Below are positions 1 through 64,000 of a DNA stretch of 64,000 nt, one piece after another. The stretch lies in contig JAZDEY010000037.1 of assembly GCA_043808325.1 (NCBI GenBank), positions 1 through 64,000 of the forward strand. Reading direction: 5' to 3'. Numbering within the stretch: position 1 is the stretch's first letter; each line of letters begins with the position of its first letter. The DNA is from JAZDEY01 sp043808325 [NCBI: Candidatus Eiseniibacteriota bacterium]. Its GTDB lineage: Bacteria > Arandabacterota > Arandabacteria > Arandabacterales. Made by a program: the position numbers and the translations under genes. Under the pieces are notes generated by a model, which had not been told where the DNA came from, did not search any database, and saw only the letters and a list, made by a program, of their open reading frames with translations.

Positions 1-290
1 ATCCCCATGCCTGCTACCTCCTGAGCGCCGATTCCCACGGCGCCAGGAGCGTATCTGACCAATGTTTCGAATACTTTTTATTTCTGAGGCAACGAACCCC
101 TTTCGAATACATTTATTATGAGTCAATGCGCGGCCTTGACACGCGGTCAATTACATGATAAGCTTGTAAGCGAAGTCGAGAGAGATAACAATCCCGAGCT
201 TAACTGATGATATGGCGTGCAAGGTGGCCGGTCGGGTTTCACAAGGATTCCTACCTGCCCGATCTGTTTAGGCAGAAGGAGGCAAAGGGC
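1..290. other. Upstream intergenic region with direct repeats
   Basis: No gene is supported here. A 6-bp GC hairpin (25-30 with 38-43) has no T tract. A perfect 10-nt direct repeat, TTTCGAATAC, lies at 65-74 and 101-110, each followed by an AT-rich stretch, with start-to-start spacing of 36 nt. A third related string, TTTCGAATA, occurs in the tRNA promoter near 28420 on the minus strand. A candidate promoter follows at 136-164. The repeats could be a regulator site for the secreted protein downstream; that is inference. Confidence 0.4.
136..164 (+). promoter_or_regulatory. Candidate sigma-70 promoter for the secreted protein
   Basis: A perfect -35 TTGACA (136-141) is followed by a 17-nt spacer and a poor -10 TAAGCT (159-164). 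The -35 overlaps a small dyad, TTGAC-ACGCG-GTCAA, which could be an operator. The weak -10 keeps confidence low. Confidence 0.35.
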
Positions 291-983
291 GTGCGACTAG
301 GTGCTGCTGGCCTTGTGTTCATGGCTGCCACATTAGCGTTGATGTCCCCGTCATCGGCGGGCATCCCTGCTTCCCCAAATTGCGATATCTGGGCGGAGAC
401 CGACACCGCGATGGTAGGTGACACCGTTGGTGTCTATGTTGTTCTCCGCGACATCTATGGGCAGCTGATCCCCGGCGTTCCGTGCGTGTTCTATACCGAA
501 CATCCGGGCACCGATTTCATTATTGGAAATCCCGATACCACGGACCTGAACGGCTTTGCCCAGGTCGCCATATGGACCGATGTTCATTCCCTGGATTTTC
601 ATGATTCCCATATCTACCTGGACTGTGATGGTGTGGTGGTGGGTCCGTCGGCTCCGATGTACTGGGTGTGCCGTGCCGGTGTCGATGCGGATGGCGGCGG
701 GGCAGCATCCTTTGCGCTTTACCCGAACCGGCCCAATCCCTTCACTGCGACCACGGAGATCGGGTATTCCTTGCCGGTGCGGTCCCCGGTCAATCTTGCG
801 GTCTATGACGTGCTCGGCAAGATGGTGCGGAGTCTTTGCAGCGTTTCGACTGACGCCGGCTACCACGTCTGCCGATGGGACGGTACTGATGAGGCCGGCG
901 GGCCGGTGTCTTCCGGTGTCTACTACGTCAGGATGGCCGTGCCGGGTTATGAGAGCACTCGGAGACTGATTCTCTTGAGATAG
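291..983 (+). CDS. Secreted protein with Ig-like and C-terminal FlgD-like sorting domain
   Basis: A 230-residue exported protein. I chose the GTG at 291 because AAGGAGG lies 8 nt upstream and the product then opens with a signal peptide (about residues 1-24, ending PSSAG); the ATG at 207 would put 28 polar residues first. Residues about 28-135 resemble a bacterial Ig-like (Big-1 type) fold. After an acidic, glycine-rich linker, residues about 145-230 form a FlgD-like Ig domain with the hallmark YPNRPNPF, VYDVLGK and SSGVYYVRM. In FCB-group and related candidate phyla such domains end many secreted proteins and act like type IX sorting tags (known family behaviour). The specific role is unknown. 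Confidence 0.8.
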   Translation: MRLGAAGLVFMAATLALMSPSSAGIPASPNCDIWAETDTAMVGDTVGVYVVLRDIYGQLIPGVPCVFYTEHPGTDFIIGNPDTTDLNGFAQVAIWTDVHSLDFHDSHIYLDCDGVVVGPSAPMYWVCRAGVDADGGGAASFALYPNRPNPFTATTEIGYSLPVRSPVNLAVYDVLGKMVRSLCSVSTDAGYHVCRWDGTDEAGGPVSSGVYYVRMAVPGYESTRRLILLR

Positions 984-1013
984 ATTGAGATAGGGAGCAC
1001 TCGCTTTGCCCGG

Positions 1014-1047
1014 CCCCGGAGGCTGCCCTCCGGGGTCCTTTATTTTG
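1014..1047 (+). terminator. Rho-independent terminator between convergent genes
   Basis: A 9-bp perfect GC stem (CCCCGGAGG at 1014-1022, CCTCCGGGG at 1027-1035) with a 4-nt loop is followed by TCCTTTATTTT. It lies 31 nt after the secreted-protein stop. The T tract overlaps the last codons of miaA on the other strand. Confidence 0.85.
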
Positions 1048-1978
1048 CCCGATCGTAGACCTCGCAAACCTCTGAGGCTAAAGCGAGGCAGTCGGACCTG
1101 CCGGTTACGTCCAGCCAGATGATGCCCTTGTCCTTGGCGAACCAGGTGATCTGCCGTTTGGCGAAGTGCCGTGTGTTCTTCTTGATCAGGTCTATGGCAT
1201 CCTCTAGCGAAAGGCTCCCCTCCAGATGCCGAATAACCTCGCGGTAGCCCAGGCTGTTTCTTACGACCGGGGAGCCTGCGTAACCCACGGCGACCAGACG
1301 CTTCACCTCATCGACCAGCCCTGACTCAATCATTCTGTCGACCCTTTGCTCGATCAGCCGATATAGGTCCTTGCGATCCCGCATCAGCCCGATCTTTACA
1401 GACGCAACTCCCATGGGTGCGGTGCCCTTTTCCAAGGCGGTCATTGGTCTGCCGGTCAGCTCAAAGACCTCCAGGGCTCGGATCACTCGGGAGAGATTCT
1501 GGGGGGCGATGCTCCTCGCTTTATCGGGATCGACTTCCGCGAGTTTCTTCCACAGGAACTCCTTGCCTTTGAGGCGCGCCGTCTCGCGCAAGTTCTCCCG
1601 CAGAGCCCTGTCCGCAGCCGGGCCATCGAATATCCCCTCGAGAAGAGCCCTCACATAGAGACCGGTCCCGCCGACCACTACGGGCAGATGCCCTCTCTCC
1701 AGGATATCCCCGACAACCTTTCTTGCCTCCCGCTCGTAGTCCTTGGAGGTATACTGGCGGTCCGGGTCGGCCACGTCTACCAGATGATGGGGAACCGTCT
1801 GCCGCATCGCGGCGTCAGGCTTTGCGGTTCCGATGTCCATCATACGGTAGAGAAGTCGGGAATCTGCCGAGACAATCTCACCCGATAGGCGCATGGCTGC
1901 ATGCAGGGCCACGTCGCTCTTGCCGACCCCTGTGGGACCCACGAGGATGAGGATGGGCCCTGAGCCGTGGGGATTCAC
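1040..1978 (-). CDS. miaA: tRNA dimethylallyltransferase
   Basis: Transfers dimethylallyl to N6 of A37 in tRNAs reading UNN codons; the product is the substrate of MiaB, encoded in the same operon. The 312-residue protein has an N-terminal P-loop GPTGVGKSD and the family motif DIGTAKP, and matches the usual length. The start is GTG at 1978: its GTGA overlaps the mutL stop by 4 nt, and AAGAAGG lies about 10 nt upstream. The longer reading frame starting at 2047 adds residues unlike MiaA and overlaps mutL by 73 nt. It is the last gene of the operon. Confidence 0.95.
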   Translation of the reverse strand: MNPHGSGPILILVGPTGVGKSDVALHAAMRLSGEIVSADSRLLYRMMDIGTAKPDAAMRQTVPHHLVDVADPDRQYTSKDYEREARKVVGDILERGHLPVVVGGTGLYVRALLEGIFDGPAADRALRENLRETARLKGKEFLWKKLAEVDPDKARSIAPQNLSRVIRALEVFELTGRPMTALEKGTAPMGVASVKIGLMRDRKDLYRLIEQRVDRMIESGLVDEVKRLVAVGYAGSPVVRNSLGYREVIRHLEGSLSLEDAIDLIKKNTRHFAKRQITWFAKDKGIIWLDVTGRSDCLALASEVCEVYDRAK

Positions 1979-3690
1979 TTTCTGAGGAACCTTCTTTCGA
2001 TTTCGTCCCAGGAGAGCCTTATCATGGTGGGGCGTCCGTGGGGGCAAGCAAGCGGCATGCGGGATGCGAAAAGACGCTCCACCAGCGACCTTATCTCTTC
2101 GTCGTTCAGTTTATCGCCTGCCTTGATCGCTCCTTTGCAGGCAAAAGCCGCAGCGATCACATGATTGATGTCGTGTGTCTCCGATCTGTTCTCCATCACC
2201 TCATCCATGATGTCGGTCAGGACCCTCTTCTTGTCGCCCTGCTTGAAGACCGCAGGCACTGCCTCAATCACGTATGTCCGCTTGCCGAACTTCCTGACCT
2301 CGAAGCCGATCTGCCTGAGCTTGCCGAAGTGCTCGTCGATTACATCTTCTTCTTCAGGGGTGACCTCAACGGTTTCGGGGAAGAGCAGCTCCTGCATCAC
2401 GGGCTCCCCGCCCTCGAGACGGCTGCGAACCTCCTCATAAAGCACGCGTTCGTGAGCCGCATGCTGGTCGATCAGGTAGAATTCCTCCTCCGATTCCGCG
2501 AGAACATAGGAATTCTTTATCTGGACTATGGGCACCGCTCGGGCCTCGGCCTCGCGCTTCTCGGGCTTGCGCACCCTGTACCTGGGGGCGGTCTCGGATA
2601 CCAGGACCTTGGTCTTGTCAAACAGGTGTATCGGTCCAAAGGAGACCGGTGCCTCAGCCCGATGGGCAGTGGGAGGCCTCGCAATAAGCGGGGGGATCAT
2701 CTTCCTCGCTGTCATGGCGCTCTGGACGGCGCGGAAGACGAAGTCCCTGACGTCCTTCTCGCGCCGGAAACGCACCTCCCTCTTGGTAGGGTGGACGTTG
2801 AAATCAGCTTCGGCGGGATTGATATCGATCAGGATCACACCGGTTGGGTATCGGTTCCTGACGAGAGTGTTGCCATAGGCGTCGCATGCCGCTCTTATGA
2901 TCAGCTTGTTCTCAACCGGTCGCTTGTTGACAAAGATCGAGATATAGCCACTTGACGTTCTTGCCTCCTCGGGCCTCGACAGGAAACCGCACAGCTGGAT
3001 GTATTCGTCTGAGACATTGATCGCGATCGAGTTCTCACCGAAACTTCTGCCCAGGATGCTTCCCACTCTCTCCTCAATGCTGTCAACGGCCGGCAGGCTC
3101 AAGATCACCTTCCGGTCGCGGATCAGTTTCATAGAGATCCAATGGTGGCTTATGGCATGGGTCGCAAAGGTCTTGACCACATGCCTGACCTCGGTGGCCT
3201 TCGACTTGAGGAACTTGCCCCGCGCCGGTGCATTATAGAAGAGATTGGTGACCTTGATGGTGGTGCCGACCGGCCGGGTCGCCTTACCCACTTGATCGAT
3301 CTTACCGCCCCTGATCGTGAGATGGGTCGCGAGGTCATCGTCTTTGGTCCGGGTTACCGCCTCTATCTCGGAGACACTGGCTATGGCGGCGAGCGCCTCC
3401 CCTCTGAAGCCCATGGTTCTTACGCATTCCAGGTCTTCCACCGTTGAGATCTTGCTGGTTGCGTGCCTCTCGAACGCAAGCAGGGCGTCCTCCTCGGCCA
3501 TGCCGATCCCGTCGTCGGTTATCCTTATCATCTCCCGGCCCTCACCCTTGGTCTCAACGGTTATATGGGAGGCCCCGGCGTCAATCGCATTCTCGACCAA
3601 CTCCTTCACGACCGACGATGGTCTGTCGACAACCTCACCTGCGGCTATCATATTAACGGTTCTGTTGTCCAGTATTCTGATCTTTGTCAT
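1975..3690 (-). CDS. mutL: DNA mismatch repair protein MutL (endonuclease type)
   Basis: A GHKL ATPase that couples mismatch recognition by MutS to strand incision. The 571-residue protein starts MTKIRILDN and carries the GHKL motifs ELVENAIDAGA, DDGIG and GFRGEAL in the first 110 residues. The C-terminal dimerisation/endonuclease domain has DQHAAHERVLYEE, ACKGAIKAGD and a final CPHGRP. Those metal-site motifs mark MutL proteins of bacteria lacking MutH, so this one probably nicks DNA itself. The start overlaps the end of mutS by 38 nt, indicating translational coupling. Confidence 0.97.
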   Translation of the reverse strand: MTKIRILDNRTVNMIAAGEVVDRPSSVVKELVENAIDAGASHITVETKGEGREMIRITDDGIGMAEEDALLAFERHATSKISTVEDLECVRTMGFRGEALAAIASVSEIEAVTRTKDDDLATHLTIRGGKIDQVGKATRPVGTTIKVTNLFYNAPARGKFLKSKATEVRHVVKTFATHAISHHWISMKLIRDRKVILSLPAVDSIEERVGSILGRSFGENSIAINVSDEYIQLCGFLSRPEEARTSSGYISIFVNKRPVENKLIIRAACDAYGNTLVRNRYPTGVILIDINPAEADFNVHPTKREVRFRREKDVRDFVFRAVQSAMTARKMIPPLIARPPTAHRAEAPVSFGPIHLFDKTKVLVSETAPRYRVRKPEKREAEARAVPIVQIKNSYVLAESEEEFYLIDQHAAHERVLYEEVRSRLEGGEPVMQELLFPETVEVTPEEEDVIDEHFGKLRQIGFEVRKFGKRTYVIEAVPAVFKQGDKKRVLTDIMDEVMENRSETHDINHVIAAAFACKGAIKAGDKLNDEEIRSLVERLFASRMPLACPHGRPTMIRLSWDEIERRFLRK

Positions 3691-6319
3691 CTGTGGATTT
3701 TTCGCCTTTCGACGCGAGCTTCTTCAACGCTGCGAGCTCTTCCAAAGCCTGGAGCGGCGTGACATTGTTGAGATCAAGGTCGGCCAGCTTGCGGGTCAAC
3801 TCTTTCTCGGTCTCCCAGAGACTGAGCTGGATGTCGCCCGATACCGGCGAATGCTCTCCTCTGGCAAGCCGGGGAATGTTGCCGACACCGTACTCGTCTT
3901 CCTCGAGGTTGGCGAGTATCTCGCGCGCTCTTTCGATCACGTCTTGGGGTAGCCCCGCGAGTCTGGCCACCTGTATGCCGTAGCTCCTGTCCGAGCCACC
4001 CTCGACGATCTTCCTCAAGAAGAGGATTTTATCACCGTACTCCCTCACCAGCACGTTGAAATTCTTGACCCTGGGCAGGATTTCCGCCAAGTCGGTCAGC
4101 TCGTGGTAATGGGTCGCAAAAAGTGTGAGTGGGCTTGCACGTCCGTTGTCATGAAGATACTCGACCGCTGCCCAGGCAATGCTCAACCCATCATAGGTGC
4201 TGGTACCACGGCCGACCTCGTCCAGGAGCACCAGGCTCCGACTTGAGGCGTTGTTAAGGATATTGGCGGTCTCGATCATCTCCACCAGGAAGGTGCTCTG
4301 GCCTCGGGCCATGCGGTCGGTCGCTCCGATGCGGGTGAAGACCTTGTCCACGATGCCGATGGTCGCGGCCGAGGCCGGCACAAAACTCCCGATCTGGGCC
4401 ATTATGACGATAAGTGCGACCTGTCTTATGAAGGTCGATTTGCCGGCCATGTTGGGGCCGGTGATCACAAGTATCTGGTCAGTCTGGTCAAGGAGAACAT
4501 CGTTGGGAACGAAGGTATCTCCCCCCAGGAACCGCTCGACCACCGGATGGCGACCCTGGTGAATCTCGATGCGCCGCTCGTCGCTTATCCGCGGTTTCAC
4601 ATAGTCGTTTTGCGTCGCCACTTCCGCGAAGGAGGCCAGAACATCTATTTCCGCAACCATCCGTGCGGCGTCCTGGATAGTGCCGGTAGCCTCGGCGACC
4701 TTGAGCCGTACATTCCTGAAGATCTCCTCTTCAAGCCGGGAAGCATTCTCCTCTGCCTGGAGGATCTCGGCCTCCTTCCGCTTAAGGTCTTCGGTGATGA
4801 ATCTCTCTCCGCCGACCAGGGTTTGCTTTCTTATGTAGTCCTGCGGCACGCCTTTCAGATTGGTCTTGCTGACCTCGATGTAGTAACCGAACACTCTGTT
4901 ATAGCCGACCTTGAGGGAATGAATGCCCGTGCGCCTCCTTTCAGCTGCCTGGAGATCAAGTACCCATTTGCGGGCATCATGCGACGTGAGTCTTATCTCA
5001 TCCAGTCGCTTGTCGAATCCTTCCCGTATCACCTCCCCCTCCTTGAAGATGGCCGGGCCGTCATCCTTGATCGAACGGGAGATCAGGTCCCCAACCTCCT
5101 TGAGATCGGGCAGGTGATCGGAGACCTGTGCAAGCATTCCGGAATTGGATCCCGAGATGATCCGACGCAACTCAGGTAGACGGCCGAGCGACTCCTTGAT
5201 TGCGAGAAGATCCCTTGGTCCGGCCTTCTCGGTGCAGACCCTTCCGATCAAGCGTTCGAGGTCGCTGATCTCCCTGACGGTTGATCGGATGTCCTTTCTC
5301 CTTATCTCGTCGCTTACCAGCTCGTCCACAGCCTCAAGTCGGGCGCCTATGGTCCCGAGCACAACCAGGGGGTTCTTGATCCAACTCCTGAGGCATCTCC
5401 CGCCCATTGAAGTCAAGGTTCGATCGAGCACTCCGAGCAGGCATGCCCCTTTGTCCTCCGGATGAAGCGGGCTCAGGACTTCCAGGTTTGCCATAGAGGT
5501 CTCGTCGATTTCCAACAGGAGAGATTTCCTCGCGACCGCGAGCCTGGAGATGTGCGGGAGCAATCTCTTCTGGGTCTGTCTGAGGTAAGATATCAGCGCT
5601 CCCGCAGCTCCGGTCGCCAGCGGCATGTTCTGGCATCCGAACCCGTCGAGCGTGGCTATCCTGAAATGATCACACACGGTAGCCGAGGCTGAATCGTGCA
5701 GGAAGAGCCAATCGTCAAGTGCGGTTAGAGCCGCGTGAGGCACGGCCTGCCTTATCCTAGCAAGGATCGCGTCGGCCGCGGATTCCCTGGGATATAAGAC
5801 CTCACTGGGCCTGGCCTTGCCGATCTCCCTGAAGAGATCCTCAACTGACACTTCCGTGACCGTGAATTCCCCGGTAGAGAGGTCTGCGCGCGCCATACCC
5901 CATGTGTCCCCTTCACCTACGAGCGCGACCAGGTAGTTGTTTTCCTTCTCATCGAGGAGCACCGAAGAGGTGACCGTACCGGGAGTGATCACCTCGACCA
6001 CACGCCGCTTGACCAGACCCTTGGCATCCCTGGGAGTCTCTATCTGATCGCAGATCGCAACCTTGTGGCCCGCCCGCACCAGCCTGGCGATATAAGTATC
6101 GACGGCATGGTGAGGTACGCCCGCCAGCGGGATCCTCTTCTCCCCTTCACGCGACCGTGATGTGAGCGCGATCCCCAGCACCCGCGCAGCGGTCACCGCA
6201 TCCTCGTAGAAGGTCTCATAGAAATCGCCCATCCTGAAGAGCAGAACGGCATCGGGATAATCTTTCTTGATGCTCATGTACTGAGACATCATGGGTGTCT
6301 CATGCGGCTGTTTCGACAT
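3653..6319 (-). CDS. mutS: DNA mismatch repair protein MutS
   Basis: Mismatch-recognition ATPase of 888 residues, full length for MutS1. The N-terminal mismatch-binding domain has LLFRMGDFYETFYEDA, which contains the Phe-X-Glu wedge. Connector, lever and clamp regions follow, then a C-terminal ATPase with Walker A GPNMAGKST, Walker B LVLLDEVGRGTSTYDG and the helix-turn-helix dimer region. It sits 47 nt downstream of lapB and overlaps mutL by 38 nt. No separate regulatory signal is visible, so it is probably co-transcribed with the lap and tRNA-modification genes. Confidence 0.98.
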   Translation of the reverse strand: MSKQPHETPMMSQYMSIKKDYPDAVLLFRMGDFYETFYEDAVTAARVLGIALTSRSREGEKRIPLAGVPHHAVDTYIARLVRAGHKVAICDQIETPRDAKGLVKRRVVEVITPGTVTSSVLLDEKENNYLVALVGEGDTWGMARADLSTGEFTVTEVSVEDLFREIGKARPSEVLYPRESAADAILARIRQAVPHAALTALDDWLFLHDSASATVCDHFRIATLDGFGCQNMPLATGAAGALISYLRQTQKRLLPHISRLAVARKSLLLEIDETSMANLEVLSPLHPEDKGACLLGVLDRTLTSMGGRCLRSWIKNPLVVLGTIGARLEAVDELVSDEIRRKDIRSTVREISDLERLIGRVCTEKAGPRDLLAIKESLGRLPELRRIISGSNSGMLAQVSDHLPDLKEVGDLISRSIKDDGPAIFKEGEVIREGFDKRLDEIRLTSHDARKWVLDLQAAERRRTGIHSLKVGYNRVFGYYIEVSKTNLKGVPQDYIRKQTLVGGERFITEDLKRKEAEILQAEENASRLEEEIFRNVRLKVAEATGTIQDAARMVAEIDVLASFAEVATQNDYVKPRISDERRIEIHQGRHPVVERFLGGDTFVPNDVLLDQTDQILVITGPNMAGKSTFIRQVALIVIMAQIGSFVPASAATIGIVDKVFTRIGATDRMARGQSTFLVEMIETANILNNASSRSLVLLDEVGRGTSTYDGLSIAWAAVEYLHDNGRASPLTLFATHYHELTDLAEILPRVKNFNVLVREYGDKILFLRKIVEGGSDRSYGIQVARLAGLPQDVIERAREILANLEEDEYGVGNIPRLARGEHSPVSGDIQLSLWETEKELTRKLADLDLNNVTPLQALEELAALKKLASKGEKSTDDKDQNTGQQNR

Positions 6320-6366
6320 GGCCTTAAGACGGAGTGGGGTTTAAAGTACCCGGCAAATCCTGGGTC

Positions 6367-7503
6367 TCACACGAAGGTCTCCCACTGCTTGCACCTGGGA
6401 CATCTCCAGAGAACCTCATTTGCCTTGTGATTACAGTTGCTGCAAAGGTGACTCTCCTCGTCTGAGGAAAAACCGTTGAAGGCCTCAACCATAGCCTTCA
6501 GCGAAAGCTCGATGTCTCCCCGCTCATAGTAAAGCCTGGCCAGGGCCTGCTTGACCCGCCGGGACCCCGGCTCTGCCTCCAGCGCGGCCTTACAGAGCCT
6601 CAGAGCCTCTTCGATATTGCCCTTCTTGCGATGGATGTTGGCCAGGGTCATCGTGGTTCTGACATCGCTGGGGTTTCTCTCCAGGACATCGTTATACAGA
6701 TCGACGATTTTTTCGAATCGGCCCTTCTCATAAAAAGCCTTCTCGAGCCGCCTGAAGGTCGTGTAGGCGATCGCGGGGAAAACGGTGACTATTCTGCGCC
6801 ACGAAGATATGGCATCGTCGATGTTGCCGAGCGCGTAATAGACGTCGCCGAGATAAAGATAGGCGGCGGCGCATTCCGAGTCGATCTTCAAGGCATCCTT
6901 AAGGCTTGACTCAGCCTCCTTGAGGTTCTGCCGATCGAGGTAGGACTTGCCGACATATGCCTTGTATAGAGCCAGTGCGTGGGTATCGTCAACCCGCTTT
7001 AGCTTCGAGATGTCGCGTCTGATCAGATAAGCCTTGTCCCACTCGCCGATCTCCTCGTAGACCTCAAGCAGCTCGTCCATCGCCCTCTCATCGCGGGGCT
7101 TTATCTCGAGGACCTGCTCATAGCTCGCGGCAGCTCGGTCCAGCCGTTTGGCCTTGCGATAGTCCCGGGCAAGGCTCAAGAGCACACGAGCCATCGCATG
7201 CTTCGGCATCGATGTCCTGACGGTCAGCTCGCGGTGGACCTGTGTCGCCCTCGCCAAATCACCGGTCTCCCGCATAGCATCCCCCAGCCTCAGGTAGGCA
7301 TCGGCATTCTGCGGCTCCTGCCGGACCGCTTCACGAAAGGAGGCAAGCGCCGAGGAATACTCTCCATCCAGCAGGTGCGCTATGCCTTCGACGTAAGGGT
7401 TCTTGCCCGCGGCCCGCTTGCGCTTGTGGCTTATGTTGGTCCACACCCGGTGAAACAGCACGGCGAGCACACATAGTATTAAGATGATCAACAAGGTGAT
7501 CAC
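6367..7503 (-). CDS. lapB: LapB (YciM)-like TPR protein with rubredoxin-type metal domain
   Basis: A 378-residue envelope-assembly regulator. In Enterobacteria LapB sits in the inner membrane and controls LpxC turnover, and so LPS supply (known family role). One N-terminal membrane helix (residues 1-18) is followed by an array of about nine TPR units and a C-terminal rubredoxin-like knuckle, CSNCNHKA...WRCPRCKQW, with the four cysteines that bind iron or zinc. The gene overlaps lapA by 4 nt, the same lapA-lapB pairing as in E. coli. Its presence fits the LPS genes elsewhere in the window. Confidence 0.88.
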   Translation of the reverse strand: MITLLIILILCVLAVLFHRVWTNISHKRKRAAGKNPYVEGIAHLLDGEYSSALASFREAVRQEPQNADAYLRLGDAMRETGDLARATQVHRELTVRTSMPKHAMARVLLSLARDYRKAKRLDRAAASYEQVLEIKPRDERAMDELLEVYEEIGEWDKAYLIRRDISKLKRVDDTHALALYKAYVGKSYLDRQNLKEAESSLKDALKIDSECAAAYLYLGDVYYALGNIDDAISSWRRIVTVFPAIAYTTFRRLEKAFYEKGRFEKIVDLYNDVLERNPSDVRTTMTLANIHRKKGNIEEALRLCKAALEAEPGSRRVKQALARLYYERGDIELSLKAMVEAFNGFSSDEESHLCSNCNHKANEVLWRCPRCKQWETFV

Positions 7504-7853
7504 GAAACCACGTCCTTTCCTTCAACATCTTCCACCGGCTTCATCTCTGCGAGAGCTTCCTCAATCGGTAGGTTCCTGATGGCGACAAGCTCGGACTCCA
7601 GGTCACGATTCCGCTTCTTGAGGCGTCGAACGGTAAGGCCGAGGTCGATGAAGTAATATAGACAATAGAGAATGGTTAGGGCCACACCTATCAGAAACCC
7701 GAGAAACAAGGCAAGAATCATGGGAACGTCGTAATAGGTGCGGAACCCCAGGTTGATTACCACTCTCTCTCCAGGATTCAACACGGCAAAGGCAACAACC
7801 GCCATCGTGACTACAAGGAGCGCTATGGCTGCAATGGCCCTGGAAACATTCAT
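7500..7853 (-). CDS. lapA: LapA-domain inner-membrane protein
   Basis: A 117-residue protein with two N-terminal membrane helices (about residues 7-26 and 44-67) and a cytoplasmic coiled-coil tail rich in charged residues, VRRLKKRNRDLESEL. This is the LapA/DUF1049 architecture. LapA partners LapB in LPS-assembly control. The gene begins 1 nt after the miaB stop and overlaps lapB by 4 nt. The acidic last 15 residues are variable in the family. Function is transferred from family and context. Confidence 0.82.
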   Translation of the reverse strand: MNVSRAIAAIALLVVTMAVVAFAVLNPGERVVINLGFRTYYDVPMILALFLGFLIGVALTILYCLYYFIDLGLTVRRLKKRNRDLESELVAIRNLPIEEALAEMKPVEDVEGKDVVS

Positions 7854-7854
7854 C

Positions 7855-9198
7855 TCAAGCTCCCGCCTTTCTCAAAGAAGGGTCACAGATTACCATCCAC
7901 CGTGTGACACCGGATATTTTCGCGGCCAAGGTCCCCCCCTTTTCTACACCCTCACGGGGTAGCTTGGCAAGCCAGTTTTCACGGGTCCTCCCGAGCATGA
8001 AACCCGGGTCCCTTGCGCTTGGGCCCTCCACCAAGACTTCAACTTCGCTGCCCAAGAGAGCCTGCTTCTTCTCGTCGGTTATACGATTCTGAAGTGCTAT
8101 TATTTCTTTGAGTCTTCGCGTCTTCTCAGCAGCTGCAACGTCGTCGGCCAGCCCATAGGCGGCCGTCCCCTTCCGCGGGGAATACCGGAACATAAACGCG
8201 GCATCAAAACGCATCCTCTCGATGGCGCAGAAGGTGGCCTCGAAATCGGTCTCAGTCTCCGATGGGAACCCTACCATAATGTCGGTAGTGACTGCAAGCC
8301 TTGGAATGCTGTGCCTCGCGAACTCCACTATCTTGCTGAAATCCCTAAACGAATAGCCGCGGGTCATCAGCGAGAGTATCCTATCGGAGCCGCTCTGAAG
8401 AGGCAGATGGAGATGCTCGCAGACCTTGGGAAGATCTCGTATCTGCTCCACCAGACCCAGGGTCAGGTCCTTGGGGTGTGACGTGGTGAAACGTATTCGC
8501 TCCAACCCTTCCACCCGGTTCGCCTTCTCCAGAAGATAGGCGAAGGTGAGGCCGTGATCCCTGTAGGAATTGACATTCTGACCTATCAAAGTAACGTCCT
8601 TGGCGCCCAGCCCGACGAAGTGCTCGATTTCTTCCAGAATCGCGCTGTGGGGCTTGCTACGCTCCCTTCCGCGTACGTAGGGTACGATGCAGTACGAGCA
8701 GAAATTGTCGCAACCCTGCATTATGGTGACGAAGGCTCTGACCGAATCGTGGCGCCCGGGCCGCGAGCTATAGAGCGAGCGGGGAGGCTCGGTCACGCCC
8801 GCAACCAGGGGATGCCTTGTATGGGCTTCCTCGACAAGGCCCACCAACGATGAGTAGGCGTCGAATCCCACAACCAGATCGATCTTGGCCGCACCCTGGA
8901 CAAGCCCCTCGCCGAGCCTTTGCGCCATGCATCCGACCACGCCGATAACCAGTTCAGGATTGGTCCTCTTGAGAGCGGCAAGCTCCCTCAAGCGGGCCAG
9001 GGCCTTATCCTCGGCTCTTTCCCTGACGCTACAGGTGTTTACGAGAATCACCGATGCATCCTGGGGTCGCTTTACCGACTGGTAACCGCTGCGCGCGAGG
9101 AGATCGGAAATGAACTCCGAATCATAGATGTTCATCTGGCAGCCCAGAGTCTCGATGTAGAACCGCCTGCCCTCTTTGGAGTCGCTATCCATTCTCAC
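7855..9198 (-). CDS. miaB: tRNA-2-methylthio-N6-dimethylallyladenosine synthase
   Basis: A 447-residue radical-SAM methylthiotransferase that converts i6A37 to ms2i6A37 using two [4Fe-4S] clusters. The N-terminal MTTase domain has ETLGCQMN and the auxiliary-cluster cysteines (TCSVRE, GCMAQR). The radical SAM motif is CDNFCSYC near residue 160, and a TRAM-like domain closes the protein. ETLGCQMNIYDSE is typical of MiaB rather than MtaB or RimO. Start choice is between GTG 9198 and ATG 9192. Having miaA in the same operon puts both steps of ms2i6A synthesis under one promoter. Confidence 0.95.
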   Translation of the reverse strand: MRMDSDSKEGRRFYIETLGCQMNIYDSEFISDLLARSGYQSVKRPQDASVILVNTCSVRERAEDKALARLRELAALKRTNPELVIGVVGCMAQRLGEGLVQGAAKIDLVVGFDAYSSLVGLVEEAHTRHPLVAGVTEPPRSLYSSRPGRHDSVRAFVTIMQGCDNFCSYCIVPYVRGRERSKPHSAILEEIEHFVGLGAKDVTLIGQNVNSYRDHGLTFAYLLEKANRVEGLERIRFTTSHPKDLTLGLVEQIRDLPKVCEHLHLPLQSGSDRILSLMTRGYSFRDFSKIVEFARHSIPRLAVTTDIMVGFPSETETDFEATFCAIERMRFDAAFMFRYSPRKGTAAYGLADDVAAAEKTRRLKEIIALQNRITDEKKQALLGSEVEVLVEGPSARDPGFMLGRTRENWLAKLPREGVEKGGTLAAKISGVTRWMVICDPSLRKAGA

Positions 9199-9204
9199 GT
9201 CCCA

Positions 9205-10509
9205 TCAGTCGCCGCAAGTGGTTGCCTCAAGACCTCCGTCGCGAATGCTCTTGATCCGCGCCCGCACGATCGTGTTGGGCGCAGGGTCGCCATCGAAGAA
9301 GATCCTCACGTAGTTGTCGCTCAGACCCACGGCATGGCCGCCGATGGTGAGCCCCAGCACTATCGTCTCGAGCGTCTTACCCACAAGACTCTGCCTGAAC
9401 GATAGGGATTTCTCGCACCCAAGTTGCCGGATAATGCCGCTTCTCTTTCTCTTGGTCTCAGGATCGACCTGACCTGCAAGACCTAAGGCCGGGGTTCCTT
9501 CCCTCGGTGAAAATCCAAACACGTGGAGGTACGTGATAGGCAGGCTCTTGAGGAGATCGTAAGTGTTGGCGAAAGCCCGCTCGTCCTCGCCGGGAAAACC
9601 TACCATCACATCGGCGCCAATTCCACAGTCGGGGACTCTGGCGGCGACGCTCTCGATCACAGCCCGGTAACGAGCTCCTCCATATGGCCGCCCCATCGCC
9701 CTCAAGATGCCGTCATCGCCGCTCTGGAGCGGAACATGGACGTGCCGGCACAGTTTGGAAGTGCGATCCCCTAGGAAACGAATGAGATCGGCACTAAGAT
9801 CGGTGGGTTCCACCGAGCTCAGCCTTAACCTCGATAGGCGATCGGTGGGCGCGATCCTCCTGAGGAGTTCCGCGAGAGAGGTCTGCGGTACAAGGTCTCT
9901 CCCGTATGAACCAAGGTGAACTCCGGTAAGCACGGCCTCTTGGAAGCCCGTTTGCACAAGGTTTTCGATTTCGCGCCCGACATCGGCCGGGCTCTTGCTG
10001 CGGCTGCGGCCCCTCGCTGAGGGGACGGCACAGTAGGTGCATCGGTTGTCGCACCCATCCTGGATCTTGACAAAAGCTCTGGTGTATCCTCCGAAACCGT
10101 GAAGGTCTCTCCGGCTTCTGAGTTCCCCGGTGTGATCGATCTTCCCCACCTCGACCAAGGGCTCGGCCCTCTTGGCAATCTCGAGGTAGGCTTCGATGTT
10201 GTCTTTCTCGGCATTGCCGATCACCAGGTCGACCCCCGCGATCTCGGCGACCGTCTGGGGACTTCGCTGAGCATAGCAGCCGGTAACGATGATCAGTGCC
10301 CTGGGATTCGCCCTTATTGCTCGCCTGACCGCCTGGCGCGACCGGCAGTCACTCTTAGAAGTAACTGCGCATGTATTGATCACATATATATCGGCCCTGG
10401 CGGACTGCCGATCGGTTGTGTATCCGCAATCCTCGGCAGCCTCTCTCATCTGCTCGGTTTCGAACCGGTTGAGCTTACACCCTATGGTCATAAAGGTGAT
10501 CGATTTCAT
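9205..10509 (-). CDS. mtaB: tRNA (N6-threonylcarbamoyladenosine-37) methylthiotransferase
   Basis: A 434-residue radical-SAM methylthiotransferase, paralogous to MiaB, that makes ms2t6A37. The start ATG at 10509 gives MKSITFMTIGCKLN and overlaps the upstream stop in ATGA; the longer frame to 10611 only adds sequence inside the neighbour. Motifs are TIGCKLN, TCAVTSKSD and CDNRCTYC. The N-terminal IGCKLN and the HVHVPLQSG region favour MtaB over MiaB. It lies 6 nt upstream of miaB. Confidence 0.92.
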   Translation of the reverse strand: MKSITFMTIGCKLNRFETEQMREAAEDCGYTTDRQSARADIYVINTCAVTSKSDCRSRQAVRRAIRANPRALIIVTGCYAQRSPQTVAEIAGVDLVIGNAEKDNIEAYLEIAKRAEPLVEVGKIDHTGELRSRRDLHGFGGYTRAFVKIQDGCDNRCTYCAVPSARGRSRSKSPADVGREIENLVQTGFQEAVLTGVHLGSYGRDLVPQTSLAELLRRIAPTDRLSRLRLSSVEPTDLSADLIRFLGDRTSKLCRHVHVPLQSGDDGILRAMGRPYGGARYRAVIESVAARVPDCGIGADVMVGFPGEDERAFANTYDLLKSLPITYLHVFGFSPREGTPALGLAGQVDPETKRKRSGIIRQLGCEKSLSFRQSLVGKTLETIVLGLTIGGHAVGLSDNYVRIFFDGDPAPNTIVRARIKSIRDGGLEATTCGD

Positions 10510-11459
10510 TCGGCGATGTCCCACCTTCCGCAGCGGCTGCCCCATCTTGAGACCAGGGCCGTCCCATTGAAGATCTCGATCACGTCGCAACGGTTGGAGC
10601 ACTCTGGGCACTCGAAGGTCTGGCTTGTCAGGTGCTCGCCCTCAACCCCAAATCCCTTGAACTTGGTCCGCCGACCCCTTAAGTCCTCTCTCCCCGCTGC
10701 CAGTGCGACCCCGATTGCACCCATCACATCGTGGTACTGCGGCACCCGAATCCCGATCCCCAGTTCCTTTTCGAACGCTTCCGCGACAGCCCGGTTGGAA
10801 GCAACTCCACCCTGGAAAATCACGGGTGGCTCGATCGGTTTGCCTCGGCCGACACTCGAAAGGAAATTCCGCGCAAGCGACTCGCACAGTCCCCTGAGGA
10901 TTGCCTGGCGTCCTATGCCGCGCTGCTGTTTGTCGATTACGTCGGTCTCCGCGAAAACCGCGCATCGCCCGGCTATACGTACCCCGTCGGGTGCGGACCT
11001 TGCAAGCCTCGCAAGTTCTTCAATCGTGATTCCCATACGGCTTGCCTGATAGTCGAGGAAGCTGCCCGTGCCGGCCGCGCAAACCGTGTTCATTGCGAAG
11101 TCCACGGCTACTCCGTCTCTGACGATTATGATCTTTGAATCCTGGCCTCCGATCTCGATCACCGTTCTTGCGTCCGGGAAGAAATGGAGGGCCGCCGTCG
11201 TATGTGCGGTGATCTCGTTCCTGACCACGTCGGCCCCCATTAGGGCGGCAGCAAGGTACCGGCCGCTGCCCGTGGTACCGCAGCAGAGGACCTCCATCTC
11301 GAGCATCCCGCGGTCGGCCTCGGCCAGGATCCGCTTGACCGATCCTATCGGATCGCCCTCGGTCCTCAGGTAGGAGTGATGCACCACCTGCCGATCGACA
11401 TCCAACACCGCAAGGTTGGTGCTGACCGCCCCCACATCGAGACCCAGATAGGCTATCAT
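10506..11459 (-). CDS. ASKHA ATPase, 2-hydroxyacyl-CoA dehydratase activase type
   Basis: A 317-residue BcrAD/BadFG/HgdC-family protein. It opens with the ASKHA phosphate loop GLDVGAVSTN. The two cluster-bridging cysteines of the family appear as TVCAAGTGS and AGRCAVFAETD; in the known dimer one [4Fe-4S] sits between subunits and ATP drives low-potential electron transfer. Unlike classical HgdC it has a C-terminal cysteine knuckle, CPECSNRCD...GSRCGRW, like that in larger activase proteins. No dehydratase subunits are nearby; the upstream genes encode a homocysteine methyltransferase and a corrinoid protein. A role in reductively reactivating that corrinoid is possible but inferred. Confidence 0.8.
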   Translation of the reverse strand: MIAYLGLDVGAVSTNLAVLDVDRQVVHHSYLRTEGDPIGSVKRILAEADRGMLEMEVLCCGTTGSGRYLAAALMGADVVRNEITAHTTAALHFFPDARTVIEIGGQDSKIIIVRDGVAVDFAMNTVCAAGTGSFLDYQASRMGITIEELARLARSAPDGVRIAGRCAVFAETDVIDKQQRGIGRQAILRGLCESLARNFLSSVGRGKPIEPPVIFQGGVASNRAVAEAFEKELGIGIRVPQYHDVMGAIGVALAAGREDLRGRRTKFKGFGVEGEHLTSQTFECPECSNRCDVIEIFNGTALVSRWGSRCGRWDIAE

Positions 11460-11530
11460 GCGATTCAGGACCCTTCCTTGAAGGAAACTCTAAAGTGATG
11501 AATAAGCGGTGTCAACGCCGGCCGGGGCGC

Positions 11531-12412
11531 TCAGAACCTCCCCAGCACCTGCGCGATTGCCCTTATGTGGGCGGGCGTCGTGCCGCAACAGCCCCCGATC
11601 GCGCACACACCGAGGCGTATCAGGTCCGGGACTCCCTCCGCCATCCTAGCCGGGTCTTCAGGGTAAACCAGACACCCTTCCCGAAGGGTCGGCAGGCCGG
11701 CGTTGGGCTGGGTTATCGTGCCGGCGTGAGAAACGCTAACCATGTCCTTCATTATCCCTATGGCCTCGTCGATTCCACTGCAGCAATTGGTCCCGACCAG
11801 CTCGGCACCTGCCTCGGTCATCTTCAGGGCGGCTTCGCCCGGTGAGGTCCCCATAATGGTACGGTAGCCCCTCGCGCCTTTTGAGAAGACCGCCGTTGCG
11901 ACGACGGGCTTTGATGAGACCGCCTTTATGGCCGAAATCGCGATCGAGGCCTCGCTGACATCGGTCATGGTCTCTACCAGAAAGAAGTCTATGCCGGCCT
12001 TGTCCATCAAGGCGCCGACCTCGGCAAAGCTATCGTAGACCTTGGCGTGAGGAGTGTCGCCATAAGGCTCCAGCAGGAGCCCTGTGGGGCCGACCGAGCC
12101 GGCAACCATACAGGTGTCGCCGCTGGCACTCCTCGCGAGATCTATGCCTCGTGCGACAATATCTGGAAGTCTGGAGCTCAGTCCGTGCGCGGCAAGCTTC
12201 AAACTGTTGGCGCCGAAGGTATTGGTCTCGAGGTAATCCGCACCTGCCTCACGGTAGGCCGAATGGATTTGCGTCACCAGGTCAGGCCGGTCAAGATTCG
12301 CGAGATCGGGAGAGCTTCCTGCCTTGAGACCTCGCGCCTGGAGCATCGTCCCCATAGCGCCGTCACCCAGCACCGGCCCGAGCCTGATACGCTCGAGTAG
12401 ATCCATTGTCAC
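11531..12412 (-). CDS. Homocysteine S-methyltransferase (MetH N-terminal-domain type)
   Basis: A 293-residue stand-alone Hcy-binding TIM barrel. Zinc-ligand cysteines are visible as GTNCCSG (about residue 205) and IGGCCGTT (about residue 271). The N-terminus LGDGAMGTMLQARGL and LETNTFGAN are typical of the MetH homocysteine domain. A GTG at 12412 with AGGAG 6 nt upstream is the best start; ATG 12406 is the alternative. The stop of the corrinoid gene is 12 nt upstream. With that protein it forms a split cobalamin methionine synthase lacking the folate and reactivation domains. Confidence 0.9.
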   Translation of the reverse strand: MTMDLLERIRLGPVLGDGAMGTMLQARGLKAGSSPDLANLDRPDLVTQIHSAYREAGADYLETNTFGANSLKLAAHGLSSRLPDIVARGIDLARSASGDTCMVAGSVGPTGLLLEPYGDTPHAKVYDSFAEVGALMDKAGIDFFLVETMTDVSEASIAISAIKAVSSKPVVATAVFSKGARGYRTIMGTSPGEAALKMTEAGAELVGTNCCSGIDEAIGIMKDMVSVSHAGTITQPNAGLPTLREGCLVYPEDPARMAEGVPDLIRLGVCAIGGCCGTTPAHIRAIAQVLGRF

Positions 12413-12424
12413 GACCGGCTCCTA

Positions 12425-13069
12425 TTAGGCTATGAACTTCTTCGCCAGATCGACCGCCGAAGCCGCATCGTCTCCATAGCCGTCGGCGCCGATCTCCCTT
12501 GCAAAGGCTGCGGTCATAGGCGCGCCGCCGACCATGGTTTTGATCTTGCCGGTGAGGCGCTGCGACTTGAGTATCTCAATGGTGTCCTTCATTATGTACA
12601 TAGTGGTGGTAAGCAGGGCCGACATCCCGATGATCCTGGCGCTGTGCTGGACCGCCGCCTCGACGAATCGCTCCGGCGGCACGTCATTGCCGAGATCCAC
12701 GACCTCGAACCCCGCACCCTCAAGCATCATCGCCACCAGGTTCTTGCCAATATCGTGCAGATCGCCCCGCACAGTGCCCACGACAACAGTGCCTCTCGGC
12801 TTCACGCCTTCCTTCACCAGGAGCGGCTTGAGCACCTGCATCGCCTGTTGCATCGACTTTGCAGAAAGCAACACCTCAGGCACATAGACCTCGTTAGCTT
12901 TGAAGAGCTCCCCAATCTCATCCATTCCCGATATCAGAGCCTGATTGAGTATCACTACCGGCTCCACCCCGGCATCCACTGCTTGTTGGGCAAGCGCTCT
13001 GGCATGCGCCATATCGCCTCTTATTACGGCCTGCTTGAGTTCGCCAACAACCTCCATCCCTTCCTCCAT
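12425..13069 (-). CDS. Corrinoid (B12-binding) methyl-carrier protein
   Basis: A 214-residue protein built from an N-terminal helical cap (residues 1-90) and a Rossmann-like cobalamin domain. The base-off/His-on motif DLHDIGKN gives the lower cobalt ligand at about H105, with further B12-pocket motifs MSALLTTTM and GGAPMT. It is the size of the MtbC/MttC-type carriers and of the MetH cobalamin module. It lies directly upstream of the homocysteine methyltransferase, its likely methyl acceptor partner. Two in-frame ATGs (13069 and 13057) both have good Shine-Dalgarno sequences. The original methyl donor enzyme is not in the window. Confidence 0.92.
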   Translation of the reverse strand: MEEGMEVVGELKQAVIRGDMAHARALAQQAVDAGVEPVVILNQALISGMDEIGELFKANEVYVPEVLLSAKSMQQAMQVLKPLLVKEGVKPRGTVVVGTVRGDLHDIGKNLVAMMLEGAGFEVVDLGNDVPPERFVEAAVQHSARIIGMSALLTTTMYIMKDTIEILKSQRLTGKIKTMVGGAPMTAAFAREIGADGYGDDAASAVDLAKKFIA

Positions 13070-13070
13070 C

Positions 13071-13181
13071 CTACGGCCTCCATGAGTAGAAACATATTAC
13101 CTTGGTTTCGGTCATTTCGGCGATTGCATATTTTATTCCTTCCCTGCCGATGCCGCTATCCTTTACCCCACCATAAGGCAT
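13071..13181 (-). pseudogene. C-terminal remnant of an aldehyde dehydrogenase
   Basis: A 36-codon stretch reads [20 protein letters not shown] followed by [16 protein letters not shown] and a stop. This is the conserved C-terminal signature of the NAD(P)-aldehyde dehydrogenase family ([12 protein letters not shown], near the end of proteins of about 480 residues). An in-frame TGA immediately precedes it and no upstream ALDH sequence remains; the PorV-like gene ends 50 nt away. Only the last 7-8 percent of the gene survives, so it is a deletion relic. It ends 1 nt before the corrinoid gene start, so it may once have headed that operon. Confidence 0.8.
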
Positions 13182-13230
13182 TCAGATTGAGCATGCAGCT
13201 TCCCCTTCCGCTGTCGGCCTAGGGAGTACC

Positions 13231-14310
13231 TCAAAAATCCATGGTGACGGAGATCCGGTGGGAATTGTCCAGCTCCGTATCTCGCCAGAAGGCATAATCG
13301 ACGCCGAATTGGTTGACTTTGAGACCGATTCCAGCGGTGGGTTTTCTCCGATCCATGCCGAGGCTCACATGCACCAACCCTCGGTAATCGTAACTCGCGC
13401 CAAGCCTGATGTCACCACTTACGTCGGAGAACGAGAAATCTGCCTCCTCCTTGCTCAAACCTTCGAACTTGAAATCGCAATCACCCGCAAGAAGCAGGGT
13501 TCCCGAAATCGCGGACAGCGGCACCGCGTAGGAGGCGCCCAATTTGAGCGTAGGGTATATGGTTTCCTTGGTGCTTACTTTCTTCTTCTCAAGCCCCCCT
13601 TCCTGGGCCGGTGTGTAGTACCAGCCATCCCAGTAAAGGGGTGTGGTCGTCAGGTCCTGAACGTTTGCTCCCAGCCTCAGATGGTCGGTGAGATGATAGA
13701 GCATTCCCAGGTCCACACCGAAACCGAGGCAGGTAATGTCGGCGATTTCCTTCCAGATCACCTTGGCATTCAGGCCCACAGAAAGATTGGGTCTCACAGT
13801 TTTCGCATAGGAGAGCAGCCCTGCTATCTCGTTGTCGCTCTCCCACCGGACCCTTGAGGGCTGCCACAACCTTCGCTCGGTGCCCGGATCCCACACTCCG
13901 TTGCCGTTCAGGTCCTCGAAGTCAACCCCTGCCGAATCCAGGTGAGAGGTCATGGCTATGTCGCTCACGCGAAGCCACAGAATGCTTATTGCCCCGGCGG
14001 CCTCCTCACCACCCACGCGCGACAGCGGACGGGCCAGGCCGAAACAGTTGTAATCCACAAGATTCCCAAACCGCTCGGAATGCATCAGCAATACCTGACT
14101 CTCCTCAGGCTGGACCAGCCCTGCCGGATTCCAATAGGCGGCGCTGGCGTCGTCTGCGACCGAACCGAATGCCCCACCCATGCCGAGAGCTCTTGCCCCA
14201 AGCCCGGTCGCGAAGAATTCACCGGCGAGTTTGGTGGCTCCGGCGTCCACGGCTCCGACCCCTATCAAGGCAACCACCAGCACAATCATGCTCAGGCGTC
14301 GCACAAACAT
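13231..14310 (-). CDS. PorV/PorQ-like outer-membrane beta-barrel protein
   Basis: A 359-residue exported barrel. The signal peptide is about residues 1-25. The mature N-terminus carries the family hallmark GLGARALGMGGAF...DDASAAYWNPAGL, followed by alternating amphipathic strands and a C-terminal Phe (RISVTMDF), as in outer-membrane barrels. PorV-type proteins act in type IX secretion or as general FadL-like barrels in FCB bacteria. No other Por/Gld gene is in the window. It is 14 nt downstream of the DUF885 gene and probably shares its promoter at 16071-16099. Confidence 0.82.
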   Translation of the reverse strand: MFVRRLSMIVLVVALIGVGAVDAGATKLAGEFFATGLGARALGMGGAFGSVADDASAAYWNPAGLVQPEESQVLLMHSERFGNLVDYNCFGLARPLSRVGGEEAAGAISILWLRVSDIAMTSHLDSAGVDFEDLNGNGVWDPGTERRLWQPSRVRWESDNEIAGLLSYAKTVRPNLSVGLNAKVIWKEIADITCLGFGVDLGMLYHLTDHLRLGANVQDLTTTPLYWDGWYYTPAQEGGLEKKKVSTKETIYPTLKLGASYAVPLSAISGTLLLAGDCDFKFEGLSKEEADFSFSDVSGDIRLGASYDYRGLVHVSLGMDRRKPTAGIGLKVNQFGVDYAFWRDTELDNSHRISVTMDF

Positions 14311-14324
14311 ATGTCCCCCCTGTC

Positions 14325-16022
14325 CTATTCCTTCCCCGTCGCCCGTGACATCACGCAGACTCTCAGGAGAGATGGCGGCAGTGAGCCACAGGAAAGAAGC
14401 ATGTCGTGAAACTCCTTCAGGCTGAAGTTTGATCCCCTCAACCGCCTGACTTCATCCTTCAAAGCAACTATATTCCTTTTACCTATAAGGTAACTCATTG
14501 GCTGCGTTGGGTCTACAGCGTAGCTTCTTACCTCCTGTTCGGCGAAGGCACGGTCCTGCCCCGTCTCTCTTACCATGAAATCCACTGCCTGGTCTAGGGA
14601 GAACTGCTTGAGCTGGAGCTTGATGTCGATCACCGCACGGGCCGCCCGCAGCCTGATGCCCCCAAGCGCCCGTCGCATGCCGTCGGCCCCGTAATAGCCC
14701 TCGCCGGCCATCATCTCTTCGCAGTAAAGAGCCCAGCCCTCCATCATGAAGTTGTCCTGCTGAAGTTTCCTCACGAAGGACGGGCCGCGGTTGGCAATAA
14801 CCACCTGAAGATGATGTCCGGGATAAAGCTCGTGCACCATTAGGCCTTTGAACTTGCGCTCGCCGGCAGCGATGGCATAGTAGATCTTCTCTTCAACCCT
14901 GAGGCTATCGGGGAGCGGCACGTACAAGAGACCTCGTTGGTCGGTATCGAAAGGGCCCGGGGGCTCGTAGGCGTAACCCGGAGCCATCACTCTTATGAAA
15001 GCGGGCGTCTCGACCACCGCGACCGATGCCCCCTGAGGAATAGTGACGATGTCCTTTCTGGTAAGAAAGGCCAACGCGGAATCGGCTTCGGTCCCATAGA
15101 ACGCGAGGATGTCACTCATCGTAAGGCGCGAGGCGTACGCTGTGTCCACTTTGGCCTCGCGCCCGCTCTTCGGCAGACCGTTGAGCCTATCCTTGGTATC
15201 TTTAAGCACACGCTCGGCGTAGGCCAGAATCTCCTCGGGAGGTTCGTCGATGAGATGCTCGTCCGTCAGCAGCCGCACGAAATTATCGTATCCCAGTGCA
15301 AAATCGGGGTTGGCGGTGACACTCAGGGAGTCAAGGTAGGCCGCGAATTGCTCCAGCGATTGATAAGCCCTATCGATCAGGGCTGAATCAAGGCCGGCGC
15401 CTCCCGGCGACCCTTCTTCTGGGCGACTCTCAAGATCCCGAAGAAAGGGCAGGAAGGCCTTGCCGCTGGCAGAGGCGACTTCGCAGTGCAACCTTATGGG
15501 GTCGGTGAGATTCTTGCGCGCCATCTCCAGCGTCTTCGGCAGATGGGCCAAGCGGGCGCGGAAACTCGGGTCGAGCCAAAATCGCTGATCGCGTATGGCG
15601 AGATAGTAGAGGCCGTTGGTGCACCCATCCATATAGAGGATCGGGGACTTGGTCGGCATCTTGAGGTCTTCAAGCAGGAAGAGCTGAGTGGACATATCGG
15701 CAACCAGGGCCTTCATGTCGATCCAGGTCTGGATGTCAAGGCTGTCCTCGGTGAAGGACATCAGATCCTGTCGCATTCTCTTGGTCTGGATGATAAAGCG
15801 TCTCACCTTCCGGGGAGCAAAGGTCGAGAGGAGTGAGTCATAAGCGACCACACCCATACTGGTCGCGTAGGCCGGATACATGGCGAACCTGGCCTCGTAG
15901 TACACGTGTGAGATGGAGTCTACGTTCGCTCTGGCAGCCGCGGGCGAGATCGGGATCTGTTCCTGACCCAATGAACCCTTGGGCAGCAAGATGAGAAGCA
16001 ACAAACCTAGCAAGAAGCGCAA
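14325..16022 (-). CDS. DUF885 family exported putative metallopeptidase
   Basis: A 565-residue protein with a signal peptide (about residues 1-19). It belongs to DUF885, a largely helical family related to M32/M2-like metallopeptidases. The probable metal motif is HELYPGHHLQ near residue 394, an HExxxxHH variant of the zincin site, and a downstream Glu in FMMEGWALYCEEM is well placed as third ligand. Export implies periplasmic or surface peptide hydrolysis. A good promoter lies about 50-75 nt upstream. The substrate is unknown and enzymatic activity is inferred from family similarity. Confidence 0.85.
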   Translation of the reverse strand: MRFLLGLLLLILLPKGSLGQEQIPISPAAARANVDSISHVYYEARFAMYPAYATSMGVVAYDSLLSTFAPRKVRRFIIQTKRMRQDLMSFTEDSLDIQTWIDMKALVADMSTQLFLLEDLKMPTKSPILYMDGCTNGLYYLAIRDQRFWLDPSFRARLAHLPKTLEMARKNLTDPIRLHCEVASASGKAFLPFLRDLESRPEEGSPGGAGLDSALIDRAYQSLEQFAAYLDSLSVTANPDFALGYDNFVRLLTDEHLIDEPPEEILAYAERVLKDTKDRLNGLPKSGREAKVDTAYASRLTMSDILAFYGTEADSALAFLTRKDIVTIPQGASVAVVETPAFIRVMAPGYAYEPPGPFDTDQRGLLYVPLPDSLRVEEKIYYAIAAGERKFKGLMVHELYPGHHLQVVIANRGPSFVRKLQQDNFMMEGWALYCEEMMAGEGYYGADGMRRALGGIRLRAARAVIDIKLQLKQFSLDQAVDFMVRETGQDRAFAEQEVRSYAVDPTQPMSYLIGKRNIVALKDEVRRLRGSNFSLKEFHDMLLSCGSLPPSLLRVCVMSRATGKE

Positions 16023-16070
16023 TATGCCCTCTCCACCGATATGTAGATGCTGATGTTTCGGGTCTGGGTA

Positions 16071-16099
16071 AGGATAGGTAGAAAACCGGCGCCTGTCAA
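16071..16099 (-). promoter_or_regulatory. Sigma-70 promoter for the DUF885-PorV operon
   Basis: Reading the minus strand: TTGACA (16099-16094), a 17-nt spacer, then TATCCT (16076-16071). Transcription would begin about 42 nt upstream of the DUF885 start. Confidence 0.6.
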
Positions 16100-16133
16100 C
16101 CCATATTGACCCTGGCTGGGCGCATCGTCACAG

Positions 16134-16222
16134 TGGTGCCGAGGGTCGGGGTTGAACCGACACGGATCTTACGATCCAGAGGATTTTAAGTCCTCTGCGT
16201 CTGCCAATTCCGCCACCCCGGC
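16134..16222 (-). tRNA. tRNA-Leu (anticodon TAA)
   Basis: An 89-nt class II tRNA with encoded CCA. The acceptor stem GCCGGGG pairs with CCTCGGC (one G-U). The anticodon loop is CTTAAAA, giving anticodon TAA. The T arm is GTCGG-TTCAACC-CCGAC, and the long variable arm expected for leucine is present. The discriminator base is A. Confidence 0.97.
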
Positions 16223-16232
16223 ACCCTAGAAC

Positions 16233-16261
16233 ATTCTATGGGGCCACTGAGTAGTTGGCAA
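16233..16261 (-). promoter_or_regulatory. Promoter for tRNA-Leu
   Basis: Minus strand TTGCCA (16261-16256), a 17-nt spacer, TAGAAT (16238-16233). The predicted start is only a few bases upstream of the tRNA 5' end. Confidence 0.6.
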
Positions 16262-16336
16262 GTCAAAGTCGGAGCGGCTTACGCCGCGGCGGTTCGCAGT
16301 GCTTGCTACAGCGATCGGGACGAGTTCGTCGGCACC

Positions 16337-16504
16337 CTAGAAGAGCGTGTAGATAAAGGGTGCCAATGCCGAGCCTTCAGTGAACACGATCAGTGCGCTC
16401 AGTGCGAGCAGGAAAACGATGATCGGAAGCAACCACCACTTCTTCCTGACTTTCAAGAAGGAGCCGAACTCCCCAATAATCGCCAGTTTCGATCTGAATG
16501 CCAT
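16337..16504 (-). CDS. DUF5989 family small membrane protein
   Basis: A 55-residue protein beginning MAFRSKLAIIGEFGSFLKVR and ending EGSALAPFIYTLF. A basic, aromatic KVRKKWW segment precedes one membrane helix (about residues 25-42), and the conserved tail SALAPFIYTLF follows. This matches DUF5989, short proteins that travel with carbamoyltransferase, SGNH-hydrolase and SxtJ-like genes. GGAGGGG lies 9 nt upstream of the ATG, and the gene begins 3 nt after the SGNH-hydrolase stop. Biochemical role is unknown; it may anchor or organise the neighbouring membrane enzymes. Confidence 0.85.
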   Translation of the reverse strand: MAFRSKLAIIGEFGSFLKVRKKWWLLPIIVFLLALSALIVFTEGSALAPFIYTLF

Positions 16505-16507
16505 CGG

Positions 16508-17851
16508 TCAATTCCCCTCCCCCAGGAGACCGTTCTTCTCGATGTAATCGACCTCAGCCCGAGCTATGACCCGGTTGCCCTCAGGACTTGGATGTATTGA
16601 GTCCTTGAAGTAGTAACTGGGGCCCTTCTGATTTGTCATCATTTCCTCAGCTAGTATCGGCGTGCAGTCAATAAAATGTACGCCGTTCCGCTCGCAGAAA
16701 TCGCGCAGGACCCACTGCGGGTATGCCATCGAATCGGGCAGGCCGAACTGAAAAGTAAATGGAATGTACACAACCAGCATTTCGATGCCATTGCCGGTGC
16801 ACGTCTGCCTGATATTCGAGAGGTTCTCAAGCGCCACACCCCATGCTTGCTTGAGTTCCAGCCGGTCATGGTGGTAAACCGCATCCTGCGCCTGGAGCTC
16901 CTCCATTTTCCTGGCGCCGGCCTGGAGGTCCTTTCCGAACTTCATCTTGAGGAATTTGTTCTTCAGGAACTCGTAGATAGCGCTTCGCGCTAGGACCCTA
17001 TACAAGAGGAAGTCCGAAATATTGCCTTGGTCCTTCGACTGGGCAAGCTGACCCCCGATACCATGCCCGCCGAATCGTCTCAGACGGAACATCTCGGTAA
17101 CATCGTTGAGTACGAAGCCGACTGTAACCAAATCGGGCCAGTACTTAAGGCCCTCCGTCTTCAGAAACTCACATTCCTGCCAAGTGGAATAGCCGTCGCA
17201 CGCCGCATTGAGAACCTCGACAGGTTCCTTCCTTAGCTGGTCCGCAAACGCCGCCTCCATCATAAAGGCTGACGTGCCTTCGTAAGGCAGACCGTTGCCA
17301 ATCGTCGCGGAATCGCCAAGCTGGAGAATCCTCTTGGTGCCTGGCGGCTTACCATAATCGGAATGTGGAGACCGTAGGCCCTTGCTGTTTATGACATATC
17401 GGGCCCCTCCATAGGAGTCATCCGCATTCGGTCGAAGCTTCCATCCAAGCGCCTGGTCCCGAATAAAAACCGACGTGATCTGAGCGGGGGCGTACTGTGT
17501 GCTAAGGACATTGTCGGCCGCGAAGATGAACAAAGCCAAGGCGCCTATCATGAGGATTACGTTGGTGACGGTGCGCTGGTTGGAGAGTCTGCTGAACACT
17601 CCCCATTTCCTGCAGACAGCCGCGGCCGCAATCAGCAGGCCGCCGCAAATCAGGAACCTCAGCTGAGCTCGGTGTATCAGACTAGTGGTCACCGGGCCAA
17701 GCCTGTGGTCGGGACTAAAAAGACTCAGCATATGTGTATTAACAATAGCCGACAGGATCAGCAGCAGCGCCGCGGCCAAGATCACGACGCCGAATAACAC
17801 ATTCTCCGAAACAGCAGGATCCCCAGGCTTTATGTCAGTACTGTCGCTCAT
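16508..17851 (-). CDS. Membrane-anchored SGNH/GDSL hydrolase
   Basis: A 447-residue protein with three N-terminal membrane helices (roughly residues 16-40, 65-80 and 95-115) followed by an extracytoplasmic SGNH domain. Block I is LQLGDSATIG (Ser near residue 180), block III is GFVLNDV, and block V is DSIHPSPEG with the catalytic Asp-His. Such enzymes are esterases or acyltransferases acting on polysaccharides. I prefer ATG 17851 (GAGG 6 nt upstream) to GTG 17863. It overlaps the SxtJ-like gene and is followed by DUF5989, a recurring gene order with carbamoyltransferases. Substrate is unknown. Confidence 0.85.
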   Translation of the reverse strand: MSDSTDIKPGDPAVSENVLFGVVILAAALLLILSAIVNTHMLSLFSPDHRLGPVTTSLIHRAQLRFLICGGLLIAAAAVCRKWGVFSRLSNQRTVTNVILMIGALALFIFAADNVLSTQYAPAQITSVFIRDQALGWKLRPNADDSYGGARYVINSKGLRSPHSDYGKPPGTKRILQLGDSATIGNGLPYEGTSAFMMEAAFADQLRKEPVEVLNAACDGYSTWQECEFLKTEGLKYWPDLVTVGFVLNDVTEMFRLRRFGGHGIGGQLAQSKDQGNISDFLLYRVLARSAIYEFLKNKFLKMKFGKDLQAGARKMEELQAQDAVYHHDRLELKQAWGVALENLSNIRQTCTGNGIEMLVVYIPFTFQFGLPDSMAYPQWVLRDFCERNGVHFIDCTPILAEEMMTNQKGPSYYFKDSIHPSPEGNRVIARAEVDYIEKNGLLGEGN

Positions 17852-18254
17852 AATGGTCCTCACTCAGATCCGCCGTGTCTCTTCGGCTCCAGTACGTATC
17901 CGCTCTGCTGTCGAACTTGAGATCCAGGAAGTCTTTGCCGGCAAGCCGTGCCAGCAGACCGAGCGGGGTGACCACGGCATAGAACAGAATGATCAGGATC
18001 ACCCGGGTCATCACCCAACCCATGAGGTCTGCGACCTTCATCCATCCCTTGTGCAACGGACCCAGCAGAACCGGTCGAGCGAGTCCCAGCAGGATCAACG
18101 CCGCGGAGACGACGAAAGAATAAGGATAGACCCACTTGCCCCGCCAAAGGAGTAACCCGCCGAGGACGCCAAACGCAATACCTACCGTCAAGCCGAATTT
18201 TCGCAGCTCTCTCTTCCTGCTGGTTGGCCTATTGTCTGACTCGCTGCTCATCAA
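17835..18254 (-). CDS. SxtJ-like membrane protein
   Basis: A 139-residue protein: basic N-terminus (SRKRELRKFG), three to four membrane helices (about residues 22-38, 46-62, 80-102), and an acidic, aromatic tail with RADTYWSRRD. This matches the SxtJ family, named from saxitoxin clusters and found broadly beside carbamoyltransferases. The family has no established activity. It is transcribed between the methyltransferase and the SGNH hydrolase, overlapping the latter by 17 nt. Confidence 0.8.
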   Translation of the reverse strand: MMSSESDNRPTSRKRELRKFGLTVGIAFGVLGGLLLWRGKWVYPYSFVVSAALILLGLARPVLLGPLHKGWMKVADLMGWVMTRVILIILFYAVVTPLGLLARLAGKDFLDLKFDSRADTYWSRRDTADLSEDHYERQY

Positions 18255-18282
18255 AGCCCCCGAATTAGATGATGGTAAGATA

Positions 18283-19308
18283 TCAGGCCCTTCGCCGGCC
18301 GATCATGACGAAGAAGCCGCCCTCCTTGCTTCCGGTGAACATAAGGTTACCCTGAACGAGCAGGTGATCGACCCAGCTGCCGCTCGGCTTCACTTGAAAC
18401 AGCTGCTCGTTTTGGGTGAATCTCTCAAAAGCCTTTGCCTGCGGTATGCTGCTTATGAAGTCGAATCCGGTCCTATCGAACCACCGGAGAACCTGTCCGA
18501 TCGTGTGTTTTGATTCATGGGGGTTCTTGTACTGGTCCTTGAACCAGGTCATTTTCCTGACATCGCCCACACTGACGTCTCTCAGGCGCGGGTCCAGGAA
18601 TTTCAACCTATCGTTGAGGAGATTGAACACAACCCGTCGGAAATCGGTTGTCAACCTGCCGTACGTGTTGTAAAGGCCGATAATCACGTACCCGCCTCTT
18701 TTCACAAGCTTTGCCAAGGACCGGAATCCGGCAAAAGGGTCGCCGGTGTGATGGAGGACGCCGTTGCAGATCACAAGATGAAAACTCTGCTCCCTGAAGA
18801 TCGGCCTGAAGAGGTTCATCTGGTAGAATCCGACCCTCTCAAGGCTGTTACTTCTCTGAAACTCATGGCCCAGCTTGAGTGAATTCAGGCACATGTCGGT
18901 GCCGAAGACAGTCCTGTGGGCAACACCCAGGAAGTTGCTGAGCTGGCCTGTTCCGCATCCGGCCTCGAGAACCCTGGTATTGAACGGGACCTGCTCGTTC
19001 AACAGACGCGCGAACACCCCTCTCTGAGCCTTCTGAACGAGATCCGATATGCTCTCAAACTCCTCATAGTTGGGGAAAGGGGTCTCCTCGTAGAAGGCCT
19101 TTATTCTCTCAGTCACGTCTTCTCTTGAGCCTTCCCACTGATTCGGCCAGAAGAGCAACGGTATCCCATTCTCGACCCCGAAAGCCGCGGCGCAGCCCCG
19201 GCAGACTATCCGGTCACCCTGAACGGCAAGATCCCCTCCACACCCGGGGCATGCAAAAACCTCGAGATTCTCCATCATGTGCTTCGGGATCGTCGTCTCA
19301 GCTGCCAT
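18283..19308 (-). CDS. Class I SAM-dependent methyltransferase with N-terminal zinc-ribbon
   Basis: A 341-residue protein. A Trm112-like zinc ribbon (CPGC at 20-23, CRGC at 36-39) precedes a linker and a Rossmann methyltransferase domain with motif I VLEAGCGTGQ (about 112-121), the acidic loop GTDMC and LVICNGVLHHTGDP. ATG 19308 is the likely start: AGGAG lies 10 nt upstream and the carbamoyltransferase stop 13 nt upstream; the frame starting at 19353 overlaps that gene. Context suggests methylation of a polysaccharide sugar or carbamoylated intermediate. The substrate is not determinable from sequence. Confidence 0.82.
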   Translation of the reverse strand: MAAETTIPKHMMENLEVFACPGCGGDLAVQGDRIVCRGCAAAFGVENGIPLLFWPNQWEGSREDVTERIKAFYEETPFPNYEEFESISDLVQKAQRGVFARLLNEQVPFNTRVLEAGCGTGQLSNFLGVAHRTVFGTDMCLNSLKLGHEFQRSNSLERVGFYQMNLFRPIFREQSFHLVICNGVLHHTGDPFAGFRSLAKLVKRGGYVIIGLYNTYGRLTTDFRRVVFNLLNDRLKFLDPRLRDVSVGDVRKMTWFKDQYKNPHESKHTIGQVLRWFDRTGFDFISSIPQAKAFERFTQNEQLFQVKPSGSWVDHLLVQGNLMFTGSKEGGFFVMIGRRRA

Positions 19309-19321
19309 CGCGAGTCCGCTC

Positions 19322-21139
19322 CTAGTCCAGCTCGAACTGCCGGGTCCACTCAACGTCGCCTTCCAAGGGCTTCTGCTGCTTCTTGTCTATCAGATAATTC
19401 CCCATCAGCAGATAATCCATATTGGTGCGCATGAAACAGAGGTAGGCATCTTCCGGCGTGCACACTATGGGTTCTCCACGAACGTTGAACGAAGTGTTGA
19501 TGATCACCGGGCAGCCATATTTCTCATCGAACCTCGATATCATTTTGTGATACAGAGGATTGTGTTCGTAATTGACCGTCTGGATCCGAGCCGAATGGTC
19601 CACGTGAGTGACCGCGGGAATGCTTGATCGCACCACTTTCAGCTTGTCGAGCCCCGTCCGCTTGCGATCTTCCTCCGACGATTCCTTGCGGAACTCCTTC
19701 CTTACGGGCGCTACCAGGAGCATATAGGGGCTCTCACGATCTATTTCGAAATAGTCGGACACCCTCTCCTGGGTTACCGAAGGGGCGAACGGTCGGAAAC
19801 TCTCTCGGAACTTTATCTTCAGGTTCATCGTTTCCTGCATCTTAGGCGACCTGGCGTCTCCGATGATGGACCGGCTCCCCAGGGCCCTCGGGCCGAACTC
19901 CATCCGTCCTTGAAACCACCCGACCACGTTCTCGCCGGCGATCAGATCGGCAACTCTGTCGGCGATGTCTTCATCGGGAACCAGGGTATATGGGATCTTG
20001 TTGCGCTCCAGGTAGTCCTTGATGTACGCACTGTCGAATTCCGGCCCGAGATAGGAGCCCTGCTGGAAGTCTTTCCTACCATCAGCGACTCTGCCGTTAT
20101 TTAGATACTGATACCAAACAAGCAGCGCGGCGCCCACGGCGCCACCAGCATCGCCGGCAGCAGGCTGTATCCAGATATTCTCGAAAGGCCCCTCGCGCAG
20201 TATCCGTCCGTTGCCCACGCAATTCAAGGCCACTCCGCCAGCGAGGCAGAGGTGCTTCTGTCCAGTCTCCTTATGCAGATGCCGTACCATGCGAAGCATG
20301 ATTTCTTCGGTCACCTCTTGCATGGACCTGGCCACATCCATGTGCCGCTGGGTCAAAGGCGACTCCGGGCCCCGGGGGGGCCCTCCGAACAGCCGATCGA
20401 ATTTCGCATTCGTCATGGTGAGTCCCGCACCATAGTCGAAGTACTTCATATTGACCTTGAAGGACCCATCTTCCTTAAGATCAATCAGCTCTCGCAGGAT
20501 CAAGTCCGTGCACGCGGGCTCGCCGTACGGTGCCAGTCCCATCATTTTGTACTCGCCCGAATTGACCCTGAACCCGGTGTAGTAGGTGAAAGCAGAATAG
20601 AGCAGGCCCAAGGAATGCGGAAAACATATTTCCGCCAGAATGCGGACTTTGTTATCCTTTCCGATGCCGTAAGTCGTGGTCGGCCATTCACCCACCCCGT
20701 CTATCGTCAGGAAGGCAGCCTGCTGAAACGGCGAGGGGAAGAACGCCGACGCCGCATGGGATTCGTGGTGTTCCGGGAAGAGAATCTTACCCTCGTAGCC
20801 GAGTTGGGACCTGATCAGTTCCTTTATCCATAGCTTTTGCTTTATCCACATAGGGATGGCCTTCATGAATGAGCGTATCCCCACGGGTGCATACGCCAGA
20901 TAGGTTTCCAGTATGCGCTCGAACTTGAGGAAGGGCTTATCGTAGAAAGCCACAAAATCCAGATCCTTCCCCTCCAATCCGGAGCTCTGCAAACAGAAGC
21001 GAATAGCATTCTCGGGAAATGCAGAATCATGCTTCTTGCGAGTGAATCGCTCTTCCTGAGCAGCAGACACTATCTTGCCGTCTTGTACCAGGCAGGCTGC
21101 ACTGTCATGGTAGAACGCTGAGATCCCCAGAATGTTCAT
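19322..21139 (-). CDS. Carbamoyltransferase (NodU/TobZ family)
   Basis: A 605-residue O-carbamoyltransferase. The N-terminal Kae1-like ASKHA domain starts MNILGISAFYHDSAA and contains the metal-binding HHESHAA (H124, H125, H128) and LTIDGVGEW; it makes carbamoyl-AMP from carbamoyl phosphate and ATP. The C-terminal YrdC-like carbamoyltransfer domain includes GRMEFGPRALGSRSI and NTSFNVRGEPIV. Length is standard for the family. In an exopolysaccharide island it most likely carbamoylates a sugar hydroxyl. The gene has a 5' UTR of about 410 nt with a structured leader and a terminator. Confidence 0.93.
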   Translation of the reverse strand: MNILGISAFYHDSAACLVQDGKIVSAAQEERFTRKKHDSAFPENAIRFCLQSSGLEGKDLDFVAFYDKPFLKFERILETYLAYAPVGIRSFMKAIPMWIKQKLWIKELIRSQLGYEGKILFPEHHESHAASAFFPSPFQQAAFLTIDGVGEWPTTTYGIGKDNKVRILAEICFPHSLGLLYSAFTYYTGFRVNSGEYKMMGLAPYGEPACTDLILRELIDLKEDGSFKVNMKYFDYGAGLTMTNAKFDRLFGGPPRGPESPLTQRHMDVARSMQEVTEEIMLRMVRHLHKETGQKHLCLAGGVALNCVGNGRILREGPFENIWIQPAAGDAGGAVGAALLVWYQYLNNGRVADGRKDFQQGSYLGPEFDSAYIKDYLERNKIPYTLVPDEDIADRVADLIAGENVVGWFQGRMEFGPRALGSRSIIGDARSPKMQETMNLKIKFRESFRPFAPSVTQERVSDYFEIDRESPYMLLVAPVRKEFRKESSEEDRKRTGLDKLKVVRSSIPAVTHVDHSARIQTVNYEHNPLYHKMISRFDEKYGCPVIINTSFNVRGEPIVCTPEDAYLCFMRTNMDYLLMGNYLIDKKQQKPLEGDVEWTRQFELD

Positions 21140-21375
21140 ATAACCTCTTCTTCAATGGTGCCTTACCGGCATTATCGGCAGATCGCGGCAGTCTATTGAG
21201 ATGCCAGTTCCCAGCAATGTCGCATCGCTCGGCCGCCAATCATCTCGACGGGTGTAACCTGCCAAAAACCTGTCGGCAAGCATAATCAAACCTTCGCCCG
21301 AAGTCAAACACGTCTCCATCCGAGAAGAACGGCTCAGTGATCGACCGCAGCCGGCGCCAACCTAACCCCAACCGG

Positions 21376-21415
21376 CCAAAAAAGAGCGGGAAAGAGCCAA
21401 TCGCCTCTTCCCGCT
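21376..21415 (-). terminator. Intrinsic terminator closing leader A
   Basis: On the minus strand AGCGGGAAGAG pairs across an 8-nt loop with CTCTTTCCCGCT (one bulged base), followed by CTTTTTTGG. It lies about 240 nt before the carbamoyltransferase start, so transcription from the leader promoter must read through it to express the operon. Confidence 0.85.
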
Positions 21416-21549
21416 GTATGCTCTTCTATCGTGGACCATCCGCAATGCCACAGGATACCTGCCCTCAAAAGGCTCCAAAGATGCCCTTGGGATCTTGGCG
21501 TTCCCATAGCAATCTTACTCTGGCGACTGCTCCCTTCTTTTCCATCTAC
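21376..21549 (-). ncRNA. Candidate structured leader RNA, copy A
   Basis: About 174 nt run from the promoter at 21556-21584 to an intrinsic terminator. The block AAAGAAGGGAG (21540-21530) lies 15 nt after the -10, as in copy B near 49850. TGCTATGGGA (21511-21502) pairs with TCCTGTGGCA (21455-21446), and inside it is a local hairpin, AGATCCC with GGGCATCT. The equivalent stem in copy B is conserved through base changes. The remaining 236 nt between the terminator and the carbamoyltransferase start (21140-21375) show no gene. It could be a cis-acting leader or a separate small RNA; no known riboswitch class fits by eye. Confidence 0.6.
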
Positions 21550-21555
21550 CCCTGA

Positions 21556-21584
21556 AGTATAGCACACAACTTGTGCTAAGGCAA
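21556..21584 (-). promoter_or_regulatory. Sigma-70 promoter A with dyad operator in the spacer
   Basis: Minus strand TTGCCT, a 17-nt spacer, TATACT. The spacer and first bases of the -10 form a perfect 7-bp inverted repeat, TAGCACA-AGTTG-TGTGCTA (21578-21560). The promoter before the wza operon (49866-49894) has the same layout. A repressor sitting between -35 and -10 would occlude RNA polymerase. Confidence 0.75.
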
Positions 21585-21659
21585 GCTGTTGCGCCGTTCT
21601 AGGATTCGGCTCTTGACCAAGTCGTCTCGAGGGAAAGCAAGGTGCCACGGGGAGCCCCG

Positions 21660-23183
21660 TCACCCCGACCGGGCGGAATCGCTCCGCGCCACCAACTGCC
21701 TCGCTCGGACCAGGATCCGGCGTGCCTCTCCATAGACTTTGTCCCTCTCCTCGACCGATATGATCCACGTTTTGCGGATGCAGATGTACACGATCAGGCC
21801 CACGATCGGAACCGCCAGAAGAGGCGGCATCAGCAAGACAAAGGCCAGCAGGCACGTGACCACCGTTCGCTTGGTCACGGGGAGCCCGAACCTGTGGCAC
21901 AAGGCGACAACGATACACCACATCAGAAAGTAAGACACCATTGTGGCGACTGCAGCTCCGACCATGCCCAGGCGCGGAATCAGCAGGAGGTTGAGAATGA
22001 TGGTAGCCGGCATTGCAATTGAGAACGCTATCGCGGAAACATACGTCTTCTCAATCAGGGGCGGATAGACACCAAACAACCAAACCAGTGTCGTGTAAAG
22101 GTAGAAGACTACCAAGAACGGCAGCACTCTTGCGCCCGGAGCGTAGTCGGCGCCCAGCACCACCGTTATGAACCACTTCCCGAGCACCACCAGAACCAGG
22201 CCTATCACAAGCAGGATGATCGCAGTAACCCTCAGGGCACCGTCCAGATCCTTCAGGGCCTTCTCCCTTTGACCCATCTCCCAGGTTGCGCTCAGGTGGG
22301 GGTAAACTACATTGCAGATCGCGAGTCCGACCGCAGACATGCTCTCGCTCAGGTTGACCGTGGCCGAATAGATCCCCTGATCCGACGTGTTCATCAGATG
22401 CTGAAGGCTGAACCTGTCGACATACTGAAAGATCTGAGCGAGGATCGGGGTGACCGCAAACCAGACTGTGAACCTCAGCAGACGCCGATAGAATGCGGTC
22501 TCTACTATCGCTTCGGGCACCGGCTCCACGGACCTCGCGTACCGCAGCAGTAGGGGGAGAAAAATCACCACAGCGCCAAAAGCCGAGATCACAAAACCAA
22601 GAATCCCCATGGCCGCCGACCGGGATACCACCACCAACGCAATCCCTGCAACCGCATAGATGGCAACCTGGCCGGATTCGGCCAGGCGGCCGGCTCGAAA
22701 GAGCTTCAGTCCCATAAATGTACTGGTCAGGTTTCGCAGCAGAAGGAACGCCGGTATACCCATGGCGCTAACGATAATAACGTCAGTGTGTGACGCGTTT
22801 CCGTAAATCAGTCTTGAGAAGAAAGACGGTCTGACCAGTACTACTGCGGTCAGCAGCACCGACAGGGCAATGGTAAGGACGTAGGTCTTCCTAAGGTAGG
22901 ATCGAAGTCCCCCCCTCATCGCGTAACGAGGGGCATACCTCATGAACGCTGACGGAACACCGAGGCTCGCGATCATACCCAGCAGGGGGACAAGGAAGAG
23001 GCCCAGCGTATAGATTCCGTACTCAGTGGTCCCGAGCAGTCGCGCAAAGACTATTCCCCTTGCGAACGAGACCACCCTATCGATAAACACCAGGAAAAGG
23101 ACCAAACCGATAGAGGCCGCCATCCGGTCCTTTGACAGGAACCAGCCTTGGAGTCCCTTGCTTTCCTCTGTGGAGGGCTGCAT
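21660..23183 (-). CDS. Wzx-like polysaccharide flippase
   Basis: A 507-residue integral membrane protein with about 14 predicted helices, of the MOP/polysaccharide-synthase superfamily. The N-terminal region has FARLLGTTEYGIYTLGLF, a typical Wzx/MATE helix 1-2 signature. It should flip undecaprenyl-PP-linked oligosaccharides to the periplasm for the Wzy-like polymerase at 43741-45228. It is monocistronic. ATG 23183 lies only 9 nt after a good -10, giving an almost leaderless mRNA; the internal ATG 23123, preceded by AAAGGA, is an alternative start. Confidence 0.88.
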   Translation of the reverse strand: MQPSTEESKGLQGWFLSKDRMAASIGLVLFLVFIDRVVSFARGIVFARLLGTTEYGIYTLGLFLVPLLGMIASLGVPSAFMRYAPRYAMRGGLRSYLRKTYVLTIALSVLLTAVVLVRPSFFSRLIYGNASHTDVIIVSAMGIPAFLLLRNLTSTFMGLKLFRAGRLAESGQVAIYAVAGIALVVVSRSAAMGILGFVISAFGAVVIFLPLLLRYARSVEPVPEAIVETAFYRRLLRFTVWFAVTPILAQIFQYVDRFSLQHLMNTSDQGIYSATVNLSESMSAVGLAICNVVYPHLSATWEMGQREKALKDLDGALRVTAIILLVIGLVLVVLGKWFITVVLGADYAPGARVLPFLVVFYLYTTLVWLFGVYPPLIEKTYVSAIAFSIAMPATIILNLLLIPRLGMVGAAVATMVSYFLMWCIVVALCHRFGLPVTKRTVVTCLLAFVLLMPPLLAVPIVGLIVYICIRKTWIISVEERDKVYGEARRILVRARQLVARSDSARSG

Positions 23184-23472
23184 AGATAGAGGATACTATT
23201 GATCGAAGGCGGAGGCTGTCAACATCATTCCGGCGCTTCGCGGAAATAGAACGGGGCTGCGGGAACGAGGAGGGCGAGGGTGGTGCCCGCGCCGCAGACC
23301 TTACTGCATCGAACTCGGGGCGCGCTTCGATCCTCGGGATCATCGGGCTTTACATCCGTCCCCCCCGTGTGCTACCCTTCACCTCTGGCTGGCAAGCGTG
23401 CAGTCTGCCGCGGCCCGATCGCGGCAGCGGCACGAGGCAGCGCTTCCGGGCGGGCTCGCAAGAAGGTATCGG
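23184..23472. other. Divergent intergenic region, flippase / GT4 operon
   Basis: It holds the leftward promoter at 23193-23222. Toward the rightward GT4 gene I see a Shine-Dalgarno (AAGAAGG, 6 nt before ATG 23473) but no convincing -35/-10 pair. The frame beginning at 23398 extends the GT4 by 25 basic, low-complexity residues and looks non-coding. Confidence 0.5.
23193..23222 (-). promoter_or_regulatory. Sigma-70 promoter for the flippase gene
   Basis: Minus strand TTGACA (23222-23217), an 18-nt spacer, TAGTAT (23198-23193). The flippase ATG follows 9 nt after the -10, so the predicted transcript has a 5' UTR of 0-3 nt unless the internal ATG at 23123 is used. Confidence 0.65.
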
Positions 23473-24657
23473 ATGGCAAAGCGGCAAATCGAAGCAAGCG
23501 GCAGGAAGATCAGAGTCTGCCTCGTGATTCCCAAACTGGAAATGGGTGGAGCCGAGGTCGAGGTGCTATGCCTTATCAGGCACCTGGATAAGTCCCGCTT
23601 CGACGTATCCCTGCTATGCCTTGCCTCAGGAGACTGTGAAATGGAAAGAGAGGCCCGGCAGCACCTCGAGGCCTTTGCCACGGTTGGATTCCGCTCGAGG
23701 TACTTTCCGCTGTCCTTCGCCAAAATGGTCGCCTGGCTTCGTCGTGGCAGTTATGACGTCGTTCACTGCCATTTGCCTGTCGCCGATGTGATAGGCAGAT
23801 TTGCAGGCTGGTTTGCGGGGGTCCCCGTGCTCGTCACGACGGAGCACGGGAAATACATCTGTAAGGCCTGGTACCACCTGCTCTTGGATCGCTTGCTTGA
23901 TCCCCTGACCGGCATGCGAATATGCGTGAGTCAGGACATCCTGGACATTCGCGCCCGGCGCGAGGGCACCCCTCTATCCAAGCTAGTCCGAATCCCCAAC
24001 GGTATTGAGACCATGAAGTTTAGAAGCCCCGGGAGAGACCGGGCGTCGGTAATGGCTGAGTTCGGCTGGGCGGCTCCGGATCCTTTGGTTATATCAGTGG
24101 GACGGCTCGCGCCTGAAAAGAATCATGGAGTGCTCCTCGAAGCGATTGCTCGGATTGGCCCTAGGCACCCTCAGGCGAGATGCTTGCTGGTCGGCAGCGG
24201 GCCGTGCAGCGCCGAGATTCTCGCTGAGGTCGACTCCCTGGGCCTCACGGGCCGGGTGAAGTTGGCCGGCTCCCGCAATGATGTTCCCGATCTGCTCGCG
24301 GCCGCAGACATATTTGTTCTTGCATCACTCAAGGAGGGCCTGCCGGTCTCGTTGCTCGAAGCAATGGCCGCCGGAAAGGCGGTAGTGGTCACATCGGTTG
24401 GCGGCATGCCCGAGGTAATCACTGATGGCGACAATGGGCTGGTCGTCCCTTGCGGAGACACAGACGCGCTTGCGGATGCGATCGACAGACTCCTGCGGGA
24501 CGGAGATCTCCGAAAGGCCTTTGGGGAGGCCGTGAGAGCCAAGGCTGAGAAGGAATTCGACATCCAGCACGTGGCGGATGAGATCGGGCGTGTCTACACC
24601 GACCTTTACGGGAGAAAGCGGCGGGTCAGAGGGCTACGCGACAAGGAGGCCGAATGA
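23473..24657 (+). CDS. GT4 family glycosyltransferase
   Basis: A 394-residue GT-B retaining glycosyltransferase. ATG 23473 (MAKRQIEASG) has AAGAAGG 6 nt upstream. The N-terminal domain has the glycine-rich loop LEMGGAEVEV. The C-terminal domain has VGRLAPEKNHGVLLEA and the nucleotide-sugar motif EGLPVSLLEAMAAGKAVV (EX7E). It is first of a four-gene rightward set, overlapping the deacetylase by 4 nt. Its sugar is unknown. A role in surface polysaccharide or glycoconjugate assembly follows from the neighbours. Confidence 0.9.
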   Translation: MAKRQIEASGRKIRVCLVIPKLEMGGAEVEVLCLIRHLDKSRFDVSLLCLASGDCEMEREARQHLEAFATVGFRSRYFPLSFAKMVAWLRRGSYDVVHCHLPVADVIGRFAGWFAGVPVLVTTEHGKYICKAWYHLLLDRLLDPLTGMRICVSQDILDIRARREGTPLSKLVRIPNGIETMKFRSPGRDRASVMAEFGWAAPDPLVISVGRLAPEKNHGVLLEAIARIGPRHPQARCLLVGSGPCSAEILAEVDSLGLTGRVKLAGSRNDVPDLLAAADIFVLASLKEGLPVSLLEAMAAGKAVVVTSVGGMPEVITDGDNGLVVPCGDTDALADAIDRLLRDGDLRKAFGEAVRAKAEKEFDIQHVADEIGRVYTDLYGRKRRVRGLRDKEAE

Positions 24658-25847
24658 GCCCTCAAGGAATCCCGGTTGTGATGTACCACAGCGTGGGCAG
24701 AGATAGGCCCGATTGGATATGGAATTACTTGATTACGCCCGCCGACATCTTCGATGGCCAGATGCGGCTCCTCAAGGAGTCGGGGTGGACCGCAATCTCG
24801 CTGGATGTTCTCCATTCCCATATGTCCAAGGGCACGCCGGTCCCGGAGAGATCGGTGGTCCTGACCTTCGACGACGGATACGTGGATAATTGGGTGTACG
24901 CCTTCCCGATTCTCCGGAAATACGGCCATCATGCCGTCATCTGGGTCAGCACGGATTTTGTCGATCCTTGCAAGGAGCCCCGGCTGAACCTCGAGGATGT
25001 CTGGGCCGGTAAGATCGGCGAGGATCGGCTGGATCCGCGGGGTTACCTCTCTTGGGCCGAAATGGGAGAGATGGTACGAGGAGGCCTCATAGAGGTACAG
25101 AGCCATGCCAAGACACACACCTGGTACCCCAGCGGTCCTGAGATTATCGACTATCACAGACCCATAGGGATCGACGGCTATCAGTTCCCCCCCTGGCTCG
25201 CCTGGAATCGGTTCCCCGAAAGAAAGTACCAGAGCCTGAGTGTCAGGCTGGATCAGGAGATTCCATATGGGACACCGATCTACAGTCATCAGAAGTCTCT
25301 CGTAGTCCGTCGCTACGTCGAGGATGCGGACCTCACTGCCCACCTCACCCAGGAAGTGAGCACAAACGGCGGGTCGCAGTTCTTCGAGCGGCCTGGCTGG
25401 TGGGAAAAGCTGCGCGCGATTACGGATACCCCCCGGGCGGACAGATTCGAGACCGACGAAGAACATCAGGCCAGGGTGACGGATGAGTTGACCGAATCAC
25501 GGAGGCTGATTGAAGACAACCTCGGAACCGCGGTCAGTTTCCTGTGTTGGCCTGGAGGCGGCTATGACCCTGTGACGCTTAAAATCGCCCGTCAAGCGGG
25601 CTATCTGGCGACAACGACCCATTACGAGGATCGCAACAGACGAAACGTGCCTGGCCAGAATCCAAGTGAGATCAACCGAATGGGATGCGGGGCGCCTTGT
25701 GTATGGCGAGGACGAGTCTTCCGCCGGACCGACCCGGAGTTCTTTCTGGCGGGGCTGCAATATTTCGCCGGAGACCGAAAATCGTTGTGGAAACTGCGCC
25801 GGCTTAAGTTAAAATACCTGGCACGGTACACCTTGAGGGGACAGTGA
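24654..25847 (+). CDS. Polysaccharide deacetylase (NodB/CE4) with large insertion
   Basis: A 397-residue CE4 enzyme. The N-terminus VVMYHSVG and metal/base motif LTFDDGY (D73, D74) are followed by the metal-binding pair QSHAKTH (H151, H155). Then about 130 residues of unrecognised sequence intervene before the third motif CWPGGGYD near residue 290. That insertion is larger than in typical NodB domains and might bind a specific substrate. No signal peptide is visible, so it may act in the cytoplasm on a lipid-linked or nucleotide-linked substrate. It overlaps the GT4 stop in ATGA. Confidence 0.87.
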   Translation: MSPQGIPVVMYHSVGRDRPDWIWNYLITPADIFDGQMRLLKESGWTAISLDVLHSHMSKGTPVPERSVVLTFDDGYVDNWVYAFPILRKYGHHAVIWVSTDFVDPCKEPRLNLEDVWAGKIGEDRLDPRGYLSWAEMGEMVRGGLIEVQSHAKTHTWYPSGPEIIDYHRPIGIDGYQFPPWLAWNRFPERKYQSLSVRLDQEIPYGTPIYSHQKSLVVRRYVEDADLTAHLTQEVSTNGGSQFFERPGWWEKLRAITDTPRADRFETDEEHQARVTDELTESRRLIEDNLGTAVSFLCWPGGGYDPVTLKIARQAGYLATTTHYEDRNRRNVPGQNPSEINRMGCGAPCVWRGRVFRRTDPEFFLAGLQYFAGDRKSLWKLRRLKLKYLARYTLRGQ

Positions 25848-25871
25848 TAATCTAGCAAGAGGATCCGAATC

Positions 25872-27593
25872 ATGTTGCCGCCTCTTTCACAGGCTTTGGT
25901 CAGGCACTTCATATATCCCATCTATCGTGGCCTGCGCCACGACCGGCTGACTGAGATCCGACGGGATGCCGAGAAACATCAGTGGCTATCTTCCGAGGAT
26001 CTCGAGACCCTTCAGTGGCGGCGGATAGCCGATTTTCTCGCGCAGATCACTACCCACGTACCCCACTACCACAATCTCTTCAAGGAAGCCGGGCTTGATC
26101 CTAGAGCGATACGCAGCCCAAAGGATTTCCTGAGTATCCCATTGCTTACAAAGCAAGACATTCGTCGTGTGGGAAGCCGCATCATCACCCAGGACCCTTC
26201 GAGGAGAGGCTTTAAGTCCAACACCAGCGGCTCGACCGGAGAGCCTCTTTTCTTCTACTGTGACGTGTCCGCAGGGCCCTTGAGGCGAGCATTCAGCGCG
26301 CTCGGCTATCGGTGGGCCGGAATCGACATCGGAGACCGGATTGCTTACATATCAGGTTTCAATCTCGACAAACCCTTGAAAGAGCGTTTGGCGGACGGGG
26401 TAAAGAACTACTTCAACAACAGGGCTTTCCTTTCATCCTTCAACATGTCCGAGGCAAGGATGCAGAAATACGCCGGGATGCTGGGGGCATTCAAGCCTGA
26501 CGCGATAGACGGCTATCCCTCAGCGGTTGCATTGTTTGCTGAGTACTGCAAGAGCCATCGGATTGCGGGGATCAAGCCGCGGGCGGTCTTTGCGAGCGGC
26601 GAGAAGGGTTATCCCCATCAGAGTCAGGCCATAAAGGAGATCTTCGATTGTCCTCTGTTCGATAGATACGGGAGTAACGAATTCTCCATAACTGCGCAGG
26701 AATGCGAGCAGCACAACGGGCTGCACCTCCTTAATCAATTCCTCTATGTGGAGGTAATCCACGAGAGCGGCCGCCCGGCCGGGAGCGGTGAGATCGGAGA
26801 GATCGTCGTGACTGACCTTTCCAATCTCTACATGCCGTTCCTGAGATATCGTACCGGCGATCTCGCGGTTCCTACGGTAAGGAAGTGCCCGTGTGGGAGA
26901 GGCTCTCCCCTTCTGGATCGAATCGAAGGCCGCACGTTCGACGTCGTGGTAACCGCGGACGGCAAGGCCGCAGGTGGTTATTTCTGGACCTATCTGTCGA
27001 GGTTCGTCCCCGGCATCAAGCAGTTCCAGATAGAACAGCGGGATCGGACCGGAGTGACCTTCAGGATAGTCCGTGGACCGGATTGGAAAGACCAGTATAC
27101 CCGAGATCTTGAGAGAAAAATCAAGGAGAACCTGGGCGAGGAATTCAAGACCAGCTTCGAGATGGTCGATGACATTCCGCTGACCCCAGCCGGTAAGTTC
27201 AGGTTCATCTGGTCCAAGATCGCCGAGCGGCTCGTGGTTAAGTCCAAGATCCATAAGGCGACCGTCACCGGATCGGCACCGGACGGGATCGATTGCATCG
27301 TCGTCGACGAGGAACTCCTCGAACTCAGCAATCTCGCGCCTTTCGAGAGGGTCCTGGTTGTCGACAACGTTAACGGCGCACGGGTCGAGACGTTCGTCGC
27401 AAAGGGCAAGAGAGGAAGCGGGGAGGTTGTGATATCGGGAGCCGGCGTACATCATATCGGCATTGGCGATGAGATAATCATCATGGCCTTTGCGTGGTCT
27501 GAGGAACCTGACAGCGTCTTTAAGAACATCCTCGTGGATGATAGGAATCGCTTCGTCCGTTACCTGGTCGAAGTTGCCGGCGAGAGGCTGTAG
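25872..27593 (+). CDS. CapK/PaaK-type adenylate-forming enzyme fused to a PanD-like domain
   Basis: A 573-residue fusion. Residues 1-450 are a phenylacetate-CoA-ligase/CapK-like enzyme: P-loop NTSGSTGEP (117-125), DRYGSNE (274-280), RYRTGDLA (335-342) and a catalytic-lysine loop PAGKFRF (K442). Residues about 453-573 resemble aspartate 1-decarboxylase (PanD): VKSKIHKATVT, NGARVETF, GKRGSGEVVISG. The PanD self-cleavage Gly-Ser is replaced by Asp-Cys (D474, C475), Tyr58 by F508 and Asn72 by S522, while positions equivalent to Lys9 (K459), His11 (H461), Arg54 (R504) and Thr57 (T507) remain. A PanD-like gene follows. Substrate and product are unknown. Confidence 0.85.
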   Translation: MLPPLSQALVRHFIYPIYRGLRHDRLTEIRRDAEKHQWLSSEDLETLQWRRIADFLAQITTHVPHYHNLFKEAGLDPRAIRSPKDFLSIPLLTKQDIRRVGSRIITQDPSRRGFKSNTSGSTGEPLFFYCDVSAGPLRRAFSALGYRWAGIDIGDRIAYISGFNLDKPLKERLADGVKNYFNNRAFLSSFNMSEARMQKYAGMLGAFKPDAIDGYPSAVALFAEYCKSHRIAGIKPRAVFASGEKGYPHQSQAIKEIFDCPLFDRYGSNEFSITAQECEQHNGLHLLNQFLYVEVIHESGRPAGSGEIGEIVVTDLSNLYMPFLRYRTGDLAVPTVRKCPCGRGSPLLDRIEGRTFDVVVTADGKAAGGYFWTYLSRFVPGIKQFQIEQRDRTGVTFRIVRGPDWKDQYTRDLERKIKENLGEEFKTSFEMVDDIPLTPAGKFRFIWSKIAERLVVKSKIHKATVTGSAPDGIDCIVVDEELLELSNLAPFERVLVVDNVNGARVETFVAKGKRGSGEVVISGAGVHHIGIGDEIIIMAFAWSEEPDSVFKNILVDDRNRFVRYLVEVAGERL

Positions 27594-27692
27594 GCAGTCC
27601 CGGATTGTTGTACGCGGAGCGCCGACTTGTGTGATATACTGAGTGTCGGAAGAATAGGTGCACCGCGTTCGGATGATCGAAAGTGAGTGGCA

Positions 27693-28052
27693 ATGAAACG
27701 ACTGCTTCTCAAGTCAATGATCCTGAAGGCCACGGTAACCCAGGCTGACCTACGTTATGTGGGCAGTATCACCATAGACCAGGATCTGATCGGCAAGAGC
27801 AATCTGAGTGAGAACGAGAACGTCCTGGTGGTCGATCGGACCAACGGAAACAGACTCCAGACCTATGTGATCAAGGGTGAACGCGGAAGCGGTACAATAT
27901 GCATGAACGGAGCCGCGGCACATCTGATCAACCAGGGCGACACGATTGACATAATGGCTTTCACTTGGTCCGGCACCAACCTCCAGCCTCTTTTCATCGC
28001 CGTTGACGAGCGCAACCGTTTCGTGCGCTATGTCGAGCCCGGCAATATCTGA
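27693..28052 (+). CDS. PanD-like pyruvoyl decarboxylase paralogue
   Basis: A 119-residue protein whose numbering from ATG 27693 matches aspartate 1-decarboxylase exactly: G24-S25 (YVGSITIDQDL), R54, T57, Y58 and N72 (MNGAAAH) are present, so it could self-process to a pyruvoyl enzyme. Lys9 and His11, conserved in true PanD, are Met9 and Leu11. Its C-terminus VDERNRFVRY is nearly identical to that of the preceding fusion protein, so the two arose by duplication. It lies 99 nt downstream of that gene. A plain pantothenate role is unlikely given the lost residues and the location. GTG 27687 is a possible alternative start. Confidence 0.85.
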   Translation: MKRLLLKSMILKATVTQADLRYVGSITIDQDLIGKSNLSENENVLVVDRTNGNRLQTYVIKGERGSGTICMNGAAAHLINQGDTIDIMAFTWSGTNLQPLFIAVDERNRFVRYVEPGNI

Positions 28053-28221
28053 GCGAGAACTCTCGGGTCCAGCCGGCTTGATCTCCGGCCTGAATGGAAT
28101 GATTGTTTCGCTGTCCCGTTCCGATTGGGTCACTCGTCAGAAAACGCTCACCCGTCGTGCCATTGACGCCGCAATTGCAGATCCGGAAGCGGGCTCGAGC
28201 CTGGACCCTCGGAGAGAAATA

Positions 28222-28296
28222 TGGAGGCGGCATCCGGATTTGAACCGGAGTATAACGGTTTTGCAGACCGTCGCCTTACCGCTTGGCTATGCCGCC
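28222..28296 (-). tRNA. tRNA-Cys (anticodon GCA)
   Basis: A 75-nt tRNA with encoded CCA. Acceptor GGCGGCA pairs with TGCCGCC; the discriminator is T (U73, the cysteine identity base); the anticodon loop CTGCAAA contains GCA. It is 8 nt downstream of tRNA-Gly in the same orientation and is probably cut from one transcript. Confidence 0.97.
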
Positions 28297-28304
28297 CTAA
28301 CTAA

Positions 28305-28379
28305 TGGAGCGGGAAACGGGACTTGAACCCGCGACCATCACCTTGGCAAGGTGGCGCTCTACCACTGAGCTATTCCCGC
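28305..28379 (-). tRNA. tRNA-Gly (anticodon GCC)
   Basis: A 75-nt tRNA with encoded CCA. Acceptor GCGGGAA pairs with TTCCCGC; the D-arm contains AGCTCAGTGGTAGAGC; the anticodon loop TTGCCAA gives GCC; the T arm is CGGGTTCAAGTCCCG-like. Its 5' end abuts the GT2 stop codon directly. Confidence 0.97.
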
Positions 28380-29099
28380 TCAATTCGTTTTTCTGTAAAA
28401 TCCTAAAATATCATAAATCTTTATTCGAAAGAGGTCAAGTAGCATCTCTGTCGAGTCCACCACCGGATGGACCCTTGACGCTCTGGAGTTTATCCATCTT
28501 ACGGGCACCTCCTTGACCTTGAGGCCGATCCGTTTGGCTATCAGAATCATCTCGACGTCAAAACTGAAGGAGTTGATGCGCTGCCGCGCGAATATCCTCC
28601 GGGCTGCATCGCCGGTCATCAGTTTGAAACCGCACTGGGTATCGATCATTCCTCTTACCAAGAGCACCTGAACCACCAGATTGAAAACGCGCCCCATCAA
28701 CTCACGGTAAAAAGGCTGGTGCACGATCACGTCGGATTCTGGCAGACTCCTCGATGCAATAACCAGATCGTGGGTTTCAACCCAGGGCAATAGCTTCTCA
28801 TATTCTTCGATTGGGGTGGAGAGATCGGCATCGGAGAACAAAACCACGTCTCCCCCGGAGGCCTTGACGCCACTCCGGACCGCGGCCCCCTTGCCCATGT
28901 TCCTCGGGTTCCGAATCAACCTGATTCGGGGATCCTCTCGCGAGAATTCACCGACCGTCTCGGCCGTCCTGTCCCGGCTGCCGTCATCGGCCACCACCAC
29001 CTCAAACCCGAAGGCCTTCTCTTGCATGTACCGTCGGATTTTCCGGAGGGACTCTCCTATTCTTCCCTCCTCATTGTAGGCAGGTATTACGACGGACAC
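28380..29099 (-). CDS. GT2 glycosyltransferase, dolichyl/undecaprenyl-phosphate sugar synthase type
   Basis: A 239-residue GT-A enzyme: SVVIPAYNEEGRIGESL at the N-terminus, nucleotide motif VVADDGSRDRT, donor/metal motif DADLSTP and the DPM1-like MIDTQCGFKLMTG. Such enzymes load a sugar from an NDP-sugar onto polyprenyl phosphate, often for membrane GT-C transferases such as the GT39 protein at 45232-46740. No membrane helix is evident. The apparent start is GTG 29099, 10 nt after the glgA stop, with no strong Shine-Dalgarno, so coupling is likely. Its 3' end contains a promoter for the two tRNAs. Confidence 0.87.
   Translation of the reverse strand: MSVVIPAYNEEGRIGESLRKIRRYMQEKAFGFEVVVADDGSRDRTAETVGEFSREDPRIRLIRNPRNMGKGAAVRSGVKASGGDVVLFSDADLSTPIEEYEKLLPWVETHDLVIASRSLPESDVIVHQPFYRELMGRVFNLVVQVLLVRGMIDTQCGFKLMTGDAARRIFARQRINSFSFDVEMILIAKRIGLKVKEVPVRWINSRASRVHPVVDSTEMLLDLFRIKIYDILGFYRKTN
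28410..28438 (-). promoter_or_regulatory. Promoter for tRNA-Gly/tRNA-Cys inside the GT2 coding end
   Basis: Minus strand TTGACC (28438-28433), a 17-nt spacer, TATGAT (28415-28410). The predicted start is about 24 nt before the tRNA-Gly 5' end. The region is AT-rich compared with the rest of the GT2 gene. Confidence 0.65.
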
Positions 29100-29109
29100 G
29101 AGGTTCGGC

Positions 29110-30606
29110 TTAACTTGCGCTCACCACCCTTTTCCTCGCTAGCGTCGCAGCGTAGACCTCACTGTAAGCGATGGCTGATCGCTGCCACGAAAAATCCTCG
29201 GCCATGGCTCTCAGCATAAGCTTGGTCCACTGATCCTTCTTGACAAAAGCCCTTACCGCCCGCTCCAGGGTGGCGATCAAGGCCCTGGCATGATACTCTC
29301 CAAATACAAAACCCGTTGAGTCTCCGTACTCATCGAAGTCGCGGACGCTATCGGCAAGCCCCCCGGTTTTCCGAACAACTGGGACGGTCCCGTACGCCAT
29401 GCTGTACATCTGGTTGAGACCGCAGGGCTCGTACTTTGACGGCATCAGGAACATGTCGCAGCCCGCCTCGATAAGATGGGCCATTTCTTCATCAAAGCCG
29501 ATCGTGACCGAAATCCGGCCCGGGAAACGCTTGGCGTACGTGCAGAGAGCCTCATGATACTTCTTATCGCCGGTTCCCAGCACGACAAGGCCCAAGCCCA
29601 GGCCCATCATTGCATCCATGGATTCCATCACTATATCGAAACCTTTCTGATCGACCATGCGGGAAACGATGCCCGCGAGTGGGGTCCCGGCATCGGCTGC
29701 CAGACCCAGGCGTCCGATCAGGTGCTGCTTACACTTGACCTTTCCATCGAGATCACGGCTCGTATACTGGCATGGAATCAGACTGTCGGCGGCCGGGTTC
29801 CACACGCTGTAGTCGGCCCCATTGAGAATCCCAATGACGTCAGACGAACGGGACTTGAGGACACCTTCAAGACCGTGGCCGAATTCCGCAGTCTGAATCT
29901 CGCGCGCATAGGTGGGGCTTACGGTCGTGATGGTATCCGCAAACGTGATGCCCGCTTTCATCATGTTGATGTTGCCATAGAATTCCAGCGGGCCCATCGG
30001 CCACATCAGATCTTCCCCCAAGCCCGCTTTGCGACCGACCTCCGTGGGGTAGACACCTTGATATGCCAGATTATGTATGGTGAACACCGTCCCAAGGTCC
30101 CTGAAGGCGCCCCGCTCGGCCAGCGAAGTTCTGATCCAGACCGGGATAAACCCCGCCTGATAGTCGTGGCAATGGATGACGTCGGGCCTCCACCCTGTTG
30201 CATCAACAAGCTCGAGGGCCGCTCGCGAGAAGAACAGGAAGCGCTCGGCATTGTCGTCGAAGTCTTTGCCGGTGCGAGGATCGGTGTAAATGCCTTCGCG
30301 ACCAAAGAGCTGATCATTACCGATCAAGTATACCGAGACCTTGCTCTGGGGCAGCTGGGTCCGCCGTAGGGTTGCCCTTTGCTTGATGCCGCCAAGTACG
30401 ACATCCAACTTGTCGAGGCCTCTGATCTTCTCCACACCGATCTTCTTCTCTTTGATCGATCGATAGTAGGGCATAGCTATCCGGACGTCATGACCCAGAT
30501 CGCAAAGCGCCTTGGGCAAAGCGCCGAGGACGTCCGCCAACCCGCCGACCTTCGCCAACGGATGGGCCTCAGCCGCGACCATGAGGATTGAGAGCTTGTT
30601 TTCCAT
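29110..30606 (-). CDS. glgA: Glycogen synthase (GT5)
   Basis: A 498-residue starch/glycogen synthase. ATG 30606 gives MENKLSILMVAAEAHPLAKV, with the ADP-glucose-binding KVGGLADV at residues about 18-25; the longer frame to 30720 runs into galT. Other GT5 motifs are FTIHNLAYQG, the C-terminal LVVLGTGDKKYHE and PSKYEPCGLNQMYSMAYGT. It transfers glucose from ADP- or UDP-glucose to alpha-1,4-glucan in the cytoplasm. It lies 23 nt downstream of galT, but no branching enzyme, GlgC or phosphorylase is in the window. Confidence 0.93.
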   Translation of the reverse strand: MENKLSILMVAAEAHPLAKVGGLADVLGALPKALCDLGHDVRIAMPYYRSIKEKKIGVEKIRGLDKLDVVLGGIKQRATLRRTQLPQSKVSVYLIGNDQLFGREGIYTDPRTGKDFDDNAERFLFFSRAALELVDATGWRPDVIHCHDYQAGFIPVWIRTSLAERGAFRDLGTVFTIHNLAYQGVYPTEVGRKAGLGEDLMWPMGPLEFYGNINMMKAGITFADTITTVSPTYAREIQTAEFGHGLEGVLKSRSSDVIGILNGADYSVWNPAADSLIPCQYTSRDLDGKVKCKQHLIGRLGLAADAGTPLAGIVSRMVDQKGFDIVMESMDAMMGLGLGLVVLGTGDKKYHEALCTYAKRFPGRISVTIGFDEEMAHLIEAGCDMFLMPSKYEPCGLNQMYSMAYGTVPVVRKTGGLADSVRDFDEYGDSTGFVFGEYHARALIATLERAVRAFVKKDQWTKLMLRAMAEDFSWQRSAIAYSEVYAATLARKRVVSAS

Positions 30607-30629
30607 AGGTGGGTTCCTCGTCTCTGGAA

Positions 30630-31643
30630 TCACCGCTTGAGGCTTGCGATCACGATCTCCCTCAAGTACCGACAAGCCTCCTCGGGAGCGGTGGGATTGA
30701 TGTAAAAGCCCGAACCCCATTCAAAGCCTGCGACCTTGGTGAGTTTCGGTATCAATTCGATGTGCCAGTGATACCACGCCCGGTTGTCACCTTGACAGGG
30801 CAGCGTATGCAGTATGAAGTTGTAAGGAGGTCGGTTGAGCGCCGTATCCAGCTTCATCAGGATCTCCTTAAGCACCCTGGCGAGCATCTGAATGCCCGAC
30901 CTGTCGATTTCCTCGAAGGCAGATTCGTGGGACTTGGGCAGGATCCAGGTCTCGAACGGGAATCGCGGCGCAAACGGTTCGATCGCGAGGAAGGTCTCAT
31001 TGGCGCTTACCACCCTGATGTCGTCGATAGTCTCCTGCGAGACGATGTCGCAGAAGATGCAACGTTCCTTGAATTCGAAGTACTTCCGGGAGTTATCGAT
31101 CTCTTCACTGACCCGCTTCGGTATGATAGGCATCGCGATCAATTGAGTGTGTGAGTGCTCAAGCGAGGCACCCGCTGCTTCACCGTGATTCTTGAATATC
31201 AGGATGTACTTGAATCTTCCGTCCCGTTTGAGGTCGATCATCCGCTCGCGCCAAGCCACTAACACCTCGACGATCGTGCCCTCATCCAGGTCACCCAGAG
31301 ATTTCTCATGGTCGGGGGTTTCGATGATCACCTCGTGGGCTCCGATGCCGTTCATCTTGTCGTAAATCCCCTCACCCTGCCGGTTGAGATCCCCTTCGAT
31401 CTGGAGTGCGGGGAACTTATTCGGCACGACTCTCACCCGCCAGCCGGGGGTATCTCGCGAGGTTCCGGGATTCCTAATAGCAAAGACCTCAGGCGGGGTC
31501 TTGCTCTCATTTCCGGAACAGAAAGGACAGAAGGCCGTGGATTTTGCGACGGGGACCGTAACGAAATCCGTCGGCCGTTTACCTCTCTCGGTAGATATGA
31601 TCACCCACCTGCCGATGATGGGGTCTCTCCTCAATTCGGGCAT
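30630..31643 (-). CDS. galT: Galactose-1-phosphate uridylyltransferase family protein
   Basis: A 337-residue HIT-superfamily nucleotidylyltransferase. It starts MPELRRDPIIGRWVIIS, typical of bacterial GalT, and has CPFCSGNE and CIFCD zinc-binding pairs. The catalytic region reads LEHSHTQLIAMP, an HSH form of the usual HPH. Its placement immediately upstream of glgA leaves open an ADP-glucose phosphorylase-like or UDP-glucose-supplying role. The TTGACA promoter upstream probably drives galT-glgA-GT2. Confidence 0.88.
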   Translation of the reverse strand: MPELRRDPIIGRWVIISTERGKRPTDFVTVPVAKSTAFCPFCSGNESKTPPEVFAIRNPGTSRDTPGWRVRVVPNKFPALQIEGDLNRQGEGIYDKMNGIGAHEVIIETPDHEKSLGDLDEGTIVEVLVAWRERMIDLKRDGRFKYILIFKNHGEAAGASLEHSHTQLIAMPIIPKRVSEEIDNSRKYFEFKERCIFCDIVSQETIDDIRVVSANETFLAIEPFAPRFPFETWILPKSHESAFEEIDRSGIQMLARVLKEILMKLDTALNRPPYNFILHTLPCQGDNRAWYHWHIELIPKLTKVAGFEWGSGFYINPTAPEEACRYLREIVIASLKR

Positions 31644-31695
31644 CGGACCTTCTCCTCTTACGTGCTAATCTATAACTTCCCCGGTGATTTGGCAA

Positions 31696-31726
31696 ATTCT
31701 ACACTCGGAATGCGGCCACGTGTCAA
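31696..31726 (-). promoter_or_regulatory. Candidate promoter for galT-glgA-GT2
   Basis: Minus strand TTGACA (31726-31721) and TAGAAT (31701-31696) with a 19-nt spacer, longer than optimal but with perfect -35 and near-perfect -10. The start would be about 45 nt before galT. Confidence 0.5.
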
Positions 31727-31740
31727 CACCTAAATTGTCG

Positions 31741-32790
31741 CTAGCCAAGATGTTTGTAGAGGACCCTCCCCATGGCCTTGCCGATGAAGTTCGGCGAACG
31801 CTTGAGCGCGCTGGTCATCAAGCGGTACTTGGCCGACTCCTCAACGGTCGAGGCCGTGCCGCGAACCTCGGGATAGTAAAGATAGTTGAGGTCGACCTCA
31901 AATGCATTCCATCGTTCCTTGAAGTAGCGGAGCTCCTTGCTTGCCTTGGGGGTCCTCAAGAAATCGAAAGCCTTGTAGCCCCGGAGACATCCCATCTCAA
32001 TAGCTTTCCAGAAGAGTATCTGATGTACACGGTACGATCTGTAGGCCGCGGCCGAGCCGATGTACGCTGCACACAGGGTAGACCCGACCCCGAGAGTGAT
32101 CAGGCCCGCCACAGGCTTGCCCCGGTGAACCGCCACGTGGAGGTGTAGGTTCTGCGGCCAGAGATGTAGCCACAGGTTCCGGAAGAAGCTATAGGGTTGG
32201 GGCGGGACACCGTGCTTGAGCCTGAGGCTCGAGAAGAACGCGTAGAACTGTTTCAGGTCATTGAGGTCGGCCGCGTCCCTGACCTCAATCCCTTTCTTCG
32301 CTGCCTGCCTGACCTCGGTCCTCACGTTTCGGTCCTTGAAGTTCTCCCAGACCTTGGTCGGGTCGCTGTCCAGCTTGACAATCGACGTTATGAAGTAGCT
32401 GACCCCGGTGAACCTTGGGTCCTCGATCGGATTGATATCGGCCTGAGTCCGAATTTCGAGCGCCTTGACCCCGAGCTCGGCCGAGAGATCCAGTGCCCTC
32501 CCGAGCAGCCCAGCCACACATTCGGGCGCCCCAATGGGTCCGCACGTGTTCGCGAAGGGAAGCGATACCAGCCGTCTTCCCGTAAGCCAGCTTCTTACGT
32601 GCATCAGCGGAAGCAGGGCTCTGAGGTCGCCCCCTTCCAGGCAGCCCAGGTACATGGGCTGGTACCCGTAGGTAGAGATGATCGCATCTCTCCATGCAGG
32701 CGTGTGATAGATTGTAGCCTGCCCGCAGCCCCCGACAAAACGTTGGTAAGCTTGCTCGTGCCTGCTATCAAGGACGCTGACGTCTCCCAT
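31741..32790 (-). CDS. FemAB-like GNAT-fold aminoacyl/acyl transferase
   Basis: A 349-residue protein with two GNAT-like halves in the manner of FemX/FemAB and the FemAB-related proteins of exopolysaccharide clusters. Recognisable pieces are the N-terminal YHTPAWRDAI, the central FKDRNVRTEVRQAAKKGIEV and the C-terminal FDFLRTPKASKELRYFKERW. FemAB enzymes use aminoacyl-tRNA to extend peptidoglycan bridges; the EPS-associated branch has no proven substrate. It ends a three-gene operon (deacetylase, GT4, FemAB-like) with 4-5 nt gaps. Confidence 0.82.
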   Translation of the reverse strand: MGDVSVLDSRHEQAYQRFVGGCGQATIYHTPAWRDAIISTYGYQPMYLGCLEGGDLRALLPLMHVRSWLTGRRLVSLPFANTCGPIGAPECVAGLLGRALDLSAELGVKALEIRTQADINPIEDPRFTGVSYFITSIVKLDSDPTKVWENFKDRNVRTEVRQAAKKGIEVRDAADLNDLKQFYAFFSSLRLKHGVPPQPYSFFRNLWLHLWPQNLHLHVAVHRGKPVAGLITLGVGSTLCAAYIGSAAAYRSYRVHQILFWKAIEMGCLRGYKAFDFLRTPKASKELRYFKERWNAFEVDLNYLYYPEVRGTASTVEESAKYRLMTSALKRSPNFIGKAMGRVLYKHLG

Positions 32791-32795
32791 GGTAG

Positions 32796-34022
32796 TTATG
32801 CGCTAAGCTCCTCGTAGACCTGCATGATGTTGCGGTAGTGGGTCGCGGCGTCAAACTCGGTCTCGATCCGCTTTCTTGCGTTCTCGCCCATCTCCCTCAA
32901 CAGAGCCCGGTTCTCGGCAAGACAAGCCATCTTCTTGGCCAGGTCGGCCGGATCGCCCGGTTCGACCAGTAACCCCGTCCCCCCATTCTCCACCATCTCG
33001 GGGAGTCCTCCGATCCTCGATGCAATCACCGGCTTGCCCACGGCAAATGCCTCGAGTACGGAGTACGGGAAGTTCTCCGGCCAGATCGACGGAATCACCA
33101 CAAACATCGCCCTGGAAACCAGATCCAGGATCTTGTCTCTTGCGACATGCCCTAGGAATTCGGCATTCTTGAGGCCCAGCTTAAGGGCCTGCCCCTCGAG
33201 GGCAGTACGGCAGGGGCCGTCGCCCGCAATCACCAATCTGACATCGGGCAAAGCCGCCGCGGCCTCAAGGAGCACCTCAATGCCTTTCTCGTCAGAGAGC
33301 CGGCCAAAGCATATCGCGTAGCCGTCATTATCATAGACGGGCCGATACCGTGATCCGTCAATGAAGTTGGGCAGCGCGCGTATTCGTGCCGCCGGCCGGC
33401 CGCATTCGACCAGCTTGTCCCTGGCAAACCGGCTAGGTGTAATGATCATGTCGAGCAGATCATCATAGCCCATCACTCTCATGAAATAGCCTTCCAGCGC
33501 GATGGCCGCGCTGCCCGCAAACGAACCACCCTTGCACCTCGCCATTGCAGCGTTGTAGTAGTTGCGGCCACGACACCGATCACACAAAGCTCCATGAGCG
33601 AACAGTACCGAACTCGGACAGATTAGGTCATAATCGTGAGCAGTCATCACCACCGGCTTGGCTCTCTTCTTCGGCTCCGGAAGAATCGAAAACGTAAGAT
33701 GGCGCCGGAAGTTCTGCAGGTGCACGATGTCGGGGCTGGTTGCGTCCAGGAGCGCAGCAAACTTCCTGCGAGCCTCGGATGAATAGAGACTCCGAGGGAA
33801 GGCTTTGACTCTCTCAAACAGACCTCCGGTCTCCGAGAGGTCTCGGTAGTCGATGTAGTCCACAAAGTACTTCTCGAACTCAGATGGGAAATTCTTGGGA
33901 TGTTTCATCGCAAAATGGATCACTTGGTGTCCCCGGGACCCAAGCAGCCTGGCAAGCTCAAAAGTGTACGTCGAGTCTCCGCCTCGCCAATGATGGTAGG
34001 TGTTCACCAGGCAGATCCGCAT
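32796..34022 (-). CDS. GT4 family glycosyltransferase
   Basis: A 408-residue GT-B enzyme. The N-terminal domain starts MRICLVNTYHHWRGGDSTY with the glycine-rich acceptor loop. The C-terminal donor domain has FGRLSDEKGIEVLLEA and NFPYSVLEAFAVGKPVIASRIGG (EX7E-type). A cluster of cysteines (CDRCRG) near residue 145, also seen in the related GT4 at 37177-38391, hints at a metal-binding insertion shared by this subfamily. It is 4 nt downstream of the deacetylase-like gene. Sugar specificity is unknown. Confidence 0.9.
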   Translation of the reverse strand: MRICLVNTYHHWRGGDSTYTFELARLLGSRGHQVIHFAMKHPKNFPSEFEKYFVDYIDYRDLSETGGLFERVKAFPRSLYSSEARRKFAALLDATSPDIVHLQNFRRHLTFSILPEPKKRAKPVVMTAHDYDLICPSSVLFAHGALCDRCRGRNYYNAAMARCKGGSFAGSAAIALEGYFMRVMGYDDLLDMIITPSRFARDKLVECGRPAARIRALPNFIDGSRYRPVYDNDGYAICFGRLSDEKGIEVLLEAAAALPDVRLVIAGDGPCRTALEGQALKLGLKNAEFLGHVARDKILDLVSRAMFVVIPSIWPENFPYSVLEAFAVGKPVIASRIGGLPEMVENGGTGLLVEPGDPADLAKKMACLAENRALLREMGENARKRIETEFDAATHYRNIMQVYEELSA

Positions 34023-34026
34023 TGAC

Positions 34027-35280
34027 TCAGTTCTCCTTGAACCGCCTGAGAAAATCCCCGAGCGTCAGGCAGTCGATATCGCCGGTTACCGCCAGAGCCG
34101 CCTCAAAGGGAGCCGGCCAAGTGCTCTGCACGAGGAGCGCATGATCGAGCTCCGCAATCGCCTTGGCCAGGTCGTGGAGGCTGCACCCAGGTTTCGCATA
34201 GATTGGATAGGATTTGCTATCCGCTGTTAGTTCAATGATATAGCCGCGTTCCTTAACCTTTACCCTTAAATCCAAGGGGCTATCGGGATGGAAACCGATC
34301 ACAGGCCTAAGCGGTGAGACAACCTGGGCCGGCAGCGTGATCCTGGCGCTTGTCCCCTTAAGAGGCTCCACCAAGCAAAGGCTGGATTTAAGCGGAGCTG
34401 CACTTGTTATGCGGTAGGCACTCCCACCACCTGAGACTTCCAGCTGGAGCGTCTGCCGCTCTCTCCACCACCTGGAGATCTCGCCCAGGGTTGCTATCCA
34501 GACACGCCCGCTGAGGGCAGCGGCCTTGAGGAGATTCCCGAGGGCCCGGTGAAGTATCAGAAGCCGTTCCGGGTGAAGCTGAACCGTGAAGAGATCTCCC
34601 CTTGCGCGACAGCACTCGAGGATCTCCTGCCAGACCCTGCCGATTGCCTCCGGCGAGAGCCCCATCCTATCGAGCAGAATCTCGTCATCAGGCAGGGACA
34701 CAGGGATCTCGACGAGGCGCCCCGTCAACCTGGGTGTGGATCTCTCCGCGGGATGCCTTGCAGGATTATAAAACGCAAGACCTCGTTCGAGGCCGTCCTT
34801 CTCGCGGGAACTGAGACGCTCAAGAAGGCCCCGAGGCTCCCAGTAGAACGGCATGTTGCTGTCATAATCGAAACCCGCCTTCTCCACGGCCGCGAGAGTC
34901 GCTGCATTGTACCTGAGATAAGGACTCCGGAAGCCCGTGTAAGCTATTCCGTGTTCCCGGAAGATGCGGCAGGCTGCCTCGATCTGCTCGGTCTGGATTT
35001 CGGGCCGCAGATTGGAAAGATCGTTGTGTACGAGCCCGTGCACACATAGTTCGGCACCCAGCGCCACAAGCCTCTTGCCGACATGCGGGTTCCGGGCCAG
35101 CACCCGCGCCGTTATGGGAAGTGAAGGCGCAGCACCATGTGCCGCGACCAGATCGTGATAAGCCACAAGGCGTCTCTCCATTCTGGCCGCGGTCAGGCCG
35201 AAGCGGGTACCGACCTGCCAGAGCCTCTCCAGCGAGTTGCCGATACCACGCGATTCCAGAACGAATTTCAGTCTATTCAA
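34027..35280 (-). CDS. Polysaccharide-deacetylase-like protein, apparently circularly permuted
   Basis: A 417-residue protein. The N-terminal 140 residues match a NodB barrel from its second element on: acceptor helix, HGLVH metal pair (H81, H85) and GFRSPYLRYN with the catalytic-type Arg (R118). The expected first motif (TFDDG-like) is missing from the N-terminus. The C-terminal 23 residues instead contain LAVTGDIDCLTLGDFLRRF, which reads like the first strand and Asp motif (D401, D403). A beta-rich linker of about 110 residues separates the halves. This looks like a circular permutation; activity is unproven. Confidence 0.7.
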   Translation of the reverse strand: MNRLKFVLESRGIGNSLERLWQVGTRFGLTAARMERRLVAYHDLVAAHGAAPSLPITARVLARNPHVGKRLVALGAELCVHGLVHNDLSNLRPEIQTEQIEAACRIFREHGIAYTGFRSPYLRYNAATLAAVEKAGFDYDSNMPFYWEPRGLLERLSSREKDGLERGLAFYNPARHPAERSTPRLTGRLVEIPVSLPDDEILLDRMGLSPEAIGRVWQEILECCRARGDLFTVQLHPERLLILHRALGNLLKAAALSGRVWIATLGEISRWWRERQTLQLEVSGGGSAYRITSAAPLKSSLCLVEPLKGTSARITLPAQVVSPLRPVIGFHPDSPLDLRVKVKERGYIIELTADSKSYPIYAKPGCSLHDLAKAIAELDHALLVQSTWPAPFEAALAVTGDIDCLTLGDFLRRFKEN

Positions 35281-35300
35281 TCGATCACCAGCCTAAGGCG

Positions 35301-35329
35301 TTGACACCGGGCTCCGACCGCTTCATAAT
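35301..35329 (+). promoter_or_regulatory. Sigma-70 promoter for a probable leaderless mRNA
   Basis: TTGACA (35301-35306), a 17-nt spacer and CATAAT (35324-35329). The expected start, 6-8 nt further on, coincides with the ATG at 35337. No Shine-Dalgarno precedes any of the three in-frame ATGs (35328, 35337, 35343). Confidence 0.7.
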
Positions 35330-35336
35330 GGTCCCG

Positions 35337-36014
35337 ATGCGAATGTCAATAATCATGCCGGTATATAACGAGAGGTCGACCGTCCTCGAAATCATCGATC
35401 GGGTCGAGGCACTGCCCCTTGAGAAGGAAATAATCATAGTCGACGACGGCTCGACTGACGGTACGAGGGATCTCCTCCAGAGACTCGCGCCCGATCGAGC
35501 GATAGTGATTCTCCACCAAGGGAACTTGGGCAAAGGCACTGCCATAAGATCGGGCCTGGCAAGAGCATCGGGTGACGTGATCGTGATCCAGGATGCCGAC
35601 CTCGAGTACGATCCCCAGGATCTCTTGAAGCTGCTCCGCCCCATAACTGAGGGCAAAGCCCAAGTGGTGTACGGCTCACGTTTCACCGGCGAGCGCAAGA
35701 ACATGTTCTTTTGGCACTGGGTCGGAAATCGCTTCCTGACGTTGGTGACGGACATTCTATTCGACACCACCCTGTCTGACATGGAGACTTGTTACAAGAT
35801 GTTCACCGCAGAGGTGATCAAAGGGATCCAGCTCAAGTCCCGCAGGTTCGAGATCGAGGTCGAGATGACCGCCAAGGTTCTGAGGGCCGGCTACAGGATC
35901 TATGAGGTGCCAATCTCCTATGCGGGCCGCGAATTCCACGAAGGCAAGAAGATCACTTGGAGGGACGGCGTCTCCGCGCTTTGGTACCTCTTCAAGTACC
36001 GCTTCCGGGATTGA
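35337..36014 (+). CDS. GT2 glycosyltransferase, polyprenyl-phosphate sugar synthase type
   Basis: A 225-residue GT-A enzyme: SIIMPVYNERSTVLEI, DDGSTDGTRDLL, donor motif IQDADLEYDP and DMETCYKMFTAEV in the DPM1-like acceptor region. It has no membrane helix. It stands alone, divergent from the deacetylase operon and convergent with the exopolysaccharide operon. The frame to 35121 is open but the extra 70 residues are not family-like. With the promoter at 35301-35329 the ATG at 35337 would be at or within 1-2 nt of the transcript end. Confidence 0.88.
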   Translation: MRMSIIMPVYNERSTVLEIIDRVEALPLEKEIIIVDDGSTDGTRDLLQRLAPDRAIVILHQGNLGKGTAIRSGLARASGDVIVIQDADLEYDPQDLLKLLRPITEGKAQVVYGSRFTGERKNMFFWHWVGNRFLTLVTDILFDTTLSDMETCYKMFTAEVIKGIQLKSRRFEIEVEMTAKVLRAGYRIYEVPISYAGREFHEGKKITWRDGVSALWYLFKYRFRD

Positions 36015-36094
36015 TGCCTCCGGGCCGGTCATCGTCATGCTTAACACCCTCTCAGGTACCTGATCAAGCCACACAGTCCCACCGATGCTCCGTG

Positions 36095-37180
36095 CTATCT
36101 CCTCAGGTAGACGCTCTCGAGGCCGTCGACCACTCTATTCCATGAGAACTCTTCTCTCACCCGCGCAAGAGCTTTCGCACCCACCGCGACCGTGATATCA
36201 GGATGTCCGTCCATTTCAGAGATCACACCTGCCAGGTCCTCTCTGTCACCGACCCTAAACCTGATTGCACCATCCTCCACAACGTCGGTGTTTTCGGGGA
36301 TGTCGCTTACGATCACGCATTTGCCGTGGGACATCGCCTCCAGCAGCGACAGAGACATCCCCTCGGTGATCGACGGATGAACCACCGCATAGGCCCCGTT
36401 CCAGAGCTCCGAAAGAAGGTCCCCGTAAATCTCTCCAGTGAAGATAACGCGTTCGTTTGCAAGGGCCCTCAGCTTCGACTCATAGTCCGGGCTCAGGTGG
36501 GCGCTGCCGACCATAGCAAGCTTCCTAGCAGTCTTGGCCTTTGTGAACGCCTCCACCAGGGTGTGGCACCCCTTCTCGGGACCCAGGCGGCCCACAAAGA
36601 GGTAGTAGTCTCCTCGGGAAAGGCCGAACCGCCCTATGTTCGCAGGCTCACGATTGTCTCCGAGCCTCACTCCATTGGGAATATACGTGACAGTTCGCTT
36701 GTATCTGTCTTGGAAGTACTTCTTAAGGACATTCGATACCACCACGGTCTCATTGGGGAAGTGGCAGGCGGTATACTCGCATCTCTTGAGAAGCCAGGTG
36801 GCAAAGCGTCCCCACTTGCCACCGCGCCAGTCAAGACCGTGTACGGTCGCAACGGTCCGCGCACCGGCAATCCTGGGCACGAAAGAGAGCGCCGACGGGC
36901 CGAGCGCATGATAGTGGACCACATCCGGTTTCATCGAAAGCACGTGAGCGGTCGCAATAAGCGTGTGGCTGGCAGCATCGAGATGCCGGGTCTTTATGCT
37001 CGGGAGTTTAACCAGGTTGACGCCACGGTAATTGCCCTCCATCACGGTATAGTAGGGGCGGCAGTAGACGAACACGGTGTGCCCGCGCTCGGTCAGCATC
37101 ACAGCGATCTCCTCGACGTGTTTCTCTATCCCGCCGTACCTGGCAGGTATTCCCTTTTGACCGATCATTGCGATCCTCAT
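36095..37180 (-). CDS. GT4 family glycosyltransferase
   Basis: A 361-residue GT-B enzyme, last in the exopolysaccharide operon. It starts MRIAMIGQKGIPARYGGIEK, the N-terminus typical of GT4 rhamnosyl- or glucosyl-type transferases of EPS loci (domain DUF1972/GT4). Donor motifs are FVGRLGPEKGCHTLVEA and EGMSLSLLEAMSHGKCVI. The start overlaps the upstream GT4 by 4 nt. Linkage and sugar cannot be assigned. Confidence 0.9.
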   Translation of the reverse strand: MRIAMIGQKGIPARYGGIEKHVEEIAVMLTERGHTVFVYCRPYYTVMEGNYRGVNLVKLPSIKTRHLDAASHTLIATAHVLSMKPDVVHYHALGPSALSFVPRIAGARTVATVHGLDWRGGKWGRFATWLLKRCEYTACHFPNETVVVSNVLKKYFQDRYKRTVTYIPNGVRLGDNREPANIGRFGLSRGDYYLFVGRLGPEKGCHTLVEAFTKAKTARKLAMVGSAHLSPDYESKLRALANERVIFTGEIYGDLLSELWNGAYAVVHPSITEGMSLSLLEAMSHGKCVIVSDIPENTDVVEDGAIRFRVGDREDLAGVISEMDGHPDITVAVGAKALARVREEFSWNRVVDGLESVYLRR

Positions 37181-38391
37181 CGGGTCACATCCTGGTAGAT
37201 CGCCATCAGCTTCTGGTAATGGCTTTCGGGTGAGTACTCCCTGCTCACGATCTCCCTTGCCGTTCGCCCCATCTTGGTCCGGCGGCCGTGGTCCGAACAG
37301 ATCCGCTCGGCCGCATCGGCAAGCGAGACCGCGACCCCGCGGTCGAAGAGGTAACCGGTCACTTCGTCCCTCACGAGCTCCGCGATGCCGCCGCTGTCTG
37401 CAGCAATCGCGGGCTTGCCTCTGGCAAACGCCTCCAGAATACTGAGCGGGAGATTCTCATACGAGATCGAGGGCACCACCACACAGCAGGCCCCTTCGAG
37501 CAGCCGCTCAAGGGCATCCCCCTTTACGTATCCCGCAAACCTGACGTTGGTAAGACCCAATCGCCTGGCTTGATACTTGAAACTCTCCAGCTCCGGACCC
37601 TCCCCCGCCAACACGAAAGCAACCGCTCTGGCAAGACCAGCTGCCTCCAGCAGAGTCCCCACTCCCTTTTCGGTGGAGATCCTACCCGTGAAGAGCACGT
37701 AACCATCGGTGCGCCGGCTGTAATCGGGACCGAGCGGAACGAAATACGGCAGGTGCACAAGCTTGTCCGCGGTCCACCCCAGAGAGGCAACTCGGGATTT
37801 GAGGAAGAGGCTGGGCGCTATGAAACGCCCGATCTTCTTGTAGAGCCCCAGCCAGGCGTGGAGATAAGACTCCATGCAGCCCAGCAGGCTCGAGCCGCGC
37901 GAGCCGTCTATGCACCGCTTGGGGACCACATGCCAGAAGTCACCGGACGTGCAGGCCTCGCAGGGCTGGCCGTCCACGAAGCAGGAGTGGGCCGGGCACA
38001 CCAGAAAAAGGTCATGTAGGGTCTCGACCATAGGAATGCCCCTGCTATGTACCGCATCTACTATAGAGGGTGATAGCTGTCTGGAGATATTGTGAAAGTG
38101 CACAATATCGGGCTTCTCGGCGTCCATCACTTGGGCGATTCTCTTCCTCGCCTCGTATGAGTAAATCACCCTCGCGGCGGCTCTCATCTTTGACCCCGAC
38201 CCCATAGGAGCATTTAGATCTATCGTCGTAACGAAGAACGGCGAATCCTCCGATGGCAGGTTGCGCTCATGCTTCATGGAGAAGTGCGCGACAGCGTGAC
38301 CGCGCTTCTCCAGAAGCCTGCAGAGGTCAAAGAAGTAGCGCTCCGAACCCCCGCGAACGTAAAAGAACTTGTTTACCTGAAGTATTCTCAT
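37177..38391 (-). CDS. GT4 family glycosyltransferase
   Basis: A 404-residue GT-B enzyme starting MRILQVNKFFYVRGGSERYF. It has a cysteine-containing insertion (CEACTSGDFW) near residue 145, comparable to the GT4 at 32796-34022. The donor domain has FTGRISTEKGVGTLLEA and ENLPLSILEAFARGKPAI. It is flanked by 4-nt overlaps with the radical SAM gene upstream and the last GT4 downstream, so the three are translationally coupled. Confidence 0.9.
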   Translation of the reverse strand: MRILQVNKFFYVRGGSERYFFDLCRLLEKRGHAVAHFSMKHERNLPSEDSPFFVTTIDLNAPMGSGSKMRAAARVIYSYEARKRIAQVMDAEKPDIVHFHNISRQLSPSIVDAVHSRGIPMVETLHDLFLVCPAHSCFVDGQPCEACTSGDFWHVVPKRCIDGSRGSSLLGCMESYLHAWLGLYKKIGRFIAPSLFLKSRVASLGWTADKLVHLPYFVPLGPDYSRRTDGYVLFTGRISTEKGVGTLLEAAGLARAVAFVLAGEGPELESFKYQARRLGLTNVRFAGYVKGDALERLLEGACCVVVPSISYENLPLSILEAFARGKPAIAADSGGIAELVRDEVTGYLFDRGVAVSLADAAERICSDHGRRTKMGRTAREIVSREYSPESHYQKLMAIYQDVTR

Positions 38392-39371
38392 CTTCTCTTA
38401 GAGAGCGTCTTGAGGTGGTGCCGGGCTCTGGCCCACCCCACCCTGACCGCGAACACCGGCAAGCGCCGCCGCATCTCCGGAGCAACCGTGCACGTCATCC
38501 AGCACCTGCGTCGGCAGCCCCGCACCGCCTGAGGCGTGGCGGGGTTTTCGCTCAAGATCTGGTCAAATGACTTCTCACGTATGTTGCCGATCTTCCTGTC
38601 CCAGAGGTGGCACGGATATAGGTTTCCCTCGGCGTCCAGGTAGAAGAAGTCAAGCCCGGCCCGACACCGCAACGGTCTGGGCAGGCCACGTTCCACATCG
38701 ATCAGCCCTTCGACAAAGTATGCCTTGAACCAATCCTTAGGATTCCTTGAGGCGAAGAGACGTGATCTCACCTGCTCCATGTCGCGAATTGCGACGTCCG
38801 GGGGCGGCTCCTCCTCGTGCTTGTCTCCGAAGAATACCGGCGAGCTGTGCGTCACGGTGAAACTGAATTGCACTCCCTGCTTCCGGGCCATTCCCTGAAT
38901 GTCTCCGATGACCCCGGCATTGTGCCGGGACATCGTGGCACAGATGCCCACATCCCTGATTCCATAGTCTCGAGCGACCTTGAGAGTCTCGATCGCCTTC
39001 GCATAGGCGCCCTGTACCCCGCGGATCCTATCGTGCAACTCGCCCAAACCGTCAATCGACACCCTGAGGGATATTGGGCCCACTAAGGGCAGGACCTTAT
39101 GCAGTCTCTCGGGAAGAAGGCCGTTGGTGGAAAGCACGATTCGAACATGAGGGCATCGCCGCTTAAGTGCAAGAATGACTTCGGCAAGGTCCTCCCTGAG
39201 GAGAGGCTCGCCCCCCGTCACATTAATTTCCCTCAAGGACGATGGGAGTCTCTCGTAGTCCTTGGGCGAGAGTTCAGGGGTTGGCCCTCGCTTCCAGATG
39301 TCACACATGCTGCAGCGCGCATTGCACCGGTTGGTGACTGCGACAATAGCATGGGTAGGGCCCGCCCGCAC
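38388..39371 (-). CDS. Radical SAM protein with SPASM-like C-terminal cysteines
   Basis: A 327-residue radical SAM enzyme. The SAM-cluster motif is CNARCSMC near residues 15-22, followed by VTGGEPLLRED (SAM-binding GGEP) and LSTNGLL. The C-terminus has CRAGLDFFYLDAEGNLYPC and CRRRCWMTC, compatible with one or two auxiliary clusters as in SPASM/twitch proteins. It sits inside the exopolysaccharide operon between the acetyltransferase and two GT4 genes, overlapping the next gene by 4 nt. A sugar or lipid-carrier modification is plausible, but no substrate can be named. Confidence 0.85.
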   Translation of the reverse strand: MRAGPTHAIVAVTNRCNARCSMCDIWKRGPTPELSPKDYERLPSSLREINVTGGEPLLREDLAEVILALKRRCPHVRIVLSTNGLLPERLHKVLPLVGPISLRVSIDGLGELHDRIRGVQGAYAKAIETLKVARDYGIRDVGICATMSRHNAGVIGDIQGMARKQGVQFSFTVTHSSPVFFGDKHEEEPPPDVAIRDMEQVRSRLFASRNPKDWFKAYFVEGLIDVERGLPRPLRCRAGLDFFYLDAEGNLYPCHLWDRKIGNIREKSFDQILSENPATPQAVRGCRRRCWMTCTVAPEMRRRLPVFAVRVGWARARHHLKTLSKRR

Positions 39372-39386
39372 AGACCGTCCTCCTCT

Positions 39387-40016
39387 TTAGGGCTTGTAAG
39401 GCTTATCCGTAAGCCCCGTCGTGCACGTTAGATCTCTGACGTCTCCCACGATGCGGGCAGGATTGCCATACGCTAGGGAGTACGGCGGTATGTTCTTGGT
39501 AACGACGCTACCCCCACCTATCAGGCTGCCTTCGCCAATCTCCACAAAGGGAAGAATGGTGACGTTGACCCCGATCTGCACGCCGCGCCCTACGTGAGGT
39601 CCGCGCATGCACCTGGATGAGAGCTCGCACCCCGGGTGAATGTCGTTTGCGATAGTTACTCCCGGCGCCATGAACGCGAAATCGTCGATCACTGTGAACT
39701 GGGCTACATAGCAGTTGCAGTGAATCTTGACGCCTCTCCCGATCTTGCAGCCATAATCGATCACCGTATTGTTCCAGACCGAGAAATCGTCGCCAATCTG
39801 GTTCTCCTCACGAATCACCACGTTGTGACCGGTTTGTAGATCGGCGCCGATCACCACCCCGCCATAGATCACCGTCCCCGTCCGTATTCGGGCCCTGTCT
39901 CCGATCATCACCGTATCTACGTTCTTGCCCCTGGCGGCAGGATAGCCCAGGATCGCGCCAGTATCGACCAGACAGCCTTGCCCTATGGTGACCACCGGCC
40001 TCGCTTGAGTTGTCAC
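39387..40016 (-). CDS. Left-handed beta-helix N-acetyltransferase (WbpD/WlbB-like)
   Basis: A 209-residue hexapeptide-repeat acyltransferase. Successive repeats build a left-handed helix with APGVTIANDIHPG in the region that holds the catalytic histidine, ending GNPARIVG. It overlaps the Gfo/Idh dehydrogenase by 4 nt, and a DegT aminotransferase lies three genes upstream. That trio (dehydrogenase, aminotransferase, acetyltransferase) makes UDP-2,3-diacetamido-2,3-dideoxy-glucuronate from UDP-GlcNAc-uronate in Pseudomonas and Bordetella. By analogy this protein acetylates the 3-amino group; that is inference from the set. Confidence 0.83.
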   Translation of the reverse strand: MTTQARPVVTIGQGCLVDTGAILGYPAARGKNVDTVMIGDRARIRTGTVIYGGVVIGADLQTGHNVVIREENQIGDDFSVWNNTVIDYGCKIGRGVKIHCNCYVAQFTVIDDFAFMAPGVTIANDIHPGCELSSRCMRGPHVGRGVQIGVNVTILPFVEIGEGSLIGGGSVVTKNIPPYSLAYGNPARIVGDVRDLTCTTGLTDKPYKP

Positions 40017-41077
40017 TTACTGCCTCCACTCCGTTCAAGCGCAAGCGGTGCCCCTCCCAGCTTGGCCGATTCGCAAGCACGTTCCACAACCTTGACCACT
40101 GCAAGCCCGGCCCGGCCATTGCTCTGCGGGCTGGAGCCATCTCTTATGCATTCGATGAAGTGAGCGCACTCCACCTTCAAGGGTTCCACATCATTGATCT
40201 TCGGAACTATTATGTCCCCGAACCTGTAGGCCAGCTGGAACTCCCCAAACGTGTCGTAATGCGGTTGGATGGTCACTCCTTTGTCGTAGACCCTGATCTT
40301 CTCAAGAGTCGATGTGTCGTCGTAGACCAGCATCTTCTTGCTCCCAACCAGGGTGGTACGCCTTATTTTACATGGGTCGAGCCAGCTCACATGGATATGT
40401 GCCACCACACCCCTGGGGTACTGAAGCACCACGAAGGCAACGTCCTCGATACCCGGCCTGATATACGACCTGGCAAAGGTGGACACCGTCACGGGTTCGC
40501 GCCCGAAGATGTAGTTAAGGATCGAGATGTCGTGAGGGGCAAGGTCCCAGATCACGTTTATGTCTTCCTGGAATAGCCCCAGGTTAACCCGAACACTGCT
40601 TACATAGAAGATCTCCCCCAGCTCCCCGGCCTCGACCAGTTCCTTCATCTTCTGGACGGCGGCGTTATATACGAAGGTGTGCCCGGCGAAGAGAATCAGA
40701 CCCTTGCTCTCCGCGATTCGGTTCAGGTCCTCGGCTTCAGCTATGCTGCCGGCCAACGGCTTCTCCACCAGAACGTGCTTGCCTCCTTCCAGGCAGGCTT
40801 TGGCAATCGGGTAATGCGTGGAGACCGGTGTCGCAATAGCGACTCCCTGCACTTCCGGGTCCTCAATCAGATCCTGAAACCGTTTGGTCGCCGTTACCTG
40901 GGGATAGAGCGCCTTCATGTGATTGAGACGCGCGTCCTCCATGTCGCAGCAGTACTTGACCCTGGATATCGGCAACTGACTGAGGTTCCGCAGGAGATTG
41001 GGACCCCAGTATCCGCACCCTATCACTCCGACCGTAGCTGCGTTGTCCTCTTTGGGTGCCGGGTTGGCTGATGCCAT
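40013..41077 (-). CDS. Gfo/Idh/MocA sugar dehydrogenase (WbpB/WlbA-like)
   Basis: A 354-residue NAD-dependent oxidoreductase. The Rossmann loop is VIGCGYWGPNLLRN; the substrate-domain motif EKPLAGS carries the catalytic Lys, and HTFVYNAAV plus IWDLAPHDISIL are typical of the WbpB/WlbA branch, which oxidises C3 of UDP-GlcNAc-uronate. With the DegT aminotransferase and the acetyltransferase it completes a 3-amino-uronate pathway. No UDP-GlcNAc 6-dehydrogenase (WbpA) is in the window, so the uronate must be supplied elsewhere. It begins 1 nt after the sugar-transferase stop region. Confidence 0.88.
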   Translation of the reverse strand: MASANPAPKEDNAATVGVIGCGYWGPNLLRNLSQLPISRVKYCCDMEDARLNHMKALYPQVTATKRFQDLIEDPEVQGVAIATPVSTHYPIAKACLEGGKHVLVEKPLAGSIAEAEDLNRIAESKGLILFAGHTFVYNAAVQKMKELVEAGELGEIFYVSSVRVNLGLFQEDINVIWDLAPHDISILNYIFGREPVTVSTFARSYIRPGIEDVAFVVLQYPRGVVAHIHVSWLDPCKIRRTTLVGSKKMLVYDDTSTLEKIRVYDKGVTIQPHYDTFGEFQLAYRFGDIIVPKINDVEPLKVECAHFIECIRDGSSPQSNGRAGLAVVKVVERACESAKLGGAPLALERSGGSK

Positions 41078-42613
41078 CTAGTACGCTCCTTTCCCAGACA
41101 CTATTATGGGAATAGTCTTAAGGATTATCTCGACGTCCAGCAGGATGCTCCACCGATTGATGTAATAGAGGTCCAGCAGAACCATATCGTGAAACGGAAC
41201 ACTGGATCTGCCGCTGACCTGCCACAGCCCAGTGATTCCAGGTTTGGCCCGCAGTCGACGCTTGTGCCACTCCTTGTAAATTGTCAGTTCATAGGCTATG
41301 GGGGGCCGCGGCCCGACGAAGCTCATATCGCCTTTCAAGACATTGAAGATCTGCGGAAGCTCATCCAAGCTGGTCTTCCTCAAGATCTTGCCGATCGAGG
41401 TCACACGCGGATCGTCCGGCATCTTATAGATTTTCTTATCGCTCTTCTCATCCCTCAAGCGGAGTTCCTTGCCTCCGATGAAACTAGTCGCATATTCGCG
41501 GTGCAGAGTATCATCGGTGTCGTGCCGCATCGTCCGGAACTTGTAGAAGGTAAACGGTCGGCCGTCCCGCCCGGCTCTTATCTGCTTATAAAGGACCGGA
41601 CCCGGCGAGAGCACCTTGACCAGCAGCGAGATCATGAGCAACAAGGGTGCAAACACAACGACAATGAATATCGAGATCGCCAGATCGACGCCCCGTTTCA
41701 CTACCAGGCCCACACCCTTCAGGGCAGGCTCCCCGAGGCTGCCCTTCGGCACGCCGTCAACCTTCTCCTTCCGTTCCTCGGGCATCAGTATCTGAAACAT
41801 GTCCGAAACCAGTCGGATCGGAAGCCCCGTCCTGGAGCATCTGGAAATTACGTCAAATGAGATCCGACTCTCGAGCAAGGCCAACGGGAGGAAGATCTCC
41901 TCGATGCAGTAGTCACTGACGATGTCATCAAGTGCGTTCACTTTGCCGAGCACGAATTCGGGCCCGAGGTCGGAGGCGATCTCGCCTTCCTGGGTCTCCA
42001 CGAATCCGACAACCTCGTAACCATTGGTGAAGGGCAAGTGCTTGCCGACAAACCGTCTGGCAAACGGAATTGCGCCCACAACCACGGCCCGCCTGTTGGC
42101 GGTCGGAGTCTTCGCCCGCCTTTTGAGGGCGTCACGCACCAATCCTATGCGAACCATCGACAGCGTCATCACCGCAAGGCACCAGCCAAACGCAAGGGTC
42201 AACCTGGTCTCTACGAAGTAGTAGCGTTTGAACACGAATGAAAGGGCCAGCAGCAACAGGAACCCCAGGGTTATGCTCTTAACTATGGACACAAGCTGGC
42301 CCAGTCCCGATATGATCTTGGTACGCCGGTATAGCCCCTCGAAGCTGAATACTGCGGTCCAGGCGAGGCCGAACGCGACCAGGGCAACCATGTGATCCAG
42401 ATCGGGCCGAGTGAGGGTGAAATCGCTGACACCGCGCACCAAGCCGCGAACCACCGTCCGGAGCCAGGATCCCAGAAAGAGGGAGACCCAGATGCAGCAG
42501 AGGTCCAGCAGCCAGAGGATGAAGCCTCTGGAGAGCATACTGCGCTTACGCAGCCCGGCATTCGCCGGGGATGTGCCGGTCGAGGACTGCTCTCTGGTCT
42601 CCAAGATCTTCAT
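41078..42613 (-). CDS. Polyprenyl glycosylphosphotransferase (priming sugar transferase)
   Basis: A 511-residue WbaP/WcaJ-type enzyme. The N-terminal half has four to five membrane helices (between residues about 30 and 160) and a CoA-binding-like domain (VVVGAIPFARRF). The C-terminal catalytic domain has KRGVDLAISIF, SPGPVLYKQIRAGRDGRPF, YKFRTM, DELPQIFNVLKGDMSFVGPR and the final LLDVEIILKT. It transfers a sugar-1-phosphate from UDP-sugar to undecaprenyl phosphate on the cytoplasmic face, starting the repeat unit. It is 3 nt downstream of the aminotransferase. Confidence 0.93.
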   Translation of the reverse strand: MKILETREQSSTGTSPANAGLRKRSMLSRGFILWLLDLCCIWVSLFLGSWLRTVVRGLVRGVSDFTLTRPDLDHMVALVAFGLAWTAVFSFEGLYRRTKIISGLGQLVSIVKSITLGFLLLLALSFVFKRYYFVETRLTLAFGWCLAVMTLSMVRIGLVRDALKRRAKTPTANRRAVVVGAIPFARRFVGKHLPFTNGYEVVGFVETQEGEIASDLGPEFVLGKVNALDDIVSDYCIEEIFLPLALLESRISFDVISRCSRTGLPIRLVSDMFQILMPEERKEKVDGVPKGSLGEPALKGVGLVVKRGVDLAISIFIVVVFAPLLLMISLLVKVLSPGPVLYKQIRAGRDGRPFTFYKFRTMRHDTDDTLHREYATSFIGGKELRLRDEKSDKKIYKMPDDPRVTSIGKILRKTSLDELPQIFNVLKGDMSFVGPRPPIAYELTIYKEWHKRRLRAKPGITGLWQVSGRSSVPFHDMVLLDLYYINRWSILLDVEIILKTIPIIVSGKGAY

Positions 42614-42616
42614 CTC

Positions 42617-43723
42617 TTAGGCCTCTCCGACTATCTCCTTGAGGCAATCAGCAACGTACTGCTGCTGCTCAGAGGTGATCTCCGCGTACATTGGCAACGA
42701 TAGGATTTCGTCGGCAGCAACTTCGGTGAAGGGATAGCTGCCCCTGGGCAGATTGAGATGCTTATAAGCATCCAACAGGTGAATCGGTATGGGGTAGTGC
42801 AAGCCGCAGGACACACCCCTGACCTCCAGCGCCTGTTTGACCCTGTCTCGTGATTTGACCCGCACCACGTAGAGATGGTAAATATGCTTTGCTCCCGGCA
42901 TCTCTATGGGGGTAACCAGGTTCAGACCCGAGAGCAATTTGTCATAACGTTCGGCGGCTCTATGTCTCATCTGATTCCAATCATCCAGATGAGGCAGCTT
43001 GGCACTCAGGACAGCAGCCTGTATGCCGTCAAGCCGTTCATTGTAACCTTCAACCGAATGATCGTTGGCGCCCCGCCGGCCGTGGTTCGCAAGCAGTCTC
43101 ACGCGGTCCGCCACGGCCTTATCGTCAGTAACCACAATTCCCGCATCGCCGTAAGCGCCCAGGTTCTTCGCAGGATAGAAGCTGAAACCGGCTGCATGGC
43201 CGTAGGAGCCCGCGCGCTTGCCCATGTACTCGGCTCCCTGCGCCTGGGCGGCGTCCTCGACCACAACTAGGTTGTGCCTCTTGGCCATTTCTGCGATCGC
43301 ATCCATCTGAGCCATCTGACCGTATAGGTGCACCGGGATCACCGCTCTGGTCCGATCGGTTATGGCGGCCTCGATCCGCGAGATATCGATCGTGAAATCC
43401 TCGGGACGCATGTCCACCAGCCGGGGCCTTGCTCCGGCATGAGAGATCGCTTCGGTGGTAGCAATAAAAGTGTTTGCCGCAGTGATAACTTCGTCCCCAG
43501 CGCCTATGCCCAGAGCGGCCAGAGCAAGGTGGAGAGCCGATGTTCCTGAGCTCACACCGACGGCGTATTTGGCCCCGCAGAATTCCGCAAACTCCTTCTC
43601 GAAAGTCTCGACATACTTGCCGCCGATGAAGGCCGTGTTCTCAACCACCCCGGACATGGCAGTCTGGACCTCATCCCTGATTGTGTTGTACTGAGCTTTC
43701 AGATCGACGAACGGCACCTTCAC
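42617..43723 (-). CDS. DegT/DnrJ/EryC1 aminotransferase (WbpE-like)
   Basis: A 368-residue PLP-dependent sugar aminotransferase. It starts VPFVDLKAQYNTI, with GVSSGTSALHLALAALGIG for PLP phosphate binding, VEDAAQAQGA containing the PLP-contact Asp, and the Schiff-base lysine in FSFYPAKNLGAYGDAG. GTG 43723 is preferred because AAGGAG lies 8 nt upstream; the TTG at 43744 would overlap the polymerase stop. Likely substrate is the 3-keto UDP-sugar made by the Gfo/Idh protein, aminated with glutamate. Confidence 0.92.
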   Translation of the reverse strand: MKVPFVDLKAQYNTIRDEVQTAMSGVVENTAFIGGKYVETFEKEFAEFCGAKYAVGVSSGTSALHLALAALGIGAGDEVITAANTFIATTEAISHAGARPRLVDMRPEDFTIDISRIEAAITDRTRAVIPVHLYGQMAQMDAIAEMAKRHNLVVVEDAAQAQGAEYMGKRAGSYGHAAGFSFYPAKNLGAYGDAGIVVTDDKAVADRVRLLANHGRRGANDHSVEGYNERLDGIQAAVLSAKLPHLDDWNQMRHRAAERYDKLLSGLNLVTPIEMPGAKHIYHLYVVRVKSRDRVKQALEVRGVSCGLHYPIPIHLLDAYKHLNLPRGSYPFTEVAADEILSLPMYAEITSEQQQYVADCLKEIVGEA

Positions 43724-43740
43724 GTCACAAACTCCTTCCT

Positions 43741-45228
43741 TCAAGTACTCTCGCCCCGCGCCATAGCCATGGCGCGTTTCATAGTTGCCCTCTGATATCC
43801 TCCCGCCACTATTCCTGCCATCATGTAGGGCAGCGTATTCATAAACTCATAGAATCGTGGTTCGAGAAACAGCGTTTCGGTCAGGTAGGCAAGCATGATC
43901 GCAATGACGACGATGACAAACTCGTAATCATACGCGTCTGCAGGGATCTTGCGAGCCCTGGCAAGCATGCTGAATACGAAATAGTAGAGCAGAACGAATG
44001 GCACAAAGCCGGAGAGGCCGATTTCCGTAAGCACGCTCAGGAACTGATTATGCTGGTTGGTAGCGGCTGCTACCCAGGCTTCCTTGTAACCGAGGAACGT
44101 CGACCGCACTTGGGAGACATAGGGTCCGGAATTCTCCATGAAACGGGTGAAGCCGACCCCGAAAAGGGGATGGTCCGCAAACATCCGCATTGATGCAGTG
44201 GCGAGCACTACTCTTCCCTGGGCGGTATCGCGCGTCGCAATCCCCCCAGCTTCACGATTGGAGGTCGTTACGTTCGACCAGTTGCCGATCACCGCAAGAA
44301 ACATCGCGACGATCAGGATCAGAGCCGGCAGGCGCTGCCTCTTGGAAAACACGAGCATGATCACAAGAGCGACGAGGAAACCCGTATACACCGACCTCGT
44401 GTAGGTAAAGAAGATCCCGATCGGTATAAGAATCGTAATCAGGACTGAGCAAATCCTCGAGAATGCTCCGCCGCGTTTGGACAGTGCGTACATAGCCAAT
44501 ACGTAGGTAGCGGTCATAGCGTATCCGGTCGCAGCCGGCTGGACGAATGCTCCCATTGCTCTGCCCGCCCAATCGATTCCAAACTTACCGCCCATTGACT
44601 CGCCAATGTATCTCGGGAAAACCAGCACCATCACCCGGTAATGTTCAAAGATCGCCGTCAGCGGAAAGTACATGACCAAAGGTACGGCAAACCAGAAGAT
44701 GAACCTGTCCAAGGTACGTCGATCGGTGAAGGTATTCTTGGCGATCGTGTACATAGCGTACGGGATGACGTAGCCGTTCAAGAGCTCCCGGGTGGGCCAC
44801 CATCCCATGGTCAGCATCGAAAGCACAAAAGCACCGATCACCAACAACATCGTCGTTCCGATTGCGTCGCTGGGGAGCAAGCGCCTCCGCTCCAGCAGGA
44901 TCTCCAGCAAGAAGATGATCCAGACAAAAACAAACATCAGCCGAGGCACGTCAAGATCGGGCCACCTACCGGGTATCACTATCCGCCAGTAGTAGTTCAG
45001 AAACACCAATGAGTAAAGATAGATAAGCATGCCTGCATATATGTTCCTAATAATCACCATGTAGCCGACAAGCATGACGTTGACCAGAACCAGAAACCTG
45101 ACCAGGCTGTAGAGGGTCAGGGTGGTGCGGTACCCGGCAACCACGCCCATGAGGATTGAGACGCATATCAGCGCCAAAAGCGTTCCGTTGGCCCGCAGTC
45201 GCCGCAATCTGACTTGAAGAGCTTCCAT
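43741..45228 (-). CDS. O-antigen ligase/polymerase-like membrane protein (Wzy candidate)
   Basis: A 495-residue protein with about 12 predicted membrane helices and a large periplasmic loop, the architecture of the O-antigen ligase (Wzy_C) family. The loop holds the family pattern with a conserved histidine in NQHNQFLSVLTEIGL. Given wzx-, wzz- and wza-like partners, a role as polymerase of the Wzy-dependent pathway is most likely; WaaL-type ligase activity is the alternative. It lies 3 nt downstream of the GT39 gene. Confidence 0.85.
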   Translation of the reverse strand: MEALQVRLRRLRANGTLLALICVSILMGVVAGYRTTLTLYSLVRFLVLVNVMLVGYMVIIRNIYAGMLIYLYSLVFLNYYWRIVIPGRWPDLDVPRLMFVFVWIIFLLEILLERRRLLPSDAIGTTMLLVIGAFVLSMLTMGWWPTRELLNGYVIPYAMYTIAKNTFTDRRTLDRFIFWFAVPLVMYFPLTAIFEHYRVMVLVFPRYIGESMGGKFGIDWAGRAMGAFVQPAATGYAMTATYVLAMYALSKRGGAFSRICSVLITILIPIGIFFTYTRSVYTGFLVALVIMLVFSKRQRLPALILIVAMFLAVIGNWSNVTTSNREAGGIATRDTAQGRVVLATASMRMFADHPLFGVGFTRFMENSGPYVSQVRSTFLGYKEAWVAAATNQHNQFLSVLTEIGLSGFVPFVLLYYFVFSMLARARKIPADAYDYEFVIVVIAIMLAYLTETLFLEPRFYEFMNTLPYMMAGIVAGGYQRATMKRAMAMARGEST

Positions 45229-45231
45229 GTC

Positions 45232-46740
45232 CTATCGGCTCCGTTTCTGGTAGAGGTAGAGCCGAACCCCCGGAACTGCCTCCGAGCCGGCGTTCTCCAG
45301 GTTCCGGTCGAACCAAGCCTTGATCACCCCCCCGGGGTCGACCATCCATTCACGGCAAAGCACCAACCAGACCCGATCCCCCACCCCGGCCAGCACCCGG
45401 CATCTTGCGGTGATCGCTTCTTCACTCGCCAGATCCCCTGCCTCAAAGAAGCTGACGATCGCGATGCCCTTGAGATAGTGCTCCAGGGCCTCCCCCGTGT
45501 AAACGGCCACCACAACATCCCCCTCGCGGAAGTCGGCTTCGATCACCTGCGCCGCCGATCTCATATCCTCTTTCCCGTAGGCAGGCACAGCGAAGTAGTT
45601 ATAAATCGCTAGACCCATAACGGCCGTTACCAGACCGAGATATGGCCAGAATCTGCTCTTTAAAATAGCTGCCAGGCCCTGGCCGAGCAGCATCGCATAT
45701 GCCGGAACCGAAACCAGGGCATACCGCGCGCTAAAAGCCTTGATTTCAGACGCCGCGAGCATCCACACGGCGATCACCGGGACCAGCAGCCAGGCGAGAA
45801 GCAGGACCAGCGAATTCGAGTTCGTGCGAGCCAGACGCAGGATGCCGACCACAAGAGGCACTCCAAATGTTACGGCGACCAGTCCGATCCACGCGATGTT
45901 CTGCGCCAGTGCCTGCGCGCGATCCGTTTGGAGTTCACGCGCCGAGGGGCCAAACGTGTATCCGACGCTGTAAGTGAAGAAGGAATACGGGACCGCAAGT
46001 GCCGAGTGGCCGCCCCCTCCGATCAAGGGCTTCCCGGACGGCCCGACGGCATGTTCGGAGCCGATCCGCACTATCACCTCTCTCACCCAGGGCGAGAAAA
46101 CCAGCAGAACTGCAAAGACTGTCACGATCCATCTGCCTAACAGTTTTCGCTTACTTGACGTCCAGATCAGGTAAACGAAGTGGGCCACCGCCACGAACCC
46201 CACGCTAAGATTCGAGACCAGTCCGGCGAACATCACAAGCCCGTAGAAGAAGGCATTCCTGGTTGTCGGCCTTGCAAGCCACTGGATGAAGAAGTAGGTC
46301 ATGAGCACGGCGAATAGGACCGCGAAGGCATAGCCTCTGATCTCCTGGGAATACCAGATCAAGATCGGCGACAGCGCCGCTATGAACACGGTACAGAGCG
46401 CGGTCCACGAGTCATAAAGCGACTTGGCCAGCACATATATAACCCCAATCGTCGCCGCACCCGCGATCGCAAATGGTATTCTCAGGAAGGCGTCGCCGTT
46501 GCTAAGGGCACCCCAGAAGTGCATTAGGAAAGCAACCAGCGGGCCCTGGAGCATGCTGAAGAAATCCGAGAATACCCCTCCCGATCCTATATGCGAGTTC
46601 TTGAGAGTGATGATTTCGTCCACCCAGAGACTTTGCCCCGCGAGTTTGACGAACCGAAGAATGAGACCTGCGCCCACCGCCGCCAATAGGAAATATCTAA
46701 GAGGTGCCTCGGCCTTCCGTGAACCCAAAGGGAATCGCAA
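45232..46740 (-). CDS. GT39/ArnT-like membrane glycosyltransferase
   Basis: A 502-residue GT-C protein with about 12 membrane helices. The first periplasmic loop has the catalytic-type Asp-Glu in SLWVDEIITL near residue 39, as in PMT/ArnT/GT39 enzymes that use polyprenyl-phosphate sugars as donors. The GT2 enzymes at 28380-29099 and 35337-36014 could make such donors. The C-terminal 90 residues are soluble. Acceptor could be the lipid-linked repeat unit, lipid A or a protein. Confidence 0.85.
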   Translation of the reverse strand: MRFPLGSRKAEAPLRYFLLAAVGAGLILRFVKLAGQSLWVDEIITLKNSHIGSGGVFSDFFSMLQGPLVAFLMHFWGALSNGDAFLRIPFAIAGAATIGVIYVLAKSLYDSWTALCTVFIAALSPILIWYSQEIRGYAFAVLFAVLMTYFFIQWLARPTTRNAFFYGLVMFAGLVSNLSVGFVAVAHFVYLIWTSSKRKLLGRWIVTVFAVLLVFSPWVREVIVRIGSEHAVGPSGKPLIGGGGHSALAVPYSFFTYSVGYTFGPSARELQTDRAQALAQNIAWIGLVAVTFGVPLVVGILRLARTNSNSLVLLLAWLLVPVIAVWMLAASEIKAFSARYALVSVPAYAMLLGQGLAAILKSRFWPYLGLVTAVMGLAIYNYFAVPAYGKEDMRSAAQVIEADFREGDVVVAVYTGEALEHYLKGIAIVSFFEAGDLASEEAITARCRVLAGVGDRVWLVLCREWMVDPGGVIKAWFDRNLENAGSEAVPGVRLYLYQKRSR

Positions 46741-46769
46741 AGAAAGTCCCCCTCACCTCGGGAGTATCG

Positions 46770-47462
46770 CTACAGTCTTCTGTACAGAAAGCCGGGAATG
46801 GGGAACCGTCTCCGGTTCAGCACTGCGCCGAGTACTCTGCCACCGGCTCTCACTATGATGTCTTTGGTCCTTCGCACGACCTCACGCCGGGTGCGTCCAT
46901 GCCTCACCACCAAGACTACACTGTCAACCTTGTCACATAGAACGGCACAATCCGGGTAGGTTCCCACCGGCGCCGCATCAATTAGTACGAACTCGAAGCG
47001 GTTTCTCAAGCCTGCAATCAGACCCTGAATCTCTTCCTTGCTGAAGGTGATAAACGAAGTCGCCCGCTTGCCGACCGGCAGAATGTACATGTTAGGCACG
47101 ATAGTATTCACCAAAGCCCTGTCCAGGGGTATGTCCCCCGCCAGGAACTCGGATAACCCGATCTCCGGCGTGCCGAACTTGACGTGCAGGTCCGGATGGT
47201 AAACGTTGCAATCGACTATCGCAGTCTTTTTCCCCATCGCTGCCGCCAGCGTCAGCCCCAAGCCGATGACAACATCGGTGGTGCCCTCGCCGGCCACCGA
47301 GCTTGATAACATCAACACCTTGCACCCCAGGGTGGGCAACACAATCTCTATCTGTCCGGCCAAATTCTTGAAGTAATCGATCATATCCCTTGGAAGTAAG
47401 GCATCAAGGTCGAAGGCGGGCATCTGCTCAAGGCCCGGCTTTGTGTCGTTTGTCGAATTCAT
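46770..47462 (-). CDS. CpsD/CapB-like ATPase with a degenerate Walker A
   Basis: A 230-residue BY-kinase-type P-loop protein. The expected GEGKT/S loop reads SSVAGEGTTD (about 54-63): the Walker A lysine is replaced by Thr61. Walker A-prime (AIVDCNVYHPDLH, D84) and Walker B (FVLIDAAPVG) remain. There is no C-terminal tyrosine cluster; the protein ends PGFLYRRL. It follows the wzz gene, as BY-kinases do after their membrane adaptor. It may bind but not hydrolyse ATP and act as a structural partner. Confidence 0.85.
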   Translation of the reverse strand: MNSTNDTKPGLEQMPAFDLDALLPRDMIDYFKNLAGQIEIVLPTLGCKVLMLSSSVAGEGTTDVVIGLGLTLAAAMGKKTAIVDCNVYHPDLHVKFGTPEIGLSEFLAGDIPLDRALVNTIVPNMYILPVGKRATSFITFSKEEIQGLIAGLRNRFEFVLIDAAPVGTYPDCAVLCDKVDSVVLVVRHGRTRREVVRRTKDIIVRAGGRVLGAVLNRRRFPIPGFLYRRL

Positions 47463-47474
47463 TGGCGCCCCTCG

Positions 47475-48917
47475 CTAGGTACCATGACGAAATTCGCTAT
47501 TGACCCGGTTTCTGGTCTCAGAAAGGTGACCGGCCTCAGGTATGGATCCAAGCAACGGCACTCCCACCAGGTTTTCGACATCCGAGGCGGACTTGATGGA
47601 ATGATCAAGATTCTCCAGAAGAAAGCCAAAACCTATGCCGAGCGTGACACCCAGCAGAATCGAGAATATCACATAGACACCCTTCATCTGGCCCGCCTTT
47701 GTCATCTTGACATCTGCCGGGCTTAGCACCTTGGCATTCGACATCCTTATGTCCTCAGCCTCGGAGGCTATCGTGTCGAGCATTTTCTCGAGCAGCCGGT
47801 CGTAGTGAAGGTAAGTGTAATGTATCTCCTCACTAAGATGCTCGATCCGGGCAATCACGTCAGGATCCCGGATGTACTCATCAGAGATACGTCTAAGCTC
47901 CACCCGGAAAGCGGCCTCGTCCAACTTGAGATCCTCAATCAGATACTCCTGGTCCTTGATTCGCCTTTGGGTCTCTTCTCGGAACCGCTGCTCCATCCTC
48001 GCAATCCGGTCGTCAAGCATCTTGACCTGCGGATTGGTAGGCGTGTAGCTGGACGCAATGTTGTCCCGCTCCCGAAGAAGGCCAAAGTAGTCACTTTGCA
48101 TTAAGATCGCTATGTCATCGTCGTGGTTGACAGCAAAAGGCCAAACCACACCGGGGTCATCCTTGATCCTTTGCTTCATGGCTGCAAGCTTGGTCTCCGC
48201 GGAAGCACGGCGGCCACTGGTCTGATTTACCTGGAGAGCTATCTCCGTCTGCCGGTTCATGATCATCCGCTGCTGCCACTCCCTGTCGTAGACTCCCGCC
48301 TGCTTTCTCAACTCCAGCTCAGTCCTGCTCAGATCGATCAGCTGGTTATTCAACCTGTTAATCTGCTCTTCGAAGTACTGCTCGACACCACCTGTCTTCC
48401 TGACCGAGGCACGGTACTCGACGTATGCCTGGGCAATCGCATTCGCGGCCTCACGCACAAACTTGGGATCCCTTCCCCTATACTTCACCACGATTATATT
48501 CGACATCTCTATAGGTTCAGCTGATACCCCACCGGCAAGGTCCTCCACCGCAGGAGGTCGGGTGGTCCGGCGCTTCTTGACCGCCTCGGTCAAGGTCACA
48601 TTCGTCTCGTTTAGAATCTCGATCGCCCTGACCAGCACCGGGTCCGATACCACGATCTCCACTTCGGTATTCATTTCCTCCTCGAGGCCGTAGAAGGGTG
48701 TCCAGCTGTTGGCCAGCGCAGTGGCGCCGGTGCGCCTCAAGAGCACTTTGGCCGTGGCATCATACACGGTCTTGGTTCGCGAGGCAGCCGATAAAGCGGC
48801 TGCGGCCACGATTAGAGCGCAAACGATTATGGGTACCCTCCGTCTGAATATGACAGTAAGCAACTCCCGCGACGAGATCTGAGTATCACCGCTGTCGTTT
48901 CCAGTCATTGTCCACAC
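47475..48917 (-). CDS. Wzz/GNVR-type polysaccharide chain-length regulator (PCP)
   Basis: A 480-residue polysaccharide co-polymerase. One membrane helix lies near residues 31-48; a long periplasmic coiled-coil region (about 60-410) includes IRDQEYLIEDLKLDEAAFR; a second helix at about 420-440 precedes the cytoplasmic tail DHSIKSASDVENLVGVPLLG, the segment that contacts BY-kinases. The proline-rich motif usual before the second helix is poorly conserved. It oligomerises in the inner membrane, sets chain length and docks to Wza. Start is GTG 48917 or ATG 48908. Confidence 0.88.
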   Translation of the reverse strand: MWTMTGNDSGDTQISSRELLTVIFRRRVPIIVCALIVAAAALSAASRTKTVYDATAKVLLRRTGATALANSWTPFYGLEEEMNTEVEIVVSDPVLVRAIEILNETNVTLTEAVKKRRTTRPPAVEDLAGGVSAEPIEMSNIIVVKYRGRDPKFVREAANAIAQAYVEYRASVRKTGGVEQYFEEQINRLNNQLIDLSRTELELRKQAGVYDREWQQRMIMNRQTEIALQVNQTSGRRASAETKLAAMKQRIKDDPGVVWPFAVNHDDDIAILMQSDYFGLLRERDNIASSYTPTNPQVKMLDDRIARMEQRFREETQRRIKDQEYLIEDLKLDEAAFRVELRRISDEYIRDPDVIARIEHLSEEIHYTYLHYDRLLEKMLDTIASEAEDIRMSNAKVLSPADVKMTKAGQMKGVYVIFSILLGVTLGIGFGFLLENLDHSIKSASDVENLVGVPLLGSIPEAGHLSETRNRVNSEFRHGT

Positions 48918-48944
48918 CCCGTCTCTTACTGCTGACCTCTCAGG

Positions 48945-49670
48945 TTACTGGCCGAAAAGGTACGTGGCCTTAGGGTTTATGACCTCTTTCCCATAAATGT
49001 AGAAGTACCACACAGGCAGCAGCCTTCCAAAGAACTGGTCGACAAACAGGTCGATGTCTGCAATGGTCGACCTGGGAACATAGACCACATCTCTGGCCAT
49101 CATATAGGCATTTGACCCGTGCCCATCCAGGATCTTCCCCAGATTTATCTTGGTGCCGGTGAACTCCTCGCCCTTGGATTTCCGTATGAGAACCACGCTG
49201 TCTTTCTTGCCAAGACTAGTCAGACCTCCTGCACTCGCAATCGCATCGAGCACGGTCATCGGACCCCTGAGATCGTAGGCACCCGGCCGAGCGACCTCAC
49301 CGAAGATGAAGACCTGCTGATAAGAGGACTTGTCGACGATCACGGCGACCTCCGGTGACGTCAGGATCTCGGCGTAGCGGGACCTGATGATGCTCTCAAG
49401 CTCAAGGGGACTCATCCCCTCTACGTTGATCTGCCCAACGTAGGGCACCGTTATCATCCCATCGGGCCTCACCGTAAGAGAAACGTTGTAGAGGGGATAG
49501 TAGAGAAACCTCACATCCAGCGCGTCACCAAGACCGATCTTATACGGCTCCCTCTCCGGCAGGCTTATCTGGGGCGTGGCAGTAAGGATAGGCTCAGGTT
49601 GAGGTTTCGGGCCTCCGCATCCAGCCAAGAGGAGTAACAATACCGCGAACCCCAATGCATATTTCTTCAA
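48945..49670 (-). CDS. Wza-like polysaccharide export lipoprotein
   Basis: A 241-residue outer-membrane exporter. It starts at TTG 49670 behind AAGGAGGG, with a lipoprotein signal and lipobox LLAGC (C18). The Poly_export domain has YKIGLGDALDVRF and VRPDGMITVPYVGQINVEG; one SLBB domain follows (VFIFGEVARPGAYDL, MTVLDAIASAGG). It forms the export channel with the Wzz-type protein. As first gene of the 12-gene operon it is directly preceded by a structured leader whose terminal hairpin abuts its ribosome-binding site. Confidence 0.92.
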   Translation of the reverse strand: MKKYALGFAVLLLLLAGCGGPKPQPEPILTATPQISLPEREPYKIGLGDALDVRFLYYPLYNVSLTVRPDGMITVPYVGQINVEGMSPLELESIIRSRYAEILTSPEVAVIVDKSSYQQVFIFGEVARPGAYDLRGPMTVLDAIASAGGLTSLGKKDSVVLIRKSKGEEFTGTKINLGKILDGHGSNAYMMARDVVYVPRSTIADIDLFVDQFFGRLLPVWYFYIYGKEVINPKATYLFGQ

Positions 49671-49859
49671 CGCGGTCCCTCCTTAAAGAATGAGGCGGGA
49701 GGCGCCTGCGCACCCTCCCACCTCTAAGTTCTGTCTTCCTCTGCAAAGCCGACTTGCCACAGGCGCACCACCTAGTCCAGTGTAGTACGGAAATCCCGTT
49801 AACCCATTACTCCCTGTAGCAAGTCTACCGCTTCTACCACTCCCTTCTTTCTTAACTGC
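49671..49859 (-). ncRNA. Candidate structured leader RNA, copy B
   Basis: About 189 nt from the promoter at 49866-49894 to the wza start. The block AAAGAAGGGAG (49850-49840) lies 15 nt after the -10. GACTTGCTACAGG (49825-49813) pairs over 13 positions with CCTGTGGCAAGTC (49763-49751), one U-G included; inside is the hairpin ACGGGATTTCCGT. AGCGGTAGACTTGCT resembles the ops element bound by RfaH. Block order and spacing match copy A to within 1 nt. A hairpin just before the ribosome-binding site closes it. The rest of the gap (49895-50065) shows nothing. Confidence 0.62.
49685..49723 (-). terminator. Hairpin at the wza ribosome-binding site
   Basis: Minus strand AGGTGGGAGG pairs with CCTCCCGCCT (10 bp, one G-U) across an 11-nt loop, followed by CATTCTTT. 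The run of T is short, so it may be a weak terminator or a translational block: the wza Shine-Dalgarno AAGGAGGG starts immediately after it. Confidence 0.6.
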
Positions 49860-49865
49860 AGTTAT

Positions 49866-49894
49866 ACTATAGCAGATAACTTCCGCTAAGTCAA
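49866..49894 (-). promoter_or_regulatory. Sigma-70 promoter B with dyad operator in the spacer
   Basis: Minus strand TTGACT, a 17-nt spacer, TATAGT. The spacer holds TAGCGGA-AGTTA-TCTGCTA (49888-49870), an imperfect form of the dyad in promoter A, with the same central AGTTR and the same placement relative to -35 and -10. Confidence 0.78.
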
Positions 49895-50065
49895 GTTGCA
49901 ACACCATTGCACTTTGCACTCCCCAGTTGCAGCATGCAATCCAGCCGCCGGTGCCCATCTGGAGCCAAAGCCCCTCCGGCCCAGCGCAGTCCTACCGTCA
50001 CATCGGTGTGATAGGCACTCCTGTATACAAGACAAGGCATTACGCAACCGGCGTGCCACCCGGGG

Positions 50066-51007
50066 CTAAGTCTTGGACATTATTGAGGCTATGAAGACCG
50101 GAAGCAGGATCTCATGGTTACCGGTGAAATTGTAGGTCGTTGCGCCCAGCAATCTCGGACGCTCCACTATGCTGGTCATCGGCCTATAAAGCTGCAACAT
50201 ATCGAAATTCGCCGTTGTGAACTTCCCCAGGTCAGCTCCACGATTGCGTGCGATTGCCAGAGCCTTGAGGAATACCTCGGGCAGGATCACCGCAGAACCG
50301 ATATTCAGGACCACACCTCCGCCGAGCCTCATTATTATCGAGGTGAAGGACCGGAAATCCTCCATCGATGCATAGCCGATCGCCCGGCCGTCGGCTTCGG
50401 CGTGCTCATGCACCACATCGGTGCCGATCGCCACATGGACCGTCACCGGGATATCAAGCTCGCAGGCTGTGGCCAGGAGGCTCACCCCCCGGTTGGGAGC
50501 GCTTGCGCCCACCAGAGCTCTGCCCAGGCCTCTACCCAGGCCAATCCCCTCCGCAAGGCAGGCACCTGCAGCGCCATTGAAGAGCTTTGCAGTCTCCTCG
50601 GTCGCACCGAACATGCCGCTCTGGAGCCCATCACCTACGTCCTCGGAAGTCTTTCCCCACATCGCTATCTCGATATCGTGTATGGCGCACGCACCATTGA
50701 TCGCCAGGGCCGTGATCACCCGTCTGCGCAGGAGGTCGCATAGGAGGCCCCCCAACCCACACTTGACCACATGGGCCCCCATCATGAAAACCACGGGCCT
50801 GTGGTTCTCTCTTGCCTCAGCAATCGATTCGCTGAGAGCCTCGAGGTCGCGGCCTCTGAGGATCCTGGGGATCATCTTCCTCATGTTCACAAACCATGAG
50901 AAGTCGTTGGGCATGGCGGCGAAATCGGCCAGCTCGACCTTGCTCTTGCGGACCGCTATCGACTCCTTCCTCTCGGAGAAAGGTCGCGCCGTCTTGTCGT
51001 CATCCAT
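50066..51007 (-). CDS. Deoxyhypusine-synthase-like protein of unknown function
   Basis: A 313-residue protein with the NAD-binding fold of deoxyhypusine synthase: FMMGAHVVKCGLGGLLCD, AINGACAIHDIEIA, GKTSEDVGDGL and later GGGVVLNIGSAVILPEVF. The active-site lysine segment of eukaryotic and archaeal enzymes (KVYADAS-like) is not visible, and bacteria have no eIF5A, so deoxyhypusine formation is unlikely. It is last in an LPS-core operon, 15 nt after the DUF3108 gene. A dehydrogenase or sugar-modifying role is possible. Confidence 0.7.
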   Translation of the reverse strand: MDDDKTARPFSERKESIAVRKSKVELADFAAMPNDFSWFVNMRKMIPRILRGRDLEALSESIAEARENHRPVVFMMGAHVVKCGLGGLLCDLLRRRVITALAINGACAIHDIEIAMWGKTSEDVGDGLQSGMFGATEETAKLFNGAAGACLAEGIGLGRGLGRALVGASAPNRGVSLLATACELDIPVTVHVAIGTDVVHEHAEADGRAIGYASMEDFRSFTSIIMRLGGGVVLNIGSAVILPEVFLKALAIARNRGADLGKFTTANFDMLQLYRPMTSIVERPRLLGATTYNFTGNHEILLPVFIASIMSKT

Positions 51008-51022
51008 ATTTTGCCTCCATGA

Positions 51023-51778
51023 TCATTCGCCTGGCTCGATCTCCGAAAGCACCGCACTCACTGAGCCCACAATGATCTTGCCGGTCATCATCACCGGCAT
51101 AAGCCGGGAGTCCTTGGTCAGCCAAACCGTCAAGCGCCCCTGGTGCTGGAAGAGCCCCGAGGCCTTAAGAATCGGCTCGACCACAAAGCATTCGAACCTG
51201 CCGGCGGGTACCGACACAGTTTCGCTCCGCAGGATCTTGACCTCAAGAGGATAGTTCTTCTTGTCCGCATGGTTCTCGATCAGGAAGGTCCTGCCTACCT
51301 CGAGCGATCTGGTCCTTAAGTAGTAGAGCGAGGTCAAAACATCCTGGACGTCGGGTGGGACTGGTATTACCGAGCTGTCGGGATAGGTTGCGGTATGGTT
51401 CTCCTGGTCGAAGACAATCACCTCGTTCTTAGTGTAATTGCCCTCTTTCAGACGTTTCTCGTACCTCAGCGTGGAAAGGCTCTCGACATCCATCATCGAT
51501 ATCACCGAGTCCTGAACCTCAAAGAAGAGCGAAAAGGGCATCGTCGACCTGGCCTCGGATACCACGCGGTAACACTTGCCCTGGCCGCAATCAAGGATAT
51601 CGGTGACCGCCAGCGTCGCAGTGCCGGCCCTGGCGAATCCGTACCGTATCGAGTACGTAAGCCTCTCCCCCACCTTGAAAGGAACAAACGCGGGGATCAC
51701 TTCCTGGGCCGGAGTCTCGACGGAGATCGTTGCCGCCACGAGATACAACGCCACCACGATAATCAGGGTTTGTCTCAT
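51023..51778 (-). CDS. DUF3108 family exported protein
   Basis: A 251-residue protein with a signal peptide (about residues 1-24). It is beta-rich, with the family opening PFKVGERLTYSIRYGFARAG and VTVWLTKDSRLMPV-like strands near the end. DUF3108 proteins are periplasmic and sit beside LPS or lipoprotein genes; no activity is established. It overlaps gmhB by 4 nt. Envelope-lipid handling is a guess from fold and context. Confidence 0.82.
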   Translation of the reverse strand: MRQTLIIVVALYLVAATISVETPAQEVIPAFVPFKVGERLTYSIRYGFARAGTATLAVTDILDCGQGKCYRVVSEARSTMPFSLFFEVQDSVISMMDVESLSTLRYEKRLKEGNYTKNEVIVFDQENHTATYPDSSVIPVPPDVQDVLTSLYYLRTRSLEVGRTFLIENHADKKNYPLEVKILRSETVSVPAGRFECFVVEPILKASGLFQHQGRLTVWLTKDSRLMPVMMTGKIIVGSVSAVLSEIEPGE

Positions 51779-52353
51779 AGGTTGCGAGCATCCTCTCGTA
51801 TGATCCAGTCGACGGCATCCACGACGTTCTCGGCAACGTGAACGTCTCCCAGGCCGTTCCGCCTCAGCTCCCGCTCTTCACCGGCTCCGAAACCAGTCCG
51901 CACCAGGCACGGTCTTACTCCGAGGGATCTGCCGAATCTCAGATCGGTGATTTTGTCTCCGACTGCAAAAGATCTTGTGGCATCGATTCCAAATCCCTCC
52001 ATAGCGATCTCGCCGAGGCGGGTACCCGGTTTCCTGCAATTGCATACCTTACGATAGGCTTCGACCGTTGCCTGGGGATGATGAGGGCAATAATAGATCG
52101 CATCGAGGGCGGCGCCACCGGAAGCCAGGATCTCCTGCATCCTTGCGTGGACGCAAGCCAAGTCAGCCTCGGTCAACCAGCCTCTCGCGACTCCCGACTG
52201 ATTAGTCACCGCGATGAGCCGGAATCCGCACTGCCTGGCGCGCGCCAAGGCCGCCACGCTTGAGCAGTAGGGCACAACCAGAGATGGGTGGGAAACGTAG
52301 CCGATCTCCACAAGCAGCGTCCCGTCGCGGTCAAAGAAGACTGCCTTGCTCAA
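51775..52353 (-). CDS. gmhB: D-glycero-beta-D-manno-heptose-1,7-bisphosphate 7-phosphatase
   Basis: A 192-residue HAD-IIIA phosphatase. It starts AVFFDRDGTLL with the nucleophile Asp pair, has VTNQSGVARG as motif II and the zinc-binding CPHHP...CNCRKPG loop typical of GmhB. The final acidic motif is VGDKITDLRFG. It removes the 7-phosphate in ADP-heptose synthesis, supplying the GT9 heptosyltransferases encoded immediately upstream. HldE and GmhA are not in the window. It has 4-nt overlaps on both sides. Confidence 0.93.
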   Translation of the reverse strand: MSKAVFFDRDGTLLVEIGYVSHPSLVVPYCSSVAALARARQCGFRLIAVTNQSGVARGWLTEADLACVHARMQEILASGGAALDAIYYCPHHPQATVEAYRKVCNCRKPGTRLGEIAMEGFGIDATRSFAVGDKITDLRFGRSLGVRPCLVRTGFGAGEERELRRNGLGDVHVAENVVDAVDWIIREDARNL

Positions 52354-53420
52354 CTGCCGCTCCCTAGGACGCGCTGTAGCTCCGTGGTGACGTCCTCAAC
52401 CGTTATGGTCCGTGTACATAGGCTTCCGCGGCGGCAATCCCGCTTGAAGCACGGCGAGCACTCCGCTCGCTTGTAGATCACTGCCGAATTCCGAGAGAGC
52501 GGCCCGGTCCACTCCGGATCAGTCGAGAAGAAGAGACCGACCACCGGGACACCCAGAGCAGCCCCCAGATGCATGCCGCCACTGTCATTGGCAACCACCG
52601 CAGCGGAAAGGCCCAGAGTGCCGACAAGCGCCGAGAAATCAAGGGTTCCACACAGGTTCACATTGGTCTTGGTCATTCCCTCTGCCACGGCCTCACAGCT
52701 TTGGCGATCCTCTCGGCCGCCCAGGATGACGACATCAAAGCCGAACTTAGCAGTCGCAGTGTCCCCAAGCAAGGCAAATCGTGAACTCTCCCATCGCTTG
52801 GAAGGACCGTATCTGGCCCCGGGGAACAGGCAGATGAACCTACCTTGAGACAGCCCCTGCCTGCGGAGGACATCTTCCCCATTGGCACGGTCCTCCGCCG
52901 AGGGCTGGATCGAAGGGGTCCTGGTCTCGACAGCAAGGCCGACACTCTCTACCAGCCGGCAATAAGTATCCACAAGGTGTTCTTTACTGGAGCCGGGTTC
53001 GCTCACCCTATCGGTATAAAGCCAGGCACCGGCGGCTCTTCTAAAGCCGACCCTGCGAGGGACGCGGCCCAGAAAGCAAAGGACCGCAGAGCTGAGCGAG
53101 CGGGTGAGGCTGAACACCATGACAGGCGCCAGGCGCCGCAGCACCGCCGAGCCGTCGATCAGCGATCTCGCCGAGCCCGCGAGGCCGCTCCCCGGGGTCT
53201 TGATGTTGAAGGTAAGGGTACCGGGTATCCGCGAGAAGACCTGCGCCGAAGATGCAGAGGCCAGGACCACCACACGCCCGCGTCTGGACTCTCCGGTCAG
53301 GGCTTTGACGGCGGGAATCGCAAGAACCGCATCTCCAAGCCAGTTGGGAGCTCTGACCGCGAAACTGACTTGTTTAGGCTCGGTGGCGCTAGGCGCCGGC
53401 CCCGGTAAGCTCGTCGACAA
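52350..53420 (-). CDS. GT9 heptosyltransferase (WaaF-like)
   Basis: An ADP-heptose:LPS heptosyltransferase-type GT-B protein of about 356 residues. Recognisable are the N-terminal VRAPNWLGDAVLAIPAV (the WaaF-type opening), FPGARYGPSKRW and ANDSGGMHLGAALGVPVVGLF, with a cysteine-rich C-terminus (CSPCFKRDC). The start is uncertain: no ATG or GTG lies between the upstream stop and this motif. TTG 53420 has CGAGG upstream; ATGs at 53471 and 53516 would overlap the neighbour by 83-128 nt. Confidence 0.87.
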   Translation of the reverse strand: MSTSLPGPAPSATEPKQVSFAVRAPNWLGDAVLAIPAVKALTGESRRGRVVVLASASSAQVFSRIPGTLTFNIKTPGSGLAGSARSLIDGSAVLRRLAPVMVFSLTRSLSSAVLCFLGRVPRRVGFRRAAGAWLYTDRVSEPGSSKEHLVDTYCRLVESVGLAVETRTPSIQPSAEDRANGEDVLRRQGLSQGRFICLFPGARYGPSKRWESSRFALLGDTATAKFGFDVVILGGREDRQSCEAVAEGMTKTNVNLCGTLDFSALVGTLGLSAAVVANDSGGMHLGAALGVPVVGLFFSTDPEWTGPLSRNSAVIYKRAECSPCFKRDCRRGSLCTRTITVEDVTTELQRVLGSGS

Positions 53421-54408
53421 TTGTAGCGACCTCGGACGGTTCAATGTCTTCCATGCAATGCCTCCGCTCATAGCGGCAGGCTCGATTGCCGTGATAGCTG
53501 CAAGGACTGCACGCAAGCCCTCTGGTCACCACGACGCTGCCGGGTGCCAGAGGCGCGAAGCCCAGGATCGGCGAAGTCGGCCCGAAGATCGCAACCACCT
53601 TTGAGCCGACCCCTGCCGCAAGGTGCATCAATCCCGAATCATTGCTTACCGTAACCTTGCAGAGCGAGAGCGCCCCCGCAATCTTTGCGACATCATTTCC
53701 CACCACAACCCGAACGGCGGCGTCGCCGAGGCCCGAGACAACGGCGCTGACTTGATCGGCATCACTCTGGGAACCGATCGCGAGTACCCGGTGGCCGCCC
53801 GAGCGCAGGCGGCCCACCAGGTCGATGAAGCGCCGCTCGCCCCACATCTTATGCGGGCTGCTGCCCCCGGGACATATGCCGACGAATGGGCCTTGTCCCA
53901 ACTCCCTCGTGAGAGCCGCGACCGCATCGGGCGGGACAGCAAGGCGCGGCGGCGAGGGCGCCGTATCGGCCCCCAGAGGCCCGATCGCATCCAGGTAGAG
54001 CTCTACCGTATGCTTGAGGTTCCCCCTCCAGATCCGGGGCCAGTAGACGCATAGCAACCGCCGGAAGTACTGTCTCCGGTATCTCAAGACCCGGCGCGCC
54101 CTGGCCCTGCGGACTATGCTCGCGGACCGGAGGTTACGCTGCAGATCGATCACGGCATCGAAGGTGATGGTCTCGATGTCCCGATCCGGCTGAGCCCGCT
54201 TGCCGGCTCGCGAGTATGACACCGCGGTATCGACCGAGGCGAAAAGCGCCGGGATACCTGCGTACTGCGCGTAGGTAGCAAACCAGATGGTGGATTGCGG
54301 GAAGGCCTCTTTGAGCCGTCTTGTTACCGGCTCGGCAAGCACTATGTCGCCGAAAGAGCTCAACCTCACTACTAGGAAGTTGGACGACTCAGCTGGGCGG
54401 TCGGGCAT
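53389..54408 (-). CDS. GT9 heptosyltransferase family protein
   Basis: A 339-residue GT-B enzyme of the WaaC/WaaF/WaaQ family. It starts FLVVRLSSFGDIVLAEPVTR (G-D acceptor loop), has ICPGGSSPHKMWGERRF for ADP-heptose binding, VSNDSGLMHLAAGVGSKVVAIF, and a C-terminal CSPCSYHGNRAC cluster. It probably adds one heptose to the inner core. It lies 8 nt downstream of the ABC transporter and overlaps the next GT9. Confidence 0.9.
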   Translation of the reverse strand: MPDRPAESSNFLVVRLSSFGDIVLAEPVTRRLKEAFPQSTIWFATYAQYAGIPALFASVDTAVSYSRAGKRAQPDRDIETITFDAVIDLQRNLRSASIVRRARARRVLRYRRQYFRRLLCVYWPRIWRGNLKHTVELYLDAIGPLGADTAPSPPRLAVPPDAVAALTRELGQGPFVGICPGGSSPHKMWGERRFIDLVGRLRSGGHRVLAIGSQSDADQVSAVVSGLGDAAVRVVVGNDVAKIAGALSLCKVTVSNDSGLMHLAAGVGSKVVAIFGPTSPILGFAPLAPGSVVVTRGLACSPCSYHGNRACRYERRHCMEDIEPSEVATIVDELTGAGA

Positions 54409-54416
54409 ACAGGATC

Positions 54417-56297
54417 TTAGCCTTCCTGAATAACCTGAGGAAGATCTCTGAACTGCAAATCGTATAACCGCCTGTAGACTCTGCCGGCGGCGACCAGCTG
54501 GTCGTGCCTGCCGGCTTCCACTATCCGCCCATCCTCTATCACCAAGATCACGTCCGCCTTGGTCACCGTCGATAGCCTGTGGGCTATGACGAAGGTGGTG
54601 CGGTTGGACACCAACCTCTGGATGGCGTCCTGGACAAGTTTCTCGGCCTCCGAATCAAGCGACGACGTGGCCTCGTCGAAAATCAGAACCTGAGGATCCT
54701 TGAGGATCGCCCTCGCAATTGCTATGCGCTGGCGCTCCCCTCCGGAGAGCCTCACTCCCCGATCTCCGATCATGGTGTCATAGCCCTGGGGAAGCGCTTC
54801 AATGAACTCGCGGGCATTGGCCGCCTGGGCGGCTTCGGCGATCTTCGAGAAGGCCACATCCTTCAGACCATAGGCAATGTTGTTCCTCACCGTATCGTTA
54901 AAGAGGATCACTTCCTGGGTTACTATCCCCATCAGGTCTCGCAGCGACCTGGTGGTTATCCGCCGGATGTCCTTGCCGTCGATCGTCACACTCCCCTCGG
55001 TAGGATCGTAGAATCGGGGAATCAGATCGACCAGCGTGGATTTGCCCGCGCCGCTCGGCCCCACAAGCGCTACCACCTGCCCCTTCTTGACTTTGAAATC
55101 GATGTCCTCGAGGACGGGATCGGTGCCGCCGTATCTGAAACTAACGTGGTTGAAGGCGATCTCCTCACCGATCGCCCTGATATCGACCGCATCGGGAGCA
55201 TCCACGATGTCGGGTTTAGTGTCGAGCAACGCGAAGATCCGTTTGGCGGCGGCAAGCCCTTCCTGAATCTTGGTGCTGGCATAGCTGATGTTCTTAACCG
55301 GATGCAGGGTCGAAAGCATCGCTGCAAGGAAGATAAGAAACTTGCCGGGAGTAAGGAGCGTGCCCCCAAGTACCTGCCTGCCCCCGTACCACAGCACGAC
55401 CAGCATGCCGCAGACACCCAGAAACTCGGTAATCGGGGGCGCCAGCGACGCTGCTTTCTGCTGCTTGACGAAGAGGCGATAGAAGTCCTGGGTAAACCCC
55501 TCGAACTTGGCTCTCTCGAATCCCTCCATGCCGAAGGCCTTGACCACTCGGATCCCGGATATGGTTTCCTGGAGAACACCGGTGATGTCCGCCAGCTTCT
55601 CCTGGGCTCGCGTGGTGTATCTGCGAAGCTTCTTGCCGATCCTGGTCACTATGTAGGTGATGGGAGGAATTACGACAAATGCAACCAGCGCCAGCCGCCA
55701 GCTGATCACCACCACGATGGCCGCATACACCAGCGTCAGGATAAGATCCCGTAGAAAACCGAGGAAACCGGCCGAGATCGCCATCCTGAGAAGGCTCACG
55801 TCATTTGTGATTCGCGATATGACGCTCCCGGTCTTGCTCTTGTGAAAGTACGACAGCGAGAGCTTATGAAGATGCGTGTAGAGTTGATTTCTAACGTCAC
55901 GAATCACCCGCTGTTCGATCGCCGCGCTTGTGACAGCGAGGAGGTAGGTAAAGAGTCCCTTGAGCAAATATATGGCAAGAATCGAGACACAGATGCGCTC
56001 CAGTGCCACCATCGGAGACGTCGGAGAATAGTAACTGAGAATCTTCTCTCGCGCGGCCTCGAGAAATGCCGTGAGGGATTGGGGCGCGCTTCTCAAGAGT
56101 TCGTTGCCGGCTCCGCCCCCGGCGGCCGCATTTAGCGTGCTGCCCGAGAAGATCAGTTTCATGAAAGGCAGGATCATGCCGATCGAGCAGCCGCTGAAGA
56201 TCGCGCACAGAACCATAAGGACGAAAGCGACAATCATCTGCCGCCAGTAGGGCTTGAGGAAGGAGAGCGCCCTGAAGTAGAATCCCATGTTGATCAT
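54417..56297 (-). CDS. msbA: MsbA-type lipid ABC exporter
   Basis: A 626-residue half-transporter. Six membrane helices fill residues about 10-340, followed by the ATPase: Walker A GPSGAGKST near residue 412, Q-loop, signature LSGGERQRIAIARAI, Walker B LIFDEATSSLD and the H-loop FVIAHRLSTV. Placement among heptosyltransferases and upstream of lpxK-type genes supports lipid A-core flipping. The first periplasmic loop is long (about 60 residues, glycine-rich). ATG 56297 or 56288 could start it; the upstream GT9 stop is 2 nt away. Confidence 0.9.
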   Translation of the reverse strand: MINMGFYFRALSFLKPYWRQMIVAFVLMVLCAIFSGCSIGMILPFMKLIFSGSTLNAAAGGGAGNELLRSAPQSLTAFLEAAREKILSYYSPTSPMVALERICVSILAIYLLKGLFTYLLAVTSAAIEQRVIRDVRNQLYTHLHKLSLSYFHKSKTGSVISRITNDVSLLRMAISAGFLGFLRDLILTLVYAAIVVVISWRLALVAFVVIPPITYIVTRIGKKLRRYTTRAQEKLADITGVLQETISGIRVVKAFGMEGFERAKFEGFTQDFYRLFVKQQKAASLAPPITEFLGVCGMLVVLWYGGRQVLGGTLLTPGKFLIFLAAMLSTLHPVKNISYASTKIQEGLAAAKRIFALLDTKPDIVDAPDAVDIRAIGEEIAFNHVSFRYGGTDPVLEDIDFKVKKGQVVALVGPSGAGKSTLVDLIPRFYDPTEGSVTIDGKDIRRITTRSLRDLMGIVTQEVILFNDTVRNNIAYGLKDVAFSKIAEAAQAANAREFIEALPQGYDTMIGDRGVRLSGGERQRIAIARAILKDPQVLIFDEATSSLDSEAEKLVQDAIQRLVSNRTTFVIAHRLSTVTKADVILVIEDGRIVEAGRHDQLVAAGRVYRRLYDLQFRDLPQVIQEG

Positions 56298-56299
56298 GC

Positions 56300-57376
56300 T
56301 CAGACCCGCACAAGCGAGGCCAGGAAATCACGGGTCTGCATGGCCACCTTCGCGGGCGATACGCTGGTCCATTCGCTCTCTTGCATCAGACGGAAGTTGC
56401 CGGGACCCGGGATCCATCTTCTGTCTTCCTTGTCGGAGAAGAGCACCAAACAGGGCACTCCCATCGTGACCGCAAAGTGCAACAGGTCCGTATTGGCGGT
56501 TATTAGAAGATCGCATTGGGAGAGTATCCCCAGTGTGTCCCGGAAGCTCTTTCTAGGAATGTCGAGCCAATCATAGACGCCCAGCCGCCGAATGTCTTCA
56601 TCCTTTATTGCGGGATTGGGATCGGACAGGAGAGCGATGCCGCTGGATTTCAAGGCCTGGAGACTCTTGGCTATTCTGATCTCCACGTCAAATGGCGGCT
56701 TATCCCCGGTCTTGGTATAGCTGAGGTCTACGCCTATCATCAGGTCAGAAGGGTTCTTCTTCCTTAGCTTCACCACTTCTCGGGCGATCTTGACCTCTTT
56801 GTCTGGGATCTGCCACCGAGAGACCTCACCTCCGCCTGGCGCGAGAAAGCGCACCAGGCAGAGATTAAGGTCAAGGAAGTACTTCGCATCGCTCGCCGGG
56901 ACCACCTCTACATTGAACAGCGGATAGCCGACGTCTCCCTTGAGCCTTAACCTGAGTCTCGCGCCCAGAAGAGTTGGAAGGATCACCTTATAGAAATCGT
57001 ATCGGAAATCGAAGCAGAAGACCGCCTCGATCATTCGCTCCCGCATATCCGACACAAAGGCACGGTAGTTCCAGATGCCGCGGGTGCCGCGGATCTTGGG
57101 AAACTCCACCAGATCATCCACAATACCGCTGCCACGAAGGATGTCAGCCTGGCCGTTTCCTACCAGACAGATTATCCTGGATTCAGGCAGAGCCCCCCTG
57201 AGCATCGAGATCGCCGGATACGCCAGCAGCATTTCAGCAAGTCCTTCGGGCGGCACCACCAGCACTCTCCTCGCGCTGGACGCAAGTCTACCCAGGGAAA
57301 ACGGCTCATGAGCGCCCTTACCGCTGAAAAGCCTGATTACGGCACTGGTCAACACTTTCTTGGTCCATGCAGCCAA
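56300..57376 (-). CDS. GT9 family glycosyltransferase
   Basis: A 358-residue divergent heptosyltransferase-like GT-B protein. The acceptor-side motif is VLVVPPEGLAEMLLAYPAI, where the usual R/G-D is replaced by E-G-L-A-E. The donor side has TANTDLLHFAVTMGVPCLVLF in place of the usual ND-SG-HLA. Those changes suggest a different donor or weak activity compared with the two GT9 genes downstream. It begins the LPS-core run after the Minf_1886 gene and a 108-nt gap. Confidence 0.82.
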   Translation of the reverse strand: MAAWTKKVLTSAVIRLFSGKGAHEPFSLGRLASSARRVLVVPPEGLAEMLLAYPAISMLRGALPESRIICLVGNGQADILRGSGIVDDLVEFPKIRGTRGIWNYRAFVSDMRERMIEAVFCFDFRYDFYKVILPTLLGARLRLRLKGDVGYPLFNVEVVPASDAKYFLDLNLCLVRFLAPGGGEVSRWQIPDKEVKIAREVVKLRKKNPSDLMIGVDLSYTKTGDKPPFDVEIRIAKSLQALKSSGIALLSDPNPAIKDEDIRRLGVYDWLDIPRKSFRDTLGILSQCDLLITANTDLLHFAVTMGVPCLVLFSDKEDRRWIPGPGNFRLMQESEWTSVSPAKVAMQTRDFLASLVRV

Positions 57377-57484
57377 GTCTTAACCTCGTTCCACTGAGAT
57401 GATTCTTTCTCGCTGTGACGACCTTCTCACACCCTTGGTAATATTTCTGAGGGCGACATCCATTCGTATCCCAATCTCCTTCGG

Positions 57485-57868
57485 CTAGGTGACGCCCTTG
57501 ATCTTCCAGTCGTATTCCTTTTCAAAAACCTCGCGGAAGTCATAGACGTTCCTGAAATCACCCCTGGAGTCTTGCTCGGTTCTCCCAAGAATCCCTGCTG
57601 CGACCAGGTTAAACACGATCTCTCCGAAATCGTCGGTCTTCCTGACACCCCAGTGCTCAAACACCATCCTGGCCGTCAGCCCGAATCGTTCCTTGGCGAA
57701 CTCCTTGATGCCGTCTAAGAGCTCCCCGCCCGAGACATGACCTCTGCGCCCCAGTTTGGAGAGCGTGTACTCCAGGGAACCCATCACGAAAACGTAGGCC
57801 TCGAGCTTATACCGAGAATCGCTCGCGGCCACACGCTCAAGTTCGGTTACCACATTGTTATCTTCCAT
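57485..57868 (-). CDS. Minf_1886 family protein
   Basis: A 127-residue soluble protein with the family core YKLEAYVFVMGSLEYTLSKL, GHVSGGELLDGIKEFAKERF, VFEHWGVRKTDDFGEIVFNL and YDFREVFEKEY. The family is widespread in bacteria, of uniform length and without known function. Helix-rich composition and conserved His/Asp/Glu residues (EHWG, DDFGE) are visible. A good promoter lies upstream at 57905-57933. It could be cotranscribed with the LPS genes, but no functional link is shown. Confidence 0.85.
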   Translation of the reverse strand: MEDNNVVTELERVAASDSRYKLEAYVFVMGSLEYTLSKLGRRGHVSGGELLDGIKEFAKERFGLTARMVFEHWGVRKTDDFGEIVFNLVAAGILGRTEQDSRGDFRNVYDFREVFEKEYDWKIKGVT

Positions 57869-57904
57869 AATTTTCTCTCGAATAGCGCCCAGCGTTCAAT
57901 TACC

Positions 57905-57933
57905 ATTCTAAGTTATGATAGCATGCTTTCCAA
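57905..57933 (-). promoter_or_regulatory. Promoter for the Minf_1886 gene and LPS-core operon
   Basis: Minus strand TTGGAA (57933-57928), a 17-nt spacer, TAGAAT (57910-57905), about 40 nt before the Minf_1886 ATG. Confidence 0.55.
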
Positions 57934-57954
57934 ATCAAGGAAGATAATTCCGCC

Positions 57955-60228
57955 ATGCCCTCGAGAATCCGACTGATCTTGCCGGCCTTTGCCATCGGGC
58001 TCGTCGGCACCACCGCCCAGGTTATAATCATAAGAGAGCTGCTGGTCGCCTTGACCGGCAACGAATTGACCATCGCAGTAACCCTCGCTGCATGGCTCTC
58101 GGCGGCGGCCGGCGGCAGCGCGATATACCGAAGACTGGGCCGGGCCGGCGAGGGATCCACCGCAGAACTCCTGATTATCGCAGGACTGCTTCTGCCGTTT
58201 CAAGTGATTTCCGTGCGCTTGCTTCACCCCCTGGTCTCTTCATTCGGCGAGATTCTGGGTCCGGGGATGATACTCGCTCTCTCAGCTCTTGGGGTCCTAC
58301 CCGGCGCCATGGTCCTCGGAGCGCTATTTGTGGCAATCGTCGCGGATGCCGGGGATCGAACCTCCGGGCGCCCCATTGCGCTGGTATACGGTATCGAAGC
58401 TCTGGGCTCGGGGGTAGCGGGCCTTCTTCTCAGCACATACCTTCTGGAAGCTCTGAACCCGCTTGCAGTGATTGGGCTGGCCGCGTTGGTGGGGTTGGCC
58501 GGGGGTTGGTACCTCCATTTGTCAAAGGGAGACCGACCGCGTGGGGCCTTTTCGGCGCTTGCAGCAGTGTCCCTTGCCGGGCTGGCGGTAGCGGTCGCAA
58601 CCAGCGGTCGGATGGACCTTGCGAGTCGGGCGCTCCAGTGGAGACCCCTTAGAGTTGCGGAGACCAGCGATTCCAGATACGGCAATTTGGTTGTCACGAG
58701 CCGCGACAGCACCTACGACTTCTTCGAGAGCGGCACCCTTGCCTTCACGATACCCGACGCGCCATACGCCGAAGAGTGCGCCCACATTCCGTTGCTCCAT
58801 CATCCCGAACCACGGCAAATACTGGTCCTGGGTGGCGCCGGGTCGGGTGTTATCCGGGAGATACTCAAGCATGGATCGGTCAGGACGATCGACTATATAG
58901 AAATCGATCCTGCTTCCATGGCCGTCATGGAAAGGTTCTCTCCCCCCGGATCGTTGTACGGCAACAGCAGAGCCTTGGTCAATGCCCTCTACGGCGATGC
59001 CAGGGAATATGTGGCCAAGACCAGTAGCATGTATGACATCGTCATAGTCAATGTGGGCACGCCCACGACCCTCCAGCTAAACCGATACTATACGGTTGAA
59101 TTCTTCCGCAGCGCCGAGAAGATCCTCAACAGGAACGGAATCCTGTCCCTGAAGATAGCGTCGCCCGGAGCCTATGTCGGGCCCGAGCTCGGTCGCCTGG
59201 TGGCAAGCGTCACCAGCGCCTGCAAAGCGGTGCTACCCAACGTAATCGTGCTTCCCGGCGAATACATACACATCCTGGCCTCACCCGGCCTGGATCTCCG
59301 AAGCCAGACTCCGCTTGTGCTTGAACGTCTCCGCAGGCGGGCAGTTGAGGCATCCTACGTCAATGGCTTCGTACTCTGGGACAGATTCTCTCAACTGAGG
59401 ATCGCTCAGCTTGACAGCGCCATTGGCGCATACGATGACGGCCGCCCGAACTCGGACATGAAGCCTGTAACCTTCCGGCTGGCGATATCCATCTGGGAGA
59501 AGCATACCCGAGTCGGGCGAGCGGTCTCAGATCTGACATCCTGGCTCAAGCCTGAAAGGTGCCTGCTTCTGATGCTCGCCGCCTGCGTGATCACGGTCAT
59601 GGTCTTCGCGCTGGTATCACGATCAAGGCTGAATGTTGTCGCAGATCTCGCCATCCTTTACGCAATGGGTCTCACCACGATGTTTACGCTGCTCCTGGCG
59701 GTGTTGGGGTTACAGATCGTCAGCGGGTACCTTTACGGCCGGATCGCGGCCCTGATCGCGGCCTTCATGGGAGGCATGGGAACCACGTCCATGATGGCAG
59801 GCTTGAAGAGCTCTCGGCCCGGGATTAGGCGGCCGACGCCAGCCCTTATCGCGGGTCTGGCGGTCCCGCCTATTGCGGTCATACTGGCCGCGAGCCTGCT
59901 TGGGCGCGACCCGCGGGCCTTACCTTCTCAGGCTGCCGACATCACCTTTGCGGCAGTTGCTTTCGCCACCGGGGCGCTTGGAGGATCTATCTTCGCAAGT
60001 GCCTCAACGTCCCTGGTCCGGGCCGGCAAGAGTGATGTTGCGGCGGCATCCCTTGCCTATTCGCTCGATCTCGCAGGCGCTGCCACGGCGGGTCTGGCGA
60101 CGGGTTTCCTCATGATCCCTGCAATAGGCATTGCAGAATCTGCCTATGTTGTATCGATCTTCAGCCTTGTGGTTCTTGCCGGCGTCGTCATTTTGAGGAA
60201 GGTTTCTTCAGGACCTCTGCCTCATTGA
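57955..60228 (+). CDS. Membrane protein with central spermidine-synthase-like domain
   Basis: A 757-residue protein: about seven N-terminal membrane helices (residues 8-210), a central Rossmann domain like spermidine synthase (about 225-520) with VLGGAGSGVIREIL, YIEIDP and LYGDAREYV, and about seven C-terminal helices (540-745). The polyamine-synthase catalytic DxxDP-type motif reads VNVGTPTT, so the catalytic Asp is absent, and ordinary spermidine synthesis is unlikely. QLNRYYTVEFF is retained. It converges with the MEMO-AMMECR1 gene, overlapping its 3' end by 41 nt. Function is unknown. Confidence 0.82.
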   Translation: MPSRIRLILPAFAIGLVGTTAQVIIIRELLVALTGNELTIAVTLAAWLSAAAGGSAIYRRLGRAGEGSTAELLIIAGLLLPFQVISVRLLHPLVSSFGEILGPGMILALSALGVLPGAMVLGALFVAIVADAGDRTSGRPIALVYGIEALGSGVAGLLLSTYLLEALNPLAVIGLAALVGLAGGWYLHLSKGDRPRGAFSALAAVSLAGLAVAVATSGRMDLASRALQWRPLRVAETSDSRYGNLVVTSRDSTYDFFESGTLAFTIPDAPYAEECAHIPLLHHPEPRQILVLGGAGSGVIREILKHGSVRTIDYIEIDPASMAVMERFSPPGSLYGNSRALVNALYGDAREYVAKTSSMYDIVIVNVGTPTTLQLNRYYTVEFFRSAEKILNRNGILSLKIASPGAYVGPELGRLVASVTSACKAVLPNVIVLPGEYIHILASPGLDLRSQTPLVLERLRRRAVEASYVNGFVLWDRFSQLRIAQLDSAIGAYDDGRPNSDMKPVTFRLAISIWEKHTRVGRAVSDLTSWLKPERCLLLMLAACVITVMVFALVSRSRLNVVADLAILYAMGLTTMFTLLLAVLGLQIVSGYLYGRIAALIAAFMGGMGTTSMMAGLKSSRPGIRRPTPALIAGLAVPPIAVILAASLLGRDPRALPSQAADITFAAVAFATGALGGSIFASASTSLVRAGKSDVAAASLAYSLDLAGAATAGLATGFLMIPAIGIAESAYVVSIFSLVVLAGVVILRKVSSGPLPH

Positions 60229-61717
60229 AGACTTGGGCGGAGAAGATCTGGATGGTCGCCCCCTCTCGCCAGCAACCCCTCGGCAGCCCCGCCTTGAGGC
60301 AAGTGTTGTCGAGAAACTGGTAGCGATCCCAACCGTATTCGGTCGCCACCTGAGGTAGAAGCAACCCGTGATAGAAGCCCTTCTCAAGGTAGATACCGTC
60401 CCGTCCGACCTCGATCTCTTCAGGATTGGTGATCTTCCTCAAGGGTGTCAGCACGGAAATCTCGATCTCTATTTCCTTCAGTTCCTCTATGGTCACGGCG
60501 GGAAACCTTGGGTCCTCGGTGGCCGCCGCTATCGCCATGTTCGAGATTGTCTTAACCAGAGGCTCTACGCCTACTATGTTGCCGATGCAGCCGCGCAGAT
60601 CACCTCGCTCGGTCAGCGTCACGAAGGCTCCCATCTTTTCACGCAGCAGCGGGGAGGTCGCTTTGAGCTCCGGCGCGTGCTTATCCAGGAGCGTGGCCTC
60701 AATCGCCTGCCGCGCGATACTCAGCAGCTCGGCCTTCTCACTGTGCTTGAGCCCGAGGTCGACACCCACAGCGTCCTCGGCAACAAGCGCCGCCGCGAGG
60801 TAACCGACGACGCTTGATTTGTCGCCGGTAACATCGCCCGAATTGGCGTACTTGAATACCACGCCTCTGGACGCACCAATCTCGCGAGCTGCGAGCATCA
60901 CTGTCACCACCGGACCGCCTCCACAGGCCTCGCACTGTTCAAGGTCGAGGTCACGCGCCAGACCCTCGGGGTCATAATTCCTTATGTGATCGATCACGAT
61001 CTGGTCGAGACGTACTGCCTCATTGTAGTCGTGAAAGTGCGAGAGATCGGTGCTCGCAACCAGCAGCACGTTCTTGCCTTTGACTGCGCCAGCGATCGCT
61101 TTGGCAAGCCGCCGCGCGGTTGTGATCGATTGATCTCCCATCACGATGGGCACGATTCTCAAGCCGGGCACGGTGATCTGAAGGAAGGGCAGCTGGACCT
61201 CGAGCGAGTGCTCCTGTGCTTGGGCGTCGTCCCGGAACTGGACTGAGGAATCAGCCTTCGCGATGGCGTCGGCAATGTCCCCGGCTATCTCTATTAAGCC
61301 CAATGGCGTCTTGAACCGCCCTTCGCGATAGATCGAACTTCCCTGGAAACGCATGCGATGGCTGGGAGCCACAATCACCACGGCATCGAACTGCTTGCCC
61401 TGGATCGTACGATAGCCATCGGCGGCAATCTGGCCGGAGTACATATACCCCGCGTGAGGGGAAATCAGGGCAACTATCCTGCCCCGGATTTTAGGAGGCT
61501 GCGCCTTCTCCAGCATCGATGAGACCGCCTCGCGAAGCTCCTCCGGAGTTCCTGGGTAGAACTGGCCGGCGACGGCCGGCTGTCTGATCTTGGATGATCC
61601 CATCTCAATATTCCCCCCTTCGCGGGAACCGGTCCCGCATGCGGCGCCGACAACGAGAACTGCGACCAAGACGGATGATATGCCCAGACTTCGCATGCCA
61701 TGCTGCAAGGTTTTCAA
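60188..61717 (-). CDS. MEMO-AMMECR1 fusion with N-terminal export signal
   Basis: A 509-residue fusion of AmmeMemoRadiSam proteins B and A. TTG 61717 (AGGAGG 8 nt upstream) gives a hydrophobic signal ending VVGAAC, a possible but atypical lipobox (C27). The MEMO domain (about 45-320) has RQPAVAGQFYPG, the metal-site histidines in SPHAGYMYSG and APSHR and the cysteine in EACGGGP. The AMMECR1 domain (about 330-500) has LRGCIGN and DPRFPAV. The radical SAM partner is not in the window. The predicted export is unusual for a family thought to act in the cytoplasm. Confidence 0.85.
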   Translation of the reverse strand: MKTLQHGMRSLGISSVLVAVLVVGAACGTGSREGGNIEMGSSKIRQPAVAGQFYPGTPEELREAVSSMLEKAQPPKIRGRIVALISPHAGYMYSGQIAADGYRTIQGKQFDAVVIVAPSHRMRFQGSSIYREGRFKTPLGLIEIAGDIADAIAKADSSVQFRDDAQAQEHSLEVQLPFLQITVPGLRIVPIVMGDQSITTARRLAKAIAGAVKGKNVLLVASTDLSHFHDYNEAVRLDQIVIDHIRNYDPEGLARDLDLEQCEACGGGPVVTVMLAAREIGASRGVVFKYANSGDVTGDKSSVVGYLAAALVAEDAVGVDLGLKHSEKAELLSIARQAIEATLLDKHAPELKATSPLLREKMGAFVTLTERGDLRGCIGNIVGVEPLVKTISNMAIAAATEDPRFPAVTIEELKEIEIEISVLTPLRKITNPEEIEVGRDGIYLEKGFYHGLLLPQVATEYGWDRYQFLDNTCLKAGLPRGCWREGATIQIFSAQVFNEAEVLKKPSSK

Positions 61718-61806
61718 TCTGACCACCTCCTCCTACTCGCCCAGCCGGGAGGCGCCATAATCTCCTGTTCAGGACGAACTCTATCGGCCTAAGTACTTTC
61801 CCCGGC

Positions 61807-63405
61807 TCAGATGAGCGTGTCTCTCCGCCAGTTGACATCGTCGGTACCGGGACAGTCTATGTTGTAATGAAGTCCTCTGCTCTCCCGCCTGGTGAGAGCG
61901 CATCTCACTATGAGGTCGGCGACAAGAGCGATGTTCCTCAGCTCAATCAGATCTGCGTTCAGGCGGTATCTGCGGTAGTAGGCATCGATCTGTTCGCGCA
62001 GCAGTCCTATTCTGCGCCGGGCGGTTGTCAGCCGGTCGTCCGATCTCACAATGCCCACGTAATCCCACATCAGGCTTCTGACCTCGTCCCAGTCGTGATC
62101 GAATACCACGACCTCAGCAGGCTCGGCGGTACCCTCGTCGTGCCAGGGCTCGATCGGCGGAATTCTAACCCCGTGCTCGCCGGCAACGCGGCTTGCTGCC
62201 ACGGCTGCCACGTGCGCATAGACCACCGCTTCAAGCAGTGAATTCGATGCCAAGCGGTTGGCCCCATGCAGGCCCGTTAGGGCCACCTCCCCGGCGCACA
62301 GCAGGCCGTCGATACTGGTCCGGCCATCCCGATCAGTCACCACACCTCCACACATGTAATGGGCTGCCGGCACCACCGGGATAGCTTGCTTTGTGATGTC
62401 GATGCCCACATCGAGGCATCTGGCGTAGATGCTGGGAAACCTTCGCTTGATCCTGGCCTTACCTATCGGGCTCAAGTCAAGAAAGACGAATTTGTCACCC
62501 CGTCGTTTCATTTCGAAATCCACCGCCCTTGCTACCACATCCCTAGGGGCCAGCTCGGCCTCGGGATGATATCTAGGCATGAATCTCTCCCCGTCGAGCG
62601 TTCTCAAGACGGCGCCCTCGCCCCGGACTGCCTCGGACACAAGAAAGCTCTTGGCAAGCGGATGATAGAGGCAGGTTGGGTGGAACTGTACGAACTCCAG
62701 ATTGCCCACTCGGGCTCCCGCCCGGTAAGCCATCGCGAGTCCATCCCCCGTTGCTATGTCGGGGTTCGAAGTATAAAGGTAGACTTTGCCGGTGCCTCCG
62801 GTGGCGACAACCGTTGCCTTCGCTGTGAAGGGATCGATGGTTCTGGCAACAGCATCCATAACGTAAGCCCCCCAGCATCGGTCGGGCTTAAGAGGTTCGC
62901 CTCTGCGTTTGGACTCAAGGATAAGATCCACTCCGATGTGGTTCTCGAAGAAAGCGATGTTTGTGAGCGATTTTGCTCTTTCCAGCAGGACCGTTTCAAT
63001 CTCGCGCCCGGTGTAATCCATCGCGTGAACGATCCGTTTCGCGGAGTGCCCTCCCTCCCGGCCCAACGCCAGCCTCGGTCCGCTGCCCGTCTCGTCGCCG
63101 GTGAAAGCCACCCCCATTGCGATCAGCTCTTCAAGGCGGGCCCTGCCGTTACCCACCACAAAGTTGACGACGTCGGGGTGACAGAGCCCACTGCCTGCCT
63201 TCAAGGTATCCTGAATATGAAGCTCCGGTGAATCGCCAGGGTCCAGGGCGACAGCGATCCCGCCCTGGGCGTAGTTGGTATTGGATTCACTCCTCAGCTT
63301 CTTTGTGACGATATTGACCCTTCCCATGGGCGCGAGCTTTATTGCCGCAAGAAGCCCTGCTATGCCGCTTCCGATCACCAGGAATTCCGATTCTGTGGGC
63401 CTCAT
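61807..63405 (-). CDS. nadB: L-aspartate oxidase
   Basis: A 532-residue FAD enzyme that oxidises L-aspartate to iminoaspartate, the first step of quinolinate/NAD synthesis. The FAD motif is VIGSGIAGLLAAIKLA at residues about 10-25, with NYAQGGIAVAL, the active-site HPTCLYHP and EAVRGEGAVL, CGGVVTDRDGRT and GLHGANRLASNSLLE. The C-terminal helical domain is complete. The ATG shares 1 nt with the lpxK stop (TGATG), so translation is coupled. NadA and NadC are not in the window. Confidence 0.96.
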   Translation of the reverse strand: MRPTESEFLVIGSGIAGLLAAIKLAPMGRVNIVTKKLRSESNTNYAQGGIAVALDPGDSPELHIQDTLKAGSGLCHPDVVNFVVGNGRARLEELIAMGVAFTGDETGSGPRLALGREGGHSAKRIVHAMDYTGREIETVLLERAKSLTNIAFFENHIGVDLILESKRRGEPLKPDRCWGAYVMDAVARTIDPFTAKATVVATGGTGKVYLYTSNPDIATGDGLAMAYRAGARVGNLEFVQFHPTCLYHPLAKSFLVSEAVRGEGAVLRTLDGERFMPRYHPEAELAPRDVVARAVDFEMKRRGDKFVFLDLSPIGKARIKRRFPSIYARCLDVGIDITKQAIPVVPAAHYMCGGVVTDRDGRTSIDGLLCAGEVALTGLHGANRLASNSLLEAVVYAHVAAVAASRVAGEHGVRIPPIEPWHDEGTAEPAEVVVFDHDWDEVRSLMWDYVGIVRSDDRLTTARRRIGLLREQIDAYYRRYRLNADLIELRNIALVADLIVRCALTRRESRGLHYNIDCPGTDDVNWRRDTLI

Positions 63406-64000
63406 CAGCCTCCTATGCCTCCTTGCAGTACGGCTTCAAATGCCTGCGGGTTGTCGATCGTGATATCCGCACGCACCGCGAGCGCCGCATCTCTGAGACT
63501 CTGAGGCAGTTTACCGAAGTCCTTCTCTGTCGTGACCAGCCTCTTGCATCCGTGGCGATGCATCAGAGCCGAGACCCTCACCGCGTCACCTTCGTCATAC
63601 CAGTGATGATCGCCGAACCTGATGCTGACCAAGGGTTGAACGCCCGCCCTGATACAGGTTCGCTCGAATCTCGCGGGTTGCGCAATGCCGCTCAGGACAA
63701 GAACCGGAAGTCCCTTGACGGAGTCCGCGGATTGCGCGCAGCCGTCCGCATCCATGAGCACCGGGTCCTGCAGTGCGGCAAAGAACACCGTCCTCGGAAG
63801 GCGGCCGCGAGCTCTATCTGAGGGCTTGGGCTCTCCGGGCTCAAGCACTACGACCGCCACGTGCTCAGGCCTTATCGCGTCCCAGGGCTCCCGCAGCCGG
63901 CCGAGCGGCAACAGCGCTTGCCGCGACCGCAGAGATGCCCCATCGAGAGTAACCACGTCAAGGCACTTGGCGATACCTCTGGCCTGAAAACCATCGTCGA
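63405..64000 (-). CDS. lpxK: Tetraacyldisaccharide 4'-kinase, 5' end outside the window
   Basis: The C-terminal 197 residues of LpxK, which phosphorylates the 4' position of the lipid A disaccharide at the inner membrane. The visible part starts with DDGFQARGIA (family motif DDGFQH), then VVVLEPGEPKPSDRARGRLP, LVLSGIAQPARFE and the near-terminal TTEKDFGKLP. The P-loop lies beyond the window edge at 64000. The gene is open to the edge with no frameshift and overlaps nadB by 1 nt. It supports an LPS-bearing envelope. Confidence 0.92.
   Translation of the reverse strand, partial: DDGFQARGIAKCLDVVTLDGASLRSRQALLPLGRLREPWDAIRPEHVAVVVLEPGEPKPSDRARGRLPRTVFFAALQDPVLMDADGCAQSADSVKGLPVLVLSGIAQPARFERTCIRAGVQPLVSIRFGDHHWYDEGDAVRVSALMHRHGCKRLVTTEKDFGKLPQSLRDAALAVRADITIDNPQAFEAVLQGGIGG

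What the first reader, a model, noticed from the sequence alone, without database searches (positions are those of the whole stretch)
25872..28052. Adenylating enzyme fused to a PanD-like domain, followed by a second PanD-like gene, in a polysaccharide locus
Seen: a CapK/PaaK-type ligase with intact AMP-binding motifs carries a C-terminal domain aligning end to end with aspartate 1-decarboxylase, and the next gene encodes a free-standing paralogue sharing the unusual C-terminus VDxRNRFVRY. Both follow a GT4 and a deacetylase on one strand. Known: CapK/PaaK enzymes adenylate carboxylates; PanD makes beta-alanine through a pyruvoyl group. I know of no described system joining them. Inference: the pair activates a carboxylate and makes or presents an amine, for example to amidate a uronic acid or lipid-carrier intermediate.
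Basis: partly seen in the sequence, partly recalled or inferred. Interest (0 to 1): 0.92.

Follow-up and report, generated by a model that had tools for sequence, protein, structure and literature searches.

The report
Split decarboxylase tethered to adenylating enzyme
Two neighbouring genes each carry a broken copy of the vitamin-B5 enzyme aspartate decarboxylase, broken in opposite halves of the active site so that only together could they make one working enzyme, and one of them is welded to an ATP-using ligase.

Summary
A PaaK/CapK-like adenylating protein (25872-27593) carries a complete C-terminal PanD domain and is followed by a free PanD (27693-28052). The C-terminal motif VDxRNRFVRY is not special: some ordinary PanDs have it.

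The main point was missed. The two PanD units are degenerate in complementary ways. The free unit keeps the pyruvoyl side (Y22, G24, S25, T57, Y58, N72) but lacks K9 and H11. The fused unit keeps K9, H11 and R54 but lacks Y22, G24, Y58 and N72. In solved PanDs, K9 and R54 reach the site from the neighbouring subunit. The pattern holds in 23 free and 24 fused copies (one fused copy masked at R54-Y58) from the window and 23 genomes of one phylum (Candidatus Krumholzibacteriota). It is absent from 34 ordinary PanD rows (33 distinct).

I infer an alternating heterotetramer with composite sites that makes beta-alanine, tethered to a ligase in a GT4-deacetylase-ligase/PanD-PanD cassette. The ligase probably attaches beta-alanine to the amine freed by the deacetylase; that step is unproven. 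AlphaFold2 did not resolve the pair's arrangement (pTM 0.48). New variant of a known kind.

The parts
23398..24657 (+). GT4 glycosyltransferase, first gene of the cassette (similarity to orthologues starts near residue 34, so the real start may be downstream)
   Evidence: Pfam Glycos_transf_1 E 4.3e-44; best NCBIfam match TIGR03088 at 214.5 of 409 bits, below cut-off; a similar gene directly upstream of the deacetylase in 8 of 11 loci with enough sequence, window included
24654..25847 (+). NodB-type polysaccharide deacetylase; TFDDG and HxxxH metal motifs intact; no signal peptide seen by eye
   Evidence: Pfam Polysacc_deac_1 E 6.6e-20; motifs in 14 of 14 cassette deacetylases; directly upstream of the fusion in 14 of 22 loci, window included
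25872..27593 (+). Fusion protein, 573 aa: PaaK/CapK-like adenylating ligase (residues 1 to about 450) plus C-terminal PanD-like domain
   Evidence: motifs TSGSTGEP, YGSNE, YRTGDL, CxCGRG and the C-terminal GK are present
27228..27590 (+). Fused PanD-like domain (residues 453-573; E. coli PanD number + 450). Keeps K459 (K9), H461 (H11), R504 (R54), T507 (T57); has G472, D474, C475, F508, S522 in place of Y22, G24, S25, Y58, N72
   Evidence: Pfam Asp_decarbox E 5.7e-26; residue table; PanD fold
27693..28052 (+). Free PanD-like protein, 119 aa from the ATG. Keeps Y22, G24, S25, R54, T57, Y58, N72, G73, A74, A75; has M9, L11, D86 in place of K9, H11, I86
   Evidence: Pfam Asp_decarbox E 3.5e-38, NCBIfam panD over cut-off

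Best explanation
The pair is one aspartate alpha-decarboxylase split over two paralogous subunits. The free subunit cleaves itself at G24-S25 and carries the pyruvoyl group with T57, Y58 and N72. The PanD domain of the fusion protein probably cannot do this, but it supplies K9, H11 and R54 across the subunit interface to bind aspartate. An alternating tetramer (fused, free, fused, free) would have two live sites and two dead ones, and the degenerate positions all fall in the dead ones (except I86, whose side is unknown). The enzyme makes beta-alanine, probably also the supply for pantothenate in most of these bacteria. Because one subunit is fused to an adenylating enzyme, beta-alanine is made next to an acyl-AMP-forming site. 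In the conserved cassette the likely sequence is: GT4 makes an N-acetylhexosaminide, the deacetylase frees its amine, the ligase adenylates beta-alanine and N-acylates that amine. SHOWN (sequence): fusion, adjacency, reciprocal residue loss, two single clades inherited together, cassette. INFERRED, about 0.7: heteromeric composite site with aspartate decarboxylase activity. INFERRED, about 0.35: beta-alanine is the acid the ligase activates and the deacetylated amine is the acceptor. The confidence below is for the composite decarboxylase.
For: Residues: 34 of 34 ordinary PanD rows (33 distinct) have K9, H11, Y22, G24, S25, T57, Y58, N72. Free, 23 of 23: M9, L or M at 11, with Y22, G24, S25, R54, T57, Y58, N72, A74, A75 all kept (G73 in 22). 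Fused, 24: K9 24, H11 24, R54 23 of 23 readable, D24 24, Y22 0, Y58 0 of 23 readable, N72 0; position 25 is C in 20, S in 2, G in 2. K9* and R54* come from the other subunit of the dimer while Pyr25, T57 and Y58 are given without that mark (PMC3314653, passages; Arg54* also PMC6969166, passages). Both groups are single clades (100/100 and 100/99); their distances correlate over the window and 20 genomes (r 0.76, 0 of 5000 permutations as high). Beta-alanine source: PanC is present in 22 of the 23 genomes with the pair; the PLP decarboxylase family PF00282 is over cut-off in 44 of 47 genomes without any PanD hit but in 5 of 23 with the pair. Cassette: deacetylase directly upstream in 14 of 22 loci, window included; deacetylase orthologues of 50% identity or more in 15 of 23 genomes with the pair and 1 of 57 others, that one (G029) with a cassette broken off near a contig end. 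Where no such deacetylase is found the ligase tends to erode: G001 and G020 have lost its C-terminal part, and G031, G033, G034 have Q for E in YGSxE and a changed P-loop, yet the PanD pattern is intact in all five.
Against: No complex was shown: AlphaFold2 on the linked pair gave good single domains but pTM 0.48, so their arrangement is not predicted. That H11 acts in trans is inferred from its closeness to K9. I86, listed as strictly conserved in PanD, is Asp in 23 of 23 free proteins; its effect is unknown and the substrate may have changed. The fused domain may not be wholly unable to self-process: C25 occurs in 20 of 24 and a processed S25C mutant is in the PDB; T57 is kept in 20 of 23 readable; and Y22 and Y58 are among residues whose mutation did not stop activation in E. 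coli (PMC3975893, PMC4410942, passages). What D24 does to processing is untested. PF00282 is present in 5 genomes with the pair, 47 of 80 genomes of the phylum show no PanD at all, and other beta-alanine routes were not searched. The genome counts are not phylogenetically independent and come from genomes of untold completeness. Seven of 22 loci have neither deacetylase nor GT4 beside the fusion and one has the GT4 only; G035 keeps all ligase motifs without a close deacetylase. No substrate of the ligase is known.
Confidence: 0.7

Rival explanations
1. Prozyme-like: the free protein is the whole catalyst with an altered site (M9, L11, D86) and possibly another substrate; the fused domain is a dead activator or tether that contributes no catalytic residue.
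For: Trypanosome AdoMetDC, also pyruvoyl-dependent, is activated by a dead paralogue by conformational change (PMC5201418, abstract). I86 to Asp in 23 of 23 free proteins suggests a changed site.
Against: It does not explain why K9, H11 and R54 are invariant in the fused domains while Y22, Y58, N72 and A75 drift there.
Confidence: 0.2
2. One reading: the ligase adenylates a carboxylate of a sugar (uronic acid) or carrier, and the PanD product is the amine that attacks it.
For: A CapK-like ligase beside sugar genes is seen elsewhere: the top plasmid match lies among glycosyltransferases and an epimerase.
Against: No uronate-making gene was recognised in the conserved cassette; the conserved partner is a deacetylase, which makes an amine, not an acid.
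Confidence: 0.12
3. Plain beta-alanine supply: the pair is only the clade's PanD for pantothenate, and the ligase fusion has a use unrelated to beta-alanine.
For: PanC nearly everywhere, PF00282 mostly missing with the pair; PanD pattern kept in G001 and G020 where the ligase has decayed.
Against: The fusion is kept in 24 of 24 copies, and the E of YGSxE and the C-terminal GK in 20 of 23 and 22 of 24; unfused paralogues of the ligase exist, so fusion is not needed for ligase function alone.
Confidence: 0.25
4. Both PanD units are catalytically dead and serve as a double-psi-barrel scaffold or sensor.
For: Neither has a full residue set by itself.
Against: The free unit keeps S25, G24 and T57 for self-processing in 23 of 23 copies; the fused unit keeps K9, H11 and R54 in every readable copy.
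Confidence: 0.06

Closest known systems
Aspartate 1-decarboxylase PanD (Pfam PF02261, TIGR00223)
   Same: Fold, length, G24-S25 cleavage site and pyruvoyl-side residues in the free unit; active site at a subunit interface
   Different: Known PanD is one gene, a homotetramer; here two paralogues with complementary losses, one fused to a ligase
PaaK/CapK-like AMP-forming ligases (4r1l PaaK; NCBIfam DVU_1553, FlxY, BagE/FevW)
   Same: About 450 residues with the AMP-binding motifs and the C-terminal lysine
   Different: Below the cut-off of each NCBIfam model matched; carries a PanD domain; acid and acceptor unknown
Trypanosomatid deoxyhypusine synthase DHSc/DHSp
   Same: Two paralogues, one lacking catalytic residues, form a heterotetramer with two live and two dead sites (PMC7581365 passages; PMC3663545 passages)
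   Different: Different enzyme and kingdom; here the complementarity is read from sequence only and one partner is fused to another enzyme
Trypanosomatid AdoMetDC with prozyme
   Same: Pyruvoyl-dependent decarboxylase that needs a degenerate paralogue (PMC5201418 abstract)
   Different: There the paralogue acts allosterically; here it would supply active-site residues
Mycothiol (MshA/MshB/MshC) and Nod-factor (NodB/NodA) logic, recalled
   Same: Deacetylation of a sugar followed by re-acylation of the freed amine; in mycothiol with a glycosyltransferase and an ATP-using ligase
   Different: Ligase is of another family than MshC; product unknown; analogy from memory only

Membership tests
PanD (aspartate 1-decarboxylase) | Profile membership above curated cut-off | tested here: met
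   Free: TIGR00223 115.5 bits over 106. Fused: above the Pfam cut-off (86.9 over 25) but below TIGR00223 (75.4)
PanD (aspartate 1-decarboxylase) | Double-psi beta-barrel PanD fold | tested here: met
   Fused domain against 4crz: Z 20.9, rmsd 1.9, 121 aligned. The 40 best Foldseek matches of the linked model are PanD chains. The free half has the same order of strands and helices but its range is not given by either search
PanD (aspartate 1-decarboxylase) | Full set of strictly conserved catalytic residues in one chain | tested here: not met
   Free lacks K9, H11, I86; fused lacks Y22, G24, Y58, N72 in all readable copies and S25 in 22 of 24
PanD (aspartate 1-decarboxylase) | Self-cleavage and aspartate decarboxylation | not testable with these tools
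   Needs protein
PaaK/CapK-like adenylating ligase | AMP-binding motifs and C-terminal catalytic lysine | tested here: met
   Met in the window protein. In 24 aligned copies: YxTGD 24; GK 22 (not G001, G020); E of YGSxE 20 of 23 readable (Q in G031, G033, G034); P-loop (S/G)GSTG(E/A)P 16 of 22 readable
PaaK (phenylacetate-CoA ligase proper) | Above the TIGR02155 cut-off | tested here: not met
   74.4 against 646.3 bits
Heteromer of complementary degenerate paralogues | Losses in the two partners disjoint and sorted by side of the site | tested here: met
   Disjoint except I86 (D in all free; I in 10, G in 8, S in 6 fused); sides for K9, R54, Pyr25, T57, Y58 from PMC3314653, for H11, Y22, N72 inferred
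Heteromer of complementary degenerate paralogues | Physical complex | tested here: inconclusive
   AF2 of the linked pair: pLDDT 75.4, pTM 0.48

The most novel reading that the evidence does not exclude
A self-contained cytosolic pathway in Krumholzibacteriota makes beta-alanyl-aminoglycosides (a new small conjugate or glycolipid head group). Its key enzyme is a split-site PanD heterotetramer that hands beta-alanine directly to the adenylating domains fused to two of its four subunits: a decarboxylase-ligase channelling complex with a pyruvoyl cofactor, and a PanD with composite active sites, neither of which I found described.
Probability: 0.3. Interest if true: 0.9.

Novelty: new variant of a known kind. 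Interest (0 to 1): 0.77.

Why it matters
It would be a clean bacterial case of a homomeric vitamin-pathway enzyme split into two mutually dependent paralogues with composite active sites, preserved across a clade, with one half recruited as a docking domain for another enzyme. It gives a sharp, cheap test (does only the pair rescue an E. coli panD deletion?), a concrete lead for the unknown substrate of CapK-like ligases in sugar loci, and a warning for annotation: the free protein passes NCBIfam's panD cut-off although its substrate-binding lysine is gone.

Tried and rejected
Close relatives of the fusion by short peptide patterns: none in genome contigs or viral contigs. The motif VDxRNRFVRY as a marker of the system: rejected, as it also marks ordinary PanDs; three viral matches to it are random frames. 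Read-through or selenocysteine in PanDs flagged 'stops inside' in Acidobacteriota: the translated matches are PanDs with K9 and H11; the one stop printed inside a PanD match, in L123, lies at the C-terminal end. Fusions in other phyla: Latescibacterota 64 genomes, Acidobacteriota 297, Bacteroidota 395, Desulfobacterota 395, searched with the fused domain as query under E limits of 1e-8, 1e-15, 1e-22 and 1e-22, so weaker relatives would be missed. They gave 13, 80, 18 and 0 matches. Of these 111, 23 were read as DNA (4, 16, 3) and all 23 were unfused with K9 and H11; the other 88 were judged by open-frame length only, and some of those frames are long. One search had no positive control. Papers joining PanD with PaaK/CapK ligases: none; PanD with heterotetramer and paralogue terms: four papers listed, none by its title about such a pair. 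Full-length model of the fusion: poor overall (pLDDT 51, pTM 0.28); only its PanD part was used. For its ligase part the best listed match was 2-hydroxyisobutyryl-CoA ligase, Z 11.0 over 87 residues, not relied on.

How rows were chosen. Fused and free copies were told apart by frame length (over 250 aa = fused), with one 893-aa frame in L075 assigned to free by hand. Ordinary PanDs were picked from 34 loci with a text pattern that itself contains K-x-H and an NG motif; no locus failed the pattern, so none was dropped, but the pattern could have hidden exceptions. L010 and L109 are the same protein. G030 and G032 show only one whole partner: in G030 the contig ends just after the fusion, and in G032 the last 46 residues of the fusion lie at the contig end; both are counted among the 23 genomes. 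G029 is counted among those without the pair. L074 (G026) is masked by N at part of the fused domain and was left out of the tree and the Mantel test. L060, L071 and L079 were left out of the upstream count (contig ends). The window was the source of the queries; its place in the counts comes.
Full report
OBSERVATION. Residues 454-560 of the 573-aa protein match Pfam Asp_decarbox almost end to end (E 1.1e-24), and the 121-aa ORF matches at E 3.5e-38. The free one passes NCBIfam's panD cut-off and the fused one does not. The first 450 residues are PaaK/CapK-like: the best NCBIfam models are below cut-off, but a profile of 17 orthologues finds solved phenylacetate-CoA ligases (4r1l, E 1.7e-43) and, for the tail, solved PanDs. 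The predicted fused domain aligns to PanD chains (4crz: Z 20.9, rmsd 1.9, 121 residues; in the full-length model Z 20.4). The better start of the free gene is the ATG at 27693: (M/V)KR starts are conserved in 23 of 23.

THE SHARED C-TERMINUS IS ORDINARY. A scan of the genome collection for the degenerate motif gave 24 stretches. Translation showed one further fusion (L017, record title Candidatus Krumholzibacteriota) with a free partner beside it, four unfused PanDs (L010, L018, L022, L027), one PanD cut by the edge of its contig (L007), and otherwise no PanD.

A CONSERVED PAIR. The phylum of L017's genome was searched with PF02261: 80 genomes. Twenty-three have the fusion and/or the free partner (21 both; the other two are cut by contig ends), 10 have one ordinary PanD, 47 have no hit. 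The window's own genome is not held, so its membership of this phylum is inferred from its closest relatives: G028 at 69% (fused domain) and 80% (free) identity. Fused domains and free proteins are each one clade (100/100 and 100/99), apart from 34 ordinary PanD rows (98/75). Their distance matrices correlate (window and 20 genomes, r 0.76; 0 of 5000 permutations as high), as expected of an old duplication inherited together; shared descent alone would give that too.

RECIPROCAL DEGENERACY. This is the main result (E. coli numbering). PMC3314653 (passages) lists the strictly conserved residues of aspartate decarboxylases and marks K9 and R54 as coming from the other subunit; PMC6969166 (passages) also marks R54. 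Thirty-four of 34 ordinary rows (33 distinct) have K9, H11, Y22, G24, S25, T57, Y58 and N72. All 23 free proteins have M9 and L or M at 11 and keep Y22, G24, S25, R54, T57, Y58, N72, A74 and A75. All 24 fused domains keep K9 and H11, and R54 wherever readable (23), but have D24 in 24 of 24, no Y22, no N72, and no Y58 in 23 readable. Position 25 is C in 20, S in 2 and G in 2. T57, besides S25 the one nearby residue reported as required for self-processing (PMC3975893 and PMC4410942, passages), is kept in all free proteins, but also in 20 of 23 readable fused domains. PDB titles report S25C as processed and H11A as unprocessed; since PMC4410942 says that only T57 is required nearby, H11's role in processing is open. 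Each site type can be read: free-side pyruvoyl with fused-side K9/H11/R54 is complete; the opposite interface has lost groups on both faces; either homomer lacks one side. Hence the inferred alternating heterotetramer with two live sites. The trans placement of H11 and the side of Y22 and N72 are my inference. I86 does not fit neatly (D in all free; I, G or S in fused).

IS IT ACTIVE? Pantoate ligase PanC, which needs beta-alanine, is found in 76 of 80 genomes and in 22 of 23 with the pair. The PLP-dependent decarboxylase family PF00282, which contains known alternative beta-alanine makers (recalled), is over cut-off in 44 of 47 genomes without PanD, 6 of 10 with an ordinary PanD and 5 of 23 with the pair (Fisher 1.4e-9 for pair against none, not corrected for kinship). 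So in 18 of 23 genomes the pair is the only PF02261 or PF00282 candidate for making beta-alanine (G018 has a second fusion copy). Other routes were not searched.

CASSETTE. tblastn of the window's genes on the loci, window added: the deacetylase is directly upstream of the fusion in 14 of 22 loci with enough sequence; the GT4 is upstream of the deacetylase in 8 of 11; an M50-CBS protease (query from L059) follows the free PanD in 18 of 22 (not in the window, where tRNA-Cys and tRNA-Gly follow). The TFDDG and HxxxH motifs are present in 14 of 14 deacetylases. Deacetylase orthologues of 50% identity or more occur in 15 of 23 genomes with the pair and 1 of 57 others; that one, G029, has GT4, deacetylase and the first half of the ligase near a contig end. 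Unfused ligase paralogues at 50-55% identity occur in G001, G013 and G015; in G015 behind a deacetylase, in G001 near a GT4 and a more distant deacetylase. In G001 and G020 the fused ligase has lost its C-terminal part and P-loop residues; in G031, G033 and G034 it has Q for E in YGSxE and a changed P-loop. None of these five has a close deacetylase orthologue (G001 and G034 have one of 38-39%), and all five keep the PanD residues. So the decarboxylase half is kept without a sound ligase, and the ligase tends to erode where the deacetylase is gone. Against a tight link, G035 keeps the ligase motifs without a close deacetylase, and one genome with the deacetylase (G021) has a changed P-loop.

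HOW IT LIKELY WORKS. The composite decarboxylase makes beta-alanine beside the adenylating domain. Glycosyltransferase, deacetylase and acid-activating ligase together suggest N-acylation of a freed sugar amine, as in mycothiol or Nod-factor synthesis (recalled analogies). PaaK-like enzymes that join an activated acid to a small acceptor are known (BagE/FevW model matched at 9.8e-10; function recalled). Amino-acid-acylated sugars exist: N-seryl glucuronamide in P. gingivalis (PMC13086638, passages).

LIMITS. The full fusion model was poor outside the PanD domain. Genome completeness is not told. Other phyla were sampled: 64, 297, 395 and 395 genomes; 23 of 111 matches were read and none is a fusion. 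Paper searches found no description of such a pair; they cover open-licence PMC papers only.

Noticed in passing
L059 8629-9750 and the corresponding gene in 17 further loci: An M50 (site-2-protease-like) peptidase with CBS domains follows the free PanD on the same strand in 18 of 22 loci, but not in the window. A link to the pair is unexplained.
   Followed up: partly
80 genomes of the phylum of G001: PanD and the PLP decarboxylase family PF00282 tend to replace each other: 44 of 47 genomes without PanD have PF00282.
   Followed up: partly
L066 8498-10216 (G018): A second fusion copy in one genome without a free PanD beside it, with a GT4 directly upstream and a deacetylase some 3.7 kb away on the other strand.
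   Followed up: no
window 27693-28052, residue D86; fused residue D474: Asp replaces I86 in 23 of 23 free proteins and Asp replaces G24 in 24 of 24 fused domains: invariant new acidic residues, perhaps a rebuilt dead site.
   Followed up: no
window 16508-23183 and 31741-46740: The cassette sits as a plus-strand island among mostly minus-strand sugar genes: NodU-like carbamoyltransferase, a flippase-like protein, an XrtA-type FemAB-like protein and glycosyltransferases (matches below cut-off); a sugar transferase and chain-length-type genes from reading the translations (labels by eye).
   Followed up: no
window 28222-28379: tRNA-Cys and tRNA-Gly genes directly downstream on the opposite strand, where most other loci have the M50 gene.
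   Followed up: no
window 207-983: A small secreted-looking protein ends in a FlgD/T9SS-like sorting sequence (by eye).
   Followed up: no
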